Positions 1 to 64,000 of a stretch of 64,000 nucleotides of DNA are shown here, piece after piece. Every line of letters starts with the position of its first letter. The stretch's first letter is position 1. This DNA is from Acidobacteriota bacterium. Its GTDB lineage: Bacteria > Acidobacteriota > Terriglobia > Terriglobales > Acidobacteriaceae. Both the position numbers and the translations under genes were made by a program. Location: NCBI GenBank assembly GCA_021813745.1, contig JAKAJO010000136.1:1-64000 (forward strand), written 5' to 3'. A model generated the notes under the pieces. The model saw only the letters and a list, made by a program, of their open reading frames with translations, was not told the origin of the DNA and searched no databases.

Positions 1-2
1 CG

Positions 3-194
3 ACTTCTCGAGCATCGCTGGAGAACGCCGTCGCTGTTTTGCTGCTTCTCGGCGTGGCGTGTCTGGGGGGAATGCTCCTGCGTTTCCGCAGCATCGCCCG
101 GTATAACCGGGAAGTTTATCCGCACCTTTACTGGACCTGGGAGCACACCTACATCTGCAGGCGTTGCGGACGGTCTTTGATTATTCCTTCCTAG
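3..194 (+). CDS. C-terminal end of a small membrane protein with a CxxC motif (partial)
   Basis: The reading frame is open from the left window edge and stops at TAG 192-194, so only the last 63 residues are seen. It has one hydrophobic segment (about residues 9-25) followed by a short soluble tail with a CRRC pair near the end, which may be half of a zinc site. It runs towards the VirB10-like gene on the other strand. I do not recognise the family, and the function is unknown. Confidence 0.5.
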   Translation, partial: TSRASLENAVAVLLLLGVACLGGMLLRFRSIARYNREVYPHLYWTWEHTYICRRCGRSLIIPS

Positions 195-295
195 ATTTAC
201 AACAAGAACGCAGTTGTTACATGATCCTCGAACCGCGACTTGCCGGTCGTGTCGGCGCCAGTGAATCACCGAGCCGCCGAAGTCGACCACCAGAT

Positions 296-533
296 TTGGG
301 CTCAACCGCAAAGTCAGTTGCCGGGAACGATGATTGCTCAACCGCACAATGGGGCATCGGGGACGATCTTTGCTCAATTCCGAATTGAGCAATCGGGATC
401 GAAGATGCCTCAATTACATTCTGGGGCAACGCGAACGATCCTTGCTCAACTGCACTTTGGGGCATTGGGAACGAAGATTGCTCGACCGCACACTGGGTCA
501 TTGGGACCGATGATTGCTCAAGTCGGGATAGAG
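296..533. repeat. Degenerate 36-bp tandem repeat array, six units plus a partial one
   Basis: Six consecutive 36-bp units start at 296, 332, 368, 404, 440 and 476, with a partial unit from 512. A typical unit contains TTGCTCAA, then CCGCAC or a variant, then GGGGCATTGGGAACGA. Weaker similarity continues leftwards to about 255. Because 36 is a multiple of three, both strands stay open and read as 12-residue repeats: about 240-575 on plus and 217-501 on minus. No convincing ribosome binding site favours either strand, so I treat it as a repeat, possibly coding. It fills the convergent gap between the partial gene at the left edge and the VirB10-like gene. Confidence 0.85.
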
Positions 534-687
534 TCGGCCCGTCAAGAGCCTAGACAACACTGCACTATTGGATAGACGAAGCAAGAGTAGGCCAATTCGC
601 GCACGCGGGTAGCGAGTTATGTCCGTTCACAAGAAGCCCTGGCCATGGCGCCAGGGCGAATAGAAGAAAGATGAGGTGTGTGGCCAT

Positions 688-1953
688 CTATTGGGCCGTA
701 GGAGCCACTCTGTGAAGCTCGGCGGGAGTCTGCTCGTGCTTGGTGAACACGACGTAGATCTTCGTGTCGGCAGGGACGGAGACCACCACGCGGCTGTTGG
801 CGTTGAGGCTCATCACCTCCGAATCGCCTGCCGTGCCGATATTCTCTGCCAGCCGCTCACGCAGCATGTCGTCCTCAGAGAAAGCGGCGCTCGTATTGTT
901 GCCGGCTACTTCTGCCAGGACCGACCCAAGTCCCGACGCCGCACGCACGAGAAAGTTCTTTCCGGTGTTCTTTCCGTACACGTTGCCCTTGATGGGCCCA
1001 AGATCAAGCCCTGTTCCGACTGCGTCGATCTTCTCTCGAGCGCCGTCGAGCAGCTCGATCTCATCGAACTTCACGCTTACAAATCCGCTTCGGTCGGCCT
1101 GCTGGAGCTGGCCGTATACGCGTGCGCCGGCAGGAACAATAATCCGGTCCCCGATCGCGTAGGTGTATTCGACCACGGCGACGACGGGAGCCAGTACCGC
1201 ACTCGAAATCTGCGTCTCAAGCTTCGCCTCGATCCGTGTTCCAGGCGTCAGGTCCAATCGCGGTGCGCCGTCGTCGTCGACACTGCTCTTGGGTGCAGGC
1301 GCTTGCTGGCTTTGCGCCACACTTCGCACGAAGATGAGCGACGGTTCCTTCAGAGTGTTCTGCTGACTCTGAGCCGTCTCTGTGGGCGAAGCCGTGTTGT
1401 AAGGTGCCGGATCTTCCCACTTCTGTTGTGTGTCCGCGAATGAGGGTACCGAGCCCAGAGAAGTGGCGACGGCAGGCTTGCCCGCGAATGGCTTGGCGGT
1501 TGTCCCGTCATCCAACGAGCGTGTGCGCCGGATGTCTGCTGGTCGAATCTGGCCGCCGGTGTTGTCCGGCGCCGAAGTCCGCGGGACGTCCATGAGTGGA
1601 GTCACGCTGCTTTGAGATGGAGTTCCCTGGTTCCGCTTGGCTTGTTGTGTCTGTATCGCTGGTTTGACCTGCGACGGCCTTTTGGTCGACTTGCCAACGA
1701 CGGCCGCGAAGACGAAGAAAAGGACCGCAAGGGCCAGTCCTCCGCCAAGGAGCATGAGCTTACCCTTGCTGACGCCTTCCGCCGCTCTCGCATCGGATCG
1801 CGTGGCAAACTTTGGCGGGAATGCATCATTTTTGTCGGCGACGGCTGGTTCCGCGGTCTGTGTCGAGGGCTGCGTCATTTTTTCTTCCGGAGGCTCGGCG
1901 ACCGAAGTGGGCAGCTTTCCGTTTCCGTTCCCATTGTTCTCAGCGAGATTCAT
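688..1953 (-). CDS. TrbI/VirB10-like type IV secretion protein
   Basis: The protein has 421 residues. It has a polar Pro/Thr-rich cytoplasmic start, one membrane helix at about 66-87, a Pro/Gln/Ser-rich periplasmic linker and a C-terminal TrbI/VirB10-type beta domain at about 230-400. That domain includes the segments LAPVVAVVEYTYAIGDRIIVP and SVKFDEIELLDG typical of the family. VirB10 proteins span the periplasm and link inner-membrane energy to the outer-membrane pore of conjugation machines. It is the last gene of a minus-strand run behind the VirB9-like and VirB1-like genes. The start is the ATG at 1953, 17 bases after the VirB9-like stop. Confidence 0.85.
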   Translation of the reverse strand: MNLAENNGNGNGKLPTSVAEPPEEKMTQPSTQTAEPAVADKNDAFPPKFATRSDARAAEGVSKGKLMLLGGGLALAVLFFVFAAVVGKSTKRPSQVKPAIQTQQAKRNQGTPSQSSVTPLMDVPRTSAPDNTGGQIRPADIRRTRSLDDGTTAKPFAGKPAVATSLGSVPSFADTQQKWEDPAPYNTASPTETAQSQQNTLKEPSLIFVRSVAQSQQAPAPKSSVDDDGAPRLDLTPGTRIEAKLETQISSAVLAPVVAVVEYTYAIGDRIIVPAGARVYGQLQQADRSGFVSVKFDEIELLDGAREKIDAVGTGLDLGPIKGNVYGKNTGKNFLVRAASGLGSVLAEVAGNNTSAAFSEDDMLRERLAENIGTAGDSEVMSLNANSRVVVSVPADTKIYVVFTKHEQTPAELHRVAPTAQ

Positions 1954-1970
1954 GGCCTTGGAACTCCTCT

Positions 1971-2927
1971 CTACTTCCCGTCTCCTGAAATGGGTGGGGT
2001 GAATGGCAGGCGAATTAGGATCGGACGGTCAACCTGATCGGCCTGGGCAATCTGCAGGAATAGTTTTTCCGACGATTCTTTGAAGTTGGGCCGGTCGAAG
2101 ACAACTACGCCATCGGCGCGCGCTCCCGGCTCCAGGCGAGTCGCGCTCAGCCTGTAGTCCCGGATCTCCAGCTGATCCGAGATGATGCCTTTGCCCTCCT
2201 TCTTTTTCTTCTTCGCGGCCTTGCGCTCCGTGATTTGGATCTGTGGTGGAACAATCTCAACCGGCCGATCGGAGTTGTTGAGAATGGAGTAGGAGATCAC
2301 AGTCTCGTTGTTCCACTGCCGCATCTCGCCAATCGAAGTCTCGATTTGTTGGTCCTCCCATTTCGTCCACCTGGGAGCGTTTACGCTCTCCTGTTCGATG
2401 AACTCCTCGTCGAGGCTGGAACGCGGCGCCGATCTCAAATCCGCGACGGAGCCGCTCCCGTTAGGTACCGGGTCCTTCGCCGCTGCACGCGATAATTCCA
2501 TGTCTGCGGGATCGGCGGCGATAAGAAAGCTTCGTGCGGTTCGATAGACCAACAGGAAGTCCACGGGCTGGACCTGCTGCGAGGGGTCAGAGCCGTCGCT
2601 GACCAGTTCAAGCGTCACGTGCTGGCCGGATTTGGTCGCAATGAGAAGATTCGATTGCGCCGGCTCCTTAGTGATGGGCTTGACATAGACATACTCCGGC
2701 TCACCCTCGCTGTGCTCTGCCTTGAACTCGCTCGGACTGCCAAGGATGACAGACGTGATCTCCTCCGGCATTTTGATCGTCGATTCGAACTCCGGTCGGA
2801 GATGCAGTACGGTCCCCTCCCGCGGGTTGATGGCGATCGTCGCGACGTGCGCCTCGACCGCCGCGTCGGTTGCGTTCAAGTGCAGGGGGATCAAAAAAGC
2901 GATGGGAAAAATCCAGCGGAATTTCAT
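1971..2927 (-). CDS. VirB9/TrbG-like type IV secretion protein
   Basis: The protein has 318 residues with an N-terminal signal peptide (about 1-20, hydrophobic IFPIAFLIPLHL). The section with YVKPITKEPAQSNLLIAT and GQHVTLELVS resembles the N-terminal VirB9/TrbG domain, which forms the outer-membrane core with VirB7 and VirB10. A lysine-rich stretch lies near residue 240, followed by a second beta-rich part. Its start overlaps the end of the transglycosylase gene by 4 bases (ATGA), which implies translational coupling. The family call rests on motif resemblance plus the VirB10 and VirB1 neighbours. Confidence 0.75.
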   Translation of the reverse strand: MKFRWIFPIAFLIPLHLNATDAAVEAHVATIAINPREGTVLHLRPEFESTIKMPEEITSVILGSPSEFKAEHSEGEPEYVYVKPITKEPAQSNLLIATKSGQHVTLELVSDGSDPSQQVQPVDFLLVYRTARSFLIAADPADMELSRAAAKDPVPNGSGSVADLRSAPRSSLDEEFIEQESVNAPRWTKWEDQQIETSIGEMRQWNNETVISYSILNNSDRPVEIVPPQIQITERKAAKKKKKEGKGIISDQLEIRDYRLSATRLEPGARADGVVVFDRPNFKESSEKLFLQIAQADQVDRPILIRLPFTPPISGDGK

Positions 2928-3403
2928 GGTGATGACCTCCTCGATGGCCTGGCGGCCGGATACTTGCGATACAGGTAGTGCCGTCGCACGGCTTCGACGT
3001 AGGCCACAACTTCCGGGTCGCTGTACGACAGTCGCTTTCTGGAGATGTCACGGTCGCCGGCATAGTAGGCCGCTGCGACCAGGCGCAAATCTCCGTGAAA
3101 CTCCCACATCAGCACCGTGACATAACGAGTGCCTGCTGCAATGTTCTGCTCCACATTGAACGGTTCAAAGGCCCCGAAGCGGCGCGCGGTCTTTGGCATG
3201 AGTTGCATCAGCCCCATCGCCCCTTTGTTCGAAATCGCCTTGGGGTTCCATCCCGATTCAACGTCGATCAGGGCGGCGATCAACTCGGGCGGCACGCCGT
3301 AGTGAGCGGCATACTGGCGCACGAATCCCGCCGCTGCTGGGTCGGCCTGTGCAAAGACAAATCGCGGAATGACGAGCGCGAACAGAACCATCCATCGCTT
3401 CAT
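2924..3403 (-). CDS. VirB1-like lytic transglycosylase (SLT fold)
   Basis: The protein has 159 residues. A signal peptide (1-18) leads into an SLT lysozyme-like domain. The catalytic glutamate is E49 in ALIDVESGWNP, followed by the family motifs KGAMGLMQLMPKTA and a distal AYYAG. Such enzymes cut peptidoglycan locally so that a secretion channel can cross the wall. The gene overlaps both neighbours by 4 bases, so it sits in one operon with the VirB9-like gene downstream and the MoxR ATPase upstream. The C-terminal tail is basic and short. Confidence 0.88.
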   Translation of the reverse strand: MKRWMVLFALVIPRFVFAQADPAAAGFVRQYAAHYGVPPELIAALIDVESGWNPKAISNKGAMGLMQLMPKTARRFGAFEPFNVEQNIAAGTRYVTVLMWEFHGDLRLVAAAYYAGDRDISRKRLSYSDPEVVAYVEAVRRHYLYRKYPAARPSRRSSP

Positions 3404-4320
3404 GCGGCCGGTCCTCCAGAATGGGCAAGACTTTGCGCAAAGCGCGCGCCGTCGTCGAGCAGGCTCTTGAATCCCTCGCGGAGCAGAAGGTGCCGGCGGT
3501 CCTTCTCGGTCTTAGCCAAGAAGGGGAGAAGAACGTCGCGGTACTCGGCCGTCACATGGTCGGTGCCGAGTAACTGCAAGGCGTTGGCGAAGTCGATCAT
3601 CTCCGAAACGGATGGCGGTTTTTCCAGCGAATAATTGCGGAATGAAAGCGCGATCCCGGCCATCTCGCGGTGAAAACCTTCCTCGGCCTTTGGCGTGCGG
3701 CTGGCGATGATCTCTGCCTCGCGCTCCGGCGTCGGGTGCTCGACGCGCACATAAAGGCTGCGCCTCCGTATCGGGTCGCCCAATCTTCGTTCTTCGTTGC
3801 TGGTGAGGACAACGAAAGGGATGCTCTTGGCGTTGACGGTGCCGAACTCGGGAATGGAAAGCTGCCAAGCGGATAGGATTTCCAGCAGCATAGCTTCGAA
3901 ACCGTCATCCACCTTGTCCAATTCGTCAATGAGCAGCACGCAGGGCCGTTCGCATTCAAGGGCTCGCATCAGGGGTCCGGGACGAAAAAAGTCCCGCCCC
4001 TTAAGGTTCGCCTGGACGCTCTGCCAATCTTCGTGCTGGCCCTTCGAAAACTCCATATAGAGCCGTTGCAGGCCCTCGTCGAAGCGGCCGATAGCCTTGT
4101 CCTCGGTGACGCCGCGGTAGCATTGCAGCCGCTCGACATGCGTGCCCGCCGCCGCTGCGACCGAGATGGCCAGCTGCGTTTTGCCGGAGCCCGCAGGACC
4201 TTCGAGCAGCAGTGGCTTCTGCAGTCTGGCTGCAAGAAACACCACCTGGGTCATCACCGAGTCGATGAAGTAGCCTGTTGCGGCTAGTTTGCCGGAGAGA
4301 TCCGTGATCGACTCAAACAT
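3400..4320 (-). CDS. MoxR-family AAA ATPase
   Basis: The protein has 306 residues. The frame extends upstream to 4428, but the ATG at 4320 begins the conserved part. Walker A is GPAGSGKT (41-48), Walker B is LLIDE (about 129-133), and a sensor region contains TSNEERRLGDPIRRRS. MoxR ATPases are chaperone-like and often work with VWA-domain proteins to insert metals or mature complexes. No VWA partner is visible here. It is unusual inside a VirB operon: it overlaps the transglycosylase by 4 bases and the small membrane gene by about 8. A role in assembling the conjugation machine is inference. Confidence 0.88.
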   Translation of the reverse strand: MFESITDLSGKLAATGYFIDSVMTQVVFLAARLQKPLLLEGPAGSGKTQLAISVAAAAGTHVERLQCYRGVTEDKAIGRFDEGLQRLYMEFSKGQHEDWQSVQANLKGRDFFRPGPLMRALECERPCVLLIDELDKVDDGFEAMLLEILSAWQLSIPEFGTVNAKSIPFVVLTSNEERRLGDPIRRRSLYVRVEHPTPEREAEIIASRTPKAEEGFHREMAGIALSFRNYSLEKPPSVSEMIDFANALQLLGTDHVTAEYRDVLLPFLAKTEKDRRHLLLREGFKSLLDDGARFAQSLAHSGGPAA

Positions 4321-4594
4321 TGCCAGGCCCTCGCGCTTCCGCCGCAATCGGCACCACGCCCTGCACGTATTCTTCGTTCCGGCTGCCAGGCCAAGCGCTT
4401 GATCTGAAGATCGCCTGGACCCAAACATTCACAAGCGAGCTCGCGCCGAGAACGGCGAGGAGCAGCGAGAGTCCGCGGTCCCAAATACCTCCTGGCCATG
4501 CCCCCCAGATCGTCACGCCGTAACGCAGAGCCTCCGCCGCATCGAGAATCGTCAGCAATGCCGCGATCACGAGATACCCAGTCCGCCCCCTCAT
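4313..4594 (-). CDS. Small two-helix membrane protein
   Basis: The protein has 93 residues. The ATG at 4594 is chosen because a strong GGAGGA ribosome site precedes it; the longer frame to 4771 has no such site. Two hydrophobic segments (about 6-22 and 41-62) are joined by a short loop, and the tail is polar. Size, topology and position in a VirB operon would fit a VirB2/VirB3-like or accessory inner-membrane component, but I see no diagnostic motif. It overlaps the MoxR start by about 8 bases. Confidence 0.65.
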   Translation of the reverse strand: MRGRTGYLVIAALLTILDAAEALRYGVTIWGAWPGGIWDRGLSLLLAVLGASSLVNVWVQAIFRSSAWPGSRNEEYVQGVVPIAAEARGPGNV

Positions 4595-4688
4595 CTGGCC
4601 CTCCTCCAATGCGGAGACAGCATGGGGCGACTCTGGAATTCGGTCAAATCCGTGGCTCGCGGTAAGCGAGTGGTGCGGTTGCTGCGCG

Positions 4689-4922
4689 TCATGCCGAGAT
4701 CGCCATCCGCCGGCGCGTGTCCGCCCGCGCAACGGCTCTGCGCCCGTTTCCGCCCGTTGGCAGCGCCTCAATCCATTCCGTAATGGCCTCGGGGCGATAA
4801 CGAACCAGGGGGCCGACCTTGACGAACGGCGGACCCTCGCCGCGAAGCCGCCACCGTCGCAGGCAGGCCAGGCTGACCTGAATCTTCTCTGAGACCTGGG
4901 TTTCGTTCAGAAGTGACTCCAT
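4689..4922 (-). CDS. AlpA/excisionase-like helix-turn-helix protein
   Basis: The protein has 77 residues. The order of elements, ETQVSEKIQVSLACLRRWR, then GPPFVKVG, then VRYRPEAITEWIEAL, is the MerR-like winged helix of the AlpA/HTH_17 excisionase group. These proteins bind recombination or promoter sites of mobile elements and bias the integrase towards excision. It lies 92 bases downstream of the integrase gene on the same strand, the usual place for a recombination directionality factor. The C-terminus is rich in arginine. A ribosome site (AGGAGG-like) lies just before the ATG. Confidence 0.85.
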   Translation of the reverse strand: MESLLNETQVSEKIQVSLACLRRWRLRGEGPPFVKVGPLVRYRPEAITEWIEALPTGGNGRRAVARADTRRRMAISA

Positions 4923-5014
4923 CGCACCCTCCTTCTCGTTTCAGGTGATCGCTCGAAACCTGGCCGAGACTCTAGCCAAGGGCTGGGTCTCGGTCAAGTT
5001 GTCACGGTTGGGTT

Positions 5015-6106
5015 CTATTGGGATTGGGCATCGCCGGATTGTGAAGGGATCTTGCGTCCGGCGACGACCGCTTCGATGGCGGCCCGCTTCGCCTTCATGC
5101 GGATGTGGCTGTAGTGCTTGAGCATCTGGGGGTCGACGTGACCGGCGATCTCCATGATGGTCTGGTCGCCGGCCCCGCTCTCGGCGAGCTCCGTGATGAG
5201 GGTATGCCGGTTGTCGTGCCAGCGGCCCTTTACCTTGGCCTTCGTCCGCACCGTCTTCCAGGCGGTTTTGAACGACGTGATATGCCGCGTCGGATCGGAA
5301 GGTCTTGGCTTGCCCCAGGGGAAGACATACCATTCGTCGCGGCTCTCTTTGAACTTTTTCTGGTACCGCACGCGATGGAGGAGCAGCGCTTCATACACTT
5401 CCGAGTTCAGAGGGACGATGCGCCCTTCGCCGGCCTCGCTCTTTGCTCTTCCCACCTGCACTGTCTTTGCCGTGAAGTTGATCTGGCCCCAGGTCAGCGT
5501 CTTGATTTCCGTATCTCGCAATCCGCCGTCGCGGGCCAGCATGTAGGCCGCATACATGTGGGGGCTGTGAGATTTGCTGGCCCTCGCTTCGAGCGAGCGG
5601 CTCTCCTCGGCGTCGAAGGCTTTGCCGATCTGTTTATGCACCCGCAGCTTGAGCTGCCTGTTCTTCTTGAGATGGGCGCGAATCACTTCTCCGGGGTCGC
5701 CCAGCATCTTGAGGAGGAAGCGCACCTCCTCGTTGATCGACTTGGGCGCCGCCTTCTCACGCAGCCGGTCCTCTTGATAGCCGAGCACGACCGCGTCGTT
5801 GATGTCGACGGCCAGCTTCGTGCCGAGCAAACGCGAGACATGGCCAAGCGCATACTCGGCAAAGGTGGCCGACCGGTAGCGAAGCCTGTAGCCGACGAGG
5901 TAATCGTCGATGATCTCCGCAAGCGTTCGAATGCGATTTTGGCGGACTTGTTTGACGTTGTTGTAGCCGGCTTCGAGCTCCCGCCTGCGCTCCTGCTCCG
6001 CGCTCTTGGCGATGGTTTTCGATGTTGACCGGGAGGACTCCCGGATCAGCTGGCCGGCAAAGGAGAATTGATACCACCAGATTCTGCCCCTTGGGAAAAG
6101 CGCCAT
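5015..6106 (-). CDS. Tyrosine recombinase (integrase) of the tRNA-Asn element
   Basis: The protein has 363 residues from the ATG at 6106, which is preceded by AGGAG; an upstream GTG at 6211 is less likely. The N-terminal part holds an arm-binding and SAM-like core-binding region (about 60-145). The catalytic set is visible: R197 (GGLRDTE), K222, H297-R300 (WHDNRHT), H323 (AGH) and the nucleophile Y332 (HYSHI). It would integrate the conjugative element into the neighbouring tRNA-Asn gene, whose 3' end lies about 295 bases away. All catalytic residues are present, so it should be active. Confidence 0.93.
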   Translation of the reverse strand: MALFPRGRIWWYQFSFAGQLIRESSRSTSKTIAKSAEQERRRELEAGYNNVKQVRQNRIRTLAEIIDDYLVGYRLRYRSATFAEYALGHVSRLLGTKLAVDINDAVVLGYQEDRLREKAAPKSINEEVRFLLKMLGDPGEVIRAHLKKNRQLKLRVHKQIGKAFDAEESRSLEARASKSHSPHMYAAYMLARDGGLRDTEIKTLTWGQINFTAKTVQVGRAKSEAGEGRIVPLNSEVYEALLLHRVRYQKKFKESRDEWYVFPWGKPRPSDPTRHITSFKTAWKTVRTKAKVKGRWHDNRHTLITELAESGAGDQTIMEIAGHVDPQMLKHYSHIRMKAKRAAIEAVVAGRKIPSQSGDAQSQ

Positions 6107-6476
<370 letters not shown>

Positions 6477-6502
6477 TGTCTGGCGGTGAATTGTCCTCCT
6501 TC

Positions 6503-6531
6503 AAAGTATCAAACCCCGCCGATTGAGTCAA
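6503..6531 (-). promoter_or_regulatory. Promoter of tRNA-Asn
   Basis: Reading the minus strand, TTGACT (6531-6526) is followed by a 17-base spacer and TACTTT (6508-6503). This is close to the sigma-70 consensus and lies 28 bases upstream of the tRNA 5' end. Confidence 0.6.
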
Positions 6532-6604
6532 AATCGCCCTCGCACGTGCGCGAATCCAGCGGAATCATTAGGATAATGGCAGCGAGTCCGACCAAGGAGG
6601 CCCT

Positions 6605-7186
6605 GTGTCCCGCATCTCACGCCGAGACCGCAGCGAAGTGACACCCGAGATCTCTGAGCTCTTTGACAAGGTCTTTGCTCAGCGAGGCAATGTCCCTAAC
6701 ATGTTTCGCGTCATGGCGCACCGGCCCGAGATCTTCGCCACGATGCAGGCGCACTTTGGCGCCGTGCTGAATACCGGCACGGTCTCCACCAAGCTGAAGG
6801 AGCTTATCATCGTGCGTACCAGCCAGGTAAATGACACGCCATATTGTCTGGCGAGTCACACCATCCTAGCCCGCAGCCTGGGCTGGAGCGATGACCAGCT
6901 TGCGCATCTAGCCGAGTGGCAGCAGCGCCAAGACTTTACGCCTGCCGAGAAGGCTGCATTACGCCTTGCGGAGACCGTTACGCGCGATGCCCACGCCGTC
7001 ACCGACGAGCAATTCTCCGAACTCCGCCACTATTACTCCGAAGGCGAAGTAGTCGAGCTACTCTGTGCGATCGGACTCTTCAATTACTTCAACCGCTTCA
7101 ACAACGCGCTTCGCATGGAGCCCACCAAGCCCGGCGAAGGCGGCCCAGCAGAAGTGGCCGAGACCAAGTCGGTACAAGCCATCTGA
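6605..7186 (+). CDS. Carboxymuconolactone decarboxylase/AhpD-like family protein
   Basis: The protein has 193 residues with a GTG start after a good AAGGAGG site. It is helical throughout, with the CMD/AhpD core around residues 35-100 and a second related half. The family redox motif is normally NxCxYCxxxH. Here it reads NDTPYCLASH (76-85), so C81 and H85 remain but the first cysteine is T78. A classic AhpD disulfide is therefore not possible at this site. It may act as another CMD-type enzyme, or by a single-cysteine mechanism. It starts a three-gene plus-strand run with a phosphatase and a glycosyltransferase. Confidence 0.85.
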   Translation: MSRISRRDRSEVTPEISELFDKVFAQRGNVPNMFRVMAHRPEIFATMQAHFGAVLNTGTVSTKLKELIIVRTSQVNDTPYCLASHTILARSLGWSDDQLAHLAEWQQRQDFTPAEKAALRLAETVTRDAHAVTDEQFSELRHYYSEGEVVELLCAIGLFNYFNRFNNALRMEPTKPGEGGPAEVAETKSVQAI

Positions 7187-7230
7187 CCTTCTGCTCGTAA
7201 ACTCACCAACAAGGAGCCTCCCTTTTCGTA

Positions 7231-7851
7231 ATGAAACTACCAATTCCTCAAGGAAACTTTCGTGCCTACCTCTTTGACTGCGACGGCACCATCGTGGACT
7301 CAATGCCCTTGCATTACGTCGCATGGAAGAAGGCCCTGGCCGAGTGGGGCTGTACATTCGAAGAGGAGCTTTTCTATGCCTGGGGTGGCCGTCCGGTCCG
7401 CGATATCATCGCTTCTCTGAATAGCATGTATGGTCTCAACATGCCTGTGGATGCCGTGGCCCACCGCAAAGAGGCCCTGTACCATGAGCAGTTGCCGCAA
7501 TTGCAGGCCATCGATGAAGTCGTCGCGCATATCAAGGCTCAGCATGGCCGCATTCCCCTGGCAGTCGTCTCCGGAAGCCGCCGGAGTTCGGTTGTGGGAT
7601 CCCTCTCGGCGCTGAGCCTGCTCGACAAATTCGATACGTTGGTTTGCGCGGAGGACTATAAAAACGGAAAGCCTGCGCCGGATGCGTTTTTGCTGGCCGC
7701 CGAACGGCTAGGTGTGCCGCCGGCATTCTGCCTCGTCTTCGAAGACACTGACATGGGTATCAAGGCTGCAACCGCAGCCGGTATGGCGTCAGTTCGAGTG
7801 CCACAGCCGTTTGAACGACGCCAGGGAACCGGAGTGCTGCGCTCCACGTAA
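7231..7851 (+). CDS. HAD-superfamily phosphatase, beta-phosphoglucomutase-like
   Basis: The protein has 206 residues. Motif I is FDCDGT, with nucleophile D16 and acid D18. Motif II is VVSGSRRSS, the motif III lysine lies in YKNGKPAPDAF, and motif IV is FEDTDMGIKAA. A helical cap follows motif I (DSMPLHYVAWKKAL), as in beta-phosphoglucomutase and small sugar-phosphate phosphatases such as fructose-1-phosphate phosphatase. It acts in the cytosol, and the exact substrate cannot be read from sequence. It sits 44 bases after the CMD gene, probably in the same operon. Confidence 0.88.
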   Translation: MKLPIPQGNFRAYLFDCDGTIVDSMPLHYVAWKKALAEWGCTFEEELFYAWGGRPVRDIIASLNSMYGLNMPVDAVAHRKEALYHEQLPQLQAIDEVVAHIKAQHGRIPLAVVSGSRRSSVVGSLSALSLLDKFDTLVCAEDYKNGKPAPDAFLLAAERLGVPPAFCLVFEDTDMGIKAATAAGMASVRVPQPFERRQGTGVLRST

Positions 7852-7875
7852 AGTCTATCCGGACGCGGAGGTCAG

Positions 7876-9399
7876 ATGCTCGAAGAGGACCATGGCCGCC
7901 TCACTCACTTTTCTGGCGTACGCCGGGATCTTATTCCCCTTCTCGCGCTTGCTGGAGCGGTTGCTCTATTGCATATCACAACGAATGGACGCTACGGCTT
8001 CCATCGTGACGAACTGCAGTTCTTGAGCGATGCGCGCCACATGGCCTGGGGCTTCGTTGCGTATCCCCCACTCACGCCGTTCGTCGAGCACATCGCGATG
8101 GCTCTCTTCGGCCTATCCATGGTGGGCCTGCGCCTATTCTCTGTCTTGGCGCAGGCCGCAATTATCGTAATCAGCGGCCTGATGGCAAAGGATCTGGGTG
8201 GTGGCCGGCTTGCCCAGTTTGCCGCGGCGTTCTCGGTTGCGCTCTCGCCATTGCCTCTCTTCAGCGGTACTGAATTCCAGTACACCAGTTTTGACTTCCT
8301 CTGGTGGGTGCTCACAGCATGGGCGGTGGTGCGCCTTCTCACAACGAAGGATGCGCGCTGGTGGCTCGCGATCGGTACTTTACTCGGGCTGGGTCTTGAA
8401 ACCAAATACTCCATTGTCTTTTTCATCGTGGGCCTGGTTGCAGGACTTCTCTTCTCCTCGGCACGGACCCAATTGCGCAGCGGCTGGTTTTGGGCAGGGG
8501 TGGCTCTCGCGCTCCTCATCTTCCTGCCGAATTTTGTCTGGCTGGTGCAGCATAACTTCATCTGTTACAGCTTTCTCCAGCACATCCATGTGCGGGATGT
8601 CGGAGAGGGACGTGCAGATGGCTTCCTGGTCAATCAGTTCCTTTACGGCGCAAATCTTTTCTCCATCCCCCTCTGGATTACCGGCCTGATCGCATGCTTT
8701 CGCAGTCGCAGTTATCGCATGCTCGGCTGGATGTACCTTGTCCCAGTCGCATTTTTTTATCTGGACAAGGGCCGCTTTTACTATGTCGCGCCTGTGTACC
8801 CCATGCTGATTGCCATGGGTGCGGCCAAAGCAGAGCAATGGCTCATGCGTCTGCCCGCTCTTGGCCGTCGCAGCCTCGCGGCTTTCTACTTTGCAGGGGT
8901 TGCTTCCATCGGAGCGTACATCATCGTGCAGTTTGTGCCGCTCGCATCGTCCGGCCCACTGCGCGATTTCGCTCTGCGTCACAGCAGCGATCTGCGCGAA
9001 GAATTCGGCTGGCACCAACTCGTCCAAACCGTCGCAGGTATCCGCGACTCACTCACTCCCGAGCAGCGTGCGCACCTCGGCATCACAACGGCGAATTATG
9101 GAGAATACGGTGCGATTGATTTGCTCGGCTCAGAGTACGGGCTTCCCGCGCCCATCGGTACCACCAACTCCGAATGGTTGCGCGGCTATCCCACTCCTCC
9201 TCCCACAACGCTTATTGTCATCGGACTCACCCAGGACCAGGCCAACTCCATCTTCACTGCCTGCCGCTGGGCCGGTCATAACGGCAACAACGAGGGCATT
9301 CGCAACGAAGAGAGCGTCTACCATCCCGACATCTTTGTTTGTGGCCCGCCCCGCGGATCGTGGGTACAGCTCTGGCAGGACCATCAGAACTTCGGCTAA
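7876..9399 (+). CDS. Glycosyltransferase family 39-like membrane protein
   Basis: The protein has 507 residues with about ten hydrophobic helices. The first outer loop carries the acidic pair in FHRDELQFLSDARHMAWG and then YPPLTPF, the layout of GT39/PMT/ArnT-type GT-C transferases that use a polyprenyl-phosphate sugar. A long C-terminal soluble domain follows the last helix. It probably glycosylates a lipid or protein on the periplasmic face; the acceptor is unknown. It starts 24 bases after the HAD gene and ends convergently with the CAP gene. Confidence 0.82.
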   Translation: MLEEDHGRLTHFSGVRRDLIPLLALAGAVALLHITTNGRYGFHRDELQFLSDARHMAWGFVAYPPLTPFVEHIAMALFGLSMVGLRLFSVLAQAAIIVISGLMAKDLGGGRLAQFAAAFSVALSPLPLFSGTEFQYTSFDFLWWVLTAWAVVRLLTTKDARWWLAIGTLLGLGLETKYSIVFFIVGLVAGLLFSSARTQLRSGWFWAGVALALLIFLPNFVWLVQHNFICYSFLQHIHVRDVGEGRADGFLVNQFLYGANLFSIPLWITGLIACFRSRSYRMLGWMYLVPVAFFYLDKGRFYYVAPVYPMLIAMGAAKAEQWLMRLPALGRRSLAAFYFAGVASIGAYIIVQFVPLASSGPLRDFALRHSSDLREEFGWHQLVQTVAGIRDSLTPEQRAHLGITTANYGEYGAIDLLGSEYGLPAPIGTTNSEWLRGYPTPPPTTLIVIGLTQDQANSIFTACRWAGHNGNNEGIRNEESVYHPDIFVCGPPRGSWVQLWQDHQNFG

Positions 9400-9420
9400 T
9401 TCTCGCTTGCCACATCCAGA

Positions 9421-10221
9421 TTAGTAAAGCAGAACGGCAACTCGATAAGCCGTGAAGGTTCCTTGCAAACCTTGCGCGGGGCAACTTCCAACCTCTGCGC
9501 GGCGATAGGCACCGGTCGCCATCTTTTGCCTCAGCGCCTGGGGCAGCCTCGTCAGATCCGAGTCTTGCCAGCGCATGATGAAGTGCGGCATTCCCTCGGC
9601 ATCCAGTCGCGGAAGACCTTCATCCATTCTGCAAGCTGCACGCGCCGCTGCGTGGCTATTCAGGATCGCGATACCGCTGGGTTGCAACATCTGCGCCACA
9701 CGCCCTTCCACCTCTCCCAGACTCAGCGCCTGCACTCCGCGGTCATAATCGGCAACCGCGTAAAGCGTGCCGCGCGCCGCTACCACGGCAATACCCACTC
9801 GGTTCACGTCCGGATTCAGCAAATTCCTGCGATGTCCTGGCGAGTGCATCCACTCGTCGTGAATCTCATCAGGAGATGGACCGACGGCGACGTTCTCTTC
9901 AATAAGGCTGAAATGCGCTCCGGCCTGGCCTGCGCGCTCGGATACATCCGGCTCCCCTGCGTACCGGTGCGCGATCGGGCCTTCGGCTGCCATGCGCAAA
10001 CAGTGTTGCCTCGCCGCCTGAGCCAGATTACCGTCCCACTCGAGACGCGGCGCTCCGTGCTCGGCGCGCGCCTGGTTTGCCAGGGCGAGTAGCTGCTCTG
10101 CGGCTTCGCGCATTCCGCGGCCGTTCCCCTGTTGCGAATCGTAAGGAGATTGCGCCACCGCATTTCCCAGGACAACGACCATCCACAACAACACTCCAAT
10201 TGCAAATTGAAACATGCGCAT
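9421..10221 (-). CDS. Secreted CAP/SCP-domain protein
   Basis: The protein has 266 residues. A signal peptide (about 1-23, ending AVA-Q) is followed by a CAP domain (about 38-160). Its signatures are LLALANQARAEHGAPRLEWD, HRYAG, ENVA, and EWMHSPGHRRNLLNPDVNRVGIAV. The conserved His and Glu of the CAP cavity are present. The C-terminal 100 residues form an additional domain I do not recognise. CAP proteins are extracellular and bind lipids, peptides or cell-wall components. It is divergent from the DppC gene and convergent with the GT39 gene. Confidence 0.88.
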   Translation of the reverse strand: MRMFQFAIGVLLWMVVVLGNAVAQSPYDSQQGNGRGMREAAEQLLALANQARAEHGAPRLEWDGNLAQAARQHCLRMAAEGPIAHRYAGEPDVSERAGQAGAHFSLIEENVAVGPSPDEIHDEWMHSPGHRRNLLNPDVNRVGIAVVAARGTLYAVADYDRGVQALSLGEVEGRVAQMLQPSGIAILNSHAAARAACRMDEGLPRLDAEGMPHFIMRWQDSDLTRLPQALRQKMATGAYRRAEVGSCPAQGLQGTFTAYRVAVLLY

Positions 10222-10267
10222 ATCTTATTGAACCCGACTTCCGTGCGACTGTCGCGGTATTCTTTGA

Positions 10268-11143
10268 GTGTCCATGGCCCAACTTCCATTTCGATGCTTC
10301 GAAGCCTTTGCTCGCAGATTGAAACGGCAGCCGCTTGTGCTGGCCGGAATGATGCTGCTCGGGAGCTTTGTCCTGGCTGGAATCGCAGCGCCTTGGATCG
10401 CCCCTTACAATCCCGCGAAGATTGATCTCGTCCATCGTCTCGAAGGTCCCAGCAGTACACATTGGGCCGGTACCGACGAGCTAGGCCGCGACACATTTTC
10501 ACGCCTGGTCTGGGGAGCTCGGATCTCGCTGGCAGTTTCTGTCAGTGTCGTTTCGGTATCGCTGACCTTGGGCCTCGCCATCGGCGGTCTCGCCGGCTAT
10601 CTCGGCGGATGGGTTGACACCGCCCTCACAACCTTTGCGATGAATACGTTCCTCGCCTTACCGGGCATCCTGCTCGCCATTGCACTCGCAGCTTTTCTCG
10701 GCGCGGGGTTTACTAATCTGGTTCTCGCATTGGCCATCGGAGGGTGGGCTGGATACGCGCGTCTGGTTCGCGCACAGGTCCTCGCCGTGCGCGAGCGTGA
10801 TTATGTTGATGCTGCACGGGCGCTCGGTGCCAGCGGCTCGCGGGTTTTCTTTCGACACATTCTTCCCAATATGATTCAGCCTGTCCTGGTGCAGGCAACT
10901 ATTGGAATGGCGGGAGTTATCCTCGCCGAAGCCACTCTTTCGTTTCTCGGTCTCGGCATCCCCGCGCCCGCTCCCAGCTGGGGTGCCATGCTCAATGACG
11001 CGCGTCTTCATCTCTTCGACTCGCCCCATCTCGTCCTCTTCCCAGCGCTCGCCGTAGCGTCTTCCGTGCTTGGATTCAACCTTCTGGGAGATGCTTTGCG
11101 TGACCAACTCGACCCACGGACCCGCTTGGAAATCGGGATATGA
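10268..11143 (+). CDS. DppC/OppC-type peptide ABC transporter permease
   Basis: The protein has 291 residues from the GTG at 10268; the ATG at 10274 is an equally good start. There is an N-terminal OppC-type helix, the region HWAGTDELGRDTFSRL typical of DppC, then five more helices. The EAA loop AARALGASGSRVFFRHILPN contacts the ATPase. It imports di- or oligopeptides, or similar solutes, across the inner membrane. The matching DppB gene is on the other strand at 12156-13097, with two unrelated genes between them. No binding protein or ATPase is in the window. Confidence 0.9.
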   Translation: MSMAQLPFRCFEAFARRLKRQPLVLAGMMLLGSFVLAGIAAPWIAPYNPAKIDLVHRLEGPSSTHWAGTDELGRDTFSRLVWGARISLAVSVSVVSVSLTLGLAIGGLAGYLGGWVDTALTTFAMNTFLALPGILLAIALAAFLGAGFTNLVLALAIGGWAGYARLVRAQVLAVRERDYVDAARALGASGSRVFFRHILPNMIQPVLVQATIGMAGVILAEATLSFLGLGIPAPAPSWGAMLNDARLHLFDSPHLVLFPALAVASSVLGFNLLGDALRDQLDPRTRLEIGI

Positions 11144-11150
11144 TGAATTC

Positions 11151-11654
11151 ATGAATAAGTTGTACGCAGGAGATTGTGAACACTGCTCGCGCAACTATCG
11201 CTACTCACTGTGGCACTCCGGATTCGGAGAGTCTGCCTATGCATACTGCGACACTTGCGGCATGCTGGCAACCTGTTCATACAGGCGCTTCTTCCCGGCG
11301 ACCATGCCACCCTCCAGCAGCAACTACCAGGTGATTGATGAAGCGTGGGAACCGCTCCTGGCCTCGTGCCCGTGCGGCGGCAGTTTTCGAGCCAACGCTT
11401 CGCCACGTTGCCCTCATTGCAATCAGCCTCTTTCGGCAGAGCACGCAACGGCACACATTGAAAAGAATTCGCGCGTGATTGGCAAAGGTTGGCGCTGGCA
11501 AAGAAACTGGACCGGCATTTATTGTATGGCTGTCGAAGATCCGGTGAGGCCAGGCACTCTCCGTCAGGTTCTTGACCCCTTTGCACGTCCCTGGGAAGCA
11601 CCGAAACGCAGTCCTCTCATGCGGCTGACACAAATGCTGAGCTTTAGCCGATGA
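11151..11654 (+). CDS. Cysteine-rich zinc-ribbon protein
   Basis: The protein has 167 residues from the ATG at 11151. It carries several CxxC pairs: CEHC near the start, CDTC, CPCGG, and CPHC in the middle. This suggests two zinc ribbons in the N-terminal two thirds, followed by a Trp-rich stretch and a basic tail. I do not recognise a named family. The start lies 8 bases after the DppC stop, and the end overlaps the phosphodiesterase start by 4 bases (ATGA), so the three genes are probably co-transcribed. Confidence 0.7.
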   Translation: MNKLYAGDCEHCSRNYRYSLWHSGFGESAYAYCDTCGMLATCSYRRFFPATMPPSSSNYQVIDEAWEPLLASCPCGGSFRANASPRCPHCNQPLSAEHATAHIEKNSRVIGKGWRWQRNWTGIYCMAVEDPVRPGTLRQVLDPFARPWEAPKRSPLMRLTQMLSFSR

Positions 11655-12121
11655 AATGGGGTGTCCTTAGTGACACCCACGGCCTGCTCCGTCCTGAGGT
11701 TCTTCCCCTCCTCTCCGGAGTCGAACGCATTCTGCACCTGGGCGACATCGGCAATGCAGCCATACTCAAATCCCTGCGGCGGATCGCTCCGGTTCATGCT
11801 GTTCGCGGCAATATTGATCGCAATGGTCTCTGCAGCAAGTTACCCGAAACCGATGTTCTTTTCCTTGAAGGACACTACCTATATCTTTTGCACGACCGCT
11901 CGACACTGAGCCTGAACCCTGCGGCTGCACGGCTTTCGGCCGTTCTCTTTGGCCACACTCATCGGCCCCTTATCGAATGGCATCGGGGCATTCTCTTCAT
12001 GAATCCTGGCTCCTGCGGTCCGCGCCGCTTTGATTTGCCTGCCACGATCGGGTATTTGTCCATCGGCCCGGATGGACTGCTCCACCCGGAGATCTTGAAA
12101 ATCCCGGATACATCCTCGTAA
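11651..12121 (+). CDS. YfcE/MJ0936-type metallophosphoesterase
   Basis: The protein has 156 residues. The metal-binding motifs of this small calcineurin-like family are all present: SDTHG near the start, HLGDIG, RGNID, LLHDR, and GHTHRP followed by NPGSCG. It is a cytosolic phosphodiesterase using two metal ions (often Mn). The natural substrate is unknown. Translation is coupled to the zinc-ribbon gene through a 4-base overlap. Confidence 0.9.
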   Translation: MKWGVLSDTHGLLRPEVLPLLSGVERILHLGDIGNAAILKSLRRIAPVHAVRGNIDRNGLCSKLPETDVLFLEGHYLYLLHDRSTLSLNPAAARLSAVLFGHTHRPLIEWHRGILFMNPGSCGPRRFDLPATIGYLSIGPDGLLHPEILKIPDTSS

Positions 12122-12155
12122 GCAGCGGACCGCTCTAGACCTTGGATGCCTTCGC

Positions 12156-13097
12156 TCACCTGCGCATCCGCGGGTTAACCCACGCGTAGACGGCATCCGT
12201 CATCAGATTCACCAGAACATAGGTGAGCCCGATTGAGAGGAGACATCCTTGGACCAGGGCATAATCGCGATTAGAGATGGCGCTCACCACAAGCCGCCCC
12301 AGCCCTGGCCAACTGAAGATCGTCTCCGTCACCACCGCCCCTGCCAGCAGGGCTCCAAATTGCAGCCCTACCACGGTGAGAATGGGAACCATTGCATTCG
12401 GCAGGGCGTGGCGGCAAACCACGGCGGTTTCGGTCAGCCCCTTTGCGCGGGCCGTGCGAATGTAGTCCTGCCCCAGCTCCTCCAACATCGCGGTGCGAAC
12501 CATGCGCGTCAAAATTGCCGCCAGAGAAGCGCCCATTGCAAAGGCAGGGAGCACGAGATATGGCCACTCGATTCCACGCTGCCCGCCGCTCGCGCCAGAG
12601 ACGGGCAGCCAGCCCAGATGAATCGAGATCATCAGAATCAGCACCGGCCCCAGCACAAGTCCCGGTACAGAGAGCCCACCAAGGCTGGCTACGGAAAGAA
12701 GTTGATCCTGCCAGCGGCCGCGTTGCAACGCAGCCAGAATGCCGGCGGGAAGCGCCAATAGCAACGCCAGCACCAGTGCCGCGAGTGTGAGAACCAGGGT
12801 GTATGGATAGCGCGCCACAATCAAATGCATCACCGTGTCATGCAGGCGAATCGAGTTTCCCAAATCGCCGTGAAGCACGCCGCTCCAGTAATGCAAATAT
12901 TGCTGCCAGAGCGGCAAATCCAGCCCGTAAGCGTGCCGCAGCGCGCCAATATCGGCAGGCGTTGCTCCATCTCCCAGCATCTGCAGAACTGGGTCCCCGG
13001 GAACCAGGTGAATCAGTAGAAAGACGAGCGACACCACCAGCCAGACCACCGGCACAGCCAGAAGCAGCCTGCGCACGCTTCGCATCTCAATCCTCAC
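12156..13097 (-). CDS. DppB/OppB-type peptide ABC transporter permease
   Basis: The protein has 313 residues. The N-terminal part is typical of DppB (FLLIHLVPGDPVLQMLGDGA). It is followed by a periplasmic section, five further helices and the EAA loop RTARAKGLTETAVVCRHALPN. It forms a heterodimeric peptide channel with a DppC partner, presumably the gene at 10268-11143, although that gene is on the opposite strand and points towards this one. No ribosome site or promoter stands out. Confidence 0.9.
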   Translation of the reverse strand: MRIEMRSVRRLLLAVPVVWLVVSLVFLLIHLVPGDPVLQMLGDGATPADIGALRHAYGLDLPLWQQYLHYWSGVLHGDLGNSIRLHDTVMHLIVARYPYTLVLTLAALVLALLLALPAGILAALQRGRWQDQLLSVASLGGLSVPGLVLGPVLILMISIHLGWLPVSGASGGQRGIEWPYLVLPAFAMGASLAAILTRMVRTAMLEELGQDYIRTARAKGLTETAVVCRHALPNAMVPILTVVGLQFGALLAGAVVTETIFSWPGLGRLVVSAISNRDYALVQGCLLSIGLTYVLVNLMTDAVYAWVNPRMRR

Positions 13098-13148
13098 CTT
13101 GTTTCATTCATGTGCAAACAGCGCACTCGATTCAAGTCGAGACTGGCC

Positions 13149-14765
13149 TCAAGGCCGGTCCGCATCAGAGACCTTGGCCACAGGTTTCCCTTGGTTGTCC
13201 GGCACGCAATTCGCATTTCCTGCAGCGCTGCGAACAATCAGATCATAGCTGAGGTCTCCTTTGCCTTCCGTCTGCGCCAACTTCCATCCGGGCTGGTGGA
13301 GCAGCATGTATGCAATCGACGACTTGGCATCCACGAGCACGTGATCGATACGGTATTTCTCCAGACCCTCATAGGTATCTCGGATGTACATAATGTCCAG
13401 GAAATCCTTAAAGACGCCGTGGTGTTCAAACGTGTCGAACCGAGAATCGAGGAATGTCGGCTTTCCTTCAAAATCCATAATTCCGCCCAGGTTATCGATG
13501 TTCAACGTCCTCCATGAAGGTTGAATCGATGCAATCGTCTTCATGGGGAAAGTCTCGCTCATCCCTTTTTGCATGCTGTCTTCGCTCGGGAAGAAATGAA
13601 CGATAAAGGCAATGGCTCCGGCCACCATCAGCATATTCATCACCGGGATTGTCTTCTTATCGGATTCGAGGAAGAGAAGGCGCTCCATTTCGACCGCCAG
13701 GATCGGGGTCGTCAGGACTGCAGCCATAAAGAGGAATCTTGTATGGTCGAATGCTGAATACCAAGCAAAGGCGAACAGCGCCATTTCAAAGATGGACCAC
13801 TTACGGCTGCGCAGGCAGTTAGCCAGGATGACCGCTCCCAGACATCCAACCGCAATTTTGGCCGCGAGCATTTCCAGATCCAGAGGCTTCCATTCCTGCA
13901 CATTGTGAATGTTCAGCTTCTGATACATCATCATGTCAAAGGGATTCCAAACTAGACGCCATCCGTAAGGATTTATGAACAGCACGGCAACGCTCACTGC
14001 CAGTACAGACAATAGTTTGCTTCGCACCTCCCTTGAGAATCCAGCCTGCTCGAAGGTCCCCTTCCGGAACGGAAACCACCCGCAGAGAATGTAGAGAACG
14101 AAGAGGCCCAATCCGATCAGCCAGCTTCCATGCGAGTTGACCCAGATACAAAACAAAGGAGGTAGAAACCACAACCAGCGCAGATTGCCTCGTTCCGCGG
14201 CTTCCAGGATCGCCATCTCCAAAGACATCAAGATGTAAGCGACTGCAATCGTGCGTGCACCCGCATTCACGGTGATCAGAAAATAGCCGATGCCTGTGGC
14301 CCAGAATGCTGCACCTGCATGGCCTGATCGCCACAGGCTTCGAAAGTAGATCAAAAGCACATTGGAAAAGAGGACGAGGAACGTGGCTACATACACCCCT
14401 CGGAGACCAATCGTGCTGTAACCAATCCAGTAGACGAGTTCGGAAGCCCACTCCGGGTTTACCCAAGGATTCCCCGCCACTGTGAAGGAATACGGCTCCG
14501 TGCGAATAAAGTGGTGCGTTGTGGTCAGGATGCGCGCATCCGCAAGGTGCCACCAAAGGTCTGGATCATGCAGTAGATCGACAGGAACTCGCAGACTGCC
14601 TGAAAGTATGACGGTAATCGCCGCCAGCATCGCAAGGCTCATCAAGTTACGAGTGAAGATCCGATTGAAGATCCGAATCCACGGGGATAGGGGCATCGAC
14701 GGGTTCGCGTCGGCCGAAGCAGAGTCGGCGAGGACAACTTCCGGGGCGGGTGGTGAAGTCTCCAT
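13149..14765 (-). CDS. Polytopic GT-C-like membrane protein of unknown function
   Basis: The protein has 538 residues from the ATG at 14765; an upstream in-frame start at 14786 is also possible. About ten hydrophobic helices are followed by a soluble C-terminal domain (about 410-538). The first outer loop contains DPDLWWHLADARIL and then NPEWASELVYW, the layout of GT-C-type membrane transferases common in Acidobacteria. No sugar donor or acceptor can be assigned. It lies 51 bases downstream of the dppB start region on the same strand. Confidence 0.6.
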   Translation of the reverse strand: METSPPAPEVVLADSASADANPSMPLSPWIRIFNRIFTRNLMSLAMLAAITVILSGSLRVPVDLLHDPDLWWHLADARILTTTHHFIRTEPYSFTVAGNPWVNPEWASELVYWIGYSTIGLRGVYVATFLVLFSNVLLIYFRSLWRSGHAGAAFWATGIGYFLITVNAGARTIAVAYILMSLEMAILEAAERGNLRWLWFLPPLFCIWVNSHGSWLIGLGLFVLYILCGWFPFRKGTFEQAGFSREVRSKLLSVLAVSVAVLFINPYGWRLVWNPFDMMMYQKLNIHNVQEWKPLDLEMLAAKIAVGCLGAVILANCLRSRKWSIFEMALFAFAWYSAFDHTRFLFMAAVLTTPILAVEMERLLFLESDKKTIPVMNMLMVAGAIAFIVHFFPSEDSMQKGMSETFPMKTIASIQPSWRTLNIDNLGGIMDFEGKPTFLDSRFDTFEHHGVFKDFLDIMYIRDTYEGLEKYRIDHVLVDAKSSIAYMLLHQPGWKLAQTEGKGDLSYDLIVRSAAGNANCVPDNQGKPVAKVSDADRP

Positions 14766-15220
14766 ACAACTACAGTAATGTCGCACACTGTGACTGAAAA
14801 GGCGTATACGACAAATGGGTTACCGCGTTGGTTCGCCATACCGGGAATCAGAAATAAAACTCCCGTACCCTTCCCAGGCGGGGGGTGTTCGGTTACTATC
14901 GGCTTAACTTCTTTGAGTGATCATTGAAAGCTGGAGTTCGGGGATCACCCGAAGCCTCGGTATCACTTTGGTTTTTCTGGATTTAGATTGCACAGGCGCA
15001 ACATTCCACGCACAATTAGCTGTTCACTTAAATGGGGAAAATGGTACGAAGGTGGTATTGCTCCCGGGAATCCAGACGATAAGAATCACGTTCACATGAT
15101 GTTCATTCCAGAGCACCGCGCGAAAAATCCGGTGACTGGAGTTTGCAAATCCGGGTTGCGCGGAGGCTTGCAAAAGCGCTACAACACGGATGACTCTCTC
15201 AGAATTCTCGAAACGCTGCA
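14766..15220. other. Divergent intergenic region, no gene seen
   Basis: These 455 bases separate the GT-C-like gene (minus) from the sigma-54 activator (plus). Frames inside are short and look non-coding. I looked for a -24/-12 promoter; the best candidate near 14978 has the wrong GG-GC spacing. No strong sigma-70 promoter is evident. Confidence 0.4.
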
Positions 15221-16660
15221 ATGGCAAGCTCCCAGGCAGCTTCAAACACTGAAAAGAGACGACCCGCAATGATTCGCATTGGTCTTCTTACCGACGACGG
15301 GACGCTGCAACCGATTCTTTCTTCGGCCCTCGGCCGTGAATTTCAAGTGAGCCTGGCACAGGAAGACAGTATTGATGAGCTGTTCCAGAACGATGCGTGC
15401 GATGTAATCGTCGTCGACCTTAATTCCAATCACAGTGCCGTGAAGTTACGGATTGAGTGCTCGCGACGTATGGTCACCAAGCCCTTCCCCTCGCTCATCA
15501 TGGCAGACGACATTTTGCGCGGCACGGCCTTGGAACTGGTGCGCATGGGCGCCTTCGGCTATTGCCGCAGGCCGCCATCAATCCGTGAACTGAAGGCTCT
15601 CCTCTACAGAGCCCATGAGCATTCCAATCTTCGGCGGCAGCTGGAAACTGTCCACCAACAACTGGAAGACTCAGGAAGCTGCGACCGTCTCATCGGTTCC
15701 AGTCCGCAGATGCAGCAGGTGTATCAACTCGTTCGTAGAGTCTCCAGCCTGAATGCAACCGTACTCATCAATGGAGAGAGTGGAACCGGTAAGGAACTGA
15801 TTGCGCGCGCCATTCATAACCTCGGCTCACGCGCGGACAAGCCCTTTGTTGCCGTTTCCTGCGGCGCGATTCCGGAAACGCTCATCGAGGCGGAACTTTT
15901 CGGGCACGAAAAAGGAGCCTTTACTGGCACAGTAGGCGCGCGGGAAGGATACTTTGAGCAGGCTCGTGACGGCACATTGTTTCTCGACGAGATTGGCGAC
16001 CTGAGCCTCTACACGCAGGTCAAGCTGCTGCGTGTTCTGCAACAGATGGAGTTCAGCCGCCTGGGGAGCAATCGGCTGATTCCATTGCGCGCACGCCTCA
16101 TTTTCGCCACCCACCAGGATCTCGGCAAACTGGTTGAGGAGGGGAAGTTCCGCCAGGATCTTTATTACCGCATCAACGTCATGCGTATCGTCTCTCCATC
16201 GCTTTCCGAGCACACAGAAGACATTCCGCAGATTGCGACGCACTATCTCAAGCATTATTCCCGGGTCTTCCAGAAGCCGATGGAAGTCATCGACCCGGAA
16301 GCCATGTCGATACTGCTGAGCTACTCTTGGCCCGGAAATGTGCGTGAACTTGAAAACACCATCCAGCGCGCGATTATCCTTGCACCCGGATCCACACTGC
16401 GCGCGGAGGATCTTCCGATCCAGGTGCCCTCAGACAAGATCATCGATATCAGCGAGTACAATCCTGAGGGATCGTTTGAGCGCCAGTTGCGCGATTACAA
16501 AATCAAGCTCGCCATGGACGCTGTTCGCGAAAACCACGGGAACAAAACGCTCGCGGCACGCAGTCTCGGCATCTCTCGCGCGTATCTCCACCGTCTGATT
16601 CGACTATCGGAACCAGACGCAGTCTTCGAACAGGAGAACATCGGCTCCGCATCAGCCTGA
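15221..16660 (+). CDS. Sigma-54-dependent response regulator, NtrC family
   Basis: The protein has 479 residues from 15221; the ATG at 15269 (MIRIG) may be the true start. A receiver-like domain (about 17-135) is followed by an AAA+ domain with Walker A GESGTGKE (185-192), Walker B LFLDEIGD, and a C-terminal Fis-type HTH ([17 protein letters not shown]). The sigma-54 contact loop reads GAFTGT (232-237) instead of GAFTGA. The receiver keeps the acidic DD pair and an Asp in VVDLNSN, but the usual conserved lysine near its end is arginine (YCRRP). No sensor kinase is adjacent. A strong terminator follows. Confidence 0.9.
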
Positions 16661-16690
16661 TTCGATCCATTCATTTTTGCAATTGGACTC

Positions 16691-16735
16691 CCGCGCGCCG
16701 CTCGACCAAAATATCGGCGCGCGGATTTTATTTTT
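16691..16735 (+). terminator. Rho-independent terminator after the sigma-54 regulator
   Basis: A perfect 10-base stem, CCGCGCGCCG (16691-16700) with CGGCGCGCGG (16715-16724), is followed by ATTTTATTTTT. It lies 30 bases after the regulator's stop codon. Confidence 0.88.
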
Positions 16736-16799
16736 GGGCTATCTTTCCAGTTACCTCCGTGCCTTTTGTGCGCAGCCAAGCTGATATAGTTCTCTCATC

Positions 16800-17756
16800 A
16801 TGAGGATGAGGCGGGTGTTGTTCGCTGTCACGCTCCTTGGTTGTGCGTGGACAGCCTCGCAAATTTTCGGGCAACAACCGGCAAGCCCCTTGCCCGGCGC
16901 CAAACCGGCCGTCTCGGGTGTCCATTCTGCCGCAGGTACGTCCTCCATTCCATCCAAACCCACTCCATCCACGGTAAAGCAAACCGTACCACCTGTTGCG
17001 CCCGCCGCGCAGCCGCAGGAGTTGCCCGCGCAGGCAGACAACATGGCCACGCAGCAACCGCAAATCATTGTCACGAGCCCTGTGCCACAGGCCCAGACCT
17101 GGCAGTGGTATCAGCGCGTGGCATGGGCCGCGAGCATCGTGCTGGCGGTGCTCGGCTACGTGGGCATCATGCTGGCGCTTCGTACTCTCAAGAACATTGA
17201 GCGCACTAATCAAAGCAGCCTCGAGGCGGCGCGCGCCGCTCTCACAATTGCCGAGTCTTCACAAAGCCAGACGCGAGCTCTCATTGAATCCGAACGACCA
17301 TGGATTCTCGTCTCGGTCGAGCCTTCGCTGACAAAGGAAAACACCTTCAGAGTACTGGCCTCCAATCGTGGACGCAGGCCGGGCCGCATCACTCATCTTT
17401 CGGATCAGATTCACATCGTCGCCGATGAAAACGATCTACCGAAAGATCCGGGGCACGGTTCAGCCGAAGCACAGTTCCAGGAAGAGCCGATGGTCCTTCT
17501 TCCCGGGGAATCCCTTGTAATCGCAAGCTTCGGCCGCAAGGATGTGGCCCAGATCTGCAAAACCGACGATCAACTTCGTCAGGTCGCGGCATGGGAAGCA
17601 ACGATCTTCCTCTTTGGACGCATCACCTACGAGGACCTGACGCTGGCTGCACAGAAGCAATCCTACGAGTCTGACTGGTGCTGCCGCTACATTCATGGAG
17701 AAACAAAGAGCGCGCTTCTTCTTGGAGGACCGCAGGCCTATAACCGTCATGTCTGA
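16800..17756 (+). CDS. Signal-peptide, proline-rich, single-helix membrane protein of unknown function
   Basis: The protein has 318 residues. A hydrophobic signal sequence (about 5-25) leads into a Pro/Ala/Gln/Ser-rich segment to about residue 95. One membrane helix follows at about 104-125 (WAASIVLAVLGYVGIMLAL). A short coiled stretch then leads to a C-terminal soluble domain beginning at ERPWILV, a motif I have seen in uncharacterised Acidobacterial proteins. No enzymatic motif is visible. It stands alone between a terminator and the ABC exporter genes. Confidence 0.65.
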   Translation: MRMRRVLFAVTLLGCAWTASQIFGQQPASPLPGAKPAVSGVHSAAGTSSIPSKPTPSTVKQTVPPVAPAAQPQELPAQADNMATQQPQIIVTSPVPQAQTWQWYQRVAWAASIVLAVLGYVGIMLALRTLKNIERTNQSSLEAARAALTIAESSQSQTRALIESERPWILVSVEPSLTKENTFRVLASNRGRRPGRITHLSDQIHIVADENDLPKDPGHGSAEAQFQEEPMVLLPGESLVIASFGRKDVAQICKTDDQLRQVAAWEATIFLFGRITYEDLTLAAQKQSYESDWCCRYIHGETKSALLLGGPQAYNRHV

Positions 17757-17944
17757 CACCGACAGCATGCTCTCCAGTGAGATCGGACTTATCGAGCTCG
17801 TACCAAGCGAAATTGGCGTTTTGTCGTACATTTGAGTCCAGACTGTTTCAGGCCTTCCGGACAAGTAGTGATAGGAATCTTCAAGGAAGCCAACGTTCCG
17901 GATCATGTGCTGCACGAAGCCCGGCTGATTCTGAAGGATCAATC

Positions 17945-18847
17945 ATGCCCGTTGTTGAATTTGCCCAGGTTACCAAAGCCTACGAAAGTAAAGTCGCGGT
18001 CCATCAACTGAGTCTTGCTATCGAAGCCGGCCAGATGTTTGGACTGCTCGGACCTAACGGCGCCGGCAAAACCAGCTCAATCCGCATGATGATGGGAATC
18101 ACGATGCCCGACAGCGGCTCCATCAACCTCTTCGGCAAGCCTTTTGAACGCGCAAGCCTTGAGCGCGTCGGCTATCTGCCGGAAGAGCGCGGACTCTACA
18201 AGAAGATGAAGGTCGTCGAGCAGCTTGTCTTTTTTGGTCAGATCCATGGCCTGCACGCATCGGATGCGCACGCCCGCGCCACGGCGTGGGCTCAGAAACT
18301 AGACATTGATGATGCCCTCCAGAAGAGGACGGAGGAACTTTCAAAGGGCATGCAGCAGAAGATCCAGTTCATCGGCACGCTCATCCATGATCCAGATCTC
18401 ATCATCATGGACGAGCCCTTCAGCGGTCTCGACCCTGTAAACGCAAAGCTCCTTGAGCAAATCCTCCTCGAACTCAAGGAGGATGGAAAAGCGATCATCT
18501 TCTCAACTCACCGGATGGATCAGGTTGAGAAGCTGTGCGACTCCATCTGCCTTATCAACAAGGGTGAAGCCGTTCTCTCCGGCAAGATGCGCGAGATCAA
18601 ATCACGCTATGAGCGCAATCACGTCATCGTCGAATTTGAAGGCAGCAGTGCTTTTCTGCAAAGCAGTGAAATCGCCGAGGCCCGCAATTACTCGGGCCAT
18701 GCGGAGATCCGCCTCAGACCGCACGGCGATGCTCAAAAGCTTCTTCAGGAAGCTGCTTCAGCCGCTACCATCTATCGTTTTGAACTGGTTGAACCTTCTC
18801 TGGAAGAGATTTTCATCCAGACCGTAGGAGGCAAAGTCGATGCGTAA
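17945..18847 (+). CDS. ABC transporter ATP-binding protein (NatA-like exporter)
   Basis: The protein has 300 residues from the ATG at 17945; the frame extends upstream to 17777 without conserved sequence. Walker A is GPNGAGKT (36-43), the signature is LSKGMQQK, Walker B is LIIMDEP, and the H loop lies in FSTHRMDQVE. The C-terminal extension (about 220-300) resembles the DUF4162-type tail of NatA/drug exporters. It pairs with the ABC-2 permease that overlaps its end by 8 bases. The substrate is unknown; Na+ or a small toxic molecule is typical of this class. Confidence 0.93.
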   Translation: MPVVEFAQVTKAYESKVAVHQLSLAIEAGQMFGLLGPNGAGKTSSIRMMMGITMPDSGSINLFGKPFERASLERVGYLPEERGLYKKMKVVEQLVFFGQIHGLHASDAHARATAWAQKLDIDDALQKRTEELSKGMQQKIQFIGTLIHDPDLIIMDEPFSGLDPVNAKLLEQILLELKEDGKAIIFSTHRMDQVEKLCDSICLINKGEAVLSGKMREIKSRYERNHVIVEFEGSSAFLQSSEIAEARNYSGHAEIRLRPHGDAQKLLQEAASAATIYRFELVEPSLEEIFIQTVGGKVDA

Positions 18848-20087
18848 CGTGCTCCTCATCGCGCGCCGCGAGTACCTCGAACAGGTTCGCGGGCGCGCCT
18901 TCAAGATGACGACCTTCGGCGTACCGGCTATTTTCGCCCTCATTGTTGGAGTTGGTTACCTCTCCACCCTTGGTCTCGGGGCGAACCGCCACGTCGCAAT
19001 CGCCTCAAATGATCCAGCGCTTGCTGCACAGATTCAGCGCAAGCTCACCAGCGACAAGGCGGCGAAAGCAAAGGTCATCGTCTACGCCCCCGTTACGCCG
19101 GACGATCGCGCGCGACTTGTCAGCGCAATCAAGGCGGGGTCGCTCGACGGCCTTCTCTGGGTCCTCACCGCAAAGGGCGAGGTACCCACTGCCACTTATA
19201 TGTCTCAATCCGCGGGTGACTTCATCACCTCCGCGCGGATTCAATCGGCGCTGAATGAGGCGATCCTCGACGTACAGCTCACAGGCGGAGGCATGAAGCA
19301 GGTCGCTGCGGACGCATTGATCGAAGGCACGTCCATTGTCACCTACCAGGTCAAGAAAGACGGAAGCATTCTCAAAACCAGTGCAGAAGCCTCCTTCTGG
19401 AAGGGTTACGTCATGGCCATTCTGCTCTCCATGACAACCATGATCTATGGCATGAACGTGGCCCGCTCCATCATTCAGGAAAAAACCTCCCGCATCTTTG
19501 AAGTCATGCTCTCCATCGCCAAGCCGTCCGACATGTTGGCCGGCAAGTTGATCGGTGTGGGTGCCGTGGGTCTCACGCAGATTGCCATCTGGCTGGTCGC
19601 TGCAGCGGCCATTCTCATCTCTCCCTTTGCCAGCGCCGTGCTCACCGGACAGTTTGCCGTCCATATCACCTGGGCAGAAGCCCTCCTATTTCCCGTTTAC
19701 TTCCTGCTTGGGTACCTGCTTTACAGCTCGCTCTTTGCCGGACTCGCCGCCACCTGTGAAACGGAGCAGGAGTTGCAGATGTATATGCCGCTGGCCGCCG
19801 CCCCCACCTGGTTGAGCTTTGCTCTCATCATGCTGGTCATCAACGACTCCAATTCCGTCTGGTCCATCGCAGCGTCCTTCTTTCCGCCCACAGCGCCCGT
19901 AATCATGTTCCTTCGCATGGCTGCGGAGATTCCGCCCTTCTGGCAATTCGCCGTTTCCATCGGACTATTGGTGATCAGCATCTGGGGCGTGCTCTGGTTC
20001 TCTGCCCGTCTTTACCGCATAGGCATTCTCATGTACGGCAAGCGTGCCACCGTGCCGGAACTCCTTCGCTGGTTGCGATACAGCTAA
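18840..20087 (+). CDS. ABC-2 family exporter permease (NatB-like)
   Basis: The protein has 415 residues. One N-terminal helix (about 22-44) is followed by a large periplasmic domain (about 45-180) and then a bundle of five or six helices, the classic ABC-2 type 3/NatB layout. It contains the conserved YGMNVARSIIQEKTSRIFEVML-type segment before the helix bundle. It is translationally coupled to the ATPase gene. It exports an unknown substrate. Confidence 0.9.
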   Translation: MRNVLLIARREYLEQVRGRAFKMTTFGVPAIFALIVGVGYLSTLGLGANRHVAIASNDPALAAQIQRKLTSDKAAKAKVIVYAPVTPDDRARLVSAIKAGSLDGLLWVLTAKGEVPTATYMSQSAGDFITSARIQSALNEAILDVQLTGGGMKQVAADALIEGTSIVTYQVKKDGSILKTSAEASFWKGYVMAILLSMTTMIYGMNVARSIIQEKTSRIFEVMLSIAKPSDMLAGKLIGVGAVGLTQIAIWLVAAAAILISPFASAVLTGQFAVHITWAEALLFPVYFLLGYLLYSSLFAGLAATCETEQELQMYMPLAAAPTWLSFALIMLVINDSNSVWSIAASFFPPTAPVIMFLRMAAEIPPFWQFAVSIGLLVISIWGVLWFSARLYRIGILMYGKRATVPELLRWLRYS

Positions 20088-20097
20088 AATCAGGAGA

Positions 20098-20793
20098 GTG
20101 ACCGAACCGCTCAGCCCAAGATTCACCTTGACCCAGCGCCTTTTGCTGGCCATCGCTCCGCCGCTTGTCTCGGCGCTTGTGTGGCTCATGGGGCTCACCT
20201 GGCGTTTTGAGGTGATTGCCGAAGACGGCGTCACTCCGGTCCTTTCAGGCGAGAAGCCAGGCCCTGAGATCTACTGCTTCTGGCACCAGTGTGTGCTTCC
20301 GTGCACGGTGTACTTCCGCCATTCGCACGCGGTGATCCTCATTAGCCGCAGTTTCGATGGCGAACTCATCACACGCATCCTGCGCATTTTTGGTTATGAC
20401 GCAGTACGCGGATCCAGCTCGCGGGGTGGCCAGGAGGGGCTAATTGGACTGCGCCGCGTCCTGGAAAGTGGGCGTACGGCAATCTTTACCGCCGACGGCC
20501 CGCGCGGTCCCATTTATCGCACCAAGCTAGGCCCCATCAAGCTGGCAAAGCTCACCGGCGCGCCCATTGGCGTCTTCCATCTTGAACCTGAAAAGGCGTG
20601 GTCCTTGAACTCCTGGGATCGCTTCCTCATTCCGAAGCCTTTCACACGCATCTGCGTAAGCTGGGCCCAGTGGACACGCGTTCCGGGAGATCTCCCTTCC
20701 AACGCCATCGAGCCCATGCGCGGCGAGTTGAATGCTGCTCTCGAACGCGCGCGCCTGCGTGCTTACGCCCACTTCGGAAGGAATCCACAGTGA
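20098..20793 (+). CDS. DUF374 lysophospholipid acyltransferase-like protein
   Basis: The protein has 231 residues from the GTG at 20098; the AGGAG site is very close to this start, so a TTG slightly downstream is possible. One N-terminal hydrophobic helix is present, then the DUF374 motifs: CFWHQC (catalytic His), [22 protein letters not shown], and [13 protein letters not shown]374 proteins resemble LpxL-type acyltransferases of lipid A and are membrane-bound. The stop overlaps the queA start. Confidence 0.88.
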
Positions 20794-21866
20794 GCGATTT
20801 GCGCATCTCCGCTTTCGATTTTCATCTCCCACCCGAGCTCATCGCCCAGGAGCCGCCGGCTTTGCGCGGTCAAAGCCGCATGCTCACTCTTGACAGAGCG
20901 TCGCGAGCGATGCGCGATGTACGGTTTGCTGACCTACCATCGCTTCTCGTTCCAGGCGATCTCCTGGTGCTCAACAACAGCCGTGTGATTCCCGCACGCC
21001 TCTACGCCCTACGCACCACGATACGCGATCGCCAGGCGCCCACCGCTCGGGTGGAAGTGCTGCTCACCGAACCCACTGCCGCTCACACGTGGAGGGCGCT
21101 GGTTCGCCCCGGAAGAAAGGTTGCTATCGGCGAAAAGCTGATTTTTCCCTCATCGACTGGCGAAGTGGTTCTTGAGGCAGAAGTCGCGGCAAGGGGCGAG
21201 CGCGGCGAACGCGTGTTGCGTTTCTCTCCTGTTAATGATTTCTACTTAGCTCTTGAGCAGATCGGCCACATACCACTTCCGCCGTACATCCATCGCGAAG
21301 ATGAACCCCGCGATCGGGAACGATACCAGACAGTCTTCGCACGCGAACGTGGCTCCGTCGCCGCACCAACTGCCGGTCTCCACTTCACCCCGCAAATCTT
21401 AGAGGCGCTCGCCAAACGCGAAGTCGAGATTGCCTATGTCACACTCCATGTCGGTCTCGGTACCTTCGCACCGCTGCGCGTCGAGCGCGTCAATCAGATT
21501 CATCTCCATTGCGAGCGCTACGAACTAAGCGCAGAGACGGCCACCGCACTGAATCGTGCCCGGCGCGAGGGTCGCCGTATTGTCGCTGTCGGCACCACCG
21601 TCGTTCGTACTCTGGAGGCAGTGGCGCTCGCTGCTGGAGACGACGCGATCAAGCCCACTGCAGGCACAACGGACATCTTTATTGCGCCCGGCTTCGAATT
21701 TCGCCTGGTCCGCGCCCTCCTCACCAATTTTCATTTGCCGCAGTCAAGCCTTCTGATGCTGGTTTCTGCCTTTGCAGGCCGTGAATACACCCTGTCTGCT
21801 TACCGCCATGCGGTTGAGCAGCAATACCGCTTCTTCAGCTACGGCGATTGTATGTTCATTGCATAA
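20790..21866 (+). CDS. queA: S-adenosylmethionine:tRNA ribosyltransferase-isomerase
   Basis: The protein has 358 residues with a GTG start overlapping the DUF374 stop. It transfers and isomerises the ribose of SAM onto 7-aminomethyl-7-deazaguanine in tRNA, making epoxyqueuosine. Diagnostic segments include [54 protein letters not shown] and [19 protein letters not shown]. Length is normal for the family. No other queuosine gene is nearby. Confidence 0.96.
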
Positions 21867-21938
21867 CTTCGTGCAGCTCTCGCTCCCCGAGCAAAGCGAG
21901 CCGGACTTCCAAACGGAGTTTTCGAGTGATTCTTCCTG

Positions 21939-22652
21939 TCAATCAGCCCTGGCGAAGCTCTCTAACGCAGTCTTGTTGCGGATCGTCAACATGGATCCGT
22001 GAAAGTCCACTAGGCGGCGATGCTTGAAGCTGCTGAGTGTCCGCGTCACCGTCTCGCGCGAAGTTCCAATAAACTCGCCAATTTCGCCGTGCGTGAGCGA
22101 GAAGCGAAAGTGGGTTCCGCTTTCGTTCGTCTGCCCGTGCTCGCTCCAGTCCAGCAGCAAACGCGCCAGCTTCTCGGGAGCGGAACCGGACAATCCCACC
22201 GTCCTCAGCTGCTCGCAGGCCATTGTGAACTGATGACCCAGATCCTGCATCACAACTTGACTCACATCAATGTGACGGCCAAGAAAGGCAAGGAATTCGG
22301 CACGCGGCACGAGTGCCACCTTGGCGGGATAGAGCGTCTCAGCGGTCGTCTGGTGCAGTTCGCGCGCAACCACCGAGGTAACTCCGATGATCTCCCCCTT
22401 GCGTGCAATTCGGAGAATAAGCCGGCGGCCGTCACTTGAGTTCATCGAGAGCTTCACTTCACCCTCAAGAATCACGAAGACATGGTTTGCCTCTTCCCGT
22501 TCCGCAAAAAGAATGACGCCCGCCGCGTGCTGGATGGGATGCAGAATCGAGGAAAGATCCTCAAGAGCCTCCGGCGAGAAGCGATCAAACAGACCGCCCG
22601 TCAGACTGGTGATGTGCTTACACCGCATAGGAACCGTAGTTCTGGTTAGCAT
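21939..22652 (-). CDS. Crp/Fnr-family transcription regulator
   Basis: The protein has 237 residues from the ATG at 22652, which has a GGAGG site; the frame extends to 22676. A cyclic-nucleotide-binding-type beta barrel (about 15-125) is followed by a dimer helix and a Crp-type HTH with the recognition helix in EIGEFIGTSRETVTRTLSSF. There are only two cysteines (residues 10 and 157 or nearby), not the Fnr iron-sulfur pattern. The ligand is unknown. It overlaps the end of the STAS-like gene by 7 bases. Confidence 0.9.
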   Translation of the reverse strand: MLTRTTVPMRCKHITSLTGGLFDRFSPEALEDLSSILHPIQHAAGVILFAEREEANHVFVILEGEVKLSMNSSDGRRLILRIARKGEIIGVTSVVARELHQTTAETLYPAKVALVPRAEFLAFLGRHIDVSQVVMQDLGHQFTMACEQLRTVGLSGSAPEKLARLLLDWSEHGQTNESGTHFRFSLTHGEIGEFIGTSRETVTRTLSSFKHRRLVDFHGSMLTIRNKTALESFARAD

Positions 22653-22954
22653 GATTCGGGACCTCCATCGAGACACTGTGTGCTGTTGACAACTTCATGG
22701 GCCAGAAATTGAGTCCAGGGCGTATCGGCAAGAAACACTGCTCCGGCCTGGAAGTAGATACTGCTGAGAACTTGCTTCCCGCTCTGATCCGCGTATGTGG
22801 CGCCGCATAAGTCGATACACAATTGCTTTGATCCCAGCCGTGACGCGGCGTCACTCCAAGTGCGGCCCAACTCCACCGCCCAGGGGCCGGCGATTCGCCC
22901 TTCCAGGCGAATGGTCAGCTGATCGAGAGTTTCATCCAAAGTGATTCGCAACAT
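22646..22954 (-). CDS. STAS-like small protein
   Basis: The protein has 102 residues from the ATG at 22954; an upstream GTG at 22981 is also possible. The pattern LRITLDETLDQLTIRLEGRIAGPW, then LCIDLCGATYADQSGKQVL, resembles the STAS/anti-sigma-antagonist fold, with Asp and Ser near the usual phosphoserine site (DQSG). STAS proteins relay partner switching in the cytosol. It overlaps the Crp gene start, so the two are probably co-expressed; a functional link is inference. Confidence 0.7.
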   Translation of the reverse strand: MLRITLDETLDQLTIRLEGRIAGPWAVELGRTWSDAASRLGSKQLCIDLCGATYADQSGKQVLSSIYFQAGAVFLADTPWTQFLAHEVVNSTQCLDGGPESC

Positions 22955-23111
22955 AGTATGTGCGCGCTCATTGCGCTGCACCCTCTCATATGCACTCGGT
23001 ATGCCAAAGAGGCAAGCGATAGCCGCACTCCCCGATGCAATTGCAAAGAGGACACTTAAAGGAAATGCTCTGGAAAAAGATTGTCGTGCGAGAAGGTGCA
23101 GTGACGAAGTG

Positions 23112-23135
23112 ACGATGACGAAATGTCGTCATCGT
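23112..23135. terminator. 10-base-stem hairpin at the end of the PAS-sigma-54 gene
   Basis: ACGATGACGA (23112-23121) pairs perfectly with TCGTCATCGT (23126-23135) around a 4-base loop. It overlaps the stop codon of the activator gene on the minus strand. There is no T-run, so it may be a transcript-stabilising or Rho-assisted structure. Confidence 0.4.
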
Positions 23136-25423
23136 GACGGAAACGCGTCACCTCGGGCAATACCGAGCTTCTTCAGCTTGGAATTCAGTGTCGTTCGCTT
23201 CAGGCCTAGCCGCGCAGCTGCACCATCGGGCCCGCCAATCTGGCCGGCGGTCTCCCGCAGCACACGGAGAATATGCTCGCGCTCAGCCTCCTCAAGCGTT
23301 GGGTGATCCGGTCCTGTTCCCTTTTGCTCACTGCTCCGAGTCTCCAGTTCAGCTAGCGGTACATAAAGGACTGGCCCCCGGGTCAAAATGACGGAACGCT
23401 CCAGAAAATTCTCAAGTTCACGAATGTTGCCTGGCCAATGCCAGCGCATCAAGCTTTCCATCGTCTCGTTCGGGATGGTGGTGATTGACTTGCCCATCCT
23501 TCGGCTGTGGAGGAAAACAAAATGCCGCACCAGGATTGGAATATCCTCGGCACGATCACGCAGCGGCGGCGCAAAAACCGGAAATACCTTAAGCCGGTAA
23601 TACAGGTCGCTGCGGAACTGTTTCTCCGCTACCATCTGGGCAAGATCGCGATTCGTCGCTGCAATGAGGCGCACATTCACTTGAATGGGCCGGTTGCCGC
23701 CAAGTCGCTCAATCTCTCGCTCCTGCAGGGCGCGCAGTAGTTTAGGTTGCAGATCTAATGGAAGCTCGCCAACCTCATCAAGAAAGAGAGTTCCCTCATG
23801 CGCCAGCTCGAGTCGTCCCAGCTTGCGCGAAATCGCGCCAGTAAACGCACCCTTCTCATGGCCGAACAGCTCGCTCTCCAGCAGACCTGCGGGAATTGCC
23901 GCACAGTTCAGCTTCACGAAAGTGCGCTCCGCGCGTGGGCTCAGGCGATGGATGGCGCGCGCCAGCAACTCCTTTCCGGTTCCCGTTTCGCCCTGAATAA
24001 GAACAGTGGCGTCCGTTGGTGCGACCGTTTCAATCTGCTGCAGAACCTGTCGCAGCCCTGCGCTCTGGCCTACGATGTCTTCAAACCGGTGCTCGATGTT
24101 AATCTCTTCTTCGAGATAGCGCTTTTCCTGGTGAAGCCGGTCCCGCAGCTCAGCAATCTGGCGGAATGCAACCACATTGCTGACCGCCATAGCAACCTTG
24201 TCAGCCACGCTGGACAACAACCCCGCGCTCTCCGCCGAAAACGCCGCTTCCCTGCGGCTCGCCACCATCATCGTTCCAATGGCTTCACTGCGATAGACCA
24301 ATGGCACCCAGCAACCAGACTGCATGCCCCTCCCAGTCAGGTGTCCCAGGCTCTGCGCAGGAAACCGCGATGCGCCCAATTTCTCTAGCACAACAGGCTC
24401 GCGCGTGCGATACGCCTGGCCCGCAGGCGACCCTTCGATCGGCAAACTAAGGTCACCGCTCACCTCACCTTCACTGGTAGCCAGAAACTGCTCCATCAAC
24501 TCACCCATTCGCGCGTCATACAGGCCCAGCGTCGCACAATCATGCGGTAACACTTCCTGAATACTGGCTGAAATGGCTTCCAGCAGCTTTCGTACATCCA
24601 TGTTGGCGAGCAGGGCGCTGCTCAGGTGCAGCATTACCGCCTCTTCGGCGCGCTTGCGGTCAGTAAAGTCTCGAGTGACCTTTGCGAAGCCTGTCAACTC
24701 CCCTGTGGAACTTTGGATGGCAGTCAAAACAATGTTCGCCCAGAAGCGGGAACCGTCCTTGCGAACACGCCAGCCTTCGTGCTCCACGCGCCCCCGTCGC
24801 GCAGCCTGCATCAACAGTTCCGCTGGCCGCCCGCGCTCCACATCGTCCTGGATGAAAAAGCGCGAGTAATGCAATCCAAGGATTTCTTCTGCCGTATAAC
24901 CCTTGATTCGCTCCGCTCCCGCATTCCAGGTCATCACATTGCCGTCGCGATCGAGGAGATAGATGGCGTAGTCTCGCACGCTCTCCACGACGGACCGTAA
25001 CTGCGCGTCGTTACTTCGCAGTGCTTCCCGGGCCTCATACTGTTCAGTGGCATCACGCACAAAGCTCAGCACCATGGATCCTTCAGGTGTCTCCACAGGT
25101 TTGAGCATGATGTCGACCGGGAATTCGGTTCCGTCCTTGCGTAGTCCGAAAAGATTCATTGCTGCACCCATTTGGCGTGTCCGCGGATGCGCATGATAGT
25201 TCTCGCGGTGTCCGGGATGCCGCTTGCGAAACCTCTCCGGGAGCAGATTCTCAATCGGCTGACCCAGCATCTCTATCTCTGAGTAAGCGAAAAGCTCCGT
25301 TGCACGCGGGCTTGCAGCACGGATGAGGCCATCGGCGTCCGTGACAAATATCGCATCCGGAGAAATCTCGAAAAAATTCTCCAGCGCCAAGTGCGTCAGT
25401 GTAGTCCGCTTGTCTCCGGACAT
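23129..25423 (-). CDS. PAS-PAS-GAF sigma-54-dependent transcription activator
   Basis: The protein has 764 residues. Two PAS domains (about 12-130 and 135-258), a GAF domain (about 265-415) and a short coiled coil precede an AAA+ domain. That domain has Walker A GETGTGKE, an intact GAFTGA loop, and Walker [12 protein letters not shown] Fis-type HTH ends the protein ([21 protein letters not shown]). The layout resembles FhlA/NorR-type one-component activators that sense small molecules or redox state. The target promoters are not evident here. Confidence 0.93.
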
Positions 25424-25793
25424 GGCCGCAGCGTCCTCAGAAAGGGGGATCTAGACGTGTGCGGGAAAATTTCCGACCACGAAGAAACGATATCGTCGCG
25501 GGCCGGTGTGGCGCAAGGTCAAGAAATGTGAACTCGGTGGGTGGCGATGAGCCCTTCAATCATTCACTTTGGCCCGAGTACAACACGACATAAAGGCAGG
25601 CGATGATTGATTGCAGCTTGGGCGGGGTTGAGTTTTCCGGGAAGTCCTTGGCTTTGCCATCCGGATGAGCGGCTTTGGATTGGCAAGATACGTTTTATTG
25701 ATGATGCACCACGGTGGTATACCGAAACAGGCTCCAACTCCTTCACGGAGATTTCTCCGACCAACATCACTTACAATCAGACCGCAGAGGCGT
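25424..25793. other. Intergenic region, no gene seen
   Basis: These 370 bases lie upstream of the PAS activator and downstream of the CRTAC1 gene, both on the minus strand. Only short, unsupported frames are present. It must hold the promoter of the activator, but I see no clear consensus. Confidence 0.4.
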
Positions 25794-27842
25794 TCACTCT
25801 GAACCCGCGGTGGGCTTGCTGCTTGCATTGCAGGCGGTGCACAACTCGCCGACGATTCCCTTTCCCTCTTCAATGTTGAAGATGCGGTCCACCGCTGGTA
25901 ACTTCAGATGCTCGACCGCGCCGCTGGGCCAGTGAACTTCGACGCCATCCACCGAAGTGACATCCGCAAGGCCAAAGTGCACCCGCATGTCATTGGAAGA
26001 AAGATAGCTGCCGCCGCTCAACACATCGCCCCTCTGGCGAATTCCGCCTGCTGTCAGGTAAATAGTGGCTCCAACTGCATCGCGCGGACTTCTGGGCCCA
26101 CCAATCAGATTCAATTCGACCCAGTGATGATGGTCGGGATTCACATTCCGCAAAAGTACCGGAACGCTATCCATCACATTAATGACTACCGCAATCTTGC
26201 CGTCATTAAAGATATCGCCGAAAGCCGCCCCACGCCCGACAATAACAACGGAAAGCCCGGTCCCCTCCACCGCCGGAACCAATTCAAACTTCCCATTGCG
26301 CAGGTTGTGATATAGCAGAGGGCGTTGCGCATAGCTGTCGCCCCAATCCGGATGCTGGTCCACCTGCGGGTAGACATGGCCATTTACGATAAGCAGGTCT
26401 TTCCAACCATCATTGTCATAATCGAGGAAGCCATCTGCAAAGCTGACAAACGGCACTGAGGATTGTGCGATGCCTGCTTGCCAGGACACATCAGTGAAGT
26501 TTCCCGTTCCATCATTCTGATAAAGCACATTGTAATCGTCTGCGAAATCCGTATTCACAATTGACAGGTGCCCGTTGTTCTCGTAGTCACCCGCCGCAAT
26601 CCCCATATTCGCAATCTCGCGCCCATCCTTGTTCAGGGCGTAGCCGCTCAGGTAGCCATCTTCCTCAAAGGTTCCATCGCCCTTATTCATGTACAAGTAA
26701 TTCGGAGAGGTATCATTTGCCACTAAAAGATCGGGCTTGCCGTCGTTATTCACATCTGCAAACAGAACGCCAAGGCCATAAAATCCATTCGGATCATCCA
26801 CTCCGAGCTTCTTGCTGACGTCGGTGAAGGTTCCATCGCCATTGTTATGAAATAGATGGTCGTGCTCTCCAGGAAGGCCGCGCGGTCCGCACATTACCTC
26901 AATCCCCCGGTAAAGGCACATGGCATAGCCAACCGCTTTGCTTCGGGATATCGGAGGATTGTTCAGATCGATCCTGGCGTAGCCATCGGTAAACAAATCC
27001 AACCGCCCATCCCCGTCGTAGTCGCCAAAGGTCGCGCCCGTCGACCAGGTTCCAACTGTCACGCCAGCAGATTCTGCAACGTCAGTAAATGTGCCGTCTC
27101 CATTGTTCCGATATAGGCGGTTCTTCCCGTTATTGGTCACATACAGATCGGGCCGGCCGTCGTTGTTATAGTCCCCCACAGCGCATCCGTATCCCCAGCG
27201 GTCGTTTCTGACCCCCGCTCTTTCTGTCACGTCCGTGAAGGTGCCGTCGTGATTGTTATGAAATAGAGCTGCATGAGGTGCTGCTGCCTTGCCAGCCAAG
27301 GCCTCGTATGTCGAGCCGTTGACCAGGTAAATGTCCAACCATCCATCGTTGTCGTAGTCCAGAAGACATACGCCCGGCCCCTTCGCTTCCAAGATCAAGC
27401 GCTTCTCCGGCGTGCCTGCAACATGATGCCACTTCGTCAAGCCCGCCTTTGCGGCAACATCCTGAAAGACAATCGTCCCGGTCTTCACAAAACCACCTGC
27501 TGTGATCGGCCGGTGCTGGCTATCGAATTGCGCAGGCTGAGGTCCCGCGTTCGCCATCCCGTTCATCGACTGCGGTGCGCCACTCTGAGCAGGCGTGGCC
27601 TGAGCCGCAGGCGACTTCTCTGTCCCAGGCTTTGTTGCTTGTGCGTAGGATGCAGGGCTCACTAGAATTACTGAAATAAGAGTGAGGCAAACAGAAAGCG
27701 CAGTCCACACAAATAGAATGAAACCAGTTCGGCCCCATCGCACATCAACGATCCTTCGCGTACGAATCCAACCAAGCGCAGACACCCATCTCCTCCATCC
27801 TGTCGCCGCTTGAGATACACTTGGACACTCTCGGACCGGCAA
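25794..27842 (-). CDS. CRTAC1-family secreted FG-GAP/VCBS-repeat protein
   Basis: The protein has 682 residues. An N-terminal membrane or signal helix (about 40-62) is followed by a low-complexity Ala/Gln/Pro stretch. About six to seven FG-GAP/VCBS repeats follow, with Ca-binding cores of the type DYDNDGWLDI, DYNNDGRPDL and DVNNDGKPDL. The C-terminus is ASPIC/UnbV-like (HHWVELNLIGGPRSPRDAVG, VHWPSGAVEHL). Such beta-propeller proteins are extracellular or periplasmic and frequent in Acidobacteria; ligands are unknown. A cysteine pair near the C-terminus is odd for this family. Confidence 0.92.
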   Translation of the reverse strand: MPVRECPSVSQAATGWRRWVSALGWIRTRRIVDVRWGRTGFILFVWTALSVCLTLISVILVSPASYAQATKPGTEKSPAAQATPAQSGAPQSMNGMANAGPQPAQFDSQHRPITAGGFVKTGTIVFQDVAAKAGLTKWHHVAGTPEKRLILEAKGPGVCLLDYDNDGWLDIYLVNGSTYEALAGKAAAPHAALFHNNHDGTFTDVTERAGVRNDRWGYGCAVGDYNNDGRPDLYVTNNGKNRLYRNNGDGTFTDVAESAGVTVGTWSTGATFGDYDGDGRLDLFTDGYARIDLNNPPISRSKAVGYAMCLYRGIEVMCGPRGLPGEHDHLFHNNGDGTFTDVSKKLGVDDPNGFYGLGVLFADVNNDGKPDLLVANDTSPNYLYMNKGDGTFEEDGYLSGYALNKDGREIANMGIAAGDYENNGHLSIVNTDFADDYNVLYQNDGTGNFTDVSWQAGIAQSSVPFVSFADGFLDYDNDGWKDLLIVNGHVYPQVDQHPDWGDSYAQRPLLYHNLRNGKFELVPAVEGTGLSVVIVGRGAAFGDIFNDGKIAVVINVMDSVPVLLRNVNPDHHHWVELNLIGGPRSPRDAVGATIYLTAGGIRQRGDVLSGGSYLSSNDMRVHFGLADVTSVDGVEVHWPSGAVEHLKLPAVDRIFNIEEGKGIVGELCTACNASSKPTAGSE

Positions 27843-27896
27843 ACCGGATACACCGCGAGGATTGATGAGCCCCCACCTTACTGGCTATGACCTGGA

Positions 27897-28085
27897 TCAC
27901 ATCACGCCTTCAGATTGGAGGACCTGCCCCAGATACAGTGTGGCCAGAATGTCGGCAGAAGACAGATCGCCGCCCGTGTGCCCTAGGCGAGCATGGTTCG
28001 TCATCGTCATCGCACTCAAACGGATCCAGTTTGCCTTATGCTGAAGCCACGCAGCTCGTGCCTGCAAATGACCTGGTTCCTTCAA
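27897..28085 (-). pseudogene. Remnant of a transketolase N-terminal subunit
   Basis: A 62-residue frame contains RLGHTGGDLSSADILATLYL, which matches the thiamine-binding start of transketolase N-terminal subunits (GHxGGxLSxxDILxxLY). It stops after about 60 residues, whereas the family has about 270. I could not find the RDRFxLSKGH continuation in any frame before the CRTAC1 gene begins. It is therefore a truncated gene fragment in the gap between the CRTAC1 and DUF1593 genes. Confidence 0.7.
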
Positions 28086-28179
28086 GGCCTCCGCCTACAT
28101 AAAGTCCTGAATCCTCGCTCCCCTTTCATATCTCATCGAGATCAATCCGTGCAACTGAGTAGGTTCCTCGCAGTCCGTT

Positions 28180-29727
28180 TCACTGGGCTGGTCCTGCAGC
28201 TGGATCGACCACTAAAATGATCCGTCGATATGAGGTCAGGGCTGGAGATCCATTGTCTGTAACCGCCAAGATGACATGCGCAGTTCCAGGGCCTTTGCAC
28301 GGGATCGCAAATCCCGGAATCGCCCAGCCCTTGCGGCAGGGCGAATTGAGCACAACGCTGGCCGCGGGAGCATTGGCACTTTGAAGTGTGACGTCGGCCG
28401 CGTGCACACCGTTCAGGCCGGCTTCAGAGTAAACAAACCATCTGTACGTTAGCTTCTGTCCTGCATCTGGGTCACTCGTCCCTTTCGCATTCAGTTGAAT
28501 CGTCTGTCCAGCGTTCGCTTCAATCTGGATTGACTCCGTTCCTGCACTACCATTAACAACCACTTTCGGATTGTGATTCGCATGTGCAAAATCCTTGATC
28601 GTCCAATCCATACGCGCAGCAAAGTCGTTCTGAAAGTCATTGCGCCAGCGCCAGATACCTGCCTGATCGGAAACATGCTGGCGCCCGTCGACGCCGACCA
28701 CGGCGTCCTGTGATCCCGCACGAAAGAACTCATCCCCTCCCTGAGACCAGATCGAATGGGCTTCTCCATAGGGCCGCAGGTACACGTAGCGCCCACCCCA
28801 TCCTCCCCAGTCGGGACGTCTATACCCGTTCAGGCCGTTGTCGATCAGATTCAGAAAGCTTGGTGTATCGCCCTCCATGATGAACATGAACTTGGGATAT
28901 AGCTTGCCAAGAGGCCCCTTCGATCGAATGTTCCCATCGAGCCATTCGTTGGTGACCTCGCTCATATCCGCCCCTTCCCCGTTCCGGTAGTAGAGGTCGC
29001 CACTGATCCCCGTCCATGTAGCGAGGTAATAGTTTTCGCCGTTGGGCTGACTCGGAAACACAATGTAGAAGAGATCAGGGAAATTATGGCGAATCCACGG
29101 ACCCGCATCATCCTGATCGGAGATCGAATCGACGCGGAGACGCGATACAAGCATCCGCATCCTTTCAGGGGTCTCAGTAGCGCGAAGATCAATAAGAGCC
29201 TGGGCCAGAGTATTCGTCCCACCCCACACACAAATCCACAAAGGACGTGGATCATTGCGCTCGATGGCAGTCTTTAGCAGCTTCGCCCCCTTCGATGTCT
29301 TCCCTTCGCCAGTAGCGGCCATGCCATACGCCGGCTGACCGGCAGCAACATGCTCATTTAGGTACTCTGCCGTAGGCCACCCCTGCGCGTGCAGAAGCAG
29401 ATTCTTTCGCACTTCGCCATAGGCATCGATCAGACTATGCATTGTCTCGGGGTGGGTGGCATTCCTTTGCCATGTTGAGGTAGCTGCCACCATCGCTTCC
29501 AAATCAAACTCGTTGGAATAGAGAAGCAGGCGAACGAAAGACATCTGGTCGTCCGGCTCGTTGCCGATATCGCTGATGATTGCCACTCGCGGCTTGCCTA
29601 CAAAACCATCGACTGGTTGTGCATCTCCGCCGGACCCTTGTGCCGAAAGTTGCGACGCACCCACGGCGAACGCAAGTATCAGACATAGAAGCGCCGGCGG
29701 GACTTCTACCCATCCAATTCCAGACAT
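28180..29727 (-). CDS. DUF1593 nucleoside-hydrolase-like secreted protein
   Basis: The protein has 515 residues from the ATG at 29727, which has an AAGGA site; an upstream TTG at 29781 lacks one. A signal peptide (about 1-30) leads into the DUF1593 domain. That domain begins PRVAIISDIGNEPDDQMSFVRLLLYSNEFDLE, with the acidic metal cluster typical of nucleoside-hydrolase-like folds. A C-terminal immunoglobulin-like domain (about 410-515) follows. The family is linked to plant polysaccharide or nucleoside breakdown; the substrate is unproven. It probably acts outside the cytoplasm. Confidence 0.88.
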   Translation of the reverse strand: MSGIGWVEVPPALLCLILAFAVGASQLSAQGSGGDAQPVDGFVGKPRVAIISDIGNEPDDQMSFVRLLLYSNEFDLEAMVAATSTWQRNATHPETMHSLIDAYGEVRKNLLLHAQGWPTAEYLNEHVAAGQPAYGMAATGEGKTSKGAKLLKTAIERNDPRPLWICVWGGTNTLAQALIDLRATETPERMRMLVSRLRVDSISDQDDAGPWIRHNFPDLFYIVFPSQPNGENYYLATWTGISGDLYYRNGEGADMSEVTNEWLDGNIRSKGPLGKLYPKFMFIMEGDTPSFLNLIDNGLNGYRRPDWGGWGGRYVYLRPYGEAHSIWSQGGDEFFRAGSQDAVVGVDGRQHVSDQAGIWRWRNDFQNDFAARMDWTIKDFAHANHNPKVVVNGSAGTESIQIEANAGQTIQLNAKGTSDPDAGQKLTYRWFVYSEAGLNGVHAADVTLQSANAPAASVVLNSPCRKGWAIPGFAIPCKGPGTAHVILAVTDNGSPALTSYRRIILVVDPAAGPAQ

Positions 29728-29823
29728 TCTTGAAATCCTTTTCTTCACCTGCAGCTCCGACTCAATTGTTTCTCTAGTCAAAATACATGGGTAAAATTAC
29801 GCTCAATTAACTTTATTTCTCTT

Positions 29824-29839
29824 ATGCATAAATATGCAT
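29824..29839. promoter_or_regulatory. 16-bp palindrome upstream of the DUF1593 gene
   Basis: ATGCATA (29824-29830) and TATGCAT (29833-29839) form a perfect inverted repeat around AA, about 97 bases upstream of the DUF1593 start. It could be an operator, but the regulator is unknown. Confidence 0.4.
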
Positions 29840-29961
29840 TCATTCAATCACTTCACCCAATTGGGCTCATGATCGAGTGGCAAGCGGTCTGCGCAAGCCG
29901 GCAACACGTGCGGAGCGAAATCAGCAAGAGCCTGAAGGAACGACGCGATGAACTGGTGGAC

Positions 29962-30002
29962 TGTGCCACAAGATGTGCCACAGAATTCGCGCTTTGTGCC
30001 AC
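29962..30002. repeat. Three TGTGCCAC repeats just outside the tRNA-Glu island
   Basis: TGTGCCAC occurs at 29962, 29974 and 29995. The spacing (12 and 21 bases) matches the TGTGTACC/TGTGACC set at the right end of the island (12 and 22 bases). They look like arm-type integrase sites of a related, earlier element. Confidence 0.6.
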
Positions 30003-30034
30003 CAACAAGCGCTAAGACGTTTTTCAGGCAAAAG

Positions 30035-30060
30035 AAAAGCCCGCCGATTTAGCAGGCTTT
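30035..30060 (-). terminator. Second copy of the tRNA-Glu terminator, left of the island
   Basis: On the minus strand, AAGCCTGC and GCGGGCTT form a stem followed by TTTTCTTTT. It sits 14 bases beyond the left 47-bp repeat, exactly as the functional terminator sits beyond the right repeat. The sequence differs at several bases. Confidence 0.7.
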
Positions 30061-30073
30061 AGCGTCAAATCTT

Positions 30074-30120
30074 TGGTAGCGCTAACGGGAATCGAACCCG
30101 TGTTTTAAGATTGAGAATCT
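30074..30120. repeat. Left attachment repeat of the tRNA-Glu island (47 bp)
   Basis: These 47 bases are identical to 35681-35727 and equal the 3' part of tRNA-Glu from the anticodon arm to CCA. The sequence diverges at 30121. This copy lacks the tRNA 5' part and marks the left end of the inserted element. Confidence 0.93.
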
Positions 30121-30158
30121 AGCAGCCTAGCAATTGGATTCAATCGCTTACAGCCATT

Positions 30159-30189
30159 TGTGACCGGACTGTGTACCGCCCTGTGTACC
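30159..30189. repeat. Arm-type direct repeats at the left end of the island
   Basis: TGTGACCG (30159) and TGTGTACC (30170 and 30182) lie just inside the left end. The two TGTGTACC copies are 12 bases apart, as they are at the right end (35569, 35581). They are candidate arm-binding sites for the integrase. Confidence 0.6.
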
Positions 30190-30243
30190 ACTTTCAGCAA
30201 GAATAAATTATCAGCTTGCCACCAGACGCCAATCAGCGCCCAT

Positions 30244-30271
30244 TGACGCCTGTATCGCTTAACGATACACT
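30244..30271 (+). promoter_or_regulatory. higBA promoter with overlapping operator
   Basis: The operator candidate is the inverted repeat TGTATCG (30251-30257) and CGATACA (30263-30269). It overlaps a possible sigma-70 promoter: TTGACG at 30244 and TACACT at 30266-30271. Transcription would start within a few bases of the toxin's GTG. Such self-repression by HigA is usual for the family. Confidence 0.5.
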
Positions 30272-30277
30272 GGAAAC

Positions 30278-30556
30278 GTGATTCAGAGCTTCGCCCACAA
30301 GGGGCTGGAGAAGTTCTTCCGTACCGGATCACTGGCCGGAATCCAGGCGAAGCACGCCGAGCGGCTGCGCGTTCAACTGCTCATGCTCGACAACGCACGC
30401 AGGCCGGAAGACATGAACGCTCCGGGTTGGCGGCTGCACCCCTTGCGCGCGAACCTGAAAGGCCACTGGGCGGTAATGGTCAGCGGCAACTGGCGTCTCA
30501 CCTTCCGTTTCGAGGGCGAAGACGCGATTCTGGTCGATTACCAGGACTACCACTGA
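30278..30556 (+). CDS. higB: HigB/RelE-family mRNA interferase toxin
   Basis: The protein has 92 residues with a GTG start. The HigB pattern is clear: [13 protein letters not shown] at the start, [27 protein letters not shown] in the centre, and a short end DYQDYH. HigB-type toxins cleave mRNA on the ribosome. As in other higBA loci, the toxin gene comes first and the antitoxin follows after 14 bases. It lies at the left end of the tRNA-Glu island, where it may stabilise the element. Confidence 0.92.
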
Positions 30557-30570
30557 GAGAGGAAAGCGAT

Positions 30571-30858
30571 ATGCGTATGCACAATCCCCCGCACCCAGGC
30601 CATGTTATCCGGGAATTTCTCGGTGAGATGAGCGTTGCGGCTGCCGCAAAGCATCTGGGCGTGGGCCGGGTCACGTTGTCGCGCGTCCTGAATGGCAAGG
30701 CGGGAGTGTCGCCAGAGATGGCCGTGCGACTCGCCCGCGCCTTTGGCACGTCCACGCCGGAAGTTTGGCTAGGGATGCAGGCTCAATACGATCTTTGGCA
30801 AATTGAGAAGCGGAAACGGATCAAGGTTGATCCTCTCCCGCATTTACAACACGCCTAA
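30571..30858 (+). CDS. higA: HigA-family antitoxin (HTH)
   Basis: The protein has 95 residues from the ATG at 30571, preceded by GAGAGGAAAG; the longer frame is a shadow of higB. The sequence has the HigA start ([13 protein letters not shown]) and an HTH_3 fold with [31 protein letters not shown]. It neutralises HigB and should repress the pair through the inverted repeat upstream. It converges with the integrase gene, 11 bases away. Confidence 0.92.
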
Positions 30859-30869
30859 CCGGAAGCGGC

Positions 30870-32021
30870 TTACTGTACCGCCTCGCTTGCTTGCCGGAAG
30901 GCCGCAGCCAGCCCCTCGGCCACATTCCGCGTCTGGTACTCGACAAATTTCCCGAAACCGGCTGCAACGTGCGTCTCTGTCACGTGGATGTAATACCGGG
31001 CGGCCACGGCGGGCGAGCTATGCCCCATCAGGCGGGCCAGCGTGAAACGGTCCATACCGGACTGTGCTGCGCGGGTTCCGAACGTGTGACGCCAGCAATA
31101 GAATTCAAAGCTCGTCAAGCCCGCATCTTCGATTGCCTTTTCGTGAGGGTGCTGCATGGAAACGATGTGTCCCGAGATGCCGTCACCCGGAAACACGAAT
31201 GGGGAAGGGTTCGCCTTGCCCTCTGCGGCCTTCTGGCGGCGCTGTAGCACCTCCGCAGCACGCGGGGTGAGGGGAAGGCTTCGCTGTGCGCTGTCCGTCT
31301 TGCCCTGGCGAACGTGGATGGCACCGTGCGGGCATTCCGGGCGGGTTGCCAAGTCCACATCCGTCCAGCGGAGCAGAAACAGTTCGCTGTTCGGGCGCAT
31401 CCCGGTATCCACGGCGAGAATCGCAGCGTCCCGCAGATTCTCGGAAGCCTTCGCCAGATACTTCGCCTCATCCTCAAAGCTCACCACGCGGTCCCGCCCC
31501 TTGGGTTGGGGCAATTCGTGAATAGTGGGAACGCGGTCCAGCTTGCCCCATTCCACGGCCAGATGCAAAACCCGCCGCAACGTGCGCAGATCGCCGTTCA
31601 CCGTAACAACGGAATTCTCGGCTACCTCTTGCCGATGACGTGCGTACCGGCTCACCAGATCGCCTGTAATCGCGTTCAGCGGGGCGTCTGCGATGGCAGC
31701 GAACGTCAGTAGTCTGTCTAGGCACACCTCGTAGAAAGTGTGCGTTCCGGGCTTTGTGTGCGTCTTGGCGTATTGCAGGAATTCCTTGGCGAAGGCACGG
31801 AACACGGGCGGCGCGCTGGCCGCCGGTTTCGGCCAAGGATCGTTCGGGTGAATCTCGCCAAGCCTCAGCGCCCGCTTGTGCTCGTTCTCCGCATCCTCTG
31901 CCTCTTTCCGCTTGTGCGTCTTTGCAGACTGCCGGATGCGAAAGTTTTCAACCGTCCCATCCTCATGCCGGATGGACCACCGGAAGTTATACGAGTAGGC
32001 TTTGCCGCGTTTGTAGATCAT
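30870..32021 (-). CDS. Tyrosine recombinase (integrase) of the tRNA-Glu island
   Basis: The protein has 383 residues. Catalytic region signatures include VDTGMRPNSELFLLRW (Arg), VRQGKTDSAQRSLPL (Lys), YCWRHTFGTRAA (Arg, with the first His of the HxxR box replaced by Tyr), GHSSPAVAARYY (His and the nucleophile Tyr). An N-terminal arm-binding region and a SAM-like core domain precede it. It is the obvious driver of insertion at the 47-bp site. Its ATG overlaps the stop of a 56-residue gene upstream, so it is expressed from the promoter at 32195-32223. Confidence 0.93.
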   Translation of the reverse strand: MIYKRGKAYSYNFRWSIRHEDGTVENFRIRQSAKTHKRKEAEDAENEHKRALRLGEIHPNDPWPKPAASAPPVFRAFAKEFLQYAKTHTKPGTHTFYEVCLDRLLTFAAIADAPLNAITGDLVSRYARHRQEVAENSVVTVNGDLRTLRRVLHLAVEWGKLDRVPTIHELPQPKGRDRVVSFEDEAKYLAKASENLRDAAILAVDTGMRPNSELFLLRWTDVDLATRPECPHGAIHVRQGKTDSAQRSLPLTPRAAEVLQRRQKAAEGKANPSPFVFPGDGISGHIVSMQHPHEKAIEDAGLTSFEFYCWRHTFGTRAAQSGMDRFTLARLMGHSSPAVAARYYIHVTETHVAAGFGKFVEYQTRNVAEGLAAAFRQASEAVQ

Positions 32022-32188
32022 GCCTCCCCCTTTCCGGCTTGCGATTTCGGTTTATTCTTGCTGCCTTTTGGCCGTCCGCCGAGTTTACCGTTTTCGCGGG
32101 ACGTTGCAGCCTTGCGCTTGCTTGTCGCCTCTCCACGGCAAGCGGGACAGTAGCAGATCAGCTCGACTTTGTGAATGGGACACCTCAT
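32018..32188 (-). CDS. 56-residue protein with cysteine pairs and a GGRPKGSKNK motif
   Basis: The frame ATG 32188 to TGA 32018 overlaps the integrase start by 4 bases (ATGA). The N-terminal half has a ribbon-like set (MRCPIHKVE, CYCPAC); the C-terminal half is basic with GGRPKGSKNK, an AT-hook-like motif often seen in phage and island proteins. There is no Shine-Dalgarno site, but a near-perfect promoter ends six bases before the ATG, so the message may be leaderless. A DNA-binding role for integrase control is inference. Confidence 0.65.
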   Translation of the reverse strand: MRCPIHKVELICYCPACRGEATSKRKAATSRENGKLGGRPKGSKNKPKSQAGKGEA

Positions 32189-32194
32189 AGGGAA

Positions 32195-32223
32195 ATTATA
32201 CCTAACGTGTTAGATTATTACAA
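32195..32223 (-). promoter_or_regulatory. Promoter of the small zinc-ribbon/integrase operon, with embedded operator
   Basis: On the minus strand, TTGTAA (32223-32218), a 17-base spacer and a perfect TATAAT (32200-32195) are seen. Six bases later comes the ATG of the small gene. The spacer holds the inverted repeat CTAAC-AC-GTTAG (32213-32202), well placed for a repressor that blocks RNA polymerase. Confidence 0.7.
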
Positions 32224-32393
32224 ATGAGAATTGCGCCGTTGGACTGGAGTAACCCGCAAGCTCACTCCGAATCAACAGCATTCTTCTCGGAAGCACCTTC
32301 TCACTATCACTTTTTTGGAAGCACTTAGACGGATCAGCAAAATCTGCATCGGGGGCCAGCAAACTTTGTGGGGGGTGAGTGGCGCAAAGTTTG

Positions 32394-32786
32394 CTACGGC
32401 GAGTTTGCGCGTTGGGAGTGATTCGCTCTCGGTTTCCGTTTTGGTCTGGGCCTTTGCGCAAGAGGTAGCCATTCCAGCGAGAGCTTGCAAATCGTGTAGC
32501 TATAGCTCTGTCCTTCCGGGCGGGAGAGCGAGATAAGGCCGCGTTCGCAGAGGCGCTTTCGGGCGTCACAAATCGTTCGGGTTCCGAGTCCGGTTTCGGA
32601 TGCAAGCGCCCGGTCGGACGCCTTGAATGTGTTGCTACTTTCCCGATTCGCGTGCTCGCACAGGGCCAGGTAGACCAGACTTGCAGAAGACCCCAGATTT
32701 GCCGCCGTGCCGCTCCCAAAGAACTTGTTCGGGATTTGAGTGTACGGCCCCAGGTCTACTTTCTCGTTTGCCTTGGCTCCGCTCAT
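32394..32786 (-). CDS. Winged-helix protein, replication-initiator or HTH_36-like
   Basis: The protein has 130 residues. The order is IPNKFFGSGTAA, SASLVYLALCEHANRES, then SDRALASETGLGTRTICDARKRLCERGLI. This resembles the winged-helix DNA-binding part of plasmid/phage Rep and DnaD-like proteins that bind origin repeats. The C-terminus is a short basic tail, so it is smaller than a full initiator. It overlaps the AlpA-like gene by 4 bases. It may start replication of the excised island or regulate its genes. Confidence 0.7.
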   Translation of the reverse strand: MSGAKANEKVDLGPYTQIPNKFFGSGTAANLGSSASLVYLALCEHANRESSNTFKASDRALASETGLGTRTICDARKRLCERGLISLSRPEGQSYSYTICKLSLEWLPLAQRPRPKRKPRANHSQRANSP

Positions 32787-32989
32787 CGCGATTCGGGAGC
32801 CGCCGGAGCGCTCAAGCGGGCTTCAATCCATGCGTCAAGATCGGCACGGCGGTAGCGCACCAGTTTTTCTCCGGCCCGGAAGTAGCGCGGGCCTTTACTC
32901 TCCGAGCGCCACAGTCTCAGCGCAGCTTCGCTGATTCCAACGTATTTTGCGGCCTGTTTGGGTGTAAGCGTGTTTTGTAAGTCGGTCAT
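32783..32989 (-). CDS. AlpA/excisionase-like HTH protein of the island
   Basis: The protein has 68 residues from the ATG at 32989, with GGAG nine bases ahead; the frame opens at 33031. LTPKQAAKYVGISEAALRLWRSE, GPRYFRAGEKLVRYRRADLDAWIEARL is the HTH_17 excisionase pattern. Together with the winged-helix gene it overlaps, it is the probable control unit of excision or of island genes. Confidence 0.85.
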   Translation of the reverse strand: MTDLQNTLTPKQAAKYVGISEAALRLWRSESKGPRYFRAGEKLVRYRRADLDAWIEARLSAPAAPESR

Positions 32990-33070
32990 CGCAAGTGCTC
33001 CATTGTGGCTGTCGTTAGCGCACAAGAACACTTGACCACACTATCGAAGAACCGCAGTAGGAAGATTGAT

Positions 33071-34078
33071 TCACTGCCGAATTTTCCGGTTGCTGCGTCT
33101 AAGAGAATCCCAACCAATAAGTCGCGCCGCCGCCTTCACGCCTTTGAGGATGGCGTCCTCAGATTCTCCTTTAGCGGAAGCTTCAGGCCGGCTGACAATT
33201 CCCGTGGAGGTAAGGCCAGCAAATTGATAGAGCACGAACCATTCGAAATTAACCGGGCTGTACTTGTGCGGCGCACGGACAAGGCCGCGTGATTCTGCGA
33301 GTTTTCGGCTAGCCTTCTCATACTCCTTCAACCGGGATTCAAAGCGATCCCGCACGAACTGACTGTATGCGGCCCAGGTGAGCAATTGCATCTCCCAACC
33401 TTCACAATCGAACTTAAAGGGTTTGCCCATTGCAATGATGCTTGTTGCCGTGCCAATTGGATTGCATTTCAATTTTGTGCACCAATGTGGAGCTACATCC
33501 CAACCGCGCAAGGTCCGGAGCATCTCGTCTAAAAACCAGTCCTGTTCAGCGTGGAATTCACTTGCCCACTTCGATAGTCCAGAACGCAAAGAGCTATCTT
33601 GCGGGAGTTTCTCAAATGGCGAAACGCTTGAATTCCACAGCGTCGCCTCGATCTTGAACCCTGATTTCGCGAGCGCTCGGTAGGCGGGCAGTACCTCAGC
33701 GGCAAGTTTCTTCAACATCTTCGGGAATACCTGTCGGACACATCGCATCAGATCCCGACGAGCTTGTTCGACGGCTACGCTGCTATTGTCTGGTGCGACA
33801 TACTCGCAGTATGCAAGGCGCGGACTTTTTCTGACTGGCATCGTTCCCTCGGCGATTCCATGGGTGAATGTGACCGCGAACCCGACGGATTCTCCGGCCC
33901 ACCGCCCGGTCAAGCTAGGCGGCAATCGGAGACTGGCACTCTGCCAGTACACCCACTGGAGTTCCTTTCCATCACCACTCGCGCAATTTAGCCGCGCAAG
34001 ATCGCGCGCTGCTGCCGTGCCAGTGGGCGTAAACTTCCTACGAGCCCAAAAACCGGTTGCAGGCCGTCCGTGATTCAC
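33071..34078 (-). CDS. Uncharacterised island protein (335 residues)
   Basis: I do not recognise the family. The protein is soluble, with Trp- and Phe-rich segments (ELQWVYWQSASL, GWEMQLLTWAAYSQFVRDRF), four or five cysteines and a predicted helical C-terminal half with a charged stretch (SRLKEYEKASRKLAESRG). No nucleotide-binding or nuclease motif is evident. Its position between the control genes and a membrane cargo gene marks it as island cargo, possibly for defence or mobilisation. This is inference. Confidence 0.65.
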   Translation of the reverse strand: MNHGRPATGFWARRKFTPTGTAAARDLARLNCASGDGKELQWVYWQSASLRLPPSLTGRWAGESVGFAVTFTHGIAEGTMPVRKSPRLAYCEYVAPDNSSVAVEQARRDLMRCVRQVFPKMLKKLAAEVLPAYRALAKSGFKIEATLWNSSVSPFEKLPQDSSLRSGLSKWASEFHAEQDWFLDEMLRTLRGWDVAPHWCTKLKCNPIGTATSIIAMGKPFKFDCEGWEMQLLTWAAYSQFVRDRFESRLKEYEKASRKLAESRGLVRAPHKYSPVNFEWFVLYQFAGLTSTGIVSRPEASAKGESEDAILKGVKAAARLIGWDSLRRSNRKIRQ

Positions 34079-34318
34079 TTTGCCTTGAGGGTAGCAGCCT
34101 TTCTATTTATCTGCTATCTGGGTCAGATTGAACTGGAAATCATAGCGGCGATTTTTCGCCACGTAAGGGGTGCGTTGTCTCGCGCTTCTTGCGGTTCCGC
34201 TCTGGCAATTTTCCTTCTCTTCGTGTTTGGCTAATTAACAGGTCGCAACGGGCCGACCTCCTTGGCCGTCGAACGGCGGCCAAGCGAACGAAGCACGGCA
34301 GGATTTTAGAGGAGAGGT

Positions 34319-35131
34319 ATGGAGAGTGCTGAGACATCAAATGTAACCCAGGCAAAGCCGGAGCTTCCAACATTCGGGCGCGAACGGCCGACACCAGGGG
34401 CCTACAATTTAGACCTTTCGGCTGTGAAGAATTCACCCCTAGAGGTCAATGGTCAATTGTCCTCGTTTGAAGAGGTTTACCGCACACTTCAGAGTGCTAA
34501 GGACTTGAAAGTTCCGGACTTTCACTGGGGCCGGCCAACGTTTGAAACCGACATCGGCGAGGTGACGGTCTGTGCGCAATCAGGAGAGCTTTTCGTGGTT
34601 TATGTGTTGGTTGAACTCGCCGAGCTCCTAAAGGACGGCATAGACCCTTATCGTGCAACGTGGTTCTTTTACGACCACGATACTTCATGCGATGGTGACC
34701 CCCTGTACACGTTTTTTGTGGTTCACGAAGGAAAGATTGTGCGCGAAATCTCTTCGTTCGGGTCCTCCGAGCCACTGGTGCTAAAAAAAAGGGTCGAAGA
34801 TAGGCCAATCTGGCGCAGTGAGCCTTACATGCAAGAGGCATGGGAGGCCTACTGGTATCGGAAGTTCTACACGGAGACGTTCAGGGGCCAGCTTATGGTT
34901 CTCCGCCCAGATGAGCCGACCTTGTATCACTACGATCGTGCCCCGCGCGACGTTACCCGAGACTTGGAGTTTGCCACGCTGATAAAGATTTACCGGCTCC
35001 TGTGGGTGGCCGTTCCGCTGCTGGCTGCAATCGCGTTCCCCATGCTGCGGCCCTACATGGCCGGACTCGCAGTGACTTGTGCGGCTCTGTGGGTTTGGAG
35101 TTGGTGGGCGTCCTTCAAGGCAGGACGTTGA
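34319..35131 (+). CDS. Uncharacterised island membrane protein (270 residues)
   Basis: The protein starts at an ATG preceded by GAGGAGAGGT. Residues 1-220 are soluble and acidic, with FFYDHDTSCDGDPLYTFFVVHEG and WRSEPYMQEAWEAYWYRKFY. Two helices at the C-terminus (about 226-265) anchor it. I know no family with this pattern. It is the only gene of the island core on the plus strand, divergent from the 335-residue gene. The membrane-anchored layout would suit a defence effector or a surface protein, but there is no direct evidence. Confidence 0.65.
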   Translation: MESAETSNVTQAKPELPTFGRERPTPGAYNLDLSAVKNSPLEVNGQLSSFEEVYRTLQSAKDLKVPDFHWGRPTFETDIGEVTVCAQSGELFVVYVLVELAELLKDGIDPYRATWFFYDHDTSCDGDPLYTFFVVHEGKIVREISSFGSSEPLVLKKRVEDRPIWRSEPYMQEAWEAYWYRKFYTETFRGQLMVLRPDEPTLYHYDRAPRDVTRDLEFATLIKIYRLLWVAVPLLAAIAFPMLRPYMAGLAVTCAALWVWSWWASFKAGR

Positions 35132-35139
35132 CACCAGCC

Positions 35140-35484
35140 CTATTCTCGTTGGCGTGACGCGAAATGCTCATTCCCGCTTTCGCTCTCTCCGTGCTCGCTC
35201 GAAATCGGTCCCACCCATTGTATTTGAATACGCGTTTCCTGGCCGTCGCTCGCAGAGAAATCAATACTCTGTCGCGGTTTGCCGTAGGCTCTGTCGGCAA
35301 GGGCTGTGAATACCTTGGAATTGCCTTTTCGCAACTCTGCCGCGAAGGCGCGTTCAATGGCGTCCGGGTCACGCTCGAAGATGGCCCGGGCAATCTCTGC
35401 CGCCAGATCGCGCTTGGGGCGGCCGCCCGGGTTACCGCTTTGCCCCGGCTTCCACGGCCTTAGATTCTCTTTTCTTCCCGCCAC
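35140..35484 (-). CDS. DUF5681-domain protein
   Basis: The protein has 114 residues. The start, WKPGQSGNPGGRPKRDLAAEIARAIFE, is the DUF5681 signature. DUF5681 proteins usually precede phage terminase genes and are thought to bind DNA. Here no terminase follows, which recalls phage satellites that keep a small packaging-related gene. It lies between cargo and the right attachment site. Confidence 0.85.
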   Translation of the reverse strand: MAGRKENLRPWKPGQSGNPGGRPKRDLAAEIARAIFERDPDAIERAFAAELRKGNSKVFTALADRAYGKPRQSIDFSASDGQETRIQIQWVGPISSEHGESESGNEHFASRQRE

Positions 35485-35568
35485 TGTTCCCCCACTGTTC
35501 TGAGCGGTTGCTCTTGCAGCGATTTTGCCACAGATTCTCTGCCGTGAGCGTTTTCGTTCAACTTGGAC

Positions 35569-35610
35569 TGTGTACCAAACTGTGTACCACGAAACGCGCG
35601 ATTGTGACCA
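35569..35610. repeat. Arm-type direct repeats at the right end of the island
   Basis: TGTGTACC occurs at 35569 and 35581, and TGTGACCA at 35603. They mirror the set at the left end and lie about 70-110 bases from the 47-bp core, a usual distance for integrase arm sites. Confidence 0.6.
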
Positions 35611-35642
35611 AACACGCGCCAGGACGTTTTCCGGGCAAAGAA

Positions 35643-35667
35643 AAAGCCCGTTGATTTAACGGGCTTT
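35643..35667 (-). terminator. Terminator of tRNA-Glu
   Basis: AAAGCCCGTT (35643-35652) pairs with AACGGGCTTT (35658-35667). On the minus strand the stem is followed by a T-rich run. It lies just past the tRNA 3' end and appears to be carried by the element. Confidence 0.8.
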
Positions 35668-35680
35668 AGCGTCAAATAGC

Positions 35681-35727
35681 TGGTAGCGCTAACGGGAATC
35701 GAACCCGTGTTTTAAGATTGAGAATCT
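35681..35727. repeat. Right attachment repeat of the tRNA-Glu island (47 bp)
   Basis: Identical to 30074-30120. It lies within the complete tRNA-Glu gene, so insertion restored the tRNA. The repeat begins in the anticodon loop region, a common crossover location for tyrosine integrases. Confidence 0.93.
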
Positions 35728-35755
35728 CACGTCCTAACCCCTAGACGATAGCGCC
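35681..35755 (-). tRNA. tRNA-Glu (CTC)
   Basis: The acceptor GGCGCTA pairs with TAGCGCT, followed by A and an encoded CCA. The D arm GTCTAGGGGTTAGGAC is typical of tRNA-Glu. The anticodon stem TGAGA/TCTTA holds the loop TTCTCAA, giving anticodon CTC. The T arm is ACGGG-TTCGATT-CCCGT. It is the insertion site of the 5.6-kb island. Confidence 0.95.
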
Positions 35756-36766
35756 ACTTTTAAACTACTAATCGATGACCTCCGACTTCCCGACACTCTT
35801 GCGAGCAAAAACTACAGAGCACATTAAGAAAACAGACCGGGGTCGAAGCACCATCCGATCAACCTTACACAGTATCGCAAGAGGAACGGAAAATGGCAAT
35901 TCGTACCTGTGGTTCACGATACCAAGGGAATATCCAACCGCGGTTGACTCTCGTGCAAGACCCATGTGTCAGTTCGAAGGACAATGAGTTTTGCTTCGAC
36001 TTTCAGGAGGATGGAAATCGCAGACAGATCGCCGTCGGGGCCAAAGTGCACGACGCCCGGAAGCATGGAGAAGTAAGCTGACGCAACTGATCGGGCTGAT
36101 TGGGACCGACTCGAAAATGGATGGCACACTGGATGCGGGCTCGACGATCAACCAAGCCGTTGCGCGAACCAACCAACTTCGCTCATAGCAACTAGAGGCA
36201 TCGTGACCTTTCGACAGTACCGCAGGAACGCGTGTGGTCCTACTGAGGTTATTACAAGTACCACGTTGCTCCATCAATCGCGGCGCCGCCATGTGTACTG
36301 CGTTCAGGGATACAAGGAGCGTAGGGATCACATGGCACTCAATCGGAAGTCCCGCCACCGAAACGCCATCATTATTCTCCTTGCCCTTTGCTGTCGGAGA
36401 GCATTCACATTTATGAACAATGGGAGTGGCCCAAAACTATCGAGAAGAAGGTGACGCGGGGACGAGTACAAGCAGCAAACATGGGTGATGGATCGACGGA
36501 CCTGGGGCAGCTAATGCCAAGACGCGGCCGATGCCGGGAATGGGCGGGAGCGATACAACGATCGCACCTTTCCAGCGATCCGTGCGGCCCGTATTATGTC
36601 GCATCGGTGCCCCGGAAGATCCGCTCCCATCCAATGAAAGATAGTGTCCTTGCGATGACGCTTCGGTATTCCTGAACACCAATCGAAGCCATCAGTCTTG
36701 CGTTGCTTCGAAACCGCACACAAGACCATGGATGACCAGATAGACACCCCGTTTGTCGCAAGGCTC
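35756..36766. other. About 1 kb without a supported gene
   Basis: Several short frames exist on both strands, but none has family motifs or a convincing start. One 62-residue plus-strand frame at 35893 has GGAA before its ATG and could be real. The region must hold the tRNA-Glu promoter at its left end and the end of the ilvD transcript at its right. It may be decayed sequence at the tRNA hotspot. Confidence 0.4.
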
Positions 36767-38458
36767 CTATTCGTCCGTCACGCATCCATTGCTGGCATTC
36801 TGCACCACGCGGATATATTTTGCCAGTGTTCCGCGAGTCGCCTTATAGGGAGGCATCGTCCACTGTCTTTCCCGCCGAATCAACTCATCGTCAGAAAGAG
36901 CTACGGAGATCTGGTTGTCAGTCGCATCAATCGTAATCAGATCTCCGTCTTGCACGAGAGCGATAGGACCACATACCTGCGCTTCGGGAGTAACGTGCCC
37001 GACGATGAAGCCATGGGAGCCACCGGAAAAGCGCCCGTCCGTGATAAGAGCAACATCTTTTCCAAGTCCCGCTCCCACGATGGCCGAGGTCGGCGTAAGC
37101 ATCTCAGGCATACCCGGACCGCCTTTGGGGCCCTCGTAACGAATCACAACGACATCTCCCTTTCGAATCTTTCCAGCTTCGAGAGCGCTCAGCATCAGTT
37201 CTTCCGAATCGAAGACTCGCGCCGGCCCGGAAAACCGCAGGCCCTCTTTCCCAGTGATCTTTGCAACCGCGCCTTCGGGCGCCAGGTTGCCTCGCAGAAT
37301 TTGAAGGTGGCTGGTTTGCTTGATGGGGTTCGATAGTGGCCTGACGATTTGTTGGCCCACTTTGAAGCCTGGCAATGCGGATAGATTTTCGCTTACTGTC
37401 TTTCCGGTCACGGTCAGGCAGTCCCCATGCAGTAGTCCAGCTTCCAGTAGGAACTTGCAAACGGCGGGGAGGCCCCCGACTTCGTGCAGGTCTTCCATCA
37501 CGTACGGACCACTCGGCTTGAAGTCGGCAAGCAGAGGAGTTCGATTGCTAATCGCCTGGAAGTCATCAATCGTGAGCGGCACATCAACAGATCGTGCCAT
37601 AGCGATCAAATGAAGCACCGCGTTCGTTGATCCACCGAGCGCACAGACCACCGTAATCGCGTTTTCGAAGGCCTCGCGGGTCATGATGTCCCGTGGCTTG
37701 ATGTCGCGCTCAAGCAAAGTACGAATCGTCGCCCCGGCGCGGAGGCATTCATCCAGCTTTCCGGAATCCTCCGCTGGAGTTGAAGAACTGTATGGAAGCG
37801 TCATCCCTAACGCCTCGATCGCAGAGGCCATCGTGTTCGCGGTGTACATGCCTCCGCACGCGCCGGCTCCCGGACATGAATTCCGAACTATGGCTTGGCG
37901 CTGATCTTCGCTGATGGAATGAGTGATGAATTGGCCGTAGCTCTGAAATGCAGAGACGATGTCAAGCTTCTCGCCATTCAAGTGACCGGCTCGGATCGTT
38001 CCTCCATAGATCATCAAACTTGGCCGATTCAGACGCCCCATCGCCATCACACAGCCCGGCATATTCTTATCGCATCCGGGGATCGAAATATTTGCGTCAT
38101 ACCATTGTGCCGCCATCACAGTCTCTATGGAATCCGCAATCAGATCCCGCGATTGAAGGGAGAAGCTCATGCCATCTGTCCCCATCGAGATACCGTCGCT
38201 TACGCCAATCGTGTTGAAGCGCAGGCCCACCATGCCAGCGGCCCGTACGCCTTCCTTCACCTTTTCACTCAGAGCAAGCAAGTGCATATTGCAAGGATTA
38301 CCCTCGAACCAAACACTCGCGATTCCAACCTGCGGCATCCGCATCTCTGGTTCTTTCAAGCCTGTCGCGTAGAGCATGGCCTGAGAAGCTCCCTGTGATT
38401 TTTCCTGAGTAATATGCGCGCTGAACCTGTTCAGTGTCTTGTTCACGGGTAATGTCAC
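36767..38458 (-). CDS. ilvD: Dihydroxy-acid dehydratase
   Basis: The protein has 563 residues with a GTG start and an AGGA site. It removes water from 2,3-dihydroxy acids in branched-chain amino acid synthesis. The Fe-S ligands are visible in [27 protein letters not shown] and [16 protein letters not shown]. Further signatures are [25 protein letters not shown] and [19 protein letters not shown]. Length is normal. No other ilv gene is nearby, so it is probably a second, separately controlled copy; a riboswitch could not be confirmed in its leader. Confidence 0.96.
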
Positions 38459-39004
38459 GGCGTCCTGATCCCTTCCTCAACCAGCAATACTTATCCATGA
38501 AGTTTAACCTTCGCGGATCAATTCAATGGTACAGTCCTTCGCTCCCTCCGAAGGAATGCTCTTCCCAGGTTCCGCGAGCATTCGAGATTGTGCACAATTC
38601 CATCGGCGATGGATCACTTTGCGACTGAGGAAGAGAAATCATTCAAAAACTGCCATTGCATGGAGCATATTCCCGGTCGAGTCATGCTTGGAACGCAGAT
38701 CCGACGAAGAGAAGACCCTCCTCCTCCGGTAACGCTGCATGGAGGATATTCAGCGTCTGGACCTCGCCTCAGTGGTTATCAAAAGCTAAGCCACCAAGGT
38801 GACGAACAACACCGCGACCTTTCAAGAGAGACGGTATCCGATGCGAATTCCGAGGGTCAGAGCGAGCTGAAACAAATCTCACCGACCGATGCATGGGTGG
38901 CTTCTGAAGCTACAACGCGGGGGACCCGATTCGAATCCTCGGCATGATGCGAAATCTATGAATCTGGTATTATTTCCTCTGCATCTGGTCTTACAGGTGC
39001 AAAC
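38459..39004. other. Divergent region between ilvD and the fluoride operon
   Basis: No gene is supported in these 546 bases. An 8-base stem, GAATGCTC with GAGCATTC, lies at about 38563-38586 in the ilvD leader; its role is unknown. TATTAT at 38968 preceded by TGG looks like an extended -10 element about 30 bases upstream of the riboswitch. Confidence 0.4.
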
Positions 39005-39094
39005 GGCGAAGGGGTTCGCCTGAACTGCTGTGCCATCCTTTCCTTTCAAGGTAGAGATGGGCGGATGATGACCCCTGACGGCAACACGTCGGGG
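39005..39094 (+). promoter_or_regulatory. Fluoride riboswitch (crcB motif) 1, upstream of the phosphoesterase operon
   Basis: The pattern GGCGAAGGGGTTCGCC (39005-39020), TGAACTGC, then GGATGATGACCCCTGA (39063-39078) matches the fluoride aptamer. The loop GGGGTT can pair with GACCCC to form the pseudoknot. An overlapping hairpin, CCCC-T-GACG with CGTCGGGG (39072-39094), competes with the pseudoknot and is the likely switch. The first gene starts 90 bases later. Confidence 0.8.
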
Positions 39095-39183
39095 AGTCGC
39101 CTGCTCATCCAGCCGGCCCCCACAGATTTTGGATCTATCCTGTAAGGCGCGACAATCAACTCGCGCCAAGAACTGGGGGTTCT

Positions 39184-39897
39184 GTGAAAATCGTCATTGT
39201 TTCTGACATTCATGCAAACCTGGCTGCCTTGGAGGCGCTGCCTGAGCGCCAATATGACCAATTGTGGTGCATAGGTGACCTCGTCGATTACGGCCCAAAT
39301 CCACGTGAGGTCATTGCGTGGGTGCAGGCGAACGCGCGTGTTGTGGTGCGTGGGAACCATGACTATGCGGCTGGATTTAAAGCCGACCCTCAATGTTCCG
39401 CGCCCTACAGGAGGCTTGCTGCAGAAACTCTTCGGTACACACTCGATGTCTGCACGGAAAATGAACTGAGTTATCTGAAGAACCTTCCGGTTTATCGAGA
39501 GATTCCGGTTGGCCAGACAAACTTCTATTTGGTTCATGCCACGCCGACAGATCCGCTATTTGGCTATTGTTCTGAAACCTCTCCGAGTTGGCGCGAACAG
39601 GCCCGCTGCATAGATGCGGATGTGCTCGTGGTTGGACACACACATACGCCGTTCATTCGCAAGGAGGGAAATACCACAATTCTGAATCCCGGCAGCCTCG
39701 GCCAGCCCAAGACCGGTAGACCTCAGGCATGCTACGCGATATGGGAAGACGGGAAGGCGTCCTTGAAGGAATATACGTACCCGATCGAGGATACGATTCG
39801 CGGAATCCGGGCCATGCCAATTACTCCGGAAGATCAGGACGCTCTCATTGCCGTGCTGCACACAGGTGCAATACCGGCTCGGATAGCAAACTTGTAA
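39184..39897 (+). CDS. Calcineurin-like metallophosphoesterase
   Basis: The protein has 237 residues with a GTG start. All metal-binding motifs are present: SDIHAN, IGDLVDYGPNP, RGNHD, LVHATP, and GHTHTP with NPGSLGQP. It hydrolyses phosphoesters with two metal ions; the substrate is unknown. It opens a four-gene operon behind a fluoride riboswitch. Fluoride poisons many metallophosphatases, so this may be a replacement activity made during exposure. That link is inference. Confidence 0.9.
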   Translation: MKIVIVSDIHANLAALEALPERQYDQLWCIGDLVDYGPNPREVIAWVQANARVVVRGNHDYAAGFKADPQCSAPYRRLAAETLRYTLDVCTENELSYLKNLPVYREIPVGQTNFYLVHATPTDPLFGYCSETSPSWREQARCIDADVLVVGHTHTPFIRKEGNTTILNPGSLGQPKTGRPQACYAIWEDGKASLKEYTYPIEDTIRGIRAMPITPEDQDALIAVLHTGAIPARIANL

Positions 39898-39933
39898 TCC
39901 GTGCAGTGACTCAGGAAGAGGGAGCGAACGCAC

Positions 39934-41214
39934 ATGCCAGATTCTCTTCAAGCGCAAACGCAGAAAATGTTGGCCGAACTTTTCGGAAACTACACAGGTC
40001 CGGCCTTTGCCATTCGCCTGTGGGACGGATGGCGGTGGATCTCCCGTCCCAACGAAACGCCAGCCTTTACCGTCGTCATTGAATCGCCCAAAGCTCTGGC
40101 CACGCTGGCGGCGGGGCCAAACGAGTTGACGCTTGGCGAAGCATTTATTCATCGGGATATCGACATTGAAGGAGATATCTTTTCCGTCTTTTCCGTTGGC
40201 GAATATCTCATCAACCGTCCACGTACCCTTGTACGACGGACGGCGGATTTTCTTCTTCGAATGGCTGCGAGATCGAAAAGGTGGCTCCATCACGGAGCAC
40301 GGCACTCCAAAGCGCGAGATCGCTTCTCGATCCAATATCACTATGACCAACCTGTGGCATTCTTCCGTCCATGGCTGGGGAGCACGCTCGCTTACTCCTG
40401 CGCCTATTTTCGAACCGCAAGCGATCCTCTTGACCTGGCACAGGAACAGAAGCTCGAAATCATCTGCCGGAAGCTGCGTCTGGAACCCATGGAGCGCTTT
40501 CTCGACATCGGATGCGGCTGGGGCAGCCTGGTTCTGCACGCCGCCGGCAATCACTCAGCACTCGCTCACGGGATCACGCTCAGTCGAATTCAGGCTGATG
40601 TCGCTCTCAGCAGGATCGATGATGCCCGACTGGGACAAAGATGCAAGGTGGAACTCCGCGACTACCGCGACTGCGGGCATCTGGCTGGAACATTTGACAA
40701 GATTGCCAGTGTCGGAATGATCGAGCATGTGGGCTTCAAAAACCTCCCGGAATACTTTCGCATGGTCTACGGCCTGTTGCGGCCGGGTGGCAGTCTCCTG
40801 AATCACGGCATCGTGCGCTCCCCGAATTCGCCGACTCGCGAAGACTCCTTCATCGATCGCTATGTATTTCCAGACGGCAGATTAGTCACAGTCTCAGATG
40901 TCATCAATGCGGCTGAGTCGGCCGGGTTGGAAGTCCGCGATGTTGAAAATCTTCGTGAACACTACGAACTTACCTTGCGCAGTTGGGTGGAAGGGCTACA
41001 ACAGAACCAAGAGACGTTGCGCAATTTCGTTCCGGAATCGACCTACCGAATCTGGCTGTTATACATGGCAGGATCTGCGGCCGCATTTCGCAGAGGAGAT
41101 ATCGCAATTCACCAAATCCTCTTCAGCCGGCCGGAGAACGGCAGATCAGGGATGCCGTTGGTTCGCGAAGACTGGTACTCGACATGTGGCCAGGCCGAAG
41201 GGGTCGAGGTATGA
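39934..41214 (+). CDS. Cyclopropane-fatty-acyl-phospholipid synthase family
   Basis: The protein has 426 residues. A N-terminal lipid-binding domain is followed by the SAM methyltransferase core with DIGCGWGSLVLHAA, the catalytic region SVGMIEHVG, and RYVFPDGRL near the C-terminus. These enzymes add a methylene bridge to unsaturated lipid chains and lower membrane permeability. It follows the phosphoesterase by 36 bases and overlaps the HEAT-like gene by 4. Induction by fluoride would fit a barrier against HF entry, which is inference. Confidence 0.93.
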   Translation: MPDSLQAQTQKMLAELFGNYTGPAFAIRLWDGWRWISRPNETPAFTVVIESPKALATLAAGPNELTLGEAFIHRDIDIEGDIFSVFSVGEYLINRPRTLVRRTADFLLRMAARSKRWLHHGARHSKARDRFSIQYHYDQPVAFFRPWLGSTLAYSCAYFRTASDPLDLAQEQKLEIICRKLRLEPMERFLDIGCGWGSLVLHAAGNHSALAHGITLSRIQADVALSRIDDARLGQRCKVELRDYRDCGHLAGTFDKIASVGMIEHVGFKNLPEYFRMVYGLLRPGGSLLNHGIVRSPNSPTREDSFIDRYVFPDGRLVTVSDVINAAESAGLEVRDVENLREHYELTLRSWVEGLQQNQETLRNFVPESTYRIWLLYMAGSAAAFRRGDIAIHQILFSRPENGRSGMPLVREDWYSTCGQAEGVEV

Positions 41215-42173
41215 AAAACATGCCACACGAGGTTTCAGACGAGGCAATCGAGCGATTGGTCGTCGCTCTGGATTCCCTTATCGACGGAGATCGAGCGGCA
41301 GAGCAACTGATCTCGCTCGGGCAAAGTGTCGTACCTTACGTCGAACGATTCCTCGTGGCATCCAGGCCAAGATCGATTTCTATATCACGTTGCCGCGCAG
41401 TTCGCATCCTGGGCGCGCTCGGAGCCTATTCCAGTCTTATACGTTACTTTCGGGAGTTCGTCCGGCCCAGTGATGCTGCAGTTCTGTTCGCAGAAGACGC
41501 GGTCCGCAGCGCCGCTGCTCGCGAGCTTATGCATCACGAGTCTCCGTCGACATTCCGAGTCTTGCTCGACGCTGCGAAGCATCGCCCAACAAGTGGCATT
41601 ATTCAGGCATTGTCTCAATACCGGTGGCCTGAGATTGTCCCTCTCCTTTTCGAACTGCTTGAAGATGACCTGTGCCGGGAAGATGCAAAGCAAGGATTGC
41701 GAACCGTACCGGAAGCAGCCAAGGCATTTGCGATCTTGCTGCTCCGCGGGTTAACGAATCTTCCGATTCACGGTGCGAATGCCTCGCGCCGCAAACGCGC
41801 TACCCTTCAGTTGCTCGTCGAATTTGGAATCAACATGAACGAATGGCCTGATTTGCGTCAGTTCCTTAGCGATGAGGATCGCGATTGCGTAATAGCGGCT
41901 GCCACTCTCGGCCTACAGTGCGCTCCGGCGGCAGAAAGACCTTCGATCATCACAGCACTGATTGAGGCCTCACCGGGGATGAACTGGGCTCAGGAGACTG
42001 AGGCTGTCGAACTCCTCGACAAGTGGCCAGCTCTGGCGCGTCAAGCGATGAGAGAGATGCAAGTTCAAAGGGAGATGAGGGGAGAGACACCCAATTGGCT
42101 ATCGCCTTTTTGGCGCATTCTGCATCATGTGCTCGGCAGCGAAATGCACCCACAAAGGCGTGGTGCTGCCTAA
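41211..42173 (+). CDS. HEAT-like helical repeat protein
   Basis: The protein has 320 residues from the ATG at 41211, which overlaps the synthase stop (ATGA). It is all helical with repeating units such as DAVRSAAARELMHHESPSTFRVLLDA and QALSQYRWPEIVPLLFELLED, the pattern of HEAT or PBS-type repeats. There are no enzyme motifs or membrane segments. Such proteins scaffold partners; the dynamin-like protein encoded next is the natural candidate. Confidence 0.75.
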   Translation: MKNMPHEVSDEAIERLVVALDSLIDGDRAAEQLISLGQSVVPYVERFLVASRPRSISISRCRAVRILGALGAYSSLIRYFREFVRPSDAAVLFAEDAVRSAAARELMHHESPSTFRVLLDAAKHRPTSGIIQALSQYRWPEIVPLLFELLEDDLCREDAKQGLRTVPEAAKAFAILLLRGLTNLPIHGANASRRKRATLQLLVEFGINMNEWPDLRQFLSDEDRDCVIAAATLGLQCAPAAERPSIITALIEASPGMNWAQETEAVELLDKWPALARQAMREMQVQREMRGETPNWLSPFWRILHHVLGSEMHPQRRGAA

Positions 42174-42218
42174 TTGAGTTAGCGTGCAGTTCGAAAGCTC
42201 TTATGGCTGGTGATTGCA

Positions 42219-43919
42219 ATGGACCTTAAACAATACGAGCACGCGAAATTCTCAATGGCGGAGATCATTCGCTCCGCTCAGGCCGTAGACACCAAAGATC
42301 AGGATCTGATGTCTGCTTCTCGGGATCTCCTGATGCGGCTGGCTGATGATCGTTTCAACCTGATGCTGGTTGGGCGTTTCAGCCGTGGAAAATCCACGCT
42401 AATCAATGCAATCCTCGGTGCTCCCCATTTGCCTACGGGAATCCTGCCTCTCACGTCGGTAATCACAACTGTCCGGTACGGAAGCCGCTCGCAAGTCGTC
42501 TTGAACTTCAATGGTTCGCGACTGCGCCAGGAAATTCCACTAGCGCGTCTGGCCGAGTATGTTACCCAGCAATCCAATCCGGGCAATATCAAGAATGTTG
42601 CCTACGCCGAAATCGAGTTACCCGTCGAACTTCTTCGTCGCGGAGTGTTCTTCGTTGATAGCCCCGGCCTTGGATCAGCGATTACTGAAAATACACAGAC
42701 CACGGAACGCTTCTTCCCGGAAGCCGACGCCTTTGTCCTGATCACCAGCTTTGACAGCCCTCTTTCCGATGAGGAGAATCGCGCCCTGCACAGAATCCGC
42801 CAGACGGATAAGACACTATTCGTGATCATCAATAAGCAGGACACCGTCGGCCATGAGGAGCGGGGGCAGGTTTCGGATTACGTCCACTCACAACTGGAAC
42901 GGTTTTCGTTCCGGCCTGTCCCGCAGATCTTCTCGGTTTCCGCCCGGCAGGCTCTTGAAGCAAAGATGTCGCAGCAACCCGATCTCATCGCCGGCAGTGG
43001 CATCCTTCGGTTCGAGGAAGAACTGCTTCGATTCTTGATGGAAGAACGAGCTGAAGCGTTTCTCTCGAACATGTACGAGCGCATCAATGACTTTTTGCTC
43101 GAAAGACGGAACCTGGAAAAACAAGCCGAAAGGCGTTCCGCCTATGAAACACTCTTGGATCGTCTTCGAGAACTTCGGGAGCTAGAGGCAGAGCCTTCGT
43201 CAGCGACCGGCCTTCATTACGCTCCAGAGAATGCTTCCTCCAAATTCTCTCTGGAATTGGACAAGCGGAGCGGCTGCCGGATCTGCGGAGAAGTTCTGGA
43301 CGCGGTGTTTCACTTTCTAAGCAAGCACCAACGGGACTTGGTCATCAGTCCAGATGCACAAAGGGAGCACGCAACGAGAGGGGGATTCTGTTCGTTGCAC
43401 ACCTGGCAGTACGAGAACATTTCTTCTCCGTACGGTGTGTGCGCCGCCTATCCCGAGCTTGCCCATCGGATGGCTGTGGAACTGCAAAAAATAGCTGAAC
43501 GAGGCGACGGACCCGTTTGGAGTGCGGAACACATAACTCAACTTGGCGGATCTCAGGATTCTTGCCAGGTCTGCGAAGTTCGCGTTGAGGCAGAGCGCAA
43601 GGCGGTCAAAGAGGCCGTTGCCATGTTGCAGCGGCCGGCTGCATCTCTCAGTGGTGGACTGCCCGCCTACTGCCTCCTTCATCTTGCGATGGTCGTAGGA
43701 GATTTAGGCAAAGGCCGGGCTGCCGAGACCTTATTAAGCGCTCATGCCCAATGCTTCGAGCGAATGGCCGAAGACGCCCAGCGGTATGCCCTTCGACACG
43801 ACGCTTTGCGCCGCCATCTAACGAGTGAAGAAGAGCGCCGAACGTCGCAGCTGATGCTTTTGATGCTGGCAAGCCACCGCAGCCTGTGTGCGCCTTGGAA
43901 TATTCAAACTTTGTTCTGA
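42219..43919 (+). CDS. Dynamin-like GTPase with a duplicated cysteine-histidine domain
   Basis: The protein has 566 residues from the ATG at 42219; a GTG at 42210 is possible. The GTPase motifs are G1 GRFSRGKS (52-59), G3 DSPGLGS and G4 NKQD. After a helical stretch the C-terminal part holds two similar modules: CRIC ... GFCSLH and CQVC ... YCLLH. These look like DUF6062-type metal-binding units. Bacterial dynamins remodel or repair membranes. It is the last gene of the fluoride-riboswitch operon, next to a lipid-modifying enzyme, which supports a membrane-integrity role. Confidence 0.85.
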   Translation: MDLKQYEHAKFSMAEIIRSAQAVDTKDQDLMSASRDLLMRLADDRFNLMLVGRFSRGKSTLINAILGAPHLPTGILPLTSVITTVRYGSRSQVVLNFNGSRLRQEIPLARLAEYVTQQSNPGNIKNVAYAEIELPVELLRRGVFFVDSPGLGSAITENTQTTERFFPEADAFVLITSFDSPLSDEENRALHRIRQTDKTLFVIINKQDTVGHEERGQVSDYVHSQLERFSFRPVPQIFSVSARQALEAKMSQQPDLIAGSGILRFEEELLRFLMEERAEAFLSNMYERINDFLLERRNLEKQAERRSAYETLLDRLRELRELEAEPSSATGLHYAPENASSKFSLELDKRSGCRICGEVLDAVFHFLSKHQRDLVISPDAQREHATRGGFCSLHTWQYENISSPYGVCAAYPELAHRMAVELQKIAERGDGPVWSAEHITQLGGSQDSCQVCEVRVEAERKAVKEAVAMLQRPAASLSGGLPAYCLLHLAMVVGDLGKGRAAETLLSAHAQCFERMAEDAQRYALRHDALRRHLTSEEERRTSQLMLLMLASHRSLCAPWNIQTLF

Positions 43920-44040
43920 TTGGCGCAATGATGCAGTGACGAAGGAAGCGCTCTGACGTAATACGGCATTCCAGGAGCCGAGTTGCAGAATGGCCAGAAC
44001 TGCATTGCCGTTAGATTAAGAATTGTGCTACGTTGAGGAT

Positions 44041-44116
44041 GGTGAAGGGATCCGCCATTAACCGCCGCCCGAGATGGACCGGCTGATGACCCCTGCGATT
44101 CTGCAGGGGGTTTTTT
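44041..44116 (+). promoter_or_regulatory. Fluoride riboswitch 2 with terminator, upstream of ppa
   Basis: The aptamer reads GGTGAAGGGATCCGCC, ATTAACCGCC, then GGCTGATGACCCCTGC (44081-44096). CCCCTGC pairs with GCAGGGG and is followed by GTTTTTT (to 44116), a rho-independent terminator that uses part of the aptamer. Fluoride binding should prevent it and turn the gene on. A weak promoter (TTGCCG at 44005, TACGTT at 44029) precedes it. Confidence 0.92.
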
Positions 44117-44150
44117 ATGCTCCTGCGCCACTTGGCGAGTGAGGAAAAAT

Positions 44151-44684
44151 ATGGACAGCTACCTTGAAATTCCCATGGGCGACAAAGCGCCGGAGATCCT
44201 GACGGCGGTCGTCGAAATTCCCCAGGACAGCACCAATAAGTATGAATACGACCTCAACTTGAATGTCTTTGTGTTAGATCGGGTTTTGTATTCCCCGGTA
44301 CATTTCCCCGGTGATTATGGTTTCATTCCGCAGACTCTCGCACAGGACGGTGATCCCCTGGACATTCTCATCCTCGGCGACACACCTACGTTTCCTGGAT
44401 GTATTTACGCCGTCAGGCCTGTAGGGCTGTTTGAAATGTTGGATCACGGGTTGCGTGACGAAAAGGTTTTGGCTTATGCCATGGGGAATCCGCGATTCAG
44501 CAGCATTCTGAACTACTCCGAAATCGAGCCGCACATCTTGCTGGAAGTTGAACACTTCTTCTCCGTGTACAAAGAGCTGGAAGCTACAGAGACAAAGGTC
44601 CTCGGGTGGAAGGATCGGGAAACTGCATACGAGGTGATCCGGTCGAGCCATGAGCGGTTTATTCACAGCACCGTTGCCCAATGA
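44151..44684 (+). CDS. ppa: Family I inorganic pyrophosphatase
   Basis: The protein has 177 residues from the ATG at 44151, preceded by GAGGAAAAAT. It splits pyrophosphate to phosphate with Mg. The metal ligands are kept: IPQDSTNKYEYD, the DGDPLDILI cluster, MLD and RDEK. Fluoride is a classic inhibitor of this enzyme family, and pyrophosphatase genes are a known target of fluoride riboswitches. An extra copy made on fluoride exposure would restore the activity. Confidence 0.95.
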   Translation: MDSYLEIPMGDKAPEILTAVVEIPQDSTNKYEYDLNLNVFVLDRVLYSPVHFPGDYGFIPQTLAQDGDPLDILILGDTPTFPGCIYAVRPVGLFEMLDHGLRDEKVLAYAMGNPRFSSILNYSEIEPHILLEVEHFFSVYKELEATETKVLGWKDRETAYEVIRSSHERFIHSTVAQ

Positions 44685-44694
44685 GGCCGTTGCC

Positions 44695-45450
44695 GTGCCC
44701 GAGCACGCGTATAAAGGCAACATCGACCCTCAGCTCTTCTTTGCTACCGTTGAGCGAACGGAAGAGTTGTCTCGCCTTCAGGCGCAGGCTGAAAAGCGAA
44801 AGTCACTGCTGATTTTCGGGCCCGAGGCTGTAGGGAAAACGCGTCTTTTACGGGCTTTTGTGAAGACCCAGCCGCTCACCCTTTTTGTGCCCAGAGTGGA
44901 ATCGCCGCGAGAAGTGCTTCTGACGCTAGTCGCGGAACTGCGTCGTCTCGGGAAGCGCGGAGTGGTTCTTCCGGTCAATCCGGCGTCGCACAGCAGTTCA
45001 GGGCTCAAGGGAATCGTACAGCGTGCGCTCGATGTCCATCCTTTTTCTCTCGCAATTGATCAGATCAGTGGTCCCTCTCGGGTCGTCACGGGCCTCATCA
45101 AGGACTTGAATTACTTCGATCGCACTCCTGTCATCTTTGTCGCTCGCACACCTCATATGGAGGACATCGGCACGCTACGCCCCCTGTGCGCCAGGAGTTC
45201 TGAACGCTTGGAGTTGAAAGAATTTCCTCCTCAGATCGCACTGGAATTCACCCGGTGGGAGGCACGAAAGGCCGACCTATGTGCCTCCAATTTCGATGAA
45301 GTCGTGAAATTGATCGCAGACAATAGTAAGGGAAACCCAGGCGCGATCGTTCAGATGGTGAAAATGGCACATTTCCCCAGGTACTGGGTGGGCGACCAGA
45401 TCAAGGCCCATGTGCTGTATCTCGACTACAGAATGGGGCGGCGCGAGTAG
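44695..45450 (+). CDS. Small P-loop ATPase, AAA/STAND-like
   Basis: The protein has 251 residues from the GTG at 44695, chosen for its GAGG site; an ATG at 44650 would overlap ppa. It has a Walker A (FGPEAVGKTRLL), a Walker B-like SLAIDQISG and an arginine-rich sensor region (VARTPHME). It resembles the NTPase core of ATPases of the STAND/orc1-like group without an effector domain. It sits 10 bases after ppa and shares its riboswitch. Function in fluoride stress is unknown. Confidence 0.7.
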   Translation: MPEHAYKGNIDPQLFFATVERTEELSRLQAQAEKRKSLLIFGPEAVGKTRLLRAFVKTQPLTLFVPRVESPREVLLTLVAELRRLGKRGVVLPVNPASHSSSGLKGIVQRALDVHPFSLAIDQISGPSRVVTGLIKDLNYFDRTPVIFVARTPHMEDIGTLRPLCARSSERLELKEFPPQIALEFTRWEARKADLCASNFDEVVKLIADNSKGNPGAIVQMVKMAHFPRYWVGDQIKAHVLYLDYRMGRRE

Positions 45451-45691
45451 CAACTCACGCCGCATTGCTCAATGGAAACAACCGCACAAATGCACACATC
45501 CCGAAAGGCGCGCATATTGTGGGCCCTGCTTCATTCCGCCAAGCAACGTTACAACCCAATCTCCCACTTTTTTCAAGACAGGAATGTTTCGATCTAAGTG
45601 CCGTGTCGAAGCAAAACTGCGTCGTTCTGATCGGTTGAATGTGCGAACATCTGATTGCCTGTGTCCCAGATGGAAACACGTCCGGTCCCCC

Positions 45692-46663
45692 TTAGTGGGC
45701 CAGGAGGTCTGCGACAGAGAGATACCACGGATCTAAAGGTTTGCGCCCTCGAATTACCTCATCGAGCGGCGTGGTGATGACCTCCCCATGAGACATACCG
45801 ACCAGCACATTCTTGTTCCCCGCGGCGATCTGCTCGACGGCTGCACAGCCTAGGCGTGTTCCAAGCAATCGGTCCGCGCATGTAGGTGCCGCGCCACGCA
45901 GCACATAGCCAAGCACAGTGGATCGAAATTCGTAACCAATCAACAGACGCTTCTTCTGAAACGCTTTACAAAGTCCCTCAGCGTTAAACTTTGCACCTTC
46001 TGCAACAACCACGATGGCATGCGGTTTCCCACGTTCATAAGCGTTCTGGATTTTCTCGGCCACTTGTTCCGGACTTGTCTCAACTTCCGGCAAAACAATC
46101 GCTTCGGCTCCTCCGGCAACGCCGCACATTAAAGCAAGATACCCGCACTGCCGGCCCATAACCTCAACCAGCAATGCTCGCCGGTGCGAAGATGCCGTAA
46201 CCTTAAGATTGTCGATCGCATTCAGGGCTACATTCAGCGCCGTGTCCACTCCGATGGTGACATCCGAACCGAAAAGGTCATTGTCAATCGTGGATGCAAC
46301 GCCGACCACCGGATAGCCCATCTGGGAAAGCGCATGTGATCCTGTTTGCGACCCATTACCACCAATCACAATCAGTCCTTCAATGCCGGCTCCGCGCAGC
46401 CTCCGAATGGCCAACTCGCGGCCCTCCTCAGTTTGAAACTCCGCGCAGCGCGCACTTCCCAATATGGTTCCTCCACGCTGAATGATGCTTCCGACATCGC
46501 GGGTGCCGATTCGTTTGAAGTTCCCCTCGATCAATCCCGAATATCCCTGATAGACTCCCCACACGTTGAGCCCATGGGCAACCCCGGTTCTAACAACAGC
46601 ACGAACTGCTGCATTCATTCCGGGAGCGTCACCCCCGCTTGTCAGTACTGCAATACTCTTCAT
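45692..46663 (-). CDS. pfkA: 6-phosphofructokinase
   Basis: The protein has 323 residues and aligns along its length with ATP-type PfkA: LTSGGDAPGMNAAVRAVV, LGSAR, TIDND (catalytic), VEVMGRQCGYLAL. The phosphate-loop motif GGDGS reads GGNGS here, so the Asp that helps hold Mg-ATP is Asn. This may be a subfamily trait. It commits fructose 6-phosphate to glycolysis. It lies 143 bases downstream of the MFS gene on the same strand and may share its fluoride riboswitch. Confidence 0.92.
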   Translation of the reverse strand: MKSIAVLTSGGDAPGMNAAVRAVVRTGVAHGLNVWGVYQGYSGLIEGNFKRIGTRDVGSIIQRGGTILGSARCAEFQTEEGRELAIRRLRGAGIEGLIVIGGNGSQTGSHALSQMGYPVVGVASTIDNDLFGSDVTIGVDTALNVALNAIDNLKVTASSHRRALLVEVMGRQCGYLALMCGVAGGAEAIVLPEVETSPEQVAEKIQNAYERGKPHAIVVVAEGAKFNAEGLCKAFQKKRLLIGYEFRSTVLGYVLRGAAPTCADRLLGTRLGCAAVEQIAAGNKNVLVGMSHGEVITTPLDEVIRGRKPLDPWYLSVADLLAH

Positions 46664-46806
46664 GTAATGGCCTTTCAGTTAAACTCAGTTCGATGGTCAA
46701 TGACTATGAGCTTGAAGATTGGTGAGTTGCATCAATCAAGTCCATCTAAACGGTGCGGCATGGCGTATCTCGCTTTGCTTCCGACTATTGAGACTCGGAA
46801 CTTGAG

Positions 46807-48018
46807 CTAGGCTGGAATCATTCGTCGCTTCACAATGAAAAACAACGGAATCGCAGCAAGTTGGGTTACCACGCAGAAGCTGACAATCTCTGATATTGAG
46901 CGGTCATAAAGAACTCCCAGGATGGCACTGCCTATGAACCAGAAAATCCCGTACCCCGCGGTAAAGAGTCCGTAAGCTGAGGCGCGCCTATCCGGAGATA
47001 CCATGGGGGCAACCACCGCAGGAATGATCGACTCGTGCACCCCCATACCAAGGCCCCAGATTGCAGCGCCAATGATCGCCAGCCAAAACTTGCCCAGAAA
47101 GACCAGCGGCGCGAATGCCGCCGCAATGAGCGTCAGCGGAATGAGCAGGATGACTCCAAAGCGATCGAACAACCTTCCAAACACCAGGGAACCTGTGCCA
47201 CTCACACCCATTGCGATCGCGTAAGCAACTGGCACCAACTCCTTCGGAACGGTTGAGGCCTTGGTGAAATGGTAGGCGATCAGCGGAAAATCTGCGAAGC
47301 CGGCAGCAATGAGCCCTGCACCCATCAGATAAATCCAAAACACGCCGGGCAAACCCTTCGTTTTCACATCGCCAGCCTCGACTTCCAGATCGTGGGGTCG
47401 AGGATAAAAATGGTGAGCAGTCAGCACGAGGCTAAGACAAATCACCATCGGAATCAACAGGGTTGCAAATGCAAAACGATAACTTCCCTGCCATGCCAGG
47501 ACGCCAGCCACCATGAGTGGCCCAAACAGCGCACCGAACTGGTCCAACGCTTCATGAACCCCGAAGGCCCACCCAAAACCGATCTCGCTTCCGGCACGGG
47601 AAAGCATCGCATCCCGTGGTGGATTGCGCGTGGCGCGTCCAAAACGCTCGAGGACGATCAACACGGCGGCAGTCGGCCAGTTATGCGCCAGTGCCAGTGC
47701 GGGTACTGCCAGCAACTGCACGAAATAACCAAAGATTGCGATAGGCCAAAAGCTTCCACTGCGGTCAGCCCAGCGTCCCGAAACCAGGCGAAAGCCGTAG
47801 CCCACCAATTCAGCAAAGCCGGTGACGACGCTGACCACGGTTGCGCTGGCTGCCAACCCCGCCAGGAACGGACCATAAACACTTCGTGCGCCCTCGTAGG
47901 TGAAGTCAGCGAAGAAACTCATGACACCGATGACGAGCACAAATTTGAGAGCTGCATTGTATTTTGCATTGCGCGGCTCGCCATCTGGCCGCTGACTGGT
48001 CGGGTTGGGGAATTCCAT
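46807..48018 (-). CDS. MFS transporter
   Basis: The protein has 403 residues with twelve predicted helices and the MFS signature in the 2-3 loop (GRWADRSG) and again between helices 8 and 9 (GRLFDRFG). ERFGRATRNPPRDAMLSR is typical of a family of uncharacterised exporters close to drug antiporters. The ATG at 48018 follows a 260-base leader containing a fluoride riboswitch, so the transporter is made when fluoride is high. Whether it moves fluoride, a metabolite or an antimetabolite is unknown. Confidence 0.9.
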   Translation of the reverse strand: MEFPNPTSQRPDGEPRNAKYNAALKFVLVIGVMSFFADFTYEGARSVYGPFLAGLAASATVVSVVTGFAELVGYGFRLVSGRWADRSGSFWPIAIFGYFVQLLAVPALALAHNWPTAAVLIVLERFGRATRNPPRDAMLSRAGSEIGFGWAFGVHEALDQFGALFGPLMVAGVLAWQGSYRFAFATLLIPMVICLSLVLTAHHFYPRPHDLEVEAGDVKTKGLPGVFWIYLMGAGLIAAGFADFPLIAYHFTKASTVPKELVPVAYAIAMGVSGTGSLVFGRLFDRFGVILLIPLTLIAAAFAPLVFLGKFWLAIIGAAIWGLGMGVHESIIPAVVAPMVSPDRRASAYGLFTAGYGIFWFIGSAILGVLYDRSISEIVSFCVVTQLAAIPLFFIVKRRMIPA

Positions 48019-48279
48019 TTGTACCTGTCCGCTTAGAATTTATGGAAATTCTGCCACACCTGTGCTCAAGTCATTGCATCCCATCGAGCACCAACACATG
48101 CGCGACGCTCGCCCCGGCAGAGGGAACAGCGATCGCAAACTTTGTGCCACATGGAAGGAGTGGCTCTTGACGAGAATCTGTAAGAGCGGTTCAGCGAGAG
48201 CGCGGGCTTATGCTGCGATGTTCTGCGCTCCTGCGCCAAGTCAAGTGAAAGAAGATTCGTTGTCAGATTCGGAATGCGC

Positions 48280-48313
48280 AAAATGACTCCACTGTTGCGT
48301 GCCAGGAGTCATT
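48280..48313 (-). terminator. Switchable terminator of fluoride riboswitch 3
   Basis: On the minus strand AATGACTCC (48313-48305) pairs with GGAGTCATT (48290-48282) and is followed by a short T-run. The first arm is also the 3' end of the aptamer, so fluoride binding and termination exclude each other. Confidence 0.85.
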
Positions 48314-48351
48314 AGCCAATGGATTGGCGGCTTCGGTGGAACCCCATCACC
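48301..48351 (-). promoter_or_regulatory. Fluoride riboswitch 3, upstream of the MFS gene
   Basis: The minus strand reads GGTGATGGGGTTCCACC (48351-48335), GAAGCCGCC, AATCCATT, then GGCTAATGACTCCTGGC (48317-48301). GGGGTT can pair with GACTCC as the pseudoknot. TTGACA at 48406-48401 with a weak TTAGGC -10 is a possible promoter. Confidence 0.92.
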
Positions 48352-48633
48352 TAATGCGTTGTCTTCTCTACACCGAAGCCTAAAGTGAACGGACTGACCA
48401 TGTCAACGGAAGATGGCATGTCGCGCGGATAAGAAGAGGTTTATCGGATATATACGAACCTTCGTATTACGGAGTTGATGAATGGACTGGAACCGCATTC
48501 AGAAGCGCAACTGGCGCGCCGAGCAGAAAGGGAAATTTCTCTGATCAAACTGCACGTATCGCAGCACCGGCAAGGCCCTTTGTTCGGAAGATTGGGGAAT
48601 TGACGCAGATCAGCACTCTTTGCCATCCGAGCC

Positions 48634-49173
48634 TTACGATAGAGGACCGCGGATAATGTGCAAGGCCGAAGCAATTAGCTCAATCAACCCTGCTGACAGC
48701 ACAACCCATAGCGACTCCACTTTCCGCGTCAGAAGGACTGCGGTGCACACAATGAGTAGACCCCACGTGAATGGATCATGGGCGATTTCTCGAGTGAGAG
48801 GAACAGCCGATGCCCAGAGCAGGCCTGCGCTCGCCAGAACGACCGCTTGGATCATTGACTTCACTCTCGGATGTTCGGCTTTTGTGCTCGCGAACCGAAG
48901 TAAGGGGATGATCAGAAGTGCGGGCGTGACCATCGCAAGCCATCCGGCGACGGCTCCCGGCACACCATCCGCGAAATAGCCCACGCTGACGACATAAACG
49001 CCCACAGGACCTGGCGTGGTGCGCGTGACGACCACTGCGGTACTGAGCTGGCGATCCGTGATCATGCCGTAGTGCAACACAAGATCGCTGCGCAAAACTG
49101 GCAGGGACGCCAAACCGCTAAACGTCGTCACTGTGGCCTTTAGAAGAAGCGCATACAGGAGCAACAGCTTCAT
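48634..49173 (-). CDS. chrA: Chromate transporter, second half (short-chain ChrA)
   Basis: The protein has 179 residues from the ATG at 49173. It is a half-size CHR domain with six or so helices, containing TTFSGLASLPVLRSDLV and TRTTPGPVGVYVVSVGYFADG. It overlaps its partner half by 4 bases (ATGA). Two half-size CHR proteins with opposite topology act together to move chromate or other anions across the inner membrane. Confidence 0.85.
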   Translation of the reverse strand: MKLLLLYALLLKATVTTFSGLASLPVLRSDLVLHYGMITDRQLSTAVVVTRTTPGPVGVYVVSVGYFADGVPGAVAGWLAMVTPALLIIPLLRFASTKAEHPRVKSMIQAVVLASAGLLWASAVPLTREIAHDPFTWGLLIVCTAVLLTRKVESLWVVLSAGLIELIASALHIIRGPLS

Positions 49174-49724
49174 CGATCTGCCCTTGCCGATCCTGGGAGC
49201 AAGCTGCCAATCAGCGCCGCGCCCAGCAAGATCTGAATTGGGGAGATGCTCAGCATCGAGGCAATGAACGCAGCTGAGGTCAGCACCACGAGGCGCGTCT
49301 TCGTAACCGATTGGCGCAAGGGACGGATAATCGTCCACCCGGTGGCAAACATCACTGCGATGGCTGCTGCAATTGCGCCATGCATTGCAATCGTCACGGC
49401 TGGCTTTTTGTTGAGCACTTCGTAGAGCACCGTAACCAGGACGGCGAATAGCGAACAAGGCACTGAGGCGGCAATCAGGGCAGCAAGCGCACCGGGAAAT
49501 CCCCGCATCTTCCATCCAATTCCGGTGCAATAGGCCAAGACATTGGTACCCGGCGTCAAGCGAGCGAGTGCATAAGAAAGACTGGCCGTATCTCTGTCCA
49601 CCAACTTCTGGCGCTCGACGATCTCCTGATCGATCACCACCGTGGTAGCCGTTCCTCCACCAAACGTGAAGTTTGCATATCGCAGGAAGATCCAAACCAG
49701 TCTCGCGATGGATGGGCCAATCAT
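49170..49724 (-). CDS. chrA: Chromate transporter, first half (short-chain ChrA)
   Basis: The protein has 184 residues from the ATG at 49724 (MIGPS); the frame opens earlier at 49865. Diagnostic sequences are FTFGGGTATTVVIDQEIV and LARLTPGTNVLAYCTGIGW, the CHR signature. It is translationally coupled to the second half. Together they equal one full-length ChrA. The anion moved may be chromate or sulfate; fluoride transport is not known for this family. Confidence 0.88.
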   Translation of the reverse strand: MIGPSIARLVWIFLRYANFTFGGGTATTVVIDQEIVERQKLVDRDTASLSYALARLTPGTNVLAYCTGIGWKMRGFPGALAALIAASVPCSLFAVLVTVLYEVLNKKPAVTIAMHGAIAAAIAVMFATGWTIIRPLRQSVTKTRLVVLTSAAFIASMLSISPIQILLGAALIGSLLPGSARADR

Positions 49725-49907
49725 GTCATGAGAATACGGCAGTGAGCTTCTCAGAAACAGTTGATTGAAATTAACCTTGCCTCTCTTTACGTTCAAGCCC
49801 GCAACACTTCCTTTCCTCGTTGTCCGGCTTGGGCAATCGCCGCTCCGGCAGGCATGACATCCCATCGCACAGTTGACAAGAGCGCCTGCAGTGTCTACGC
49901 TCTGATT

Positions 49908-49995
49908 GAAGCATCAGGAGAGATGCGGCCAAAAGCCGTATCCGGCAACCGCGTTCTGGAGACGTTACGGTGCCTGAGCGAAAGCTCGATGCGCG
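49908..49995 (+). promoter_or_regulatory. SAM-I/SAM-IV-clan riboswitch upstream of metK
   Basis: The base stem is GCATC (49911-49915) with GATGC (49988-49992). Inside are an ATGCGGC/GCCGTAT hairpin, the conserved CCGGCAACC, an arm ending in CGGTGCC, and GAGC-GAAA-GCTC. The GCAACC ... GGTGCC pair is the hallmark of the SAM-I clan core. The next gene makes SAM, so this is feedback control. No terminator follows, which suggests translational control. Confidence 0.75.
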
Positions 49996-50090
49996 GAATG
50001 GAGTTTCCGAAGCAAGTCTCCGACGGCGACAATCGCCGACGTCGCAGTTGCGCTCCTGATCGAACGTTTTACTGATAAGGAGTGCACATC

Positions 50091-51251
50091 ATGGCGACCA
50101 TCGTGACCGAGACCAATTCAACTTCTCCTGTCCAGCACAATCAACCGACGACCTTTGTTTTTTCTTCCGAATCTGTCTCCGAAGGTCATCCGGATAAGGT
50201 TAGTGATTTCATCGCTGATTCTGTCCTCGATGCCCATATCAGCGAAGACCCCCACGCGCGGGTGGCGTGCGAGGTTCTCTGCAAGGGCAACACCGTCGTC
50301 TTAGGCGGAGAAATAACTTCTACGGCGAGCGTGGATCACGACGCAATTGTTCGTGAAGCGATCCGCCACATCGGCTACAACGACAAAGAGTCCGGATTCA
50401 ACCCGGACGATGTGCGCGTGCTCACACTCATCTCAAGCCAGTCTCGCGATATTGCTCTGGGCGTGGACACAGCCACGAATACTAACAAAGAACAGGGCGC
50501 GGGCGACCAGGGGATCATGTTTGGTTTCGCGTGCGATGAAACCGCGGAGTTGATGCCATTGCCCATCTCGCTGGCACATCGTTTAACCAGGGGACTTGCC
50601 GAAGATCGGAAGTCCGGGAGCTTTCCGTGGATTCGTCCCGATGCAAAGTCGCAGGTTTCCGTGCTCTACGAAGGAAATACGCCTGTCCTTGTGACAGATG
50701 TGCTCGTCTCCACGCAGCATGCGGCCGATGTGAGCCGGGAACAAATCGCGGCCTACATTCGCGACGTGCTCGCGCCGCGTGAGCTCGGCAATTGGTTCAA
50801 TCGCGACATCAAGTTCCATGTGAATCCGACTGGAAGCTTCGTCCTCGGCGGGCCCGCAGCTGACTGCGGCGTCACCGGCCGAAAGATCATCGCGGATACT
50901 TATGGCGGCGCGGCCCATCACGGCGGCGGAGCATTCAGCGGCAAGGACCCCTCGAAGGTTGACCGCAGCGCCGCGTATTTTTGCCGCTACGTCGCTCGCC
51001 AATTGGTCATGGAAGACCTTGCCAGGAAGGCCGAAATCCAAGTCGCTTACGCGATCGGTATGGCCCAGCCCATTTCGATCAAGATAGAGACATTTGGTAC
51101 CGGCGACGCAAAGGTGGCCCGCGAGTTTGTCAGCCAATTCGACTTCCGGCCTGCCGCGATCATTGAACGCTTGTCGCTGTTGCAACCACTCTATCGTCAA
51201 ACAACGAACTACGGTCACTTTGGCAAAGCCGGTCTGCCGTGGGAGAGCTAG
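50091..51251 (+). CDS. metK: S-adenosylmethionine synthetase
   Basis: The protein has 386 residues from the ATG at 50091, after an AAGGAG site. It forms SAM from methionine and ATP. Signatures are SESVSEGHPDKVSDFIADS, GAGDQGIMFGFACDET and GGGAFSGKDPSKVDRSAAY; the normal GAHGGG loop reads AAHHGGG. Metal ligands appear intact. It follows a SAM-responsive leader and lies in the fluoride-related region. SAM is also the substrate of the cyclopropane synthase of the first operon. Confidence 0.96.
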   Translation: MATIVTETNSTSPVQHNQPTTFVFSSESVSEGHPDKVSDFIADSVLDAHISEDPHARVACEVLCKGNTVVLGGEITSTASVDHDAIVREAIRHIGYNDKESGFNPDDVRVLTLISSQSRDIALGVDTATNTNKEQGAGDQGIMFGFACDETAELMPLPISLAHRLTRGLAEDRKSGSFPWIRPDAKSQVSVLYEGNTPVLVTDVLVSTQHAADVSREQIAAYIRDVLAPRELGNWFNRDIKFHVNPTGSFVLGGPAADCGVTGRKIIADTYGGAAHHGGGAFSGKDPSKVDRSAAYFCRYVARQLVMEDLARKAEIQVAYAIGMAQPISIKIETFGTGDAKVAREFVSQFDFRPAAIIERLSLLQPLYRQTTNYGHFGKAGLPWES

Positions 51252-51347
51252 AACCGGGCTCCCGGCGAATGCGTGATTGAAAGAGGCCGCACATATCTTT
51301 GTCCCATTTCGCAGCATGGGCAAAGTGACCGCGCGGAGGTCTTCTCG

Positions 51348-51674
51348 ATGCCGCGTTTTCGGATACGATCAAACGCCAATTTTCACAGCCGGTATGCTGC
51401 CTACGCATGCAATCACGGAATGACAGCAGAACAGATGCGATTGCATGATAGGCAGTACTATCCCGACGCGATGCTGACTCCCTATTTGTTTTGGCTCAGC
51501 TTGAAGAGGCTTGAATGGAACCGATTACATCCTGAACGACAGATCCAATCCGGGATGGAGCCGATTGAATTCGATCACTGGCTTCAGAAGTTGCAGCCAA
51601 CATTCAACGCTCTTACGTGCGAGTGCCATGTGGGTACAGCTCGACAGCATGGTCATCACTGCATCGGGCGCTGA
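51348..51674 (+). CDS. Hypothetical 108-residue protein
   Basis: The ATG at 51348 has an ideal GGAGG site 8 bases ahead. The sequence is rich in aromatic and basic residues (FHSRYAAYACNHGMTAEQM, TPYLFWLSLKRLEWNRLHPE) and ends with two Cys and several His. I recognise no family. The gene follows metK by 96 bases and overlaps the 3' end of the MutS-like gene on the other strand, which lowers confidence in its last part. Confidence 0.5.
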   Translation: MPRFRIRSNANFHSRYAAYACNHGMTAEQMRLHDRQYYPDAMLTPYLFWLSLKRLEWNRLHPERQIQSGMEPIEFDHWLQKLQPTFNALTCECHVGTARQHGHHCIGR

Positions 51675-53200
51675 AAGGAATCAGTCTTGCTCTGGAAAAT
51701 CCGCCTGAATAAATCTTCCCCATAACTCGTCGGCTCTGGAGGTCCTTCCAAAAGACGGTATGTGCGCGTCCCATTGTCCAGACGCTCGGCGCGGAGGAAG
51801 AGCACTGAATCCCTGCATTGTCGGTGAAATCCATCCGCCAGATCGAACATGTGCGTCACATAGAAAATTTTCACCTTCTTCTCAAGGAGAGCACGCACAA
51901 TCTGCCGGGCGATTTCCGACCCCTCCCGCTCATTGGTCGAAGCAAACGACTCATTCAGCAGAAGCATACAGCGAGGTGTAATTCGCTCGACAATTGCGCT
52001 CATTCTGCTGAGTTCTTCATCGAGCTTGCCACTCTTCATGCCGGCATCTTCTTCTCGCTTGAAATGCGTAAAGACGCCCTGGCAGATGTTCGCCGCAAAT
52101 TCCCGAGCTGGCACGAACATGCCGCACTGCATCATAAGTTGAGCCAGGCCTATGCTGCGCAACAATGTCGATTTGCCGCCGCGGTTGGCGCCCGTAATCA
52201 TAAAGAGAGCAGTGTTCTCGCCGGCAATGTCATTGCCGACGACCCTTTCCTCTGTGTTCAGTGCCAGGCAAACGTCATAGATTCCTCGGCAGCCAAGTGT
52301 CTCGTCTCGATCGAGCAAGGGTCTTGGCAGACAGAATGGTTCCTGTTTTGCGTCCAGCTTCTCCCGTAGGTTGAGGCAGCCTATATAGAATCCCAGTTCC
52401 TGCCGGAGTGCCTTAAAGAAACTCAGGATGTGATCGCTTGATTCCGCCAGGGCAACCGCGACGTTAACGATACCCTCTGTCCTGATTGCTTCCAGCGCGC
52501 GGAAGCCCGCCTCATCCCGTGGGTCAACCTCGAATGTCAACCCCGAGCCACGCTTGTGCGCGATCTGTCCCACCCATTCCTGGACCTTGTCGAACCAACC
52601 GAGCTCCTTTACCGCCAGGCCGTGGAGAATGTAATTCTTCCCTCGCAAGTCAGACCCGAGATCGGCGCTCATCAAAATTCCGTCCCGGAATTCCAGCTGT
52701 TTCAACTGGTCCTTCACCGTCTGCAGATAGGTATCATCCAGTTCCTGGGCAATCATGCCGAACAACCGCCGAAATCCTTCAGACCGGAATTTCGAACTGT
52801 GCTCATCGGAGATCTTCCTTAAGTGCTCCAGCGAACCGACAAACAACCCAAGTGCCTCGACAGACCGGTGCAACAGGGAATTTGGGGAAGAGAGCGAGAA
52901 CCAGCCCCAGATCTTGCTCTCGCGTCCAATCGAATCGACCGATAGAGTGTAAAGTTCCTTCACAATCGCCTGGAACTCCAAGCAATCGGAGAGAACCTCT
53001 TGCCGGTAGAGAATCGTTTCTTGGTCTTTGAGGCTTGCCAGTACAGCGACCTTGGCCACTTCGCGCAAAAAGCTGTCGCCGCCGCTCATCGCCTGGAACA
53101 GAGTATTCAACTCGAGGTCCTGGATCAGTTCAGAAGCATTTGCGAGTACGCCCTCTTCCAGACTGAAGTCCCGATCGCGAAACATGAGGAAGACTTTCAT
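51656..53200 (-). CDS. MutS-like ATPase, second gene of the pair
   Basis: The protein has 514 residues. A helical lever/clamp-like region (about 20-320) precedes a MutS-type ATPase: Walker A TGANRGGKSTLLRS, and Walker B LLLNESFASTNEREG in which the usual Asp is Asn. ITHMFD-like HMFDLADGF ends the core. The mismatch-binding domain of true MutS is missing, so it belongs to the uncharacterised MutS-like families. It overlaps the first MutS-like gene by 4 bases, pointing to a heterodimer, and shares its fluoride riboswitch. Confidence 0.88.
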   Translation of the reverse strand: MKVFLMFRDRDFSLEEGVLANASELIQDLELNTLFQAMSGGDSFLREVAKVAVLASLKDQETILYRQEVLSDCLEFQAIVKELYTLSVDSIGRESKIWGWFSLSSPNSLLHRSVEALGLFVGSLEHLRKISDEHSSKFRSEGFRRLFGMIAQELDDTYLQTVKDQLKQLEFRDGILMSADLGSDLRGKNYILHGLAVKELGWFDKVQEWVGQIAHKRGSGLTFEVDPRDEAGFRALEAIRTEGIVNVAVALAESSDHILSFFKALRQELGFYIGCLNLREKLDAKQEPFCLPRPLLDRDETLGCRGIYDVCLALNTEERVVGNDIAGENTALFMITGANRGGKSTLLRSIGLAQLMMQCGMFVPAREFAANICQGVFTHFKREEDAGMKSGKLDEELSRMSAIVERITPRCMLLLNESFASTNEREGSEIARQIVRALLEKKVKIFYVTHMFDLADGFHRQCRDSVLFLRAERLDNGTRTYRLLEGPPEPTSYGEDLFRRIFQSKTDSFQRPMQ

Positions 53201-54855
53201 GATGGGTCCCCGTCACTTTGCGTGGCGCCGACACGCGCCTTCACCGCGTCATAGGTCAGGTGATATTTCTCTGCGATAGCAATGGCGTAAGCAAGCCCAT
53301 CGGCGGGCCTACGGATCACCTTGAATGTCCGCTGTTGCGGGTCGCTGGGATTCACCGTGCTGACCATGCTCACGGTCGTTTCATTAAACGCGGCTAATTC
53401 GTCGAGAAAGGTCACAGTGACGCAGAGCATGTGCAGCGCAGCAATGCGCTTCATCACTTCGCGACTGAGGAAGAGTGCGTCCTTCATGGTCGTGGATAGA
53501 AAGCTCTCGTTCATAATGAGGATGCTCCTCGCAGTCGCTTTCTCAAGAATCTCGTTGATGCGGATCAGTTCGTCTTCAAGCTTTCCGCGTAGATTCTGGA
53601 TGTCCTCTTCCTTTTCGAAGTGCGTGAAGAGCTTGTCAAAAAGGAACAATTTTGCTGACATACCCGGCACTGGACAGCCGAGAGCGGCCAGGTAATGCAG
53701 TTGTCCATAAGTGCGAGCAAACGTGGTCTTCCCGCCCTGATTGGGTCCGGAGACGACAAAGATACGTTCTGGCTCCTTCAGGTAAAAGCTGTTCTGAACC
53801 ACATTCTTTCGGGCACGAATCAACTGATTGGCAAGCGCGAGGTCGTAGGTATCGAGTGCCTGAATCTCTTTTGAATGGCTGCTCACGGCCGGGAAGCAGA
53901 ACGGAAGTCCAGCCTTCTTCAATGGTTCCATCTGTTCGAGATAGGCGATGTAGAACTGCACTTCCCGGTCGAATCTGGTCATCAGCTCATGGCAGTAGTT
54001 CCGGTGGCGATCGCAGTATTCGTCCAGATGCGTGAAGACCTCCGCATGCAGCGCTGCGACGAGATCGAGAATGCGCGCTTCGATGTGATTCATCTCGGTC
54101 GACAGAGGCACCTTGAGCTGATGACGTCGCGGATCGGCTTGCCGGAATTTCGCAAAGGTTCTGAGAACCTCTTCGCTGAAATCACCACCCGTATCCTTGC
54201 AATCGACGGTGACACGCCCCTGATGGACGTGGAGTGAGTATCGAACCTCAGCGAGATCCGCTCGGACCTTCTCCGTTTCTCTTCTCAGGACAGTGAAGTC
54301 CTCTGAAGCAGAATAGCGGAGCAGAAAATCGCGGAGCGCCTGCAAGCCTCTCGATACAGGACCAACAGAGAGCAATCCGTCTGCGAGCTTCAGCGTCGCG
54401 CTGCAGTACGTCTCGATGGCATCGAGAAAAGCTGCTTGCTTTTGACGCTTGTAGTACCGCTTTTCGGCGATCGCGAGATGAGCGCGCATGTTCGCCATGC
54501 TCTCAGCGAATGAACGAATGAGCTGCAGCAGGCGGGAATTCTCGATCAGATCACGGAAGACATCCTGACGATAATGGACAGCCTCAACGCTTGTTACGGG
54601 TGAGTGAAAGAACGGCACCAGATTGTATTGTTCTCGCCCGGTCGTAATCAAATTGACAATCTGATCAAGATTCAAATCCGGAAAGCATTCCGGCATTTCC
54701 TGCCCCTCACCCAGGCCATCGGGTTCCCAAGCATCGCCCAGAATGCTACGAAAAGGCTGGGTTTCCACGACGAGTCCATCAGCTCCAGAAGTTGCCGGAG
54801 GGCTGGAATGTTCCGCAGGAAATGCACTCAGATGATCAGCGGGCCGTATAGGCAC
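53197..54855 (-). CDS. MutS-like ATPase, first gene of the pair
   Basis: The protein has 552 residues with a GTG start. It has a long helical region and then a MutS-type ATPase with Walker A VVSGPNQGGKTTFART and Walker B ILIMNESFLSTT, again with Asn in place of Asp. No mismatch-recognition domain is present. MutS-like genes are among those known behind fluoride riboswitches, but their job is not established. The start codon and its AGGAG site lie inside the switch structure, so fluoride should act on translation. Confidence 0.88.
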   Translation of the reverse strand: MPIRPADHLSAFPAEHSSPPATSGADGLVVETQPFRSILGDAWEPDGLGEGQEMPECFPDLNLDQIVNLITTGREQYNLVPFFHSPVTSVEAVHYRQDVFRDLIENSRLLQLIRSFAESMANMRAHLAIAEKRYYKRQKQAAFLDAIETYCSATLKLADGLLSVGPVSRGLQALRDFLLRYSASEDFTVLRRETEKVRADLAEVRYSLHVHQGRVTVDCKDTGGDFSEEVLRTFAKFRQADPRRHQLKVPLSTEMNHIEARILDLVAALHAEVFTHLDEYCDRHRNYCHELMTRFDREVQFYIAYLEQMEPLKKAGLPFCFPAVSSHSKEIQALDTYDLALANQLIRARKNVVQNSFYLKEPERIFVVSGPNQGGKTTFARTYGQLHYLAALGCPVPGMSAKLFLFDKLFTHFEKEEDIQNLRGKLEDELIRINEILEKATARSILIMNESFLSTTMKDALFLSREVMKRIAALHMLCVTVTFLDELAAFNETTVSMVSTVNPSDPQQRTFKVIRRPADGLAYAIAIAEKYHLTYDAVKARVGATQSDGDPS

Positions 54856-54934
54856 AGGTGACTCCTCAAGTACTACCTCGCAGGAGTCATCTTCCCCTCG
54901 TTGAAGGGGCGCATCAGAGTGGACTCCAACACCC
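54856..54934 (-). promoter_or_regulatory. Fluoride riboswitch 4, translational, upstream of the MutS-like pair
   Basis: The minus strand reads GGGTGTTGGAGTCCACTC (from 54934), TGATGCGCC, a hairpin, then ATGACTCCTGC (to 54880). GGAGTC can pair perfectly with GACTCC. In the alternative fold TGACTCCT pairs with AGGAGTCA (54866-54859), hiding the ribosome site of the GTG at 54855. The conserved AAC of the core is GATG here, so it is a divergent member. Confidence 0.75.
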
Positions 54935-54945
54935 GCTCCATCTCA

Positions 54946-54974
54946 GTATTATGAGCGCCATGACAGACTGTCAA
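54946..54974 (-). promoter_or_regulatory. Promoter of the MutS-like operon
   Basis: On the minus strand TTGACA (54974-54969), a 17-base spacer and TAATAC (54951-54946) precede the riboswitch by 11 bases. Confidence 0.75.
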
Positions 54975-55051
54975 TGACGAGTCAACTCGCTCGGAAGCTG
55001 CTCGCAACACACGGCGGTACCGACATGGGACGCAAAATGGCAGCGATAGTC

Positions 55052-55080
55052 TTGACAAGTAGGTTCTTACGGTTCAATAT
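55052..55080 (+). promoter_or_regulatory. Promoter of the hydrogenase-related operon
   Basis: TTGACA (55052-55057), a 17-base spacer and CAATAT (55075-55080) are close to consensus. Transcription should begin about 15 bases before the riboswitch. It is back to back with the promoter of the MutS-like genes. Confidence 0.75.
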
Positions 55081-55101
55081 GTTGGCAGTAAATGTCGGAA
55101 C

Positions 55102-55150
55102 GGTGATGGAACTCCACCGCTAACCGCCTTCACGGCTGATGATTCCTACC
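55102..55150 (+). promoter_or_regulatory. Fluoride riboswitch 5, upstream of the hydrogenase-related operon
   Basis: The sequence GGTGATGGAACTCCACC, GCTAACCGCC, TTCAC, GGCTGATGATTCCTACC matches the fluoride aptamer closely; GGAA can pair with TTCC in the pseudoknot. A long (225-base) leader follows. No clear terminator is seen, so the switching step is not defined. Confidence 0.92.
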
Positions 55151-55153
55151 CCG

Positions 55154-55300
55154 ATGAGGAGACGCGCCGTGAAGAGAGCAGTGAAGAAGTACGCTCCAAG
55201 CCCCCAGCATCCCGATTCAGATCTTTCCCTCCAGATTCCACCGCCCACCCAGCTGCGGCTTAGTCCGTTTATTCTTCTGGTCACGGTGCGCCGCTGCTAG
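55154..55300 (+). CDS. Possible 48-residue leader peptide
   Basis: A frame from ATG 55154 to TAG 55298-55300 begins just after riboswitch 5. It is very basic at first (MRRRAVKRAVKKY), then proline-rich, and ends in a hydrophobic stretch (FILLVTV). There is no strong ribosome site. It may be a leader peptide or chance. Confidence 0.3.
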   Translation: MRRRAVKRAVKKYAPSPQHPDSDLSLQIPPPTQLRLSPFILLVTVRRC

Positions 55301-55375
55301 ACGCAGGTAAAGAGCGGTTCGCTCGATCCTTCGCGCTCAGCGGCCAATGCAGCTGCATAACACAGGGGAGTTCTG

Positions 55376-56335
55376 ATGGCACGGACAATTCTGTACAACC
55401 TCATCCAACTTCTCTTCGTACTCGGCTTCGCGCCGTTGTATTCCGGGGTGCTCAGCCGGTTCAAAGAGATCATCCAGAGCAGGCGCGGCCCAAGCATCTT
55501 TCAGCCGTATCGGGATCTTTGGAAGTTGTTTCACAAAGATGAGATCGTCTCATCGGAAACCACGTGGATATATCGCATCACACCTTACCTGGTGTTTATC
55601 GTGCCCCTATTCGTCGCGAGCCTGATACCAGTCCTCACCGCTTACCCGCTGGCCTTTGCGTTTATGGGCGATATGCTTGCCGGCGGTTTTTTCCTCGGAC
55701 TTGGTGGCTTCTTCGCGGCCCTTGCAGCCGTCGATACCGGGAATCCCTATGGTCCCATGGGAGCGAGCAGAACCCGCATGGTTGGGTTTCTTGCAGAACC
55801 CGTCTTCATGATTGTGTTCTTTACGGTGTCGTTTGTGGCCCAGTCCACGATTCCATATATCGTTCAACAAAAGTGGGTAGTGAGCCCGATTGCATTCTTT
55901 TCGCCCGCGCACATTCTCTTGCTGATTGCTTTCCTTATGCTGATTCTGGCCGAGGGCGGAAAGATTCCCGTCGACAATCCGACTGGGCACTTTGAACTCG
56001 CCATGATTGATGAGTCAAAGGGACTCGAGTACTCAGGCCGTGGCGCCGCTTTGATGAAGTGGGGCGGCCAAATGAAGTTCCTGGTACTCACCTGCATCTT
56101 TCTCAACGTGCTCCTGGCGCCCTGGGGCTTAGCCGCTGATGTGCAATTTGGTCATGTGGCGCTGGCAATACCGCTGATCCTATTCAAGATTCTGTTGTTC
56201 ACGATCGTCCTGGTCATGATCGAGTCGTCACTTGCCAAGTTGCGACTCTTTCGCATTAGCGAGTTTCTTGGAGCCGCGTTCATCATCTCTGTGGCCGCGA
56301 TGATCGCGAGTATCTTTTCAGCGTCGGCTGCTTAG
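55376..56335 (+). CDS. NuoH/HyfC-like membrane subunit
   Basis: The protein has 319 residues, after a GGGGAG site. It has eight helices and the NuoH/HycD landmarks: RFKEIIQSRRGPSIFQPYRDLWKLFHKD, GASRTRMVGFLAEPVF, and LAEGGKIPVDNPTGHFELAMIDES. In complex I and group 4 hydrogenases this subunit links the Fe-S arm to the ion-pumping arm. It is the first gene of a seven-gene run behind fluoride riboswitch 5. Confidence 0.92.
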   Translation: MARTILYNLIQLLFVLGFAPLYSGVLSRFKEIIQSRRGPSIFQPYRDLWKLFHKDEIVSSETTWIYRITPYLVFIVPLFVASLIPVLTAYPLAFAFMGDMLAGGFFLGLGGFFAALAAVDTGNPYGPMGASRTRMVGFLAEPVFMIVFFTVSFVAQSTIPYIVQQKWVVSPIAFFSPAHILLLIAFLMLILAEGGKIPVDNPTGHFELAMIDESKGLEYSGRGAALMKWGGQMKFLVLTCIFLNVLLAPWGLAADVQFGHVALAIPLILFKILLFTIVLVMIESSLAKLRLFRISEFLGAAFIISVAAMIASIFSASAA

Positions 56336-56347
56336 GAAGGTGTTGGT

Positions 56348-57040
56348 GTGGCAAGTGCTCAAACACAGCTGATCGAAGGACTCAACGCATTGAGCGGCGG
56401 GCTGATTCTACTCACGGCATTTGGCATGGTTGCGATGCGCCAGGTGCAGGGAGTAATGCGATTTTTCATCGTACAGTCTGCGTTGCTGGCTACCTCGGCC
56501 TTCTTGATCGGATTCAACCGCGGCTCGATTCACCTTATTGCCCTCGGCGTCATCACCATCGGAGCAAAGGTCATCGCTATACCTTTGGTTCTCAAGTGGG
56601 CGCTCTCAGAAGATCTCTACCAACGCCGCGAAATCGATCAGGTAATCAACATTCCATCTTCGCTTTTGCTTGTGCTCCTTCTCGCAATTGCTGCGGAGTT
56701 CCTGGTCAGCCCACTGGTCAGCATTTCGAATGACCCGGTGGTCCATGTCAATCTCCCCATCAGCCTCGCCCTCATTCTGATCGGTGCGTACTCACTCATT
56801 GCTCGCCGAGAGGCCATTCCGCAGTTGGTTGGAATTCTGGCAATGGAAAATGGAGCGTTCTTTGCCGGAGTGGCAATCGCGCAGGAGCTTCCTCTCATTG
56901 CCGAACTCGCGATCGCAATCGACGTAATCCTGATCGCCGTGGTCATCGGAGTCCTCACGCGCGATATCACGCGAGCGATTGGCACAACGAGAGCCGCAAC
57001 AATGAGCGAATTGAGAGAGGAGCCTCAACAATGGCGCTGA
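56348..57040 (+). CDS. HyfE-like membrane subunit (NuoK-related)
   Basis: The protein has 230 residues with a GTG start. It has six or seven helices and resembles HyfE of hydrogenase-4, whose centre is related to NuoK/MrpC. The motifs EFLVSPLV and IAMENGAFFAGVAIAQELPL are typical. It would take part in the proton or sodium path of the complex. It begins 12 bases after the NuoH-like gene and overlaps the next by 10. Confidence 0.85.
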   Translation: MASAQTQLIEGLNALSGGLILLTAFGMVAMRQVQGVMRFFIVQSALLATSAFLIGFNRGSIHLIALGVITIGAKVIAIPLVLKWALSEDLYQRREIDQVINIPSSLLLVLLLAIAAEFLVSPLVSISNDPVVHVNLPISLALILIGAYSLIARREAIPQLVGILAMENGAFFAGVAIAQELPLIAELAIAIDVILIAVVIGVLTRDITRAIGTTRAATMSELREEPQQWR

Positions 57041-58476
57041 TGGTCGCCGTCTTTATTCCATTGCTTGCGGCGCTTTTGTGTTGGATTCGGCCCTTCCGCG
57101 CCTTCGCTTGGGTCATCACGGTCGTCTGTTTGGCGGGCAGCTTTGCAGCTGCGGTCGTCATCGCGGCACACGTTCTCGCCGCCGGAAGCGTCGTAGGAAT
57201 TCCTGGTTGGTTCGAAGCCGATGGATTAAGCGCTCTCGTGATCCTTCTGGTCAGCTTTGTCTGTACCCTAGCGGCAATCTTCGCTGGGGGATACATGCAC
57301 CATGGAAGCCAGAATGAAGATCGCCTCTGGTGGTTCTACTGCAACTTCAATCTGCTGGTTTTTGCCTTGATTGTTGTGCCCGCATTTGCCAGCCCAAATC
57401 TAGCCTGGGTCGGTGTGGAATTGATCACACTTTTCGGGGTCCTGCTGGTTGGGTTTGAAAGGACTCCGGCTGCACTGGAGGCAGCCTGGAAGTTCTCCAT
57501 CCTAACGATCATGGGTGCCCCAATCTCGTTGCTCGGCTTCTTCACCCTGTACTGGGCATATCACATCAGCGGCGGCGGCCCTCTGGAGACATGGCAGGGA
57601 CTGCACGCATCGGCCGCAGTAATGTCCCCGAACCTGCTTAAATTCTCATTCCTGCTGGTATTCGTAGGATTCGGAGCGAAGTCAGGCCTTGCTCCCATGC
57701 ATACCTGGCTACCCGATGCTCATAGCCAGGCGCCCACGCCGATCTGCGCAGTGCTTTCGGGAATTAAAACGACGGTGCCCTTATACGCAATCCTTCGTCT
57801 TCTCTCGATTGTCCTTGCGTCACCGGAAGCGCGAATCGGCCGTTGGATGGTGGTGATCGGGCTCTTCTCTGTAGGAATCGCCGCATTCCTGCTTTTGCAG
57901 GTGCGCGATTACAAGCGAATGTTCGCCTTTTCCACTGTGGAGCACATGGGCATCATTCTCACCGCGGCTGGCTTTGCAACTCATGCGGCAGACTATGGGG
58001 CTGTCGCTCAGATGGTGAACCATACGCTCACCAAGTCTCTTTGCTTTTACTCGGCCGGGATCGTATTGCTGGCGCTTGAAACCCGCCAAATTAGCGAGGT
58101 GCGTGGGCTTTTCCGCATCGCTCCATTTGCAGCGAGCGCACTTCTCTTTTGCTCCCTGGCAATCGCGGGTGCACCGCCGTTTCCAATTTTTCTGAGTGAG
58201 TTTTCGATCTTGTCTGCGGGCCTTCGATCGGGACACACCGCTGCGGTCACCATTCTTGCCATCCTCATCGTCATCGCGTTTATTGCGATCTTCCTGCATG
58301 TGAACCGAATGCTGTTCGGCGAACCTCAACAGGTTGAAACGGCGCCGTCGGCGCCGCTAAGCTGTCGGGTTGCAATCATCATCGCAGCACTCCCAGTCGC
58401 TGTCCTCGGCGTTTACATCCCCGGGCCGGTTCACTCATTGATGATGCTCGCCGCGCAACAATTGGGAGGACATTGA
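57031..58476 (+). CDS. HyfF-like antiporter-type subunit (NuoL/M/N family)
   Basis: The protein has 481 residues and about fourteen helices. Key ion-path residues are seen: a glutamate in AWVGVELITLFG, lysine in GFGAKSGLAPMHTWLPDAHS, and lysine in MVNHTLTKSLCFYSAG. These are hallmarks of Mrp-type antiporter subunits that pump ions. An intact ATG follows GAGAGGAG. It is one of three such subunits in this operon. Confidence 0.92.
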   Translation: MALMVAVFIPLLAALLCWIRPFRAFAWVITVVCLAGSFAAAVVIAAHVLAAGSVVGIPGWFEADGLSALVILLVSFVCTLAAIFAGGYMHHGSQNEDRLWWFYCNFNLLVFALIVVPAFASPNLAWVGVELITLFGVLLVGFERTPAALEAAWKFSILTIMGAPISLLGFFTLYWAYHISGGGPLETWQGLHASAAVMSPNLLKFSFLLVFVGFGAKSGLAPMHTWLPDAHSQAPTPICAVLSGIKTTVPLYAILRLLSIVLASPEARIGRWMVVIGLFSVGIAAFLLLQVRDYKRMFAFSTVEHMGIILTAAGFATHAADYGAVAQMVNHTLTKSLCFYSAGIVLLALETRQISEVRGLFRIAPFAASALLFCSLAIAGAPPFPIFLSEFSILSAGLRSGHTAAVTILAILIVIAFIAIFLHVNRMLFGEPQQVETAPSAPLSCRVAIIIAALPVAVLGVYIPGPVHSLMMLAAQQLGGH

Positions 58477-58477
58477 G

Positions 58478-60103
58478 ATGGCAGACTATTCCTCACACAT
58501 TGCCGGAGGCAGTGCAGCCAGTCTCATTGACCTGACCACTGCGCTTGAAGAGCGCTTCGGGAACCGGGTCGCGCAGGTGACGGAAGACGGCGGCATCGTC
58601 CTTGCACTCGCACCCTCTGAGCCGGCCACGTTACCTGAATTGTGCCGATTCCTGTTCTGGGATTACGGCTGCCTTTTTGGCGGAATCACTGCGGAAGAAC
58701 AGCCGAGTCGTTGGCAGGTTCATTACGCGTTTCTCCTTCCGGCATCAGGATGGATCGACGTTACGATCAGCCTTCCGTTGGAGACAACGGCTCTGCCAAG
58801 TCTAGTAGGGGATGTGCACGCCGCTGATTGGCACGAGCGTGAGATAGAAGACCTTTTCGGCATTCATTTTGAGAACCATCCCCGGCTGGGCGACTTTGTG
58901 CTGCACGACCAGATCTGGCGCGAAGGCATCGACCCGATGAGAAAGCGGTTTGCTGCCGATCACCCGCAGTTGGAGCGCAAAGTCGATCTCGAGTGGCAAC
59001 CCTTGCTGGTTGTCGGAGATCCCGGGTCGTTTGCAATGCCAGTTGGACCGGTCTATGAGGGCGGTATTGGTGAATCGCTGCACTTCCTCCTCGAGACGGT
59101 CGGAGAAGACGTCATTCGCGCCGTACCGCGTCTTTTCTACAAATACCGGGCCGTCGAGAAAATCGCAGAAGGCAAAAGCGTTCTCGACGCACTCCTACTT
59201 GCTGAGAGGTTCGCGGCAACATCTGCATTTGCGCATTCGCTGGCATTCTGCCAGGCAGCTGAGAGAATCGCGGGCATCAAGGTACCGCCGCGAGCTCAAG
59301 CACTCCGAGTTCTGCTTGCAGAGCTGGAAAGATTGCGGCACCACGCCGGTGCAATTGCGGCCATCTGTGAGTCGACAGCGCTGGCTGTTTCCGCGGCACA
59401 AGCCGCAATGATCGAAGAAAAACTACTCCGTGCTACCTGCGCGTTCACGGATCACCGCTACCTGTTCGGGCTGAATACTCCCGGTGGGCTCTGTCGCGAC
59501 TTCGAGCCGGAGAAGTGCAAGGCCTTGCTGCTTGCAGTGGATAATGCGGATGGAGATCTCCAGGTTCTTGAGAATCGGCTCCGCTACAGTAGCAGTTTTC
59601 TCGATCGCCTCGAAGAGGTCGGAGTCGTTAACGGAGAGAGCGCAAGGGACTTGAACCTGGTCGGCCCGATTGGGCGTGCATCGGCTCAGCAGTGCGACCT
59701 GCGGAGGGCATGCCCTTACTCCGGCTACGAACAGTATGCCTTTGAGGTCCCTTGTGAGACGGAGGGCGATGGATACGCGCGACTGCGCGTGCTCTTTGCG
59801 GAGGCAGTGCAGTCGAAAAAATTGATCCATCGCGTCGTAGAGAAACTTGAGCAGGGCCCTGTTCGCGTCGCTTGCGACGTGCAACGCCCGGGTGCTGCGA
59901 TGGGTTGGGTGGAAGCGCCAAGAGGCGCCGCACTGCATTGGCTCAGAGTGAATGAAAAGGGTGTCGTCGAGCGTTATCGGGCAATCACTCCATCCTTTAA
60001 CAACTGGCTCGGGTTTCACATGGCCGCAGAGAATTTTGCTTTCCAGGACTTCCCAATCATTCTTGCAACATTCGGGTTGTCGGCGACTGAATGTGATCGA
60101 TAG
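58478..60103 (+). CDS. HyfG-like catalytic-subunit homologue without Ni-binding cysteines
   Basis: The protein has 541 residues. A NuoC-like domain (1-150, with WHEREIEDLFGIHFENHPRL) is fused to a NuoD/hydrogenase large-subunit-like domain. In [NiFe] enzymes the first site reads ERICGICS; here ERFAATSA (243-250) has Ala246 and Ser249 at the cysteine positions. The last site, normally DPCxxC, appears as GLSATECDR with Ser535 and Glu538. All four Ni ligands are therefore lost, as in the energy-converting-hydrogenase-related (Ehr) complexes and NuoD. It probably does not make or use H2. Confidence 0.9.
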   Translation: MADYSSHIAGGSAASLIDLTTALEERFGNRVAQVTEDGGIVLALAPSEPATLPELCRFLFWDYGCLFGGITAEEQPSRWQVHYAFLLPASGWIDVTISLPLETTALPSLVGDVHAADWHEREIEDLFGIHFENHPRLGDFVLHDQIWREGIDPMRKRFAADHPQLERKVDLEWQPLLVVGDPGSFAMPVGPVYEGGIGESLHFLLETVGEDVIRAVPRLFYKYRAVEKIAEGKSVLDALLLAERFAATSAFAHSLAFCQAAERIAGIKVPPRAQALRVLLAELERLRHHAGAIAAICESTALAVSAAQAAMIEEKLLRATCAFTDHRYLFGLNTPGGLCRDFEPEKCKALLLAVDNADGDLQVLENRLRYSSSFLDRLEEVGVVNGESARDLNLVGPIGRASAQQCDLRRACPYSGYEQYAFEVPCETEGDGYARLRVLFAEAVQSKKLIHRVVEKLEQGPVRVACDVQRPGAAMGWVEAPRGAALHWLRVNEKGVVERYRAITPSFNNWLGFHMAAENFAFQDFPIILATFGLSATECDR

Positions 60104-60114
60104 AGGTAACTGGC

Positions 60115-60870
60115 ATGAGCTTCTGGTTCTGGCACGGATTGCGCAAGGGCATTCAATCGACCCGGTATCCACTGGGGATTGAGGACTCTCCTGGCGTTTC
60201 TCCGGGACGCCCGGTGAATACCGATTTCTCAACCGTTGAAGAGGCACAACGCGCCGCCGATATTTGTCCAACCGGGGCAATTGTTGCCCACGACAGATCG
60301 ACATACGTGAACCATGGAAAATGCGTACACTGCCAGCGCTGCCTTCATTCCTTGCAATCTCCCATGAATTGGAAGGCTGGGTACGAGTGGGCCCGTCTGC
60401 CCGCAAATCAAACAGAATCACTTCCCTTGCCTTCCCCTTTTGCGAAGTCAATGCACATCATGGTTGTGGATGCCGGAGACTGCGGCGCCTGTCTTCATGA
60501 AGTGAAGCAACTCAATAACCCTCTCTACAACATGCATCGACTTGGGTTCTTTTTCACGCCCACACCGCGCTCCGCAGATCTTCTCCTCGTCGTAGGGCCA
60601 GTGAGCGAAAACATGCGTGGACCTCTGCTCAAAACATGGGAAGCAATGCCGACCTCAAGAAAACTGATGGCGGTCGGCAGTTGCGCCATTTCAGGTGGAG
60701 TATTTGGAAAAAGCTTTATGTGCGCTGGAGGTGTGGGTCAAGTCCTGGATGTCGATTTTGAAGTTCCCGGCAACCCTCCGCCGCCTCTCGCAATCCTGCA
60801 CGGTCTCCTGGTCGTCGCCGGCAGAAAGTCGTTGAAGAGTCCTGAACCAATCTTGAAAGGGAGATCTTGA
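60115..60870 (+). CDS. HyfI/NuoB-like subunit fused to a ferredoxin-type domain
   Basis: The protein has 251 residues. The N-terminal part has a 4Fe-4S set C51 and C70-C73-C76 (CVHCQRC). The NuoB/HyfI-like domain has C123, C126 (GDCGACLHE) and C190 (VGSCAISGG), but the fourth ligand, normally Cys in VPGCPP, is N220 (VPGNPPPP). C203 could substitute. An altered proximal cluster fits the absence of a Ni site in its partner. The gene is 11 bases after the large-subunit gene. Confidence 0.9.
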   Translation: MSFWFWHGLRKGIQSTRYPLGIEDSPGVSPGRPVNTDFSTVEEAQRAADICPTGAIVAHDRSTYVNHGKCVHCQRCLHSLQSPMNWKAGYEWARLPANQTESLPLPSPFAKSMHIMVVDAGDCGACLHEVKQLNNPLYNMHRLGFFFTPTPRSADLLLVVGPVSENMRGPLLKTWEAMPTSRKLMAVGSCAISGGVFGKSFMCAGGVGQVLDVDFEVPGNPPPPLAILHGLLVVAGRKSLKSPEPILKGRS

Positions 60871-60873
60871 TCA

Positions 60874-63018
60874 ATGGCATTGATCACTGGCGCATCGCTG
60901 ATTGCGTTCTTTTTCGTTTGCGCGGCGGCAGTCTTGTTCTCTGCCTTGCTCGGTCGCGCGCGCATTCCTACAGTGCTTGCGTCGGCAGGAGTCCTGGCAG
61001 CCCTTCTGATGGTCTTGATGTCCATCACTGTGCTCGTCACCGGTCAGCCATTTAACGCCGCACTCTGGACGCTCGATGGGTTTGGCAGCTTCACCATTCG
61101 CCTCGATCCGTTGTCCTCCATCTTTCTTCTCATCTCCGGCATTGTCTACTTTTCCGCGTCGCTGTATGTGGGGAGTTTCCTGAAAAGGCACGGAGATGCA
61201 GCGTATCCCAGCCTGCGTTACACAAGTCTGTACTTTGCGCTGATGGCTTCGGTCGTCTTAATTCTCTTGGCTGGTGATACGCCCCTGTTTCTCATCAGCT
61301 GGGAATGCATGTCCATCCTGTGTTTCTTGCTGATCAATTATGACCCGATCAGGCAGTCAGACAAGTCTGCCGGTTACATCATGCTGGCCATGAGCGAAGC
61401 TGGCTTTCTAGCGGTCGCCGTGGCCTTCATCCTTGTCGCTCGTTTTGCCGCGGATTTCTCATTTTCGGCCCTGCGAGCAGCCGGAGCAACACTCTCGCCG
61501 CAGACTATGTGGTCCGCCTTCCTGCTCGGGTTCTTCGGCTTCGGCGTAAAGGCCGGTTTGGTGCCAGTTAACTTTTGGCTCCCGCGATCCTATACCGCCG
61601 CTCCGCCGGTCTTCATACCCGTCTTCGCTGGCATCACACTCAACCTTGGGTTTTACGGAATCCTGCGGCTTAACGCTGACCTTATGCATACAGGCTACGG
61701 TGCGGGTCTGGTGGCTTTGATTGTCGGCAGCGTCACGGCTTTGGTCGGAATTCTCTACGCAACCACGGAGGGCGACATGAAAACAATGCTCGCCCATAGT
61801 TCCATCGAGAATGCAGGAATCATCGTCGCCGCCATCGGTGCCTTCTTAGTCTTTCGTGCCTTCTCTGAACCCGTTGCCGCTGCGCTCGCACTTTCCGCCG
61901 CTCTCTACCACATCGTCAATCATTCGGTTTACAAGACTCTTCTCTTCGAAGGCGCTGGTCACGTGGAGGCTGCGACAGGCACGCGTGAGATGGACCAGCT
62001 TGGCGGACTCGCGCACCTGCTGCCCGGCTTATCAGTCGTCTTTCTCGTAGGATGCCTGGCGATTTCCGCGGTTCCTCCGTTCAACGGCTTCGTCAGTGAA
62101 TGGATGACCCTGCAAACGATGCTGCGCAGCGCTGTCCTTACGTCAACTTCAGTAAGGATCGTCTTCGCGCTCTGCGGTGCCGCGCTCGCGCTGACCGCGG
62201 CGTTAGCGGTAACCTGCTTCGTAAAAACCTACGCGATGAATTTTCTTGGATTCCGCAGAGGAGCATGGGAACTGCGACCCGAGTCGAAATTGGTGAGCAA
62301 GTTTCCAATGGCGTTTCTCGCGATTGTCTGCCTGTTGATGGGAATCCTCCCGACATACATCCTCCCGCTGCTGAACGAAGGCGTTGCGCCTCTGGCAGGC
62401 GCAAGCATCACCACCGCTCTCGTGCAACCATTTTTTACTGCGACGCCCGAGAATGCACAGCTTCCTCCCGCGTTCCTCCAGGATTTTCACAATCTTGGCG
62501 CGCAGGCTGGTCGAAGATTCATCCCCGGTCGCGGACTCGTGGTGCTTCTCCGAGGCGGTGCGGCAAATCCAGTCGTTTTCGCAATGTCGCCTTCCTACAG
62601 CATCATTGCTTTGGCTGTGCTCTTCGTAGTGGCGTGGTTTGGACTGAGGCGCTTGACGCGGCACCGCACTTTGACCAGGCGCCCGGTATGGGCAGGAGGC
62701 ATCCCAAGGCTTCTGCCGCTTTTGACATACACCGGAACGGGATTCTCCAATCCCGTCCGCGTTGTCTTTCAGGCCATCTTTCGACCGAACATCGTCGAAG
62801 ATACGCGACAGACCGTGGCAGCACATTTCCGCACCGCCATTCACAGAAAGCGTGAAGAGACGCATGTTGTTGATCGTCTGCTGCTCAAGCCGGTGGGAAT
62901 TGCCGTGGAATGGGTTGCCAACTTTCTGGCCCGTATGCACCACGGAAAACTGAATGCCTACGTCACCTATGTCTTGGCGTTCTTCTTGCTCGTGCTGTTC
63001 TTCTATCGTGGAGGTTAG
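60874..63018 (+). CDS. HyfB-like antiporter-type subunit 1 (NuoL family)
   Basis: The protein has 714 residues, longer than HyfF because of a C-terminal domain and a last helix like the NuoL arm. Landmarks are ISWECMSILCFLL, GFGVKAGLVPVNFWLPRSY, and LYHIVNHSVYKTLLF. The lysines and the glutamate of the ion path are present. It begins 3 bases after the HyfI-like gene, after an AGGGAGA site. Confidence 0.92.
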   Translation: MALITGASLIAFFFVCAAAVLFSALLGRARIPTVLASAGVLAALLMVLMSITVLVTGQPFNAALWTLDGFGSFTIRLDPLSSIFLLISGIVYFSASLYVGSFLKRHGDAAYPSLRYTSLYFALMASVVLILLAGDTPLFLISWECMSILCFLLINYDPIRQSDKSAGYIMLAMSEAGFLAVAVAFILVARFAADFSFSALRAAGATLSPQTMWSAFLLGFFGFGVKAGLVPVNFWLPRSYTAAPPVFIPVFAGITLNLGFYGILRLNADLMHTGYGAGLVALIVGSVTALVGILYATTEGDMKTMLAHSSIENAGIIVAAIGAFLVFRAFSEPVAAALALSAALYHIVNHSVYKTLLFEGAGHVEAATGTREMDQLGGLAHLLPGLSVVFLVGCLAISAVPPFNGFVSEWMTLQTMLRSAVLTSTSVRIVFALCGAALALTAALAVTCFVKTYAMNFLGFRRGAWELRPESKLVSKFPMAFLAIVCLLMGILPTYILPLLNEGVAPLAGASITTALVQPFFTATPENAQLPPAFLQDFHNLGAQAGRRFIPGRGLVVLLRGGAANPVVFAMSPSYSIIALAVLFVVAWFGLRRLTRHRTLTRRPVWAGGIPRLLPLLTYTGTGFSNPVRVVFQAIFRPNIVEDTRQTVAAHFRTAIHRKREETHVVDRLLLKPVGIAVEWVANFLARMHHGKLNAYVTYVLAFFLLVLFFYRGG

Positions 63019-63106
63019 AACCTGCGGAATGCCCCCACACCGCTGTTCATCCTCGCGATGAGTCCGAGGGGAACTCAGGCGGAGGCTCCCGAGATCTGGG
63101 GGGTTC

Positions 63107-64000
63107 ATGAATTCTGTTGGGTTGGCATTGGCTTTGCTCTTCGCAGCTTGCGTCTTGGGCATCCTTGTCGGGGTGCTTGTCCCGCAGCGGCGGATTCCCG
63201 TAATCCTGACCTGGGTCGGTTCGATTGCCGCGGCACTGGCGTTATGGGCTTCGGGAGTTGTTCTTGTCTATGGGGGAGAGTTCCATCAGACTCTCTGGAC
63301 GATCCCATCAATCGGCACGCTGACGATTCTTCTTGACCGGGTATCCGCGTTTTTCCTTTTCATTGCTGCAGTTGTCATTCTGGCCAGCTCAGTGTTCTCT
63401 GCTGGCTATATGAAGCGCTTCGTCGGCCACTATAACTTGGCGGCATTCAATGCCTGGTATCTGGTTCTGTGTGCCTCGATCGTGTGGATCCTGATCGAGA
63501 GCGATGTCTTCGGCTTCTTGCTCGCCTGGGAAGCGATGTCCATTTCGAGTTATCTTCTGGTGAACTTCGAGCATCGGCGCAACGGTACCAGCCAGGCTGG
63601 TTACCTGATGCTGTCGATGAGTGAAGCTGGGTTCATCGCCGTAACCGTGGCGTTTCTCGTACTCGCAATCGGCACTGGATCCTGGCAGTTTTCTGACCTC
63701 AAGAGCGCAGCCACCGGGCTGAGTCCATTGGTCCACTGGACTGTCTTTTTGCTGACTTTCTTCGGTTTCGGCGTGAAGGCTGGCCTCGTTCCAGTGAACG
63801 CCTGGCTGCCCAAAGCACACCCAGCCGCGCCTGCCAATGTATCTGCCATTCTTTCCGGAGTGATTCTGAATCTGGGCCTCTACGGAATCATCCGCGTGGA
63901 TTTTCAAATCGCCCCCCTCACGACGACCGGGGCAGGACTGGTGATGCTTCTCACTGGCACGGTGTCTGCTCTCGTAGGCATCCTTTACGCGACCACTGAA
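63107..64000 (+). CDS. HyfB-like antiporter-type subunit 2 (partial at right edge)
   Basis: The frame from ATG 63107 stays open to the window end (298 residues). The sequence parallels the previous gene: LAWEAMSISSYLLVNFE, YLMLSMSEAGF, FGVKAGLVPVNAWLPKAH. It is thus a second NuoL/HyfB paralogue in the same operon. The 88-base gap before it and an AGGCGGAGG-rich leader allow separate translation. The rest of the operon is outside the window. Confidence 0.92.
   Translation, partial: MNSVGLALALLFAACVLGILVGVLVPQRRIPVILTWVGSIAAALALWASGVVLVYGGEFHQTLWTIPSIGTLTILLDRVSAFFLFIAAVVILASSVFSAGYMKRFVGHYNLAAFNAWYLVLCASIVWILIESDVFGFLLAWEAMSISSYLLVNFEHRRNGTSQAGYLMLSMSEAGFIAVTVAFLVLAIGTGSWQFSDLKSAATGLSPLVHWTVFLLTFFGFGVKAGLVPVNAWLPKAHPAAPANVSAILSGVILNLGLYGIIRVDFQIAPLTTTGAGLVMLLTGTVSALVGILYATTE

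Follow-up and report, generated by a model that had tools for sequence, protein, structure and literature searches.

A fluoride riboswitch-linked, Ehr-like operon without the nickel-binding cysteines of group 4 hydrogenases

Ehr complexes are defined by a large subunit akin to that of group 4 hydrogenases but without the CxxC motifs for NiFe (PMC10284858, PMC6349859; here and below, statements attributed to papers refer to the available portions of their texts). Their function has been stated to be unknown (PMC10284858) and a role in pH homeostasis has been suggested (PMC6688271); the available portions of the Ehr papers (PMC6349859, PMC10284858, PMC6688271) give no tested function, and those of PMC10284858 and PMC6688271 do not mention fluoride. 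Formate hydrogen lyase genes, together with mutS, have been reported downstream of crcB RNAs (Weinberg, 2010; PMC2864571), are counted with the most common fluoride-riboswitch enzymes and given a role in fermentation (PMC11139923, citing Baker, 2012), and are also named as fluoride-riboswitch genes in PMC8004769. HF lowers both pH and the proton-motive force, on which fluoride export depends (PMC11139923). Among the matches listed in our literature search, which mostly did not extend to subscription papers, nothing beyond these formate hydrogen lyase mentions ties an Ehr or hydrogenase-like complex to a fluoride riboswitch. The link between the riboswitch and “formate hydrogenlyase” is known already; a description of the present clade as an Ehr-like branch lacking Ni was not met in the literature searched.

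The operon lies on contig JAKAJO010000136.1 (117,191 bases) of a 4.6-Mb genome, and the window, the whole 64,000-nucleotide stretch of DNA analysed, comprises bases 1-64000 of that contig. Seven same-strand genes in the order H-E-F-CD-B6-B1-B2 (55376-65251) follow a fluoride riboswitch aptamer, the last of them running past the end of the window:

55093..55155, + strand: fluoride riboswitch aptamer (RF01734) at the operon head; 54.4 bits by Rfam (gathering cut-off 34 bits), 57 bits by the R1 model
55376..56335, + strand: H, NuoH/HyfC-like membrane subunit, 319 aa (Pfam PF00146, E 1.3e-30)
56348..57040, + strand: E, HyfE-like subunit, 230 aa (NCBIfam hydrogenase 4 membrane subunit, E 2e-18, below that family's cut-off)
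57031..58476, + strand: F, HyfF-like antiporter subunit, 481 aa, with E130, K217 and E390 (family and residue comparison)
58478..60103, + strand: CD, NuoC-NuoD/HyfG-like large subunit, 541 aa, with A246, S249, S535 and E538 at the Ni positions
60115..60870, + strand: B6, one-cluster ferredoxin domain fused to a NuoB/HyfI-like small subunit, with N220 at the fourth ligand position
60874..63018, + strand: B1, HyfB-like antiporter subunit, 714 aa
63107..64000 in the window, ending at contig position 65251, + strand: B2, second HyfB-like subunit, 714 aa

Searching species genomes on protein similarity alone yielded 147 relatives; of these, 80 loci, 48-83% identical, were kept. Within the genus, large-subunit matches of at least 53% identity, taken as such an operon, occur in 11 of 59 genomes (the window's own included), so the distribution is patchy.

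The four Ni-binding cysteines of HycE (C241, C244, C531 and C534) align with A246, S249, S535 and E538 of the window large subunit, which confirms the claim of the initial annotation that all four are replaced. The replacement is a clade-wide trait and no local accident. Among 80 large subunits (the window and 79 of the 80 scanned loci, the fragment at L113 being omitted), position 246 is A in 45, S in 28, N in 3 and C or T in 2 each; position 249 is S in 40, T in 28, A in 10 and C in 2; position 535 is S in 79 and C in 1; and position 538 is E in all 80. None carries four cysteines, and the invariant glutamate makes a four-cysteine Ni site impossible in every member of the clade, while the fixation of S535 and E538 favours a new use over decay. 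An acid at position 538 is also present in both complex I rows compared. The position of HycE D529, a canopy residue (PMC9474812, which also treats the roles of the complex I quinone-site residues), holds G in 54, D in 14 and A in 10 of the 80, and N in all 19 classic Ehr rows. R is found at the HycE R478 position in 54 of the 80, and HycE Glu193 is retained as E199 in 68. In the structure model, the loops of the former Ni site have pLDDT values below 50. I197 and A247 of the window protein align with H38 and Y87 of Nqo4, which we take to be the complex I (NuoD) quinone-site His and Tyr; by alignment, neither residue is present in the window large subunit. Absence of the C-terminal extension was dropped as a test of Ni maturation, being shared by the four-cysteine rows L044, L045 and L047.

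Compared with HycF and NuoI, the ferredoxin domain of B6 has lost the first CxxCxxC and kept CP and the second CxxCxxC; from the retained motifs it is predicted to hold one [4Fe-4S] cluster, which we take to be N6b, adjoining N2. Seven of the eight cluster cysteines are near-invariant: C51, C70 and C76 of the ferredoxin domain in 77 of 77 small subunits and C73 in 76 of 77, and the NuoB-type C123, C126 and C190 in 78 of 78. The fourth NuoB ligand, at the N220 site, is Cys in 28 of 77 and another residue in 49; on the tree it has changed at least four times. The asparagine noted earlier at this cluster ligand is indeed present in the window; as a defining trait of the complex it was dropped, the site being variable. 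Classic and four-cysteine rows have Cys there in 15 of 15 cases where the motif was found (it was not found in L052, L055, L057 and L058). Also dropped was the lost first CxxCxxC as a mark of the fluoride-linked clade: a single ferredoxin motif recurs in four-cysteine rows and in classic fusions such as L051, L054, L078, L079 and L081-L084, and two motifs are found in two of three type 2 rows (see below). The suggestion that the head is inactive fits poorly with the (near-)invariance of seven cluster cysteines, all four in the ferredoxin domain and three of the NuoB four, alongside S535 and E538; judged from these residues it looks altered, not dead, and “altered” is the better word.

The membrane arm, described earlier as complete, proved to be so: H, E, F, B1 and B2 are all present, and the antiporter Glu/Lys pairs are conserved in the F and B subunits. 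Two NuoH glutamates are substituted in H, likewise in classic Ehr; T203/H205 of H, considered as a special feature, was set aside as common to classic Ehr.

Linkage to the aptamer could be assessed in the 61 loci whose H gene is present and preceded by over 200 bases of sequence; this is not so in the other 19 of the 80. Direct linkage, an R1 match no more than 700 bases upstream of H, was found in 52, and L132, whose good aptamer the R1 model missed, was added by Rfam (53 of 61). At six further loci (L114, L119, L130, L138, L140, L144), an aptamer at the Rfam cut-off stands before a same-strand FluC, DUF190 or GTPase gene lying ahead of H, bringing the aptamer-linked loci to 59 of 61; at L092, where the contig edge is 219 bases away, and at L151, aptamers were looked for upstream and not found. 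Of the 52 R1 matches, 14 score below 30 bits; the Rfam cut-off confirms ten of these, and L095, L137, L146 and L153 are R1 matches alone. Some loci are redundant, L109 and L110 having identical large subunits and the pairs L105/L106 and L137/L138 each coming from one metagenome-assembled genome (MAG). None of 21 Acidobacteriota control loci (18 classic Ehr, 3 four-cysteine) has an R1 aptamer, nor have 19 of them an Rfam match; in the controls L048 and L049 the first gene reaches the contig end and upstream DNA is missing. Fisher's exact test, which ignores relatedness, gives p 7.8e-13 for 52/61 versus 0/21, and 6.0e-12 for 52/61 versus 0/19 (controls with upstream DNA). Classic Ehr loci on four plasmids (L172, L174, L175, L176) likewise have no aptamer by R1. 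In the window, a scan of 54850-55450 found no terminator between aptamer and first gene, and the leader fold z-score (-0.74) is uninformative. The fluoride control proposed for the single operon can be restated as a conserved linkage, beside genes for FluC, DUF190, enolase and pyrophosphatase.

The clade falls under twelve phylum names, Acidobacteriota, Nitrospirota, Myxococcota (as “Deltaproteobacteria”), Binatota, Planctomycetota, Verrucomicrobiota, Actinomycetota, Pseudomonadota, Thermodesulfobacteriota, Bacillota, Spirochaetota and one Chlamydiota bin; all 80 loci are from MAGs, and single phylum placements may be binning errors. On the tree, the 80 rows form a group supported at 100/100 (type 1), in which the closest large subunits to the window's are from Acidobacteriaceae MAGs. 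The intermixing of phyla within type 1 suggests horizontal transfer between them. A second group of four rows with SDT[GA] (type 2, 100/100) joins type 1 at 96/99.7 (29 rows, 25 of them type 1) in a reduced tree from which the Mycobacterium branderi row and NuoCD are omitted. In the larger tree, types 1 and 2 and the M. branderi plasmid row, which has E/A/C/G at the Ni positions and a very long branch, occupy one side of a branch supported at 89/100 (85 rows). In the reduced tree, built without reference Ehr such as that of Geobacter, the 19 classic Ehr rows (95/79) form a neighbouring, separate branch. L085 and L171, the two type 2 loci for which upstream DNA is available, each carry an aptamer some 100 bases ahead of H, and in M. 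branderi (L173) an aptamer precedes a NUDIX gene, followed by H. Type 2 heads were found in one of 250 class genomes (E 1e-120), and 235 plasmid records match the large subunit, every one below 60% identity.

Around the operon, bases 38996-74547 of the contig hold seven aptamer matches, three at the Rfam cut-off and four weaker, near genes for a phosphoesterase, a pyrophosphatase, an MFS protein, a MutS-type pair, the Ehr-like complex, GTPase-FluC-DUF190 and enolase. In 5 or more of the 80 loci the same families come back: dynamin-like GTPases, MFS, phosphoesterase, FluC, DUF190, enolase, MutS-V, HEAT proteins, pyrophosphatase and a family that matches nothing in Pfam; among the families of the 80 loci there is no recurrent redox partner, donor or substrate gene. 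Most clade genomes have complex I-like NuoD genes by a PF00346 search, so the Ehr-like complex is not their sole pump; the same search is not a clean completeness control, because the operon's own subunit matches PF00346.

The operon almost certainly encodes a fluoride-linked, non-hydrogenase complex. Its overall role is probably that of a fluoride-controlled, energy-converting membrane complex of the complex I/group 4 hydrogenase superfamily, neither hydrogenase nor formate hydrogenlyase, acting as a redox-driven ion pump against the loss of proton-motive force to HF; the redox-driven pumping under HF stress, taken by itself, we favour by a little. HF would enter as a weak acid and dissociate, FluC would pass F- out, and each such cycle would bring a proton in and spend membrane potential. 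Fluoride binding to the aptamer, to judge from its conservation, would raise expression. A shared soluble carrier, in the simplest case ferredoxin, could then supply electrons that pass through the one-cluster ferredoxin domain and the NuoB-type cluster to an acceptor at the former NiFe pocket, which Ser535 and Glu538 would line. As in complex I, this might drive export of protons or Na+ through the H, E, F and B subunits and so rebuild the gradient, which HF depletes and FluC requires. Several results weigh against this reading: no donor gene recurs by the operon, the window protein lacks the complex I quinone-site His and Tyr, the fourth NuoB ligand is often not Cys, the terminator scan was negative, L151 yielded no aptamer, and most clade genomes carry NuoD genes like those of complex I. 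A bolder and tentative proposal, possible but on balance doubtful, is that the superfamily has here a head of a third type, with neither NiFe nor a canonical quinone site: a Ser/Glu pocket fed by two Fe-S clusters, the fourth ligand of one of them being exchangeable. Horizontal transfer would have maintained this head in many phyla, and its task would be to hold the proton-motive force under fluoride; the complex would then be of the Ehr type, with a known physiological trigger.

One alternative is that the arm is redox-silent, a Mrp-like cation/proton antiporter or regulated channel with the head as a structural or gating plug. The lack of a nearby donor gene, the lost Ni ligands and the variable fourth NuoB ligand are consistent with this, and Na+/H+ antiporters belong to known fluoride responses (PMC11139923); a plug, however, should drift, whereas seven cluster cysteines are near-invariant across 78 small subunits and S535 and E538 are fixed, which makes it unlikely. 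Fixed pocket residues beside relaxed canopy residues (the HycE D529 and R478 positions) could also point to a repurposed catalytic head, whose main job would be to reduce or oxidise a particular substrate formed or spared under fluoride stress, pumping being secondary, on the pattern of the archaeal sulfane reductase MBS. The sequence relatives of known structure include two MBS subunits (6u8y_L and 6u8y_J); but no substrate gene recurs near the operon and the pocket model is of low confidence, and this too seems improbable.

Production of H2 from formate or ferredoxin, by a formate hydrogenlyase or hydrogenase, would accord with homology to Hyc/Hyf and with the name used in the riboswitch literature (PMC2864571, PMC11139923, PMC8004769), but is already contradicted by E538 and is very improbable. 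FdhF, HycB, HycH and HycI were found at 0 of 80 loci (blastp, E 1e-5; loci only, many on short contigs); with short contigs, and fdhF unlinked from hyc even in E. coli, absence from the loci says nothing of whole genomes. HypD has no match in 15 of 49 clade genomes, to which MAG gaps may contribute, and is a weak indicator either way, as 34 of the 49, the window's included, have one. With neither a hydrogenase site nor a formate module at the loci, “formate hydrogenlyase” would misname this clade; the correction applies to this clade, earlier examples in the literature being set beside it by name only. That the operon is a passenger in fluoride islands with a relic aptamer is scarcely credible, for although it sits in an island of fluoride genes, the aptamer stands directly upstream across phyla despite different neighbours, and reading frames and key residues are conserved at 48-83% identity.

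With its aptamers, this Ehr-like branch carries a built-in functional clue. If the preferred reading of a fluoride-controlled ion pump is true, fluoride would be answered by a dedicated energy-converting complex besides export and spare enolase and pyrophosphatase, and the part played by Ehr could be put to the test, as could uncoupling by HF.

Set beside known systems, the complex differs from complex I in the quinone His/Tyr positions of the window protein and in having NuoE, NuoF and NuoG homologues at 0 of 80 loci (loci only, many on short contigs). HycE and HycG of E. coli formate hydrogenlyase/hydrogenase 4 are the best solved matches to its large and small subunits, but the clade is without the Ni cysteines, the 32-residue C-terminal extension and, at its loci, a formate module, and has one ferredoxin cluster in place of two. 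Ehr shares with it the group 4-like subunits, the Mrp-type antiporters (here F, B1 and B2), a large subunit without NiFe cysteines and an identical change in the NuoH motif; in contrast to classic Ehr, the fluoride-linked heads are on their own branch, the gene order is H-E-F-CD-B6-B rather than B first, the pocket is S/E, with E at position 538 (80/80) where classic Ehr has G (19/19), and a fluoride aptamer is present, with none in the sampled classic loci. To the known fluoride riboswitch regulon, which it resembles in its RF01734 aptamers and its FluC, enolase, pyrophosphatase and MutS-type genes, it would add a large energy-converting complex, for which the literature's name is formate hydrogen lyase.

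Besides the one that precedes the seven-gene operon, further fluoride aptamers form an island extending over 38996-54942 in the window and C29:72663-74547 on the same contig beyond it. These aptamers, the genes that they accompany and the other neighbors of the operon are:

38996, + strand: fluoride aptamer, phosphoesterase
42210-43919: dynamin-like GTPase
44032, + strand: fluoride aptamer, pyrophosphatase
48296, - strand: fluoride aptamer, MFS
51656-54855, - strand: adjoining genes for two proteins with MutS domain V, one of 514 aa and one of 552 aa
54874, - strand: weak fluoride aptamer, MutS-type pair
C29:66693-68447 and C29:70555-72645: dynamin-like GTPases
C29:72663, - strand: fluoride aptamer, GTPase-FluC-DUF190
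C29:74472, - strand: fluoride aptamer, enolase

An additional fluoride aptamer lies at C7:29959. In the neighbor-family count over 80 loci (the kept relatives whose large-subunit head lacks the four Ni cysteines), dynamin-like GTPases were the most frequent family (23 loci); MutS domain V proteins, encoded here divergently from the operon and behind the weak aptamer of their own, were near it in 10.

A second fluoride-linked head type, SDT[GA] with an FGLTMA motif, occurs in L085, L171, L080 and L086, the aptamer preceding the NuoH/HyfC-like gene H in both of the loci with upstream DNA. An operon of the window's kind, highly divergent and with an E/A/C/G head, is found on a Mycobacterium branderi plasmid (L173, 5289-15828), together with a fluoride aptamer and NUDIX, enolase and DUF190 genes.

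The window's own genome (G000) also encodes, at L056 (contig C64) and L059 (contig C53), a classic Ehr, with an SSSG head and without an aptamer, and a NuoD: one cell with three head types. In L044, L045 and L047, the large subunits have all four cysteines and are missing the C-terminal extension, and the NuoH motif is Ehr-like; from their sequences, these loci are possible intermediates linking Ehr and Hyf.
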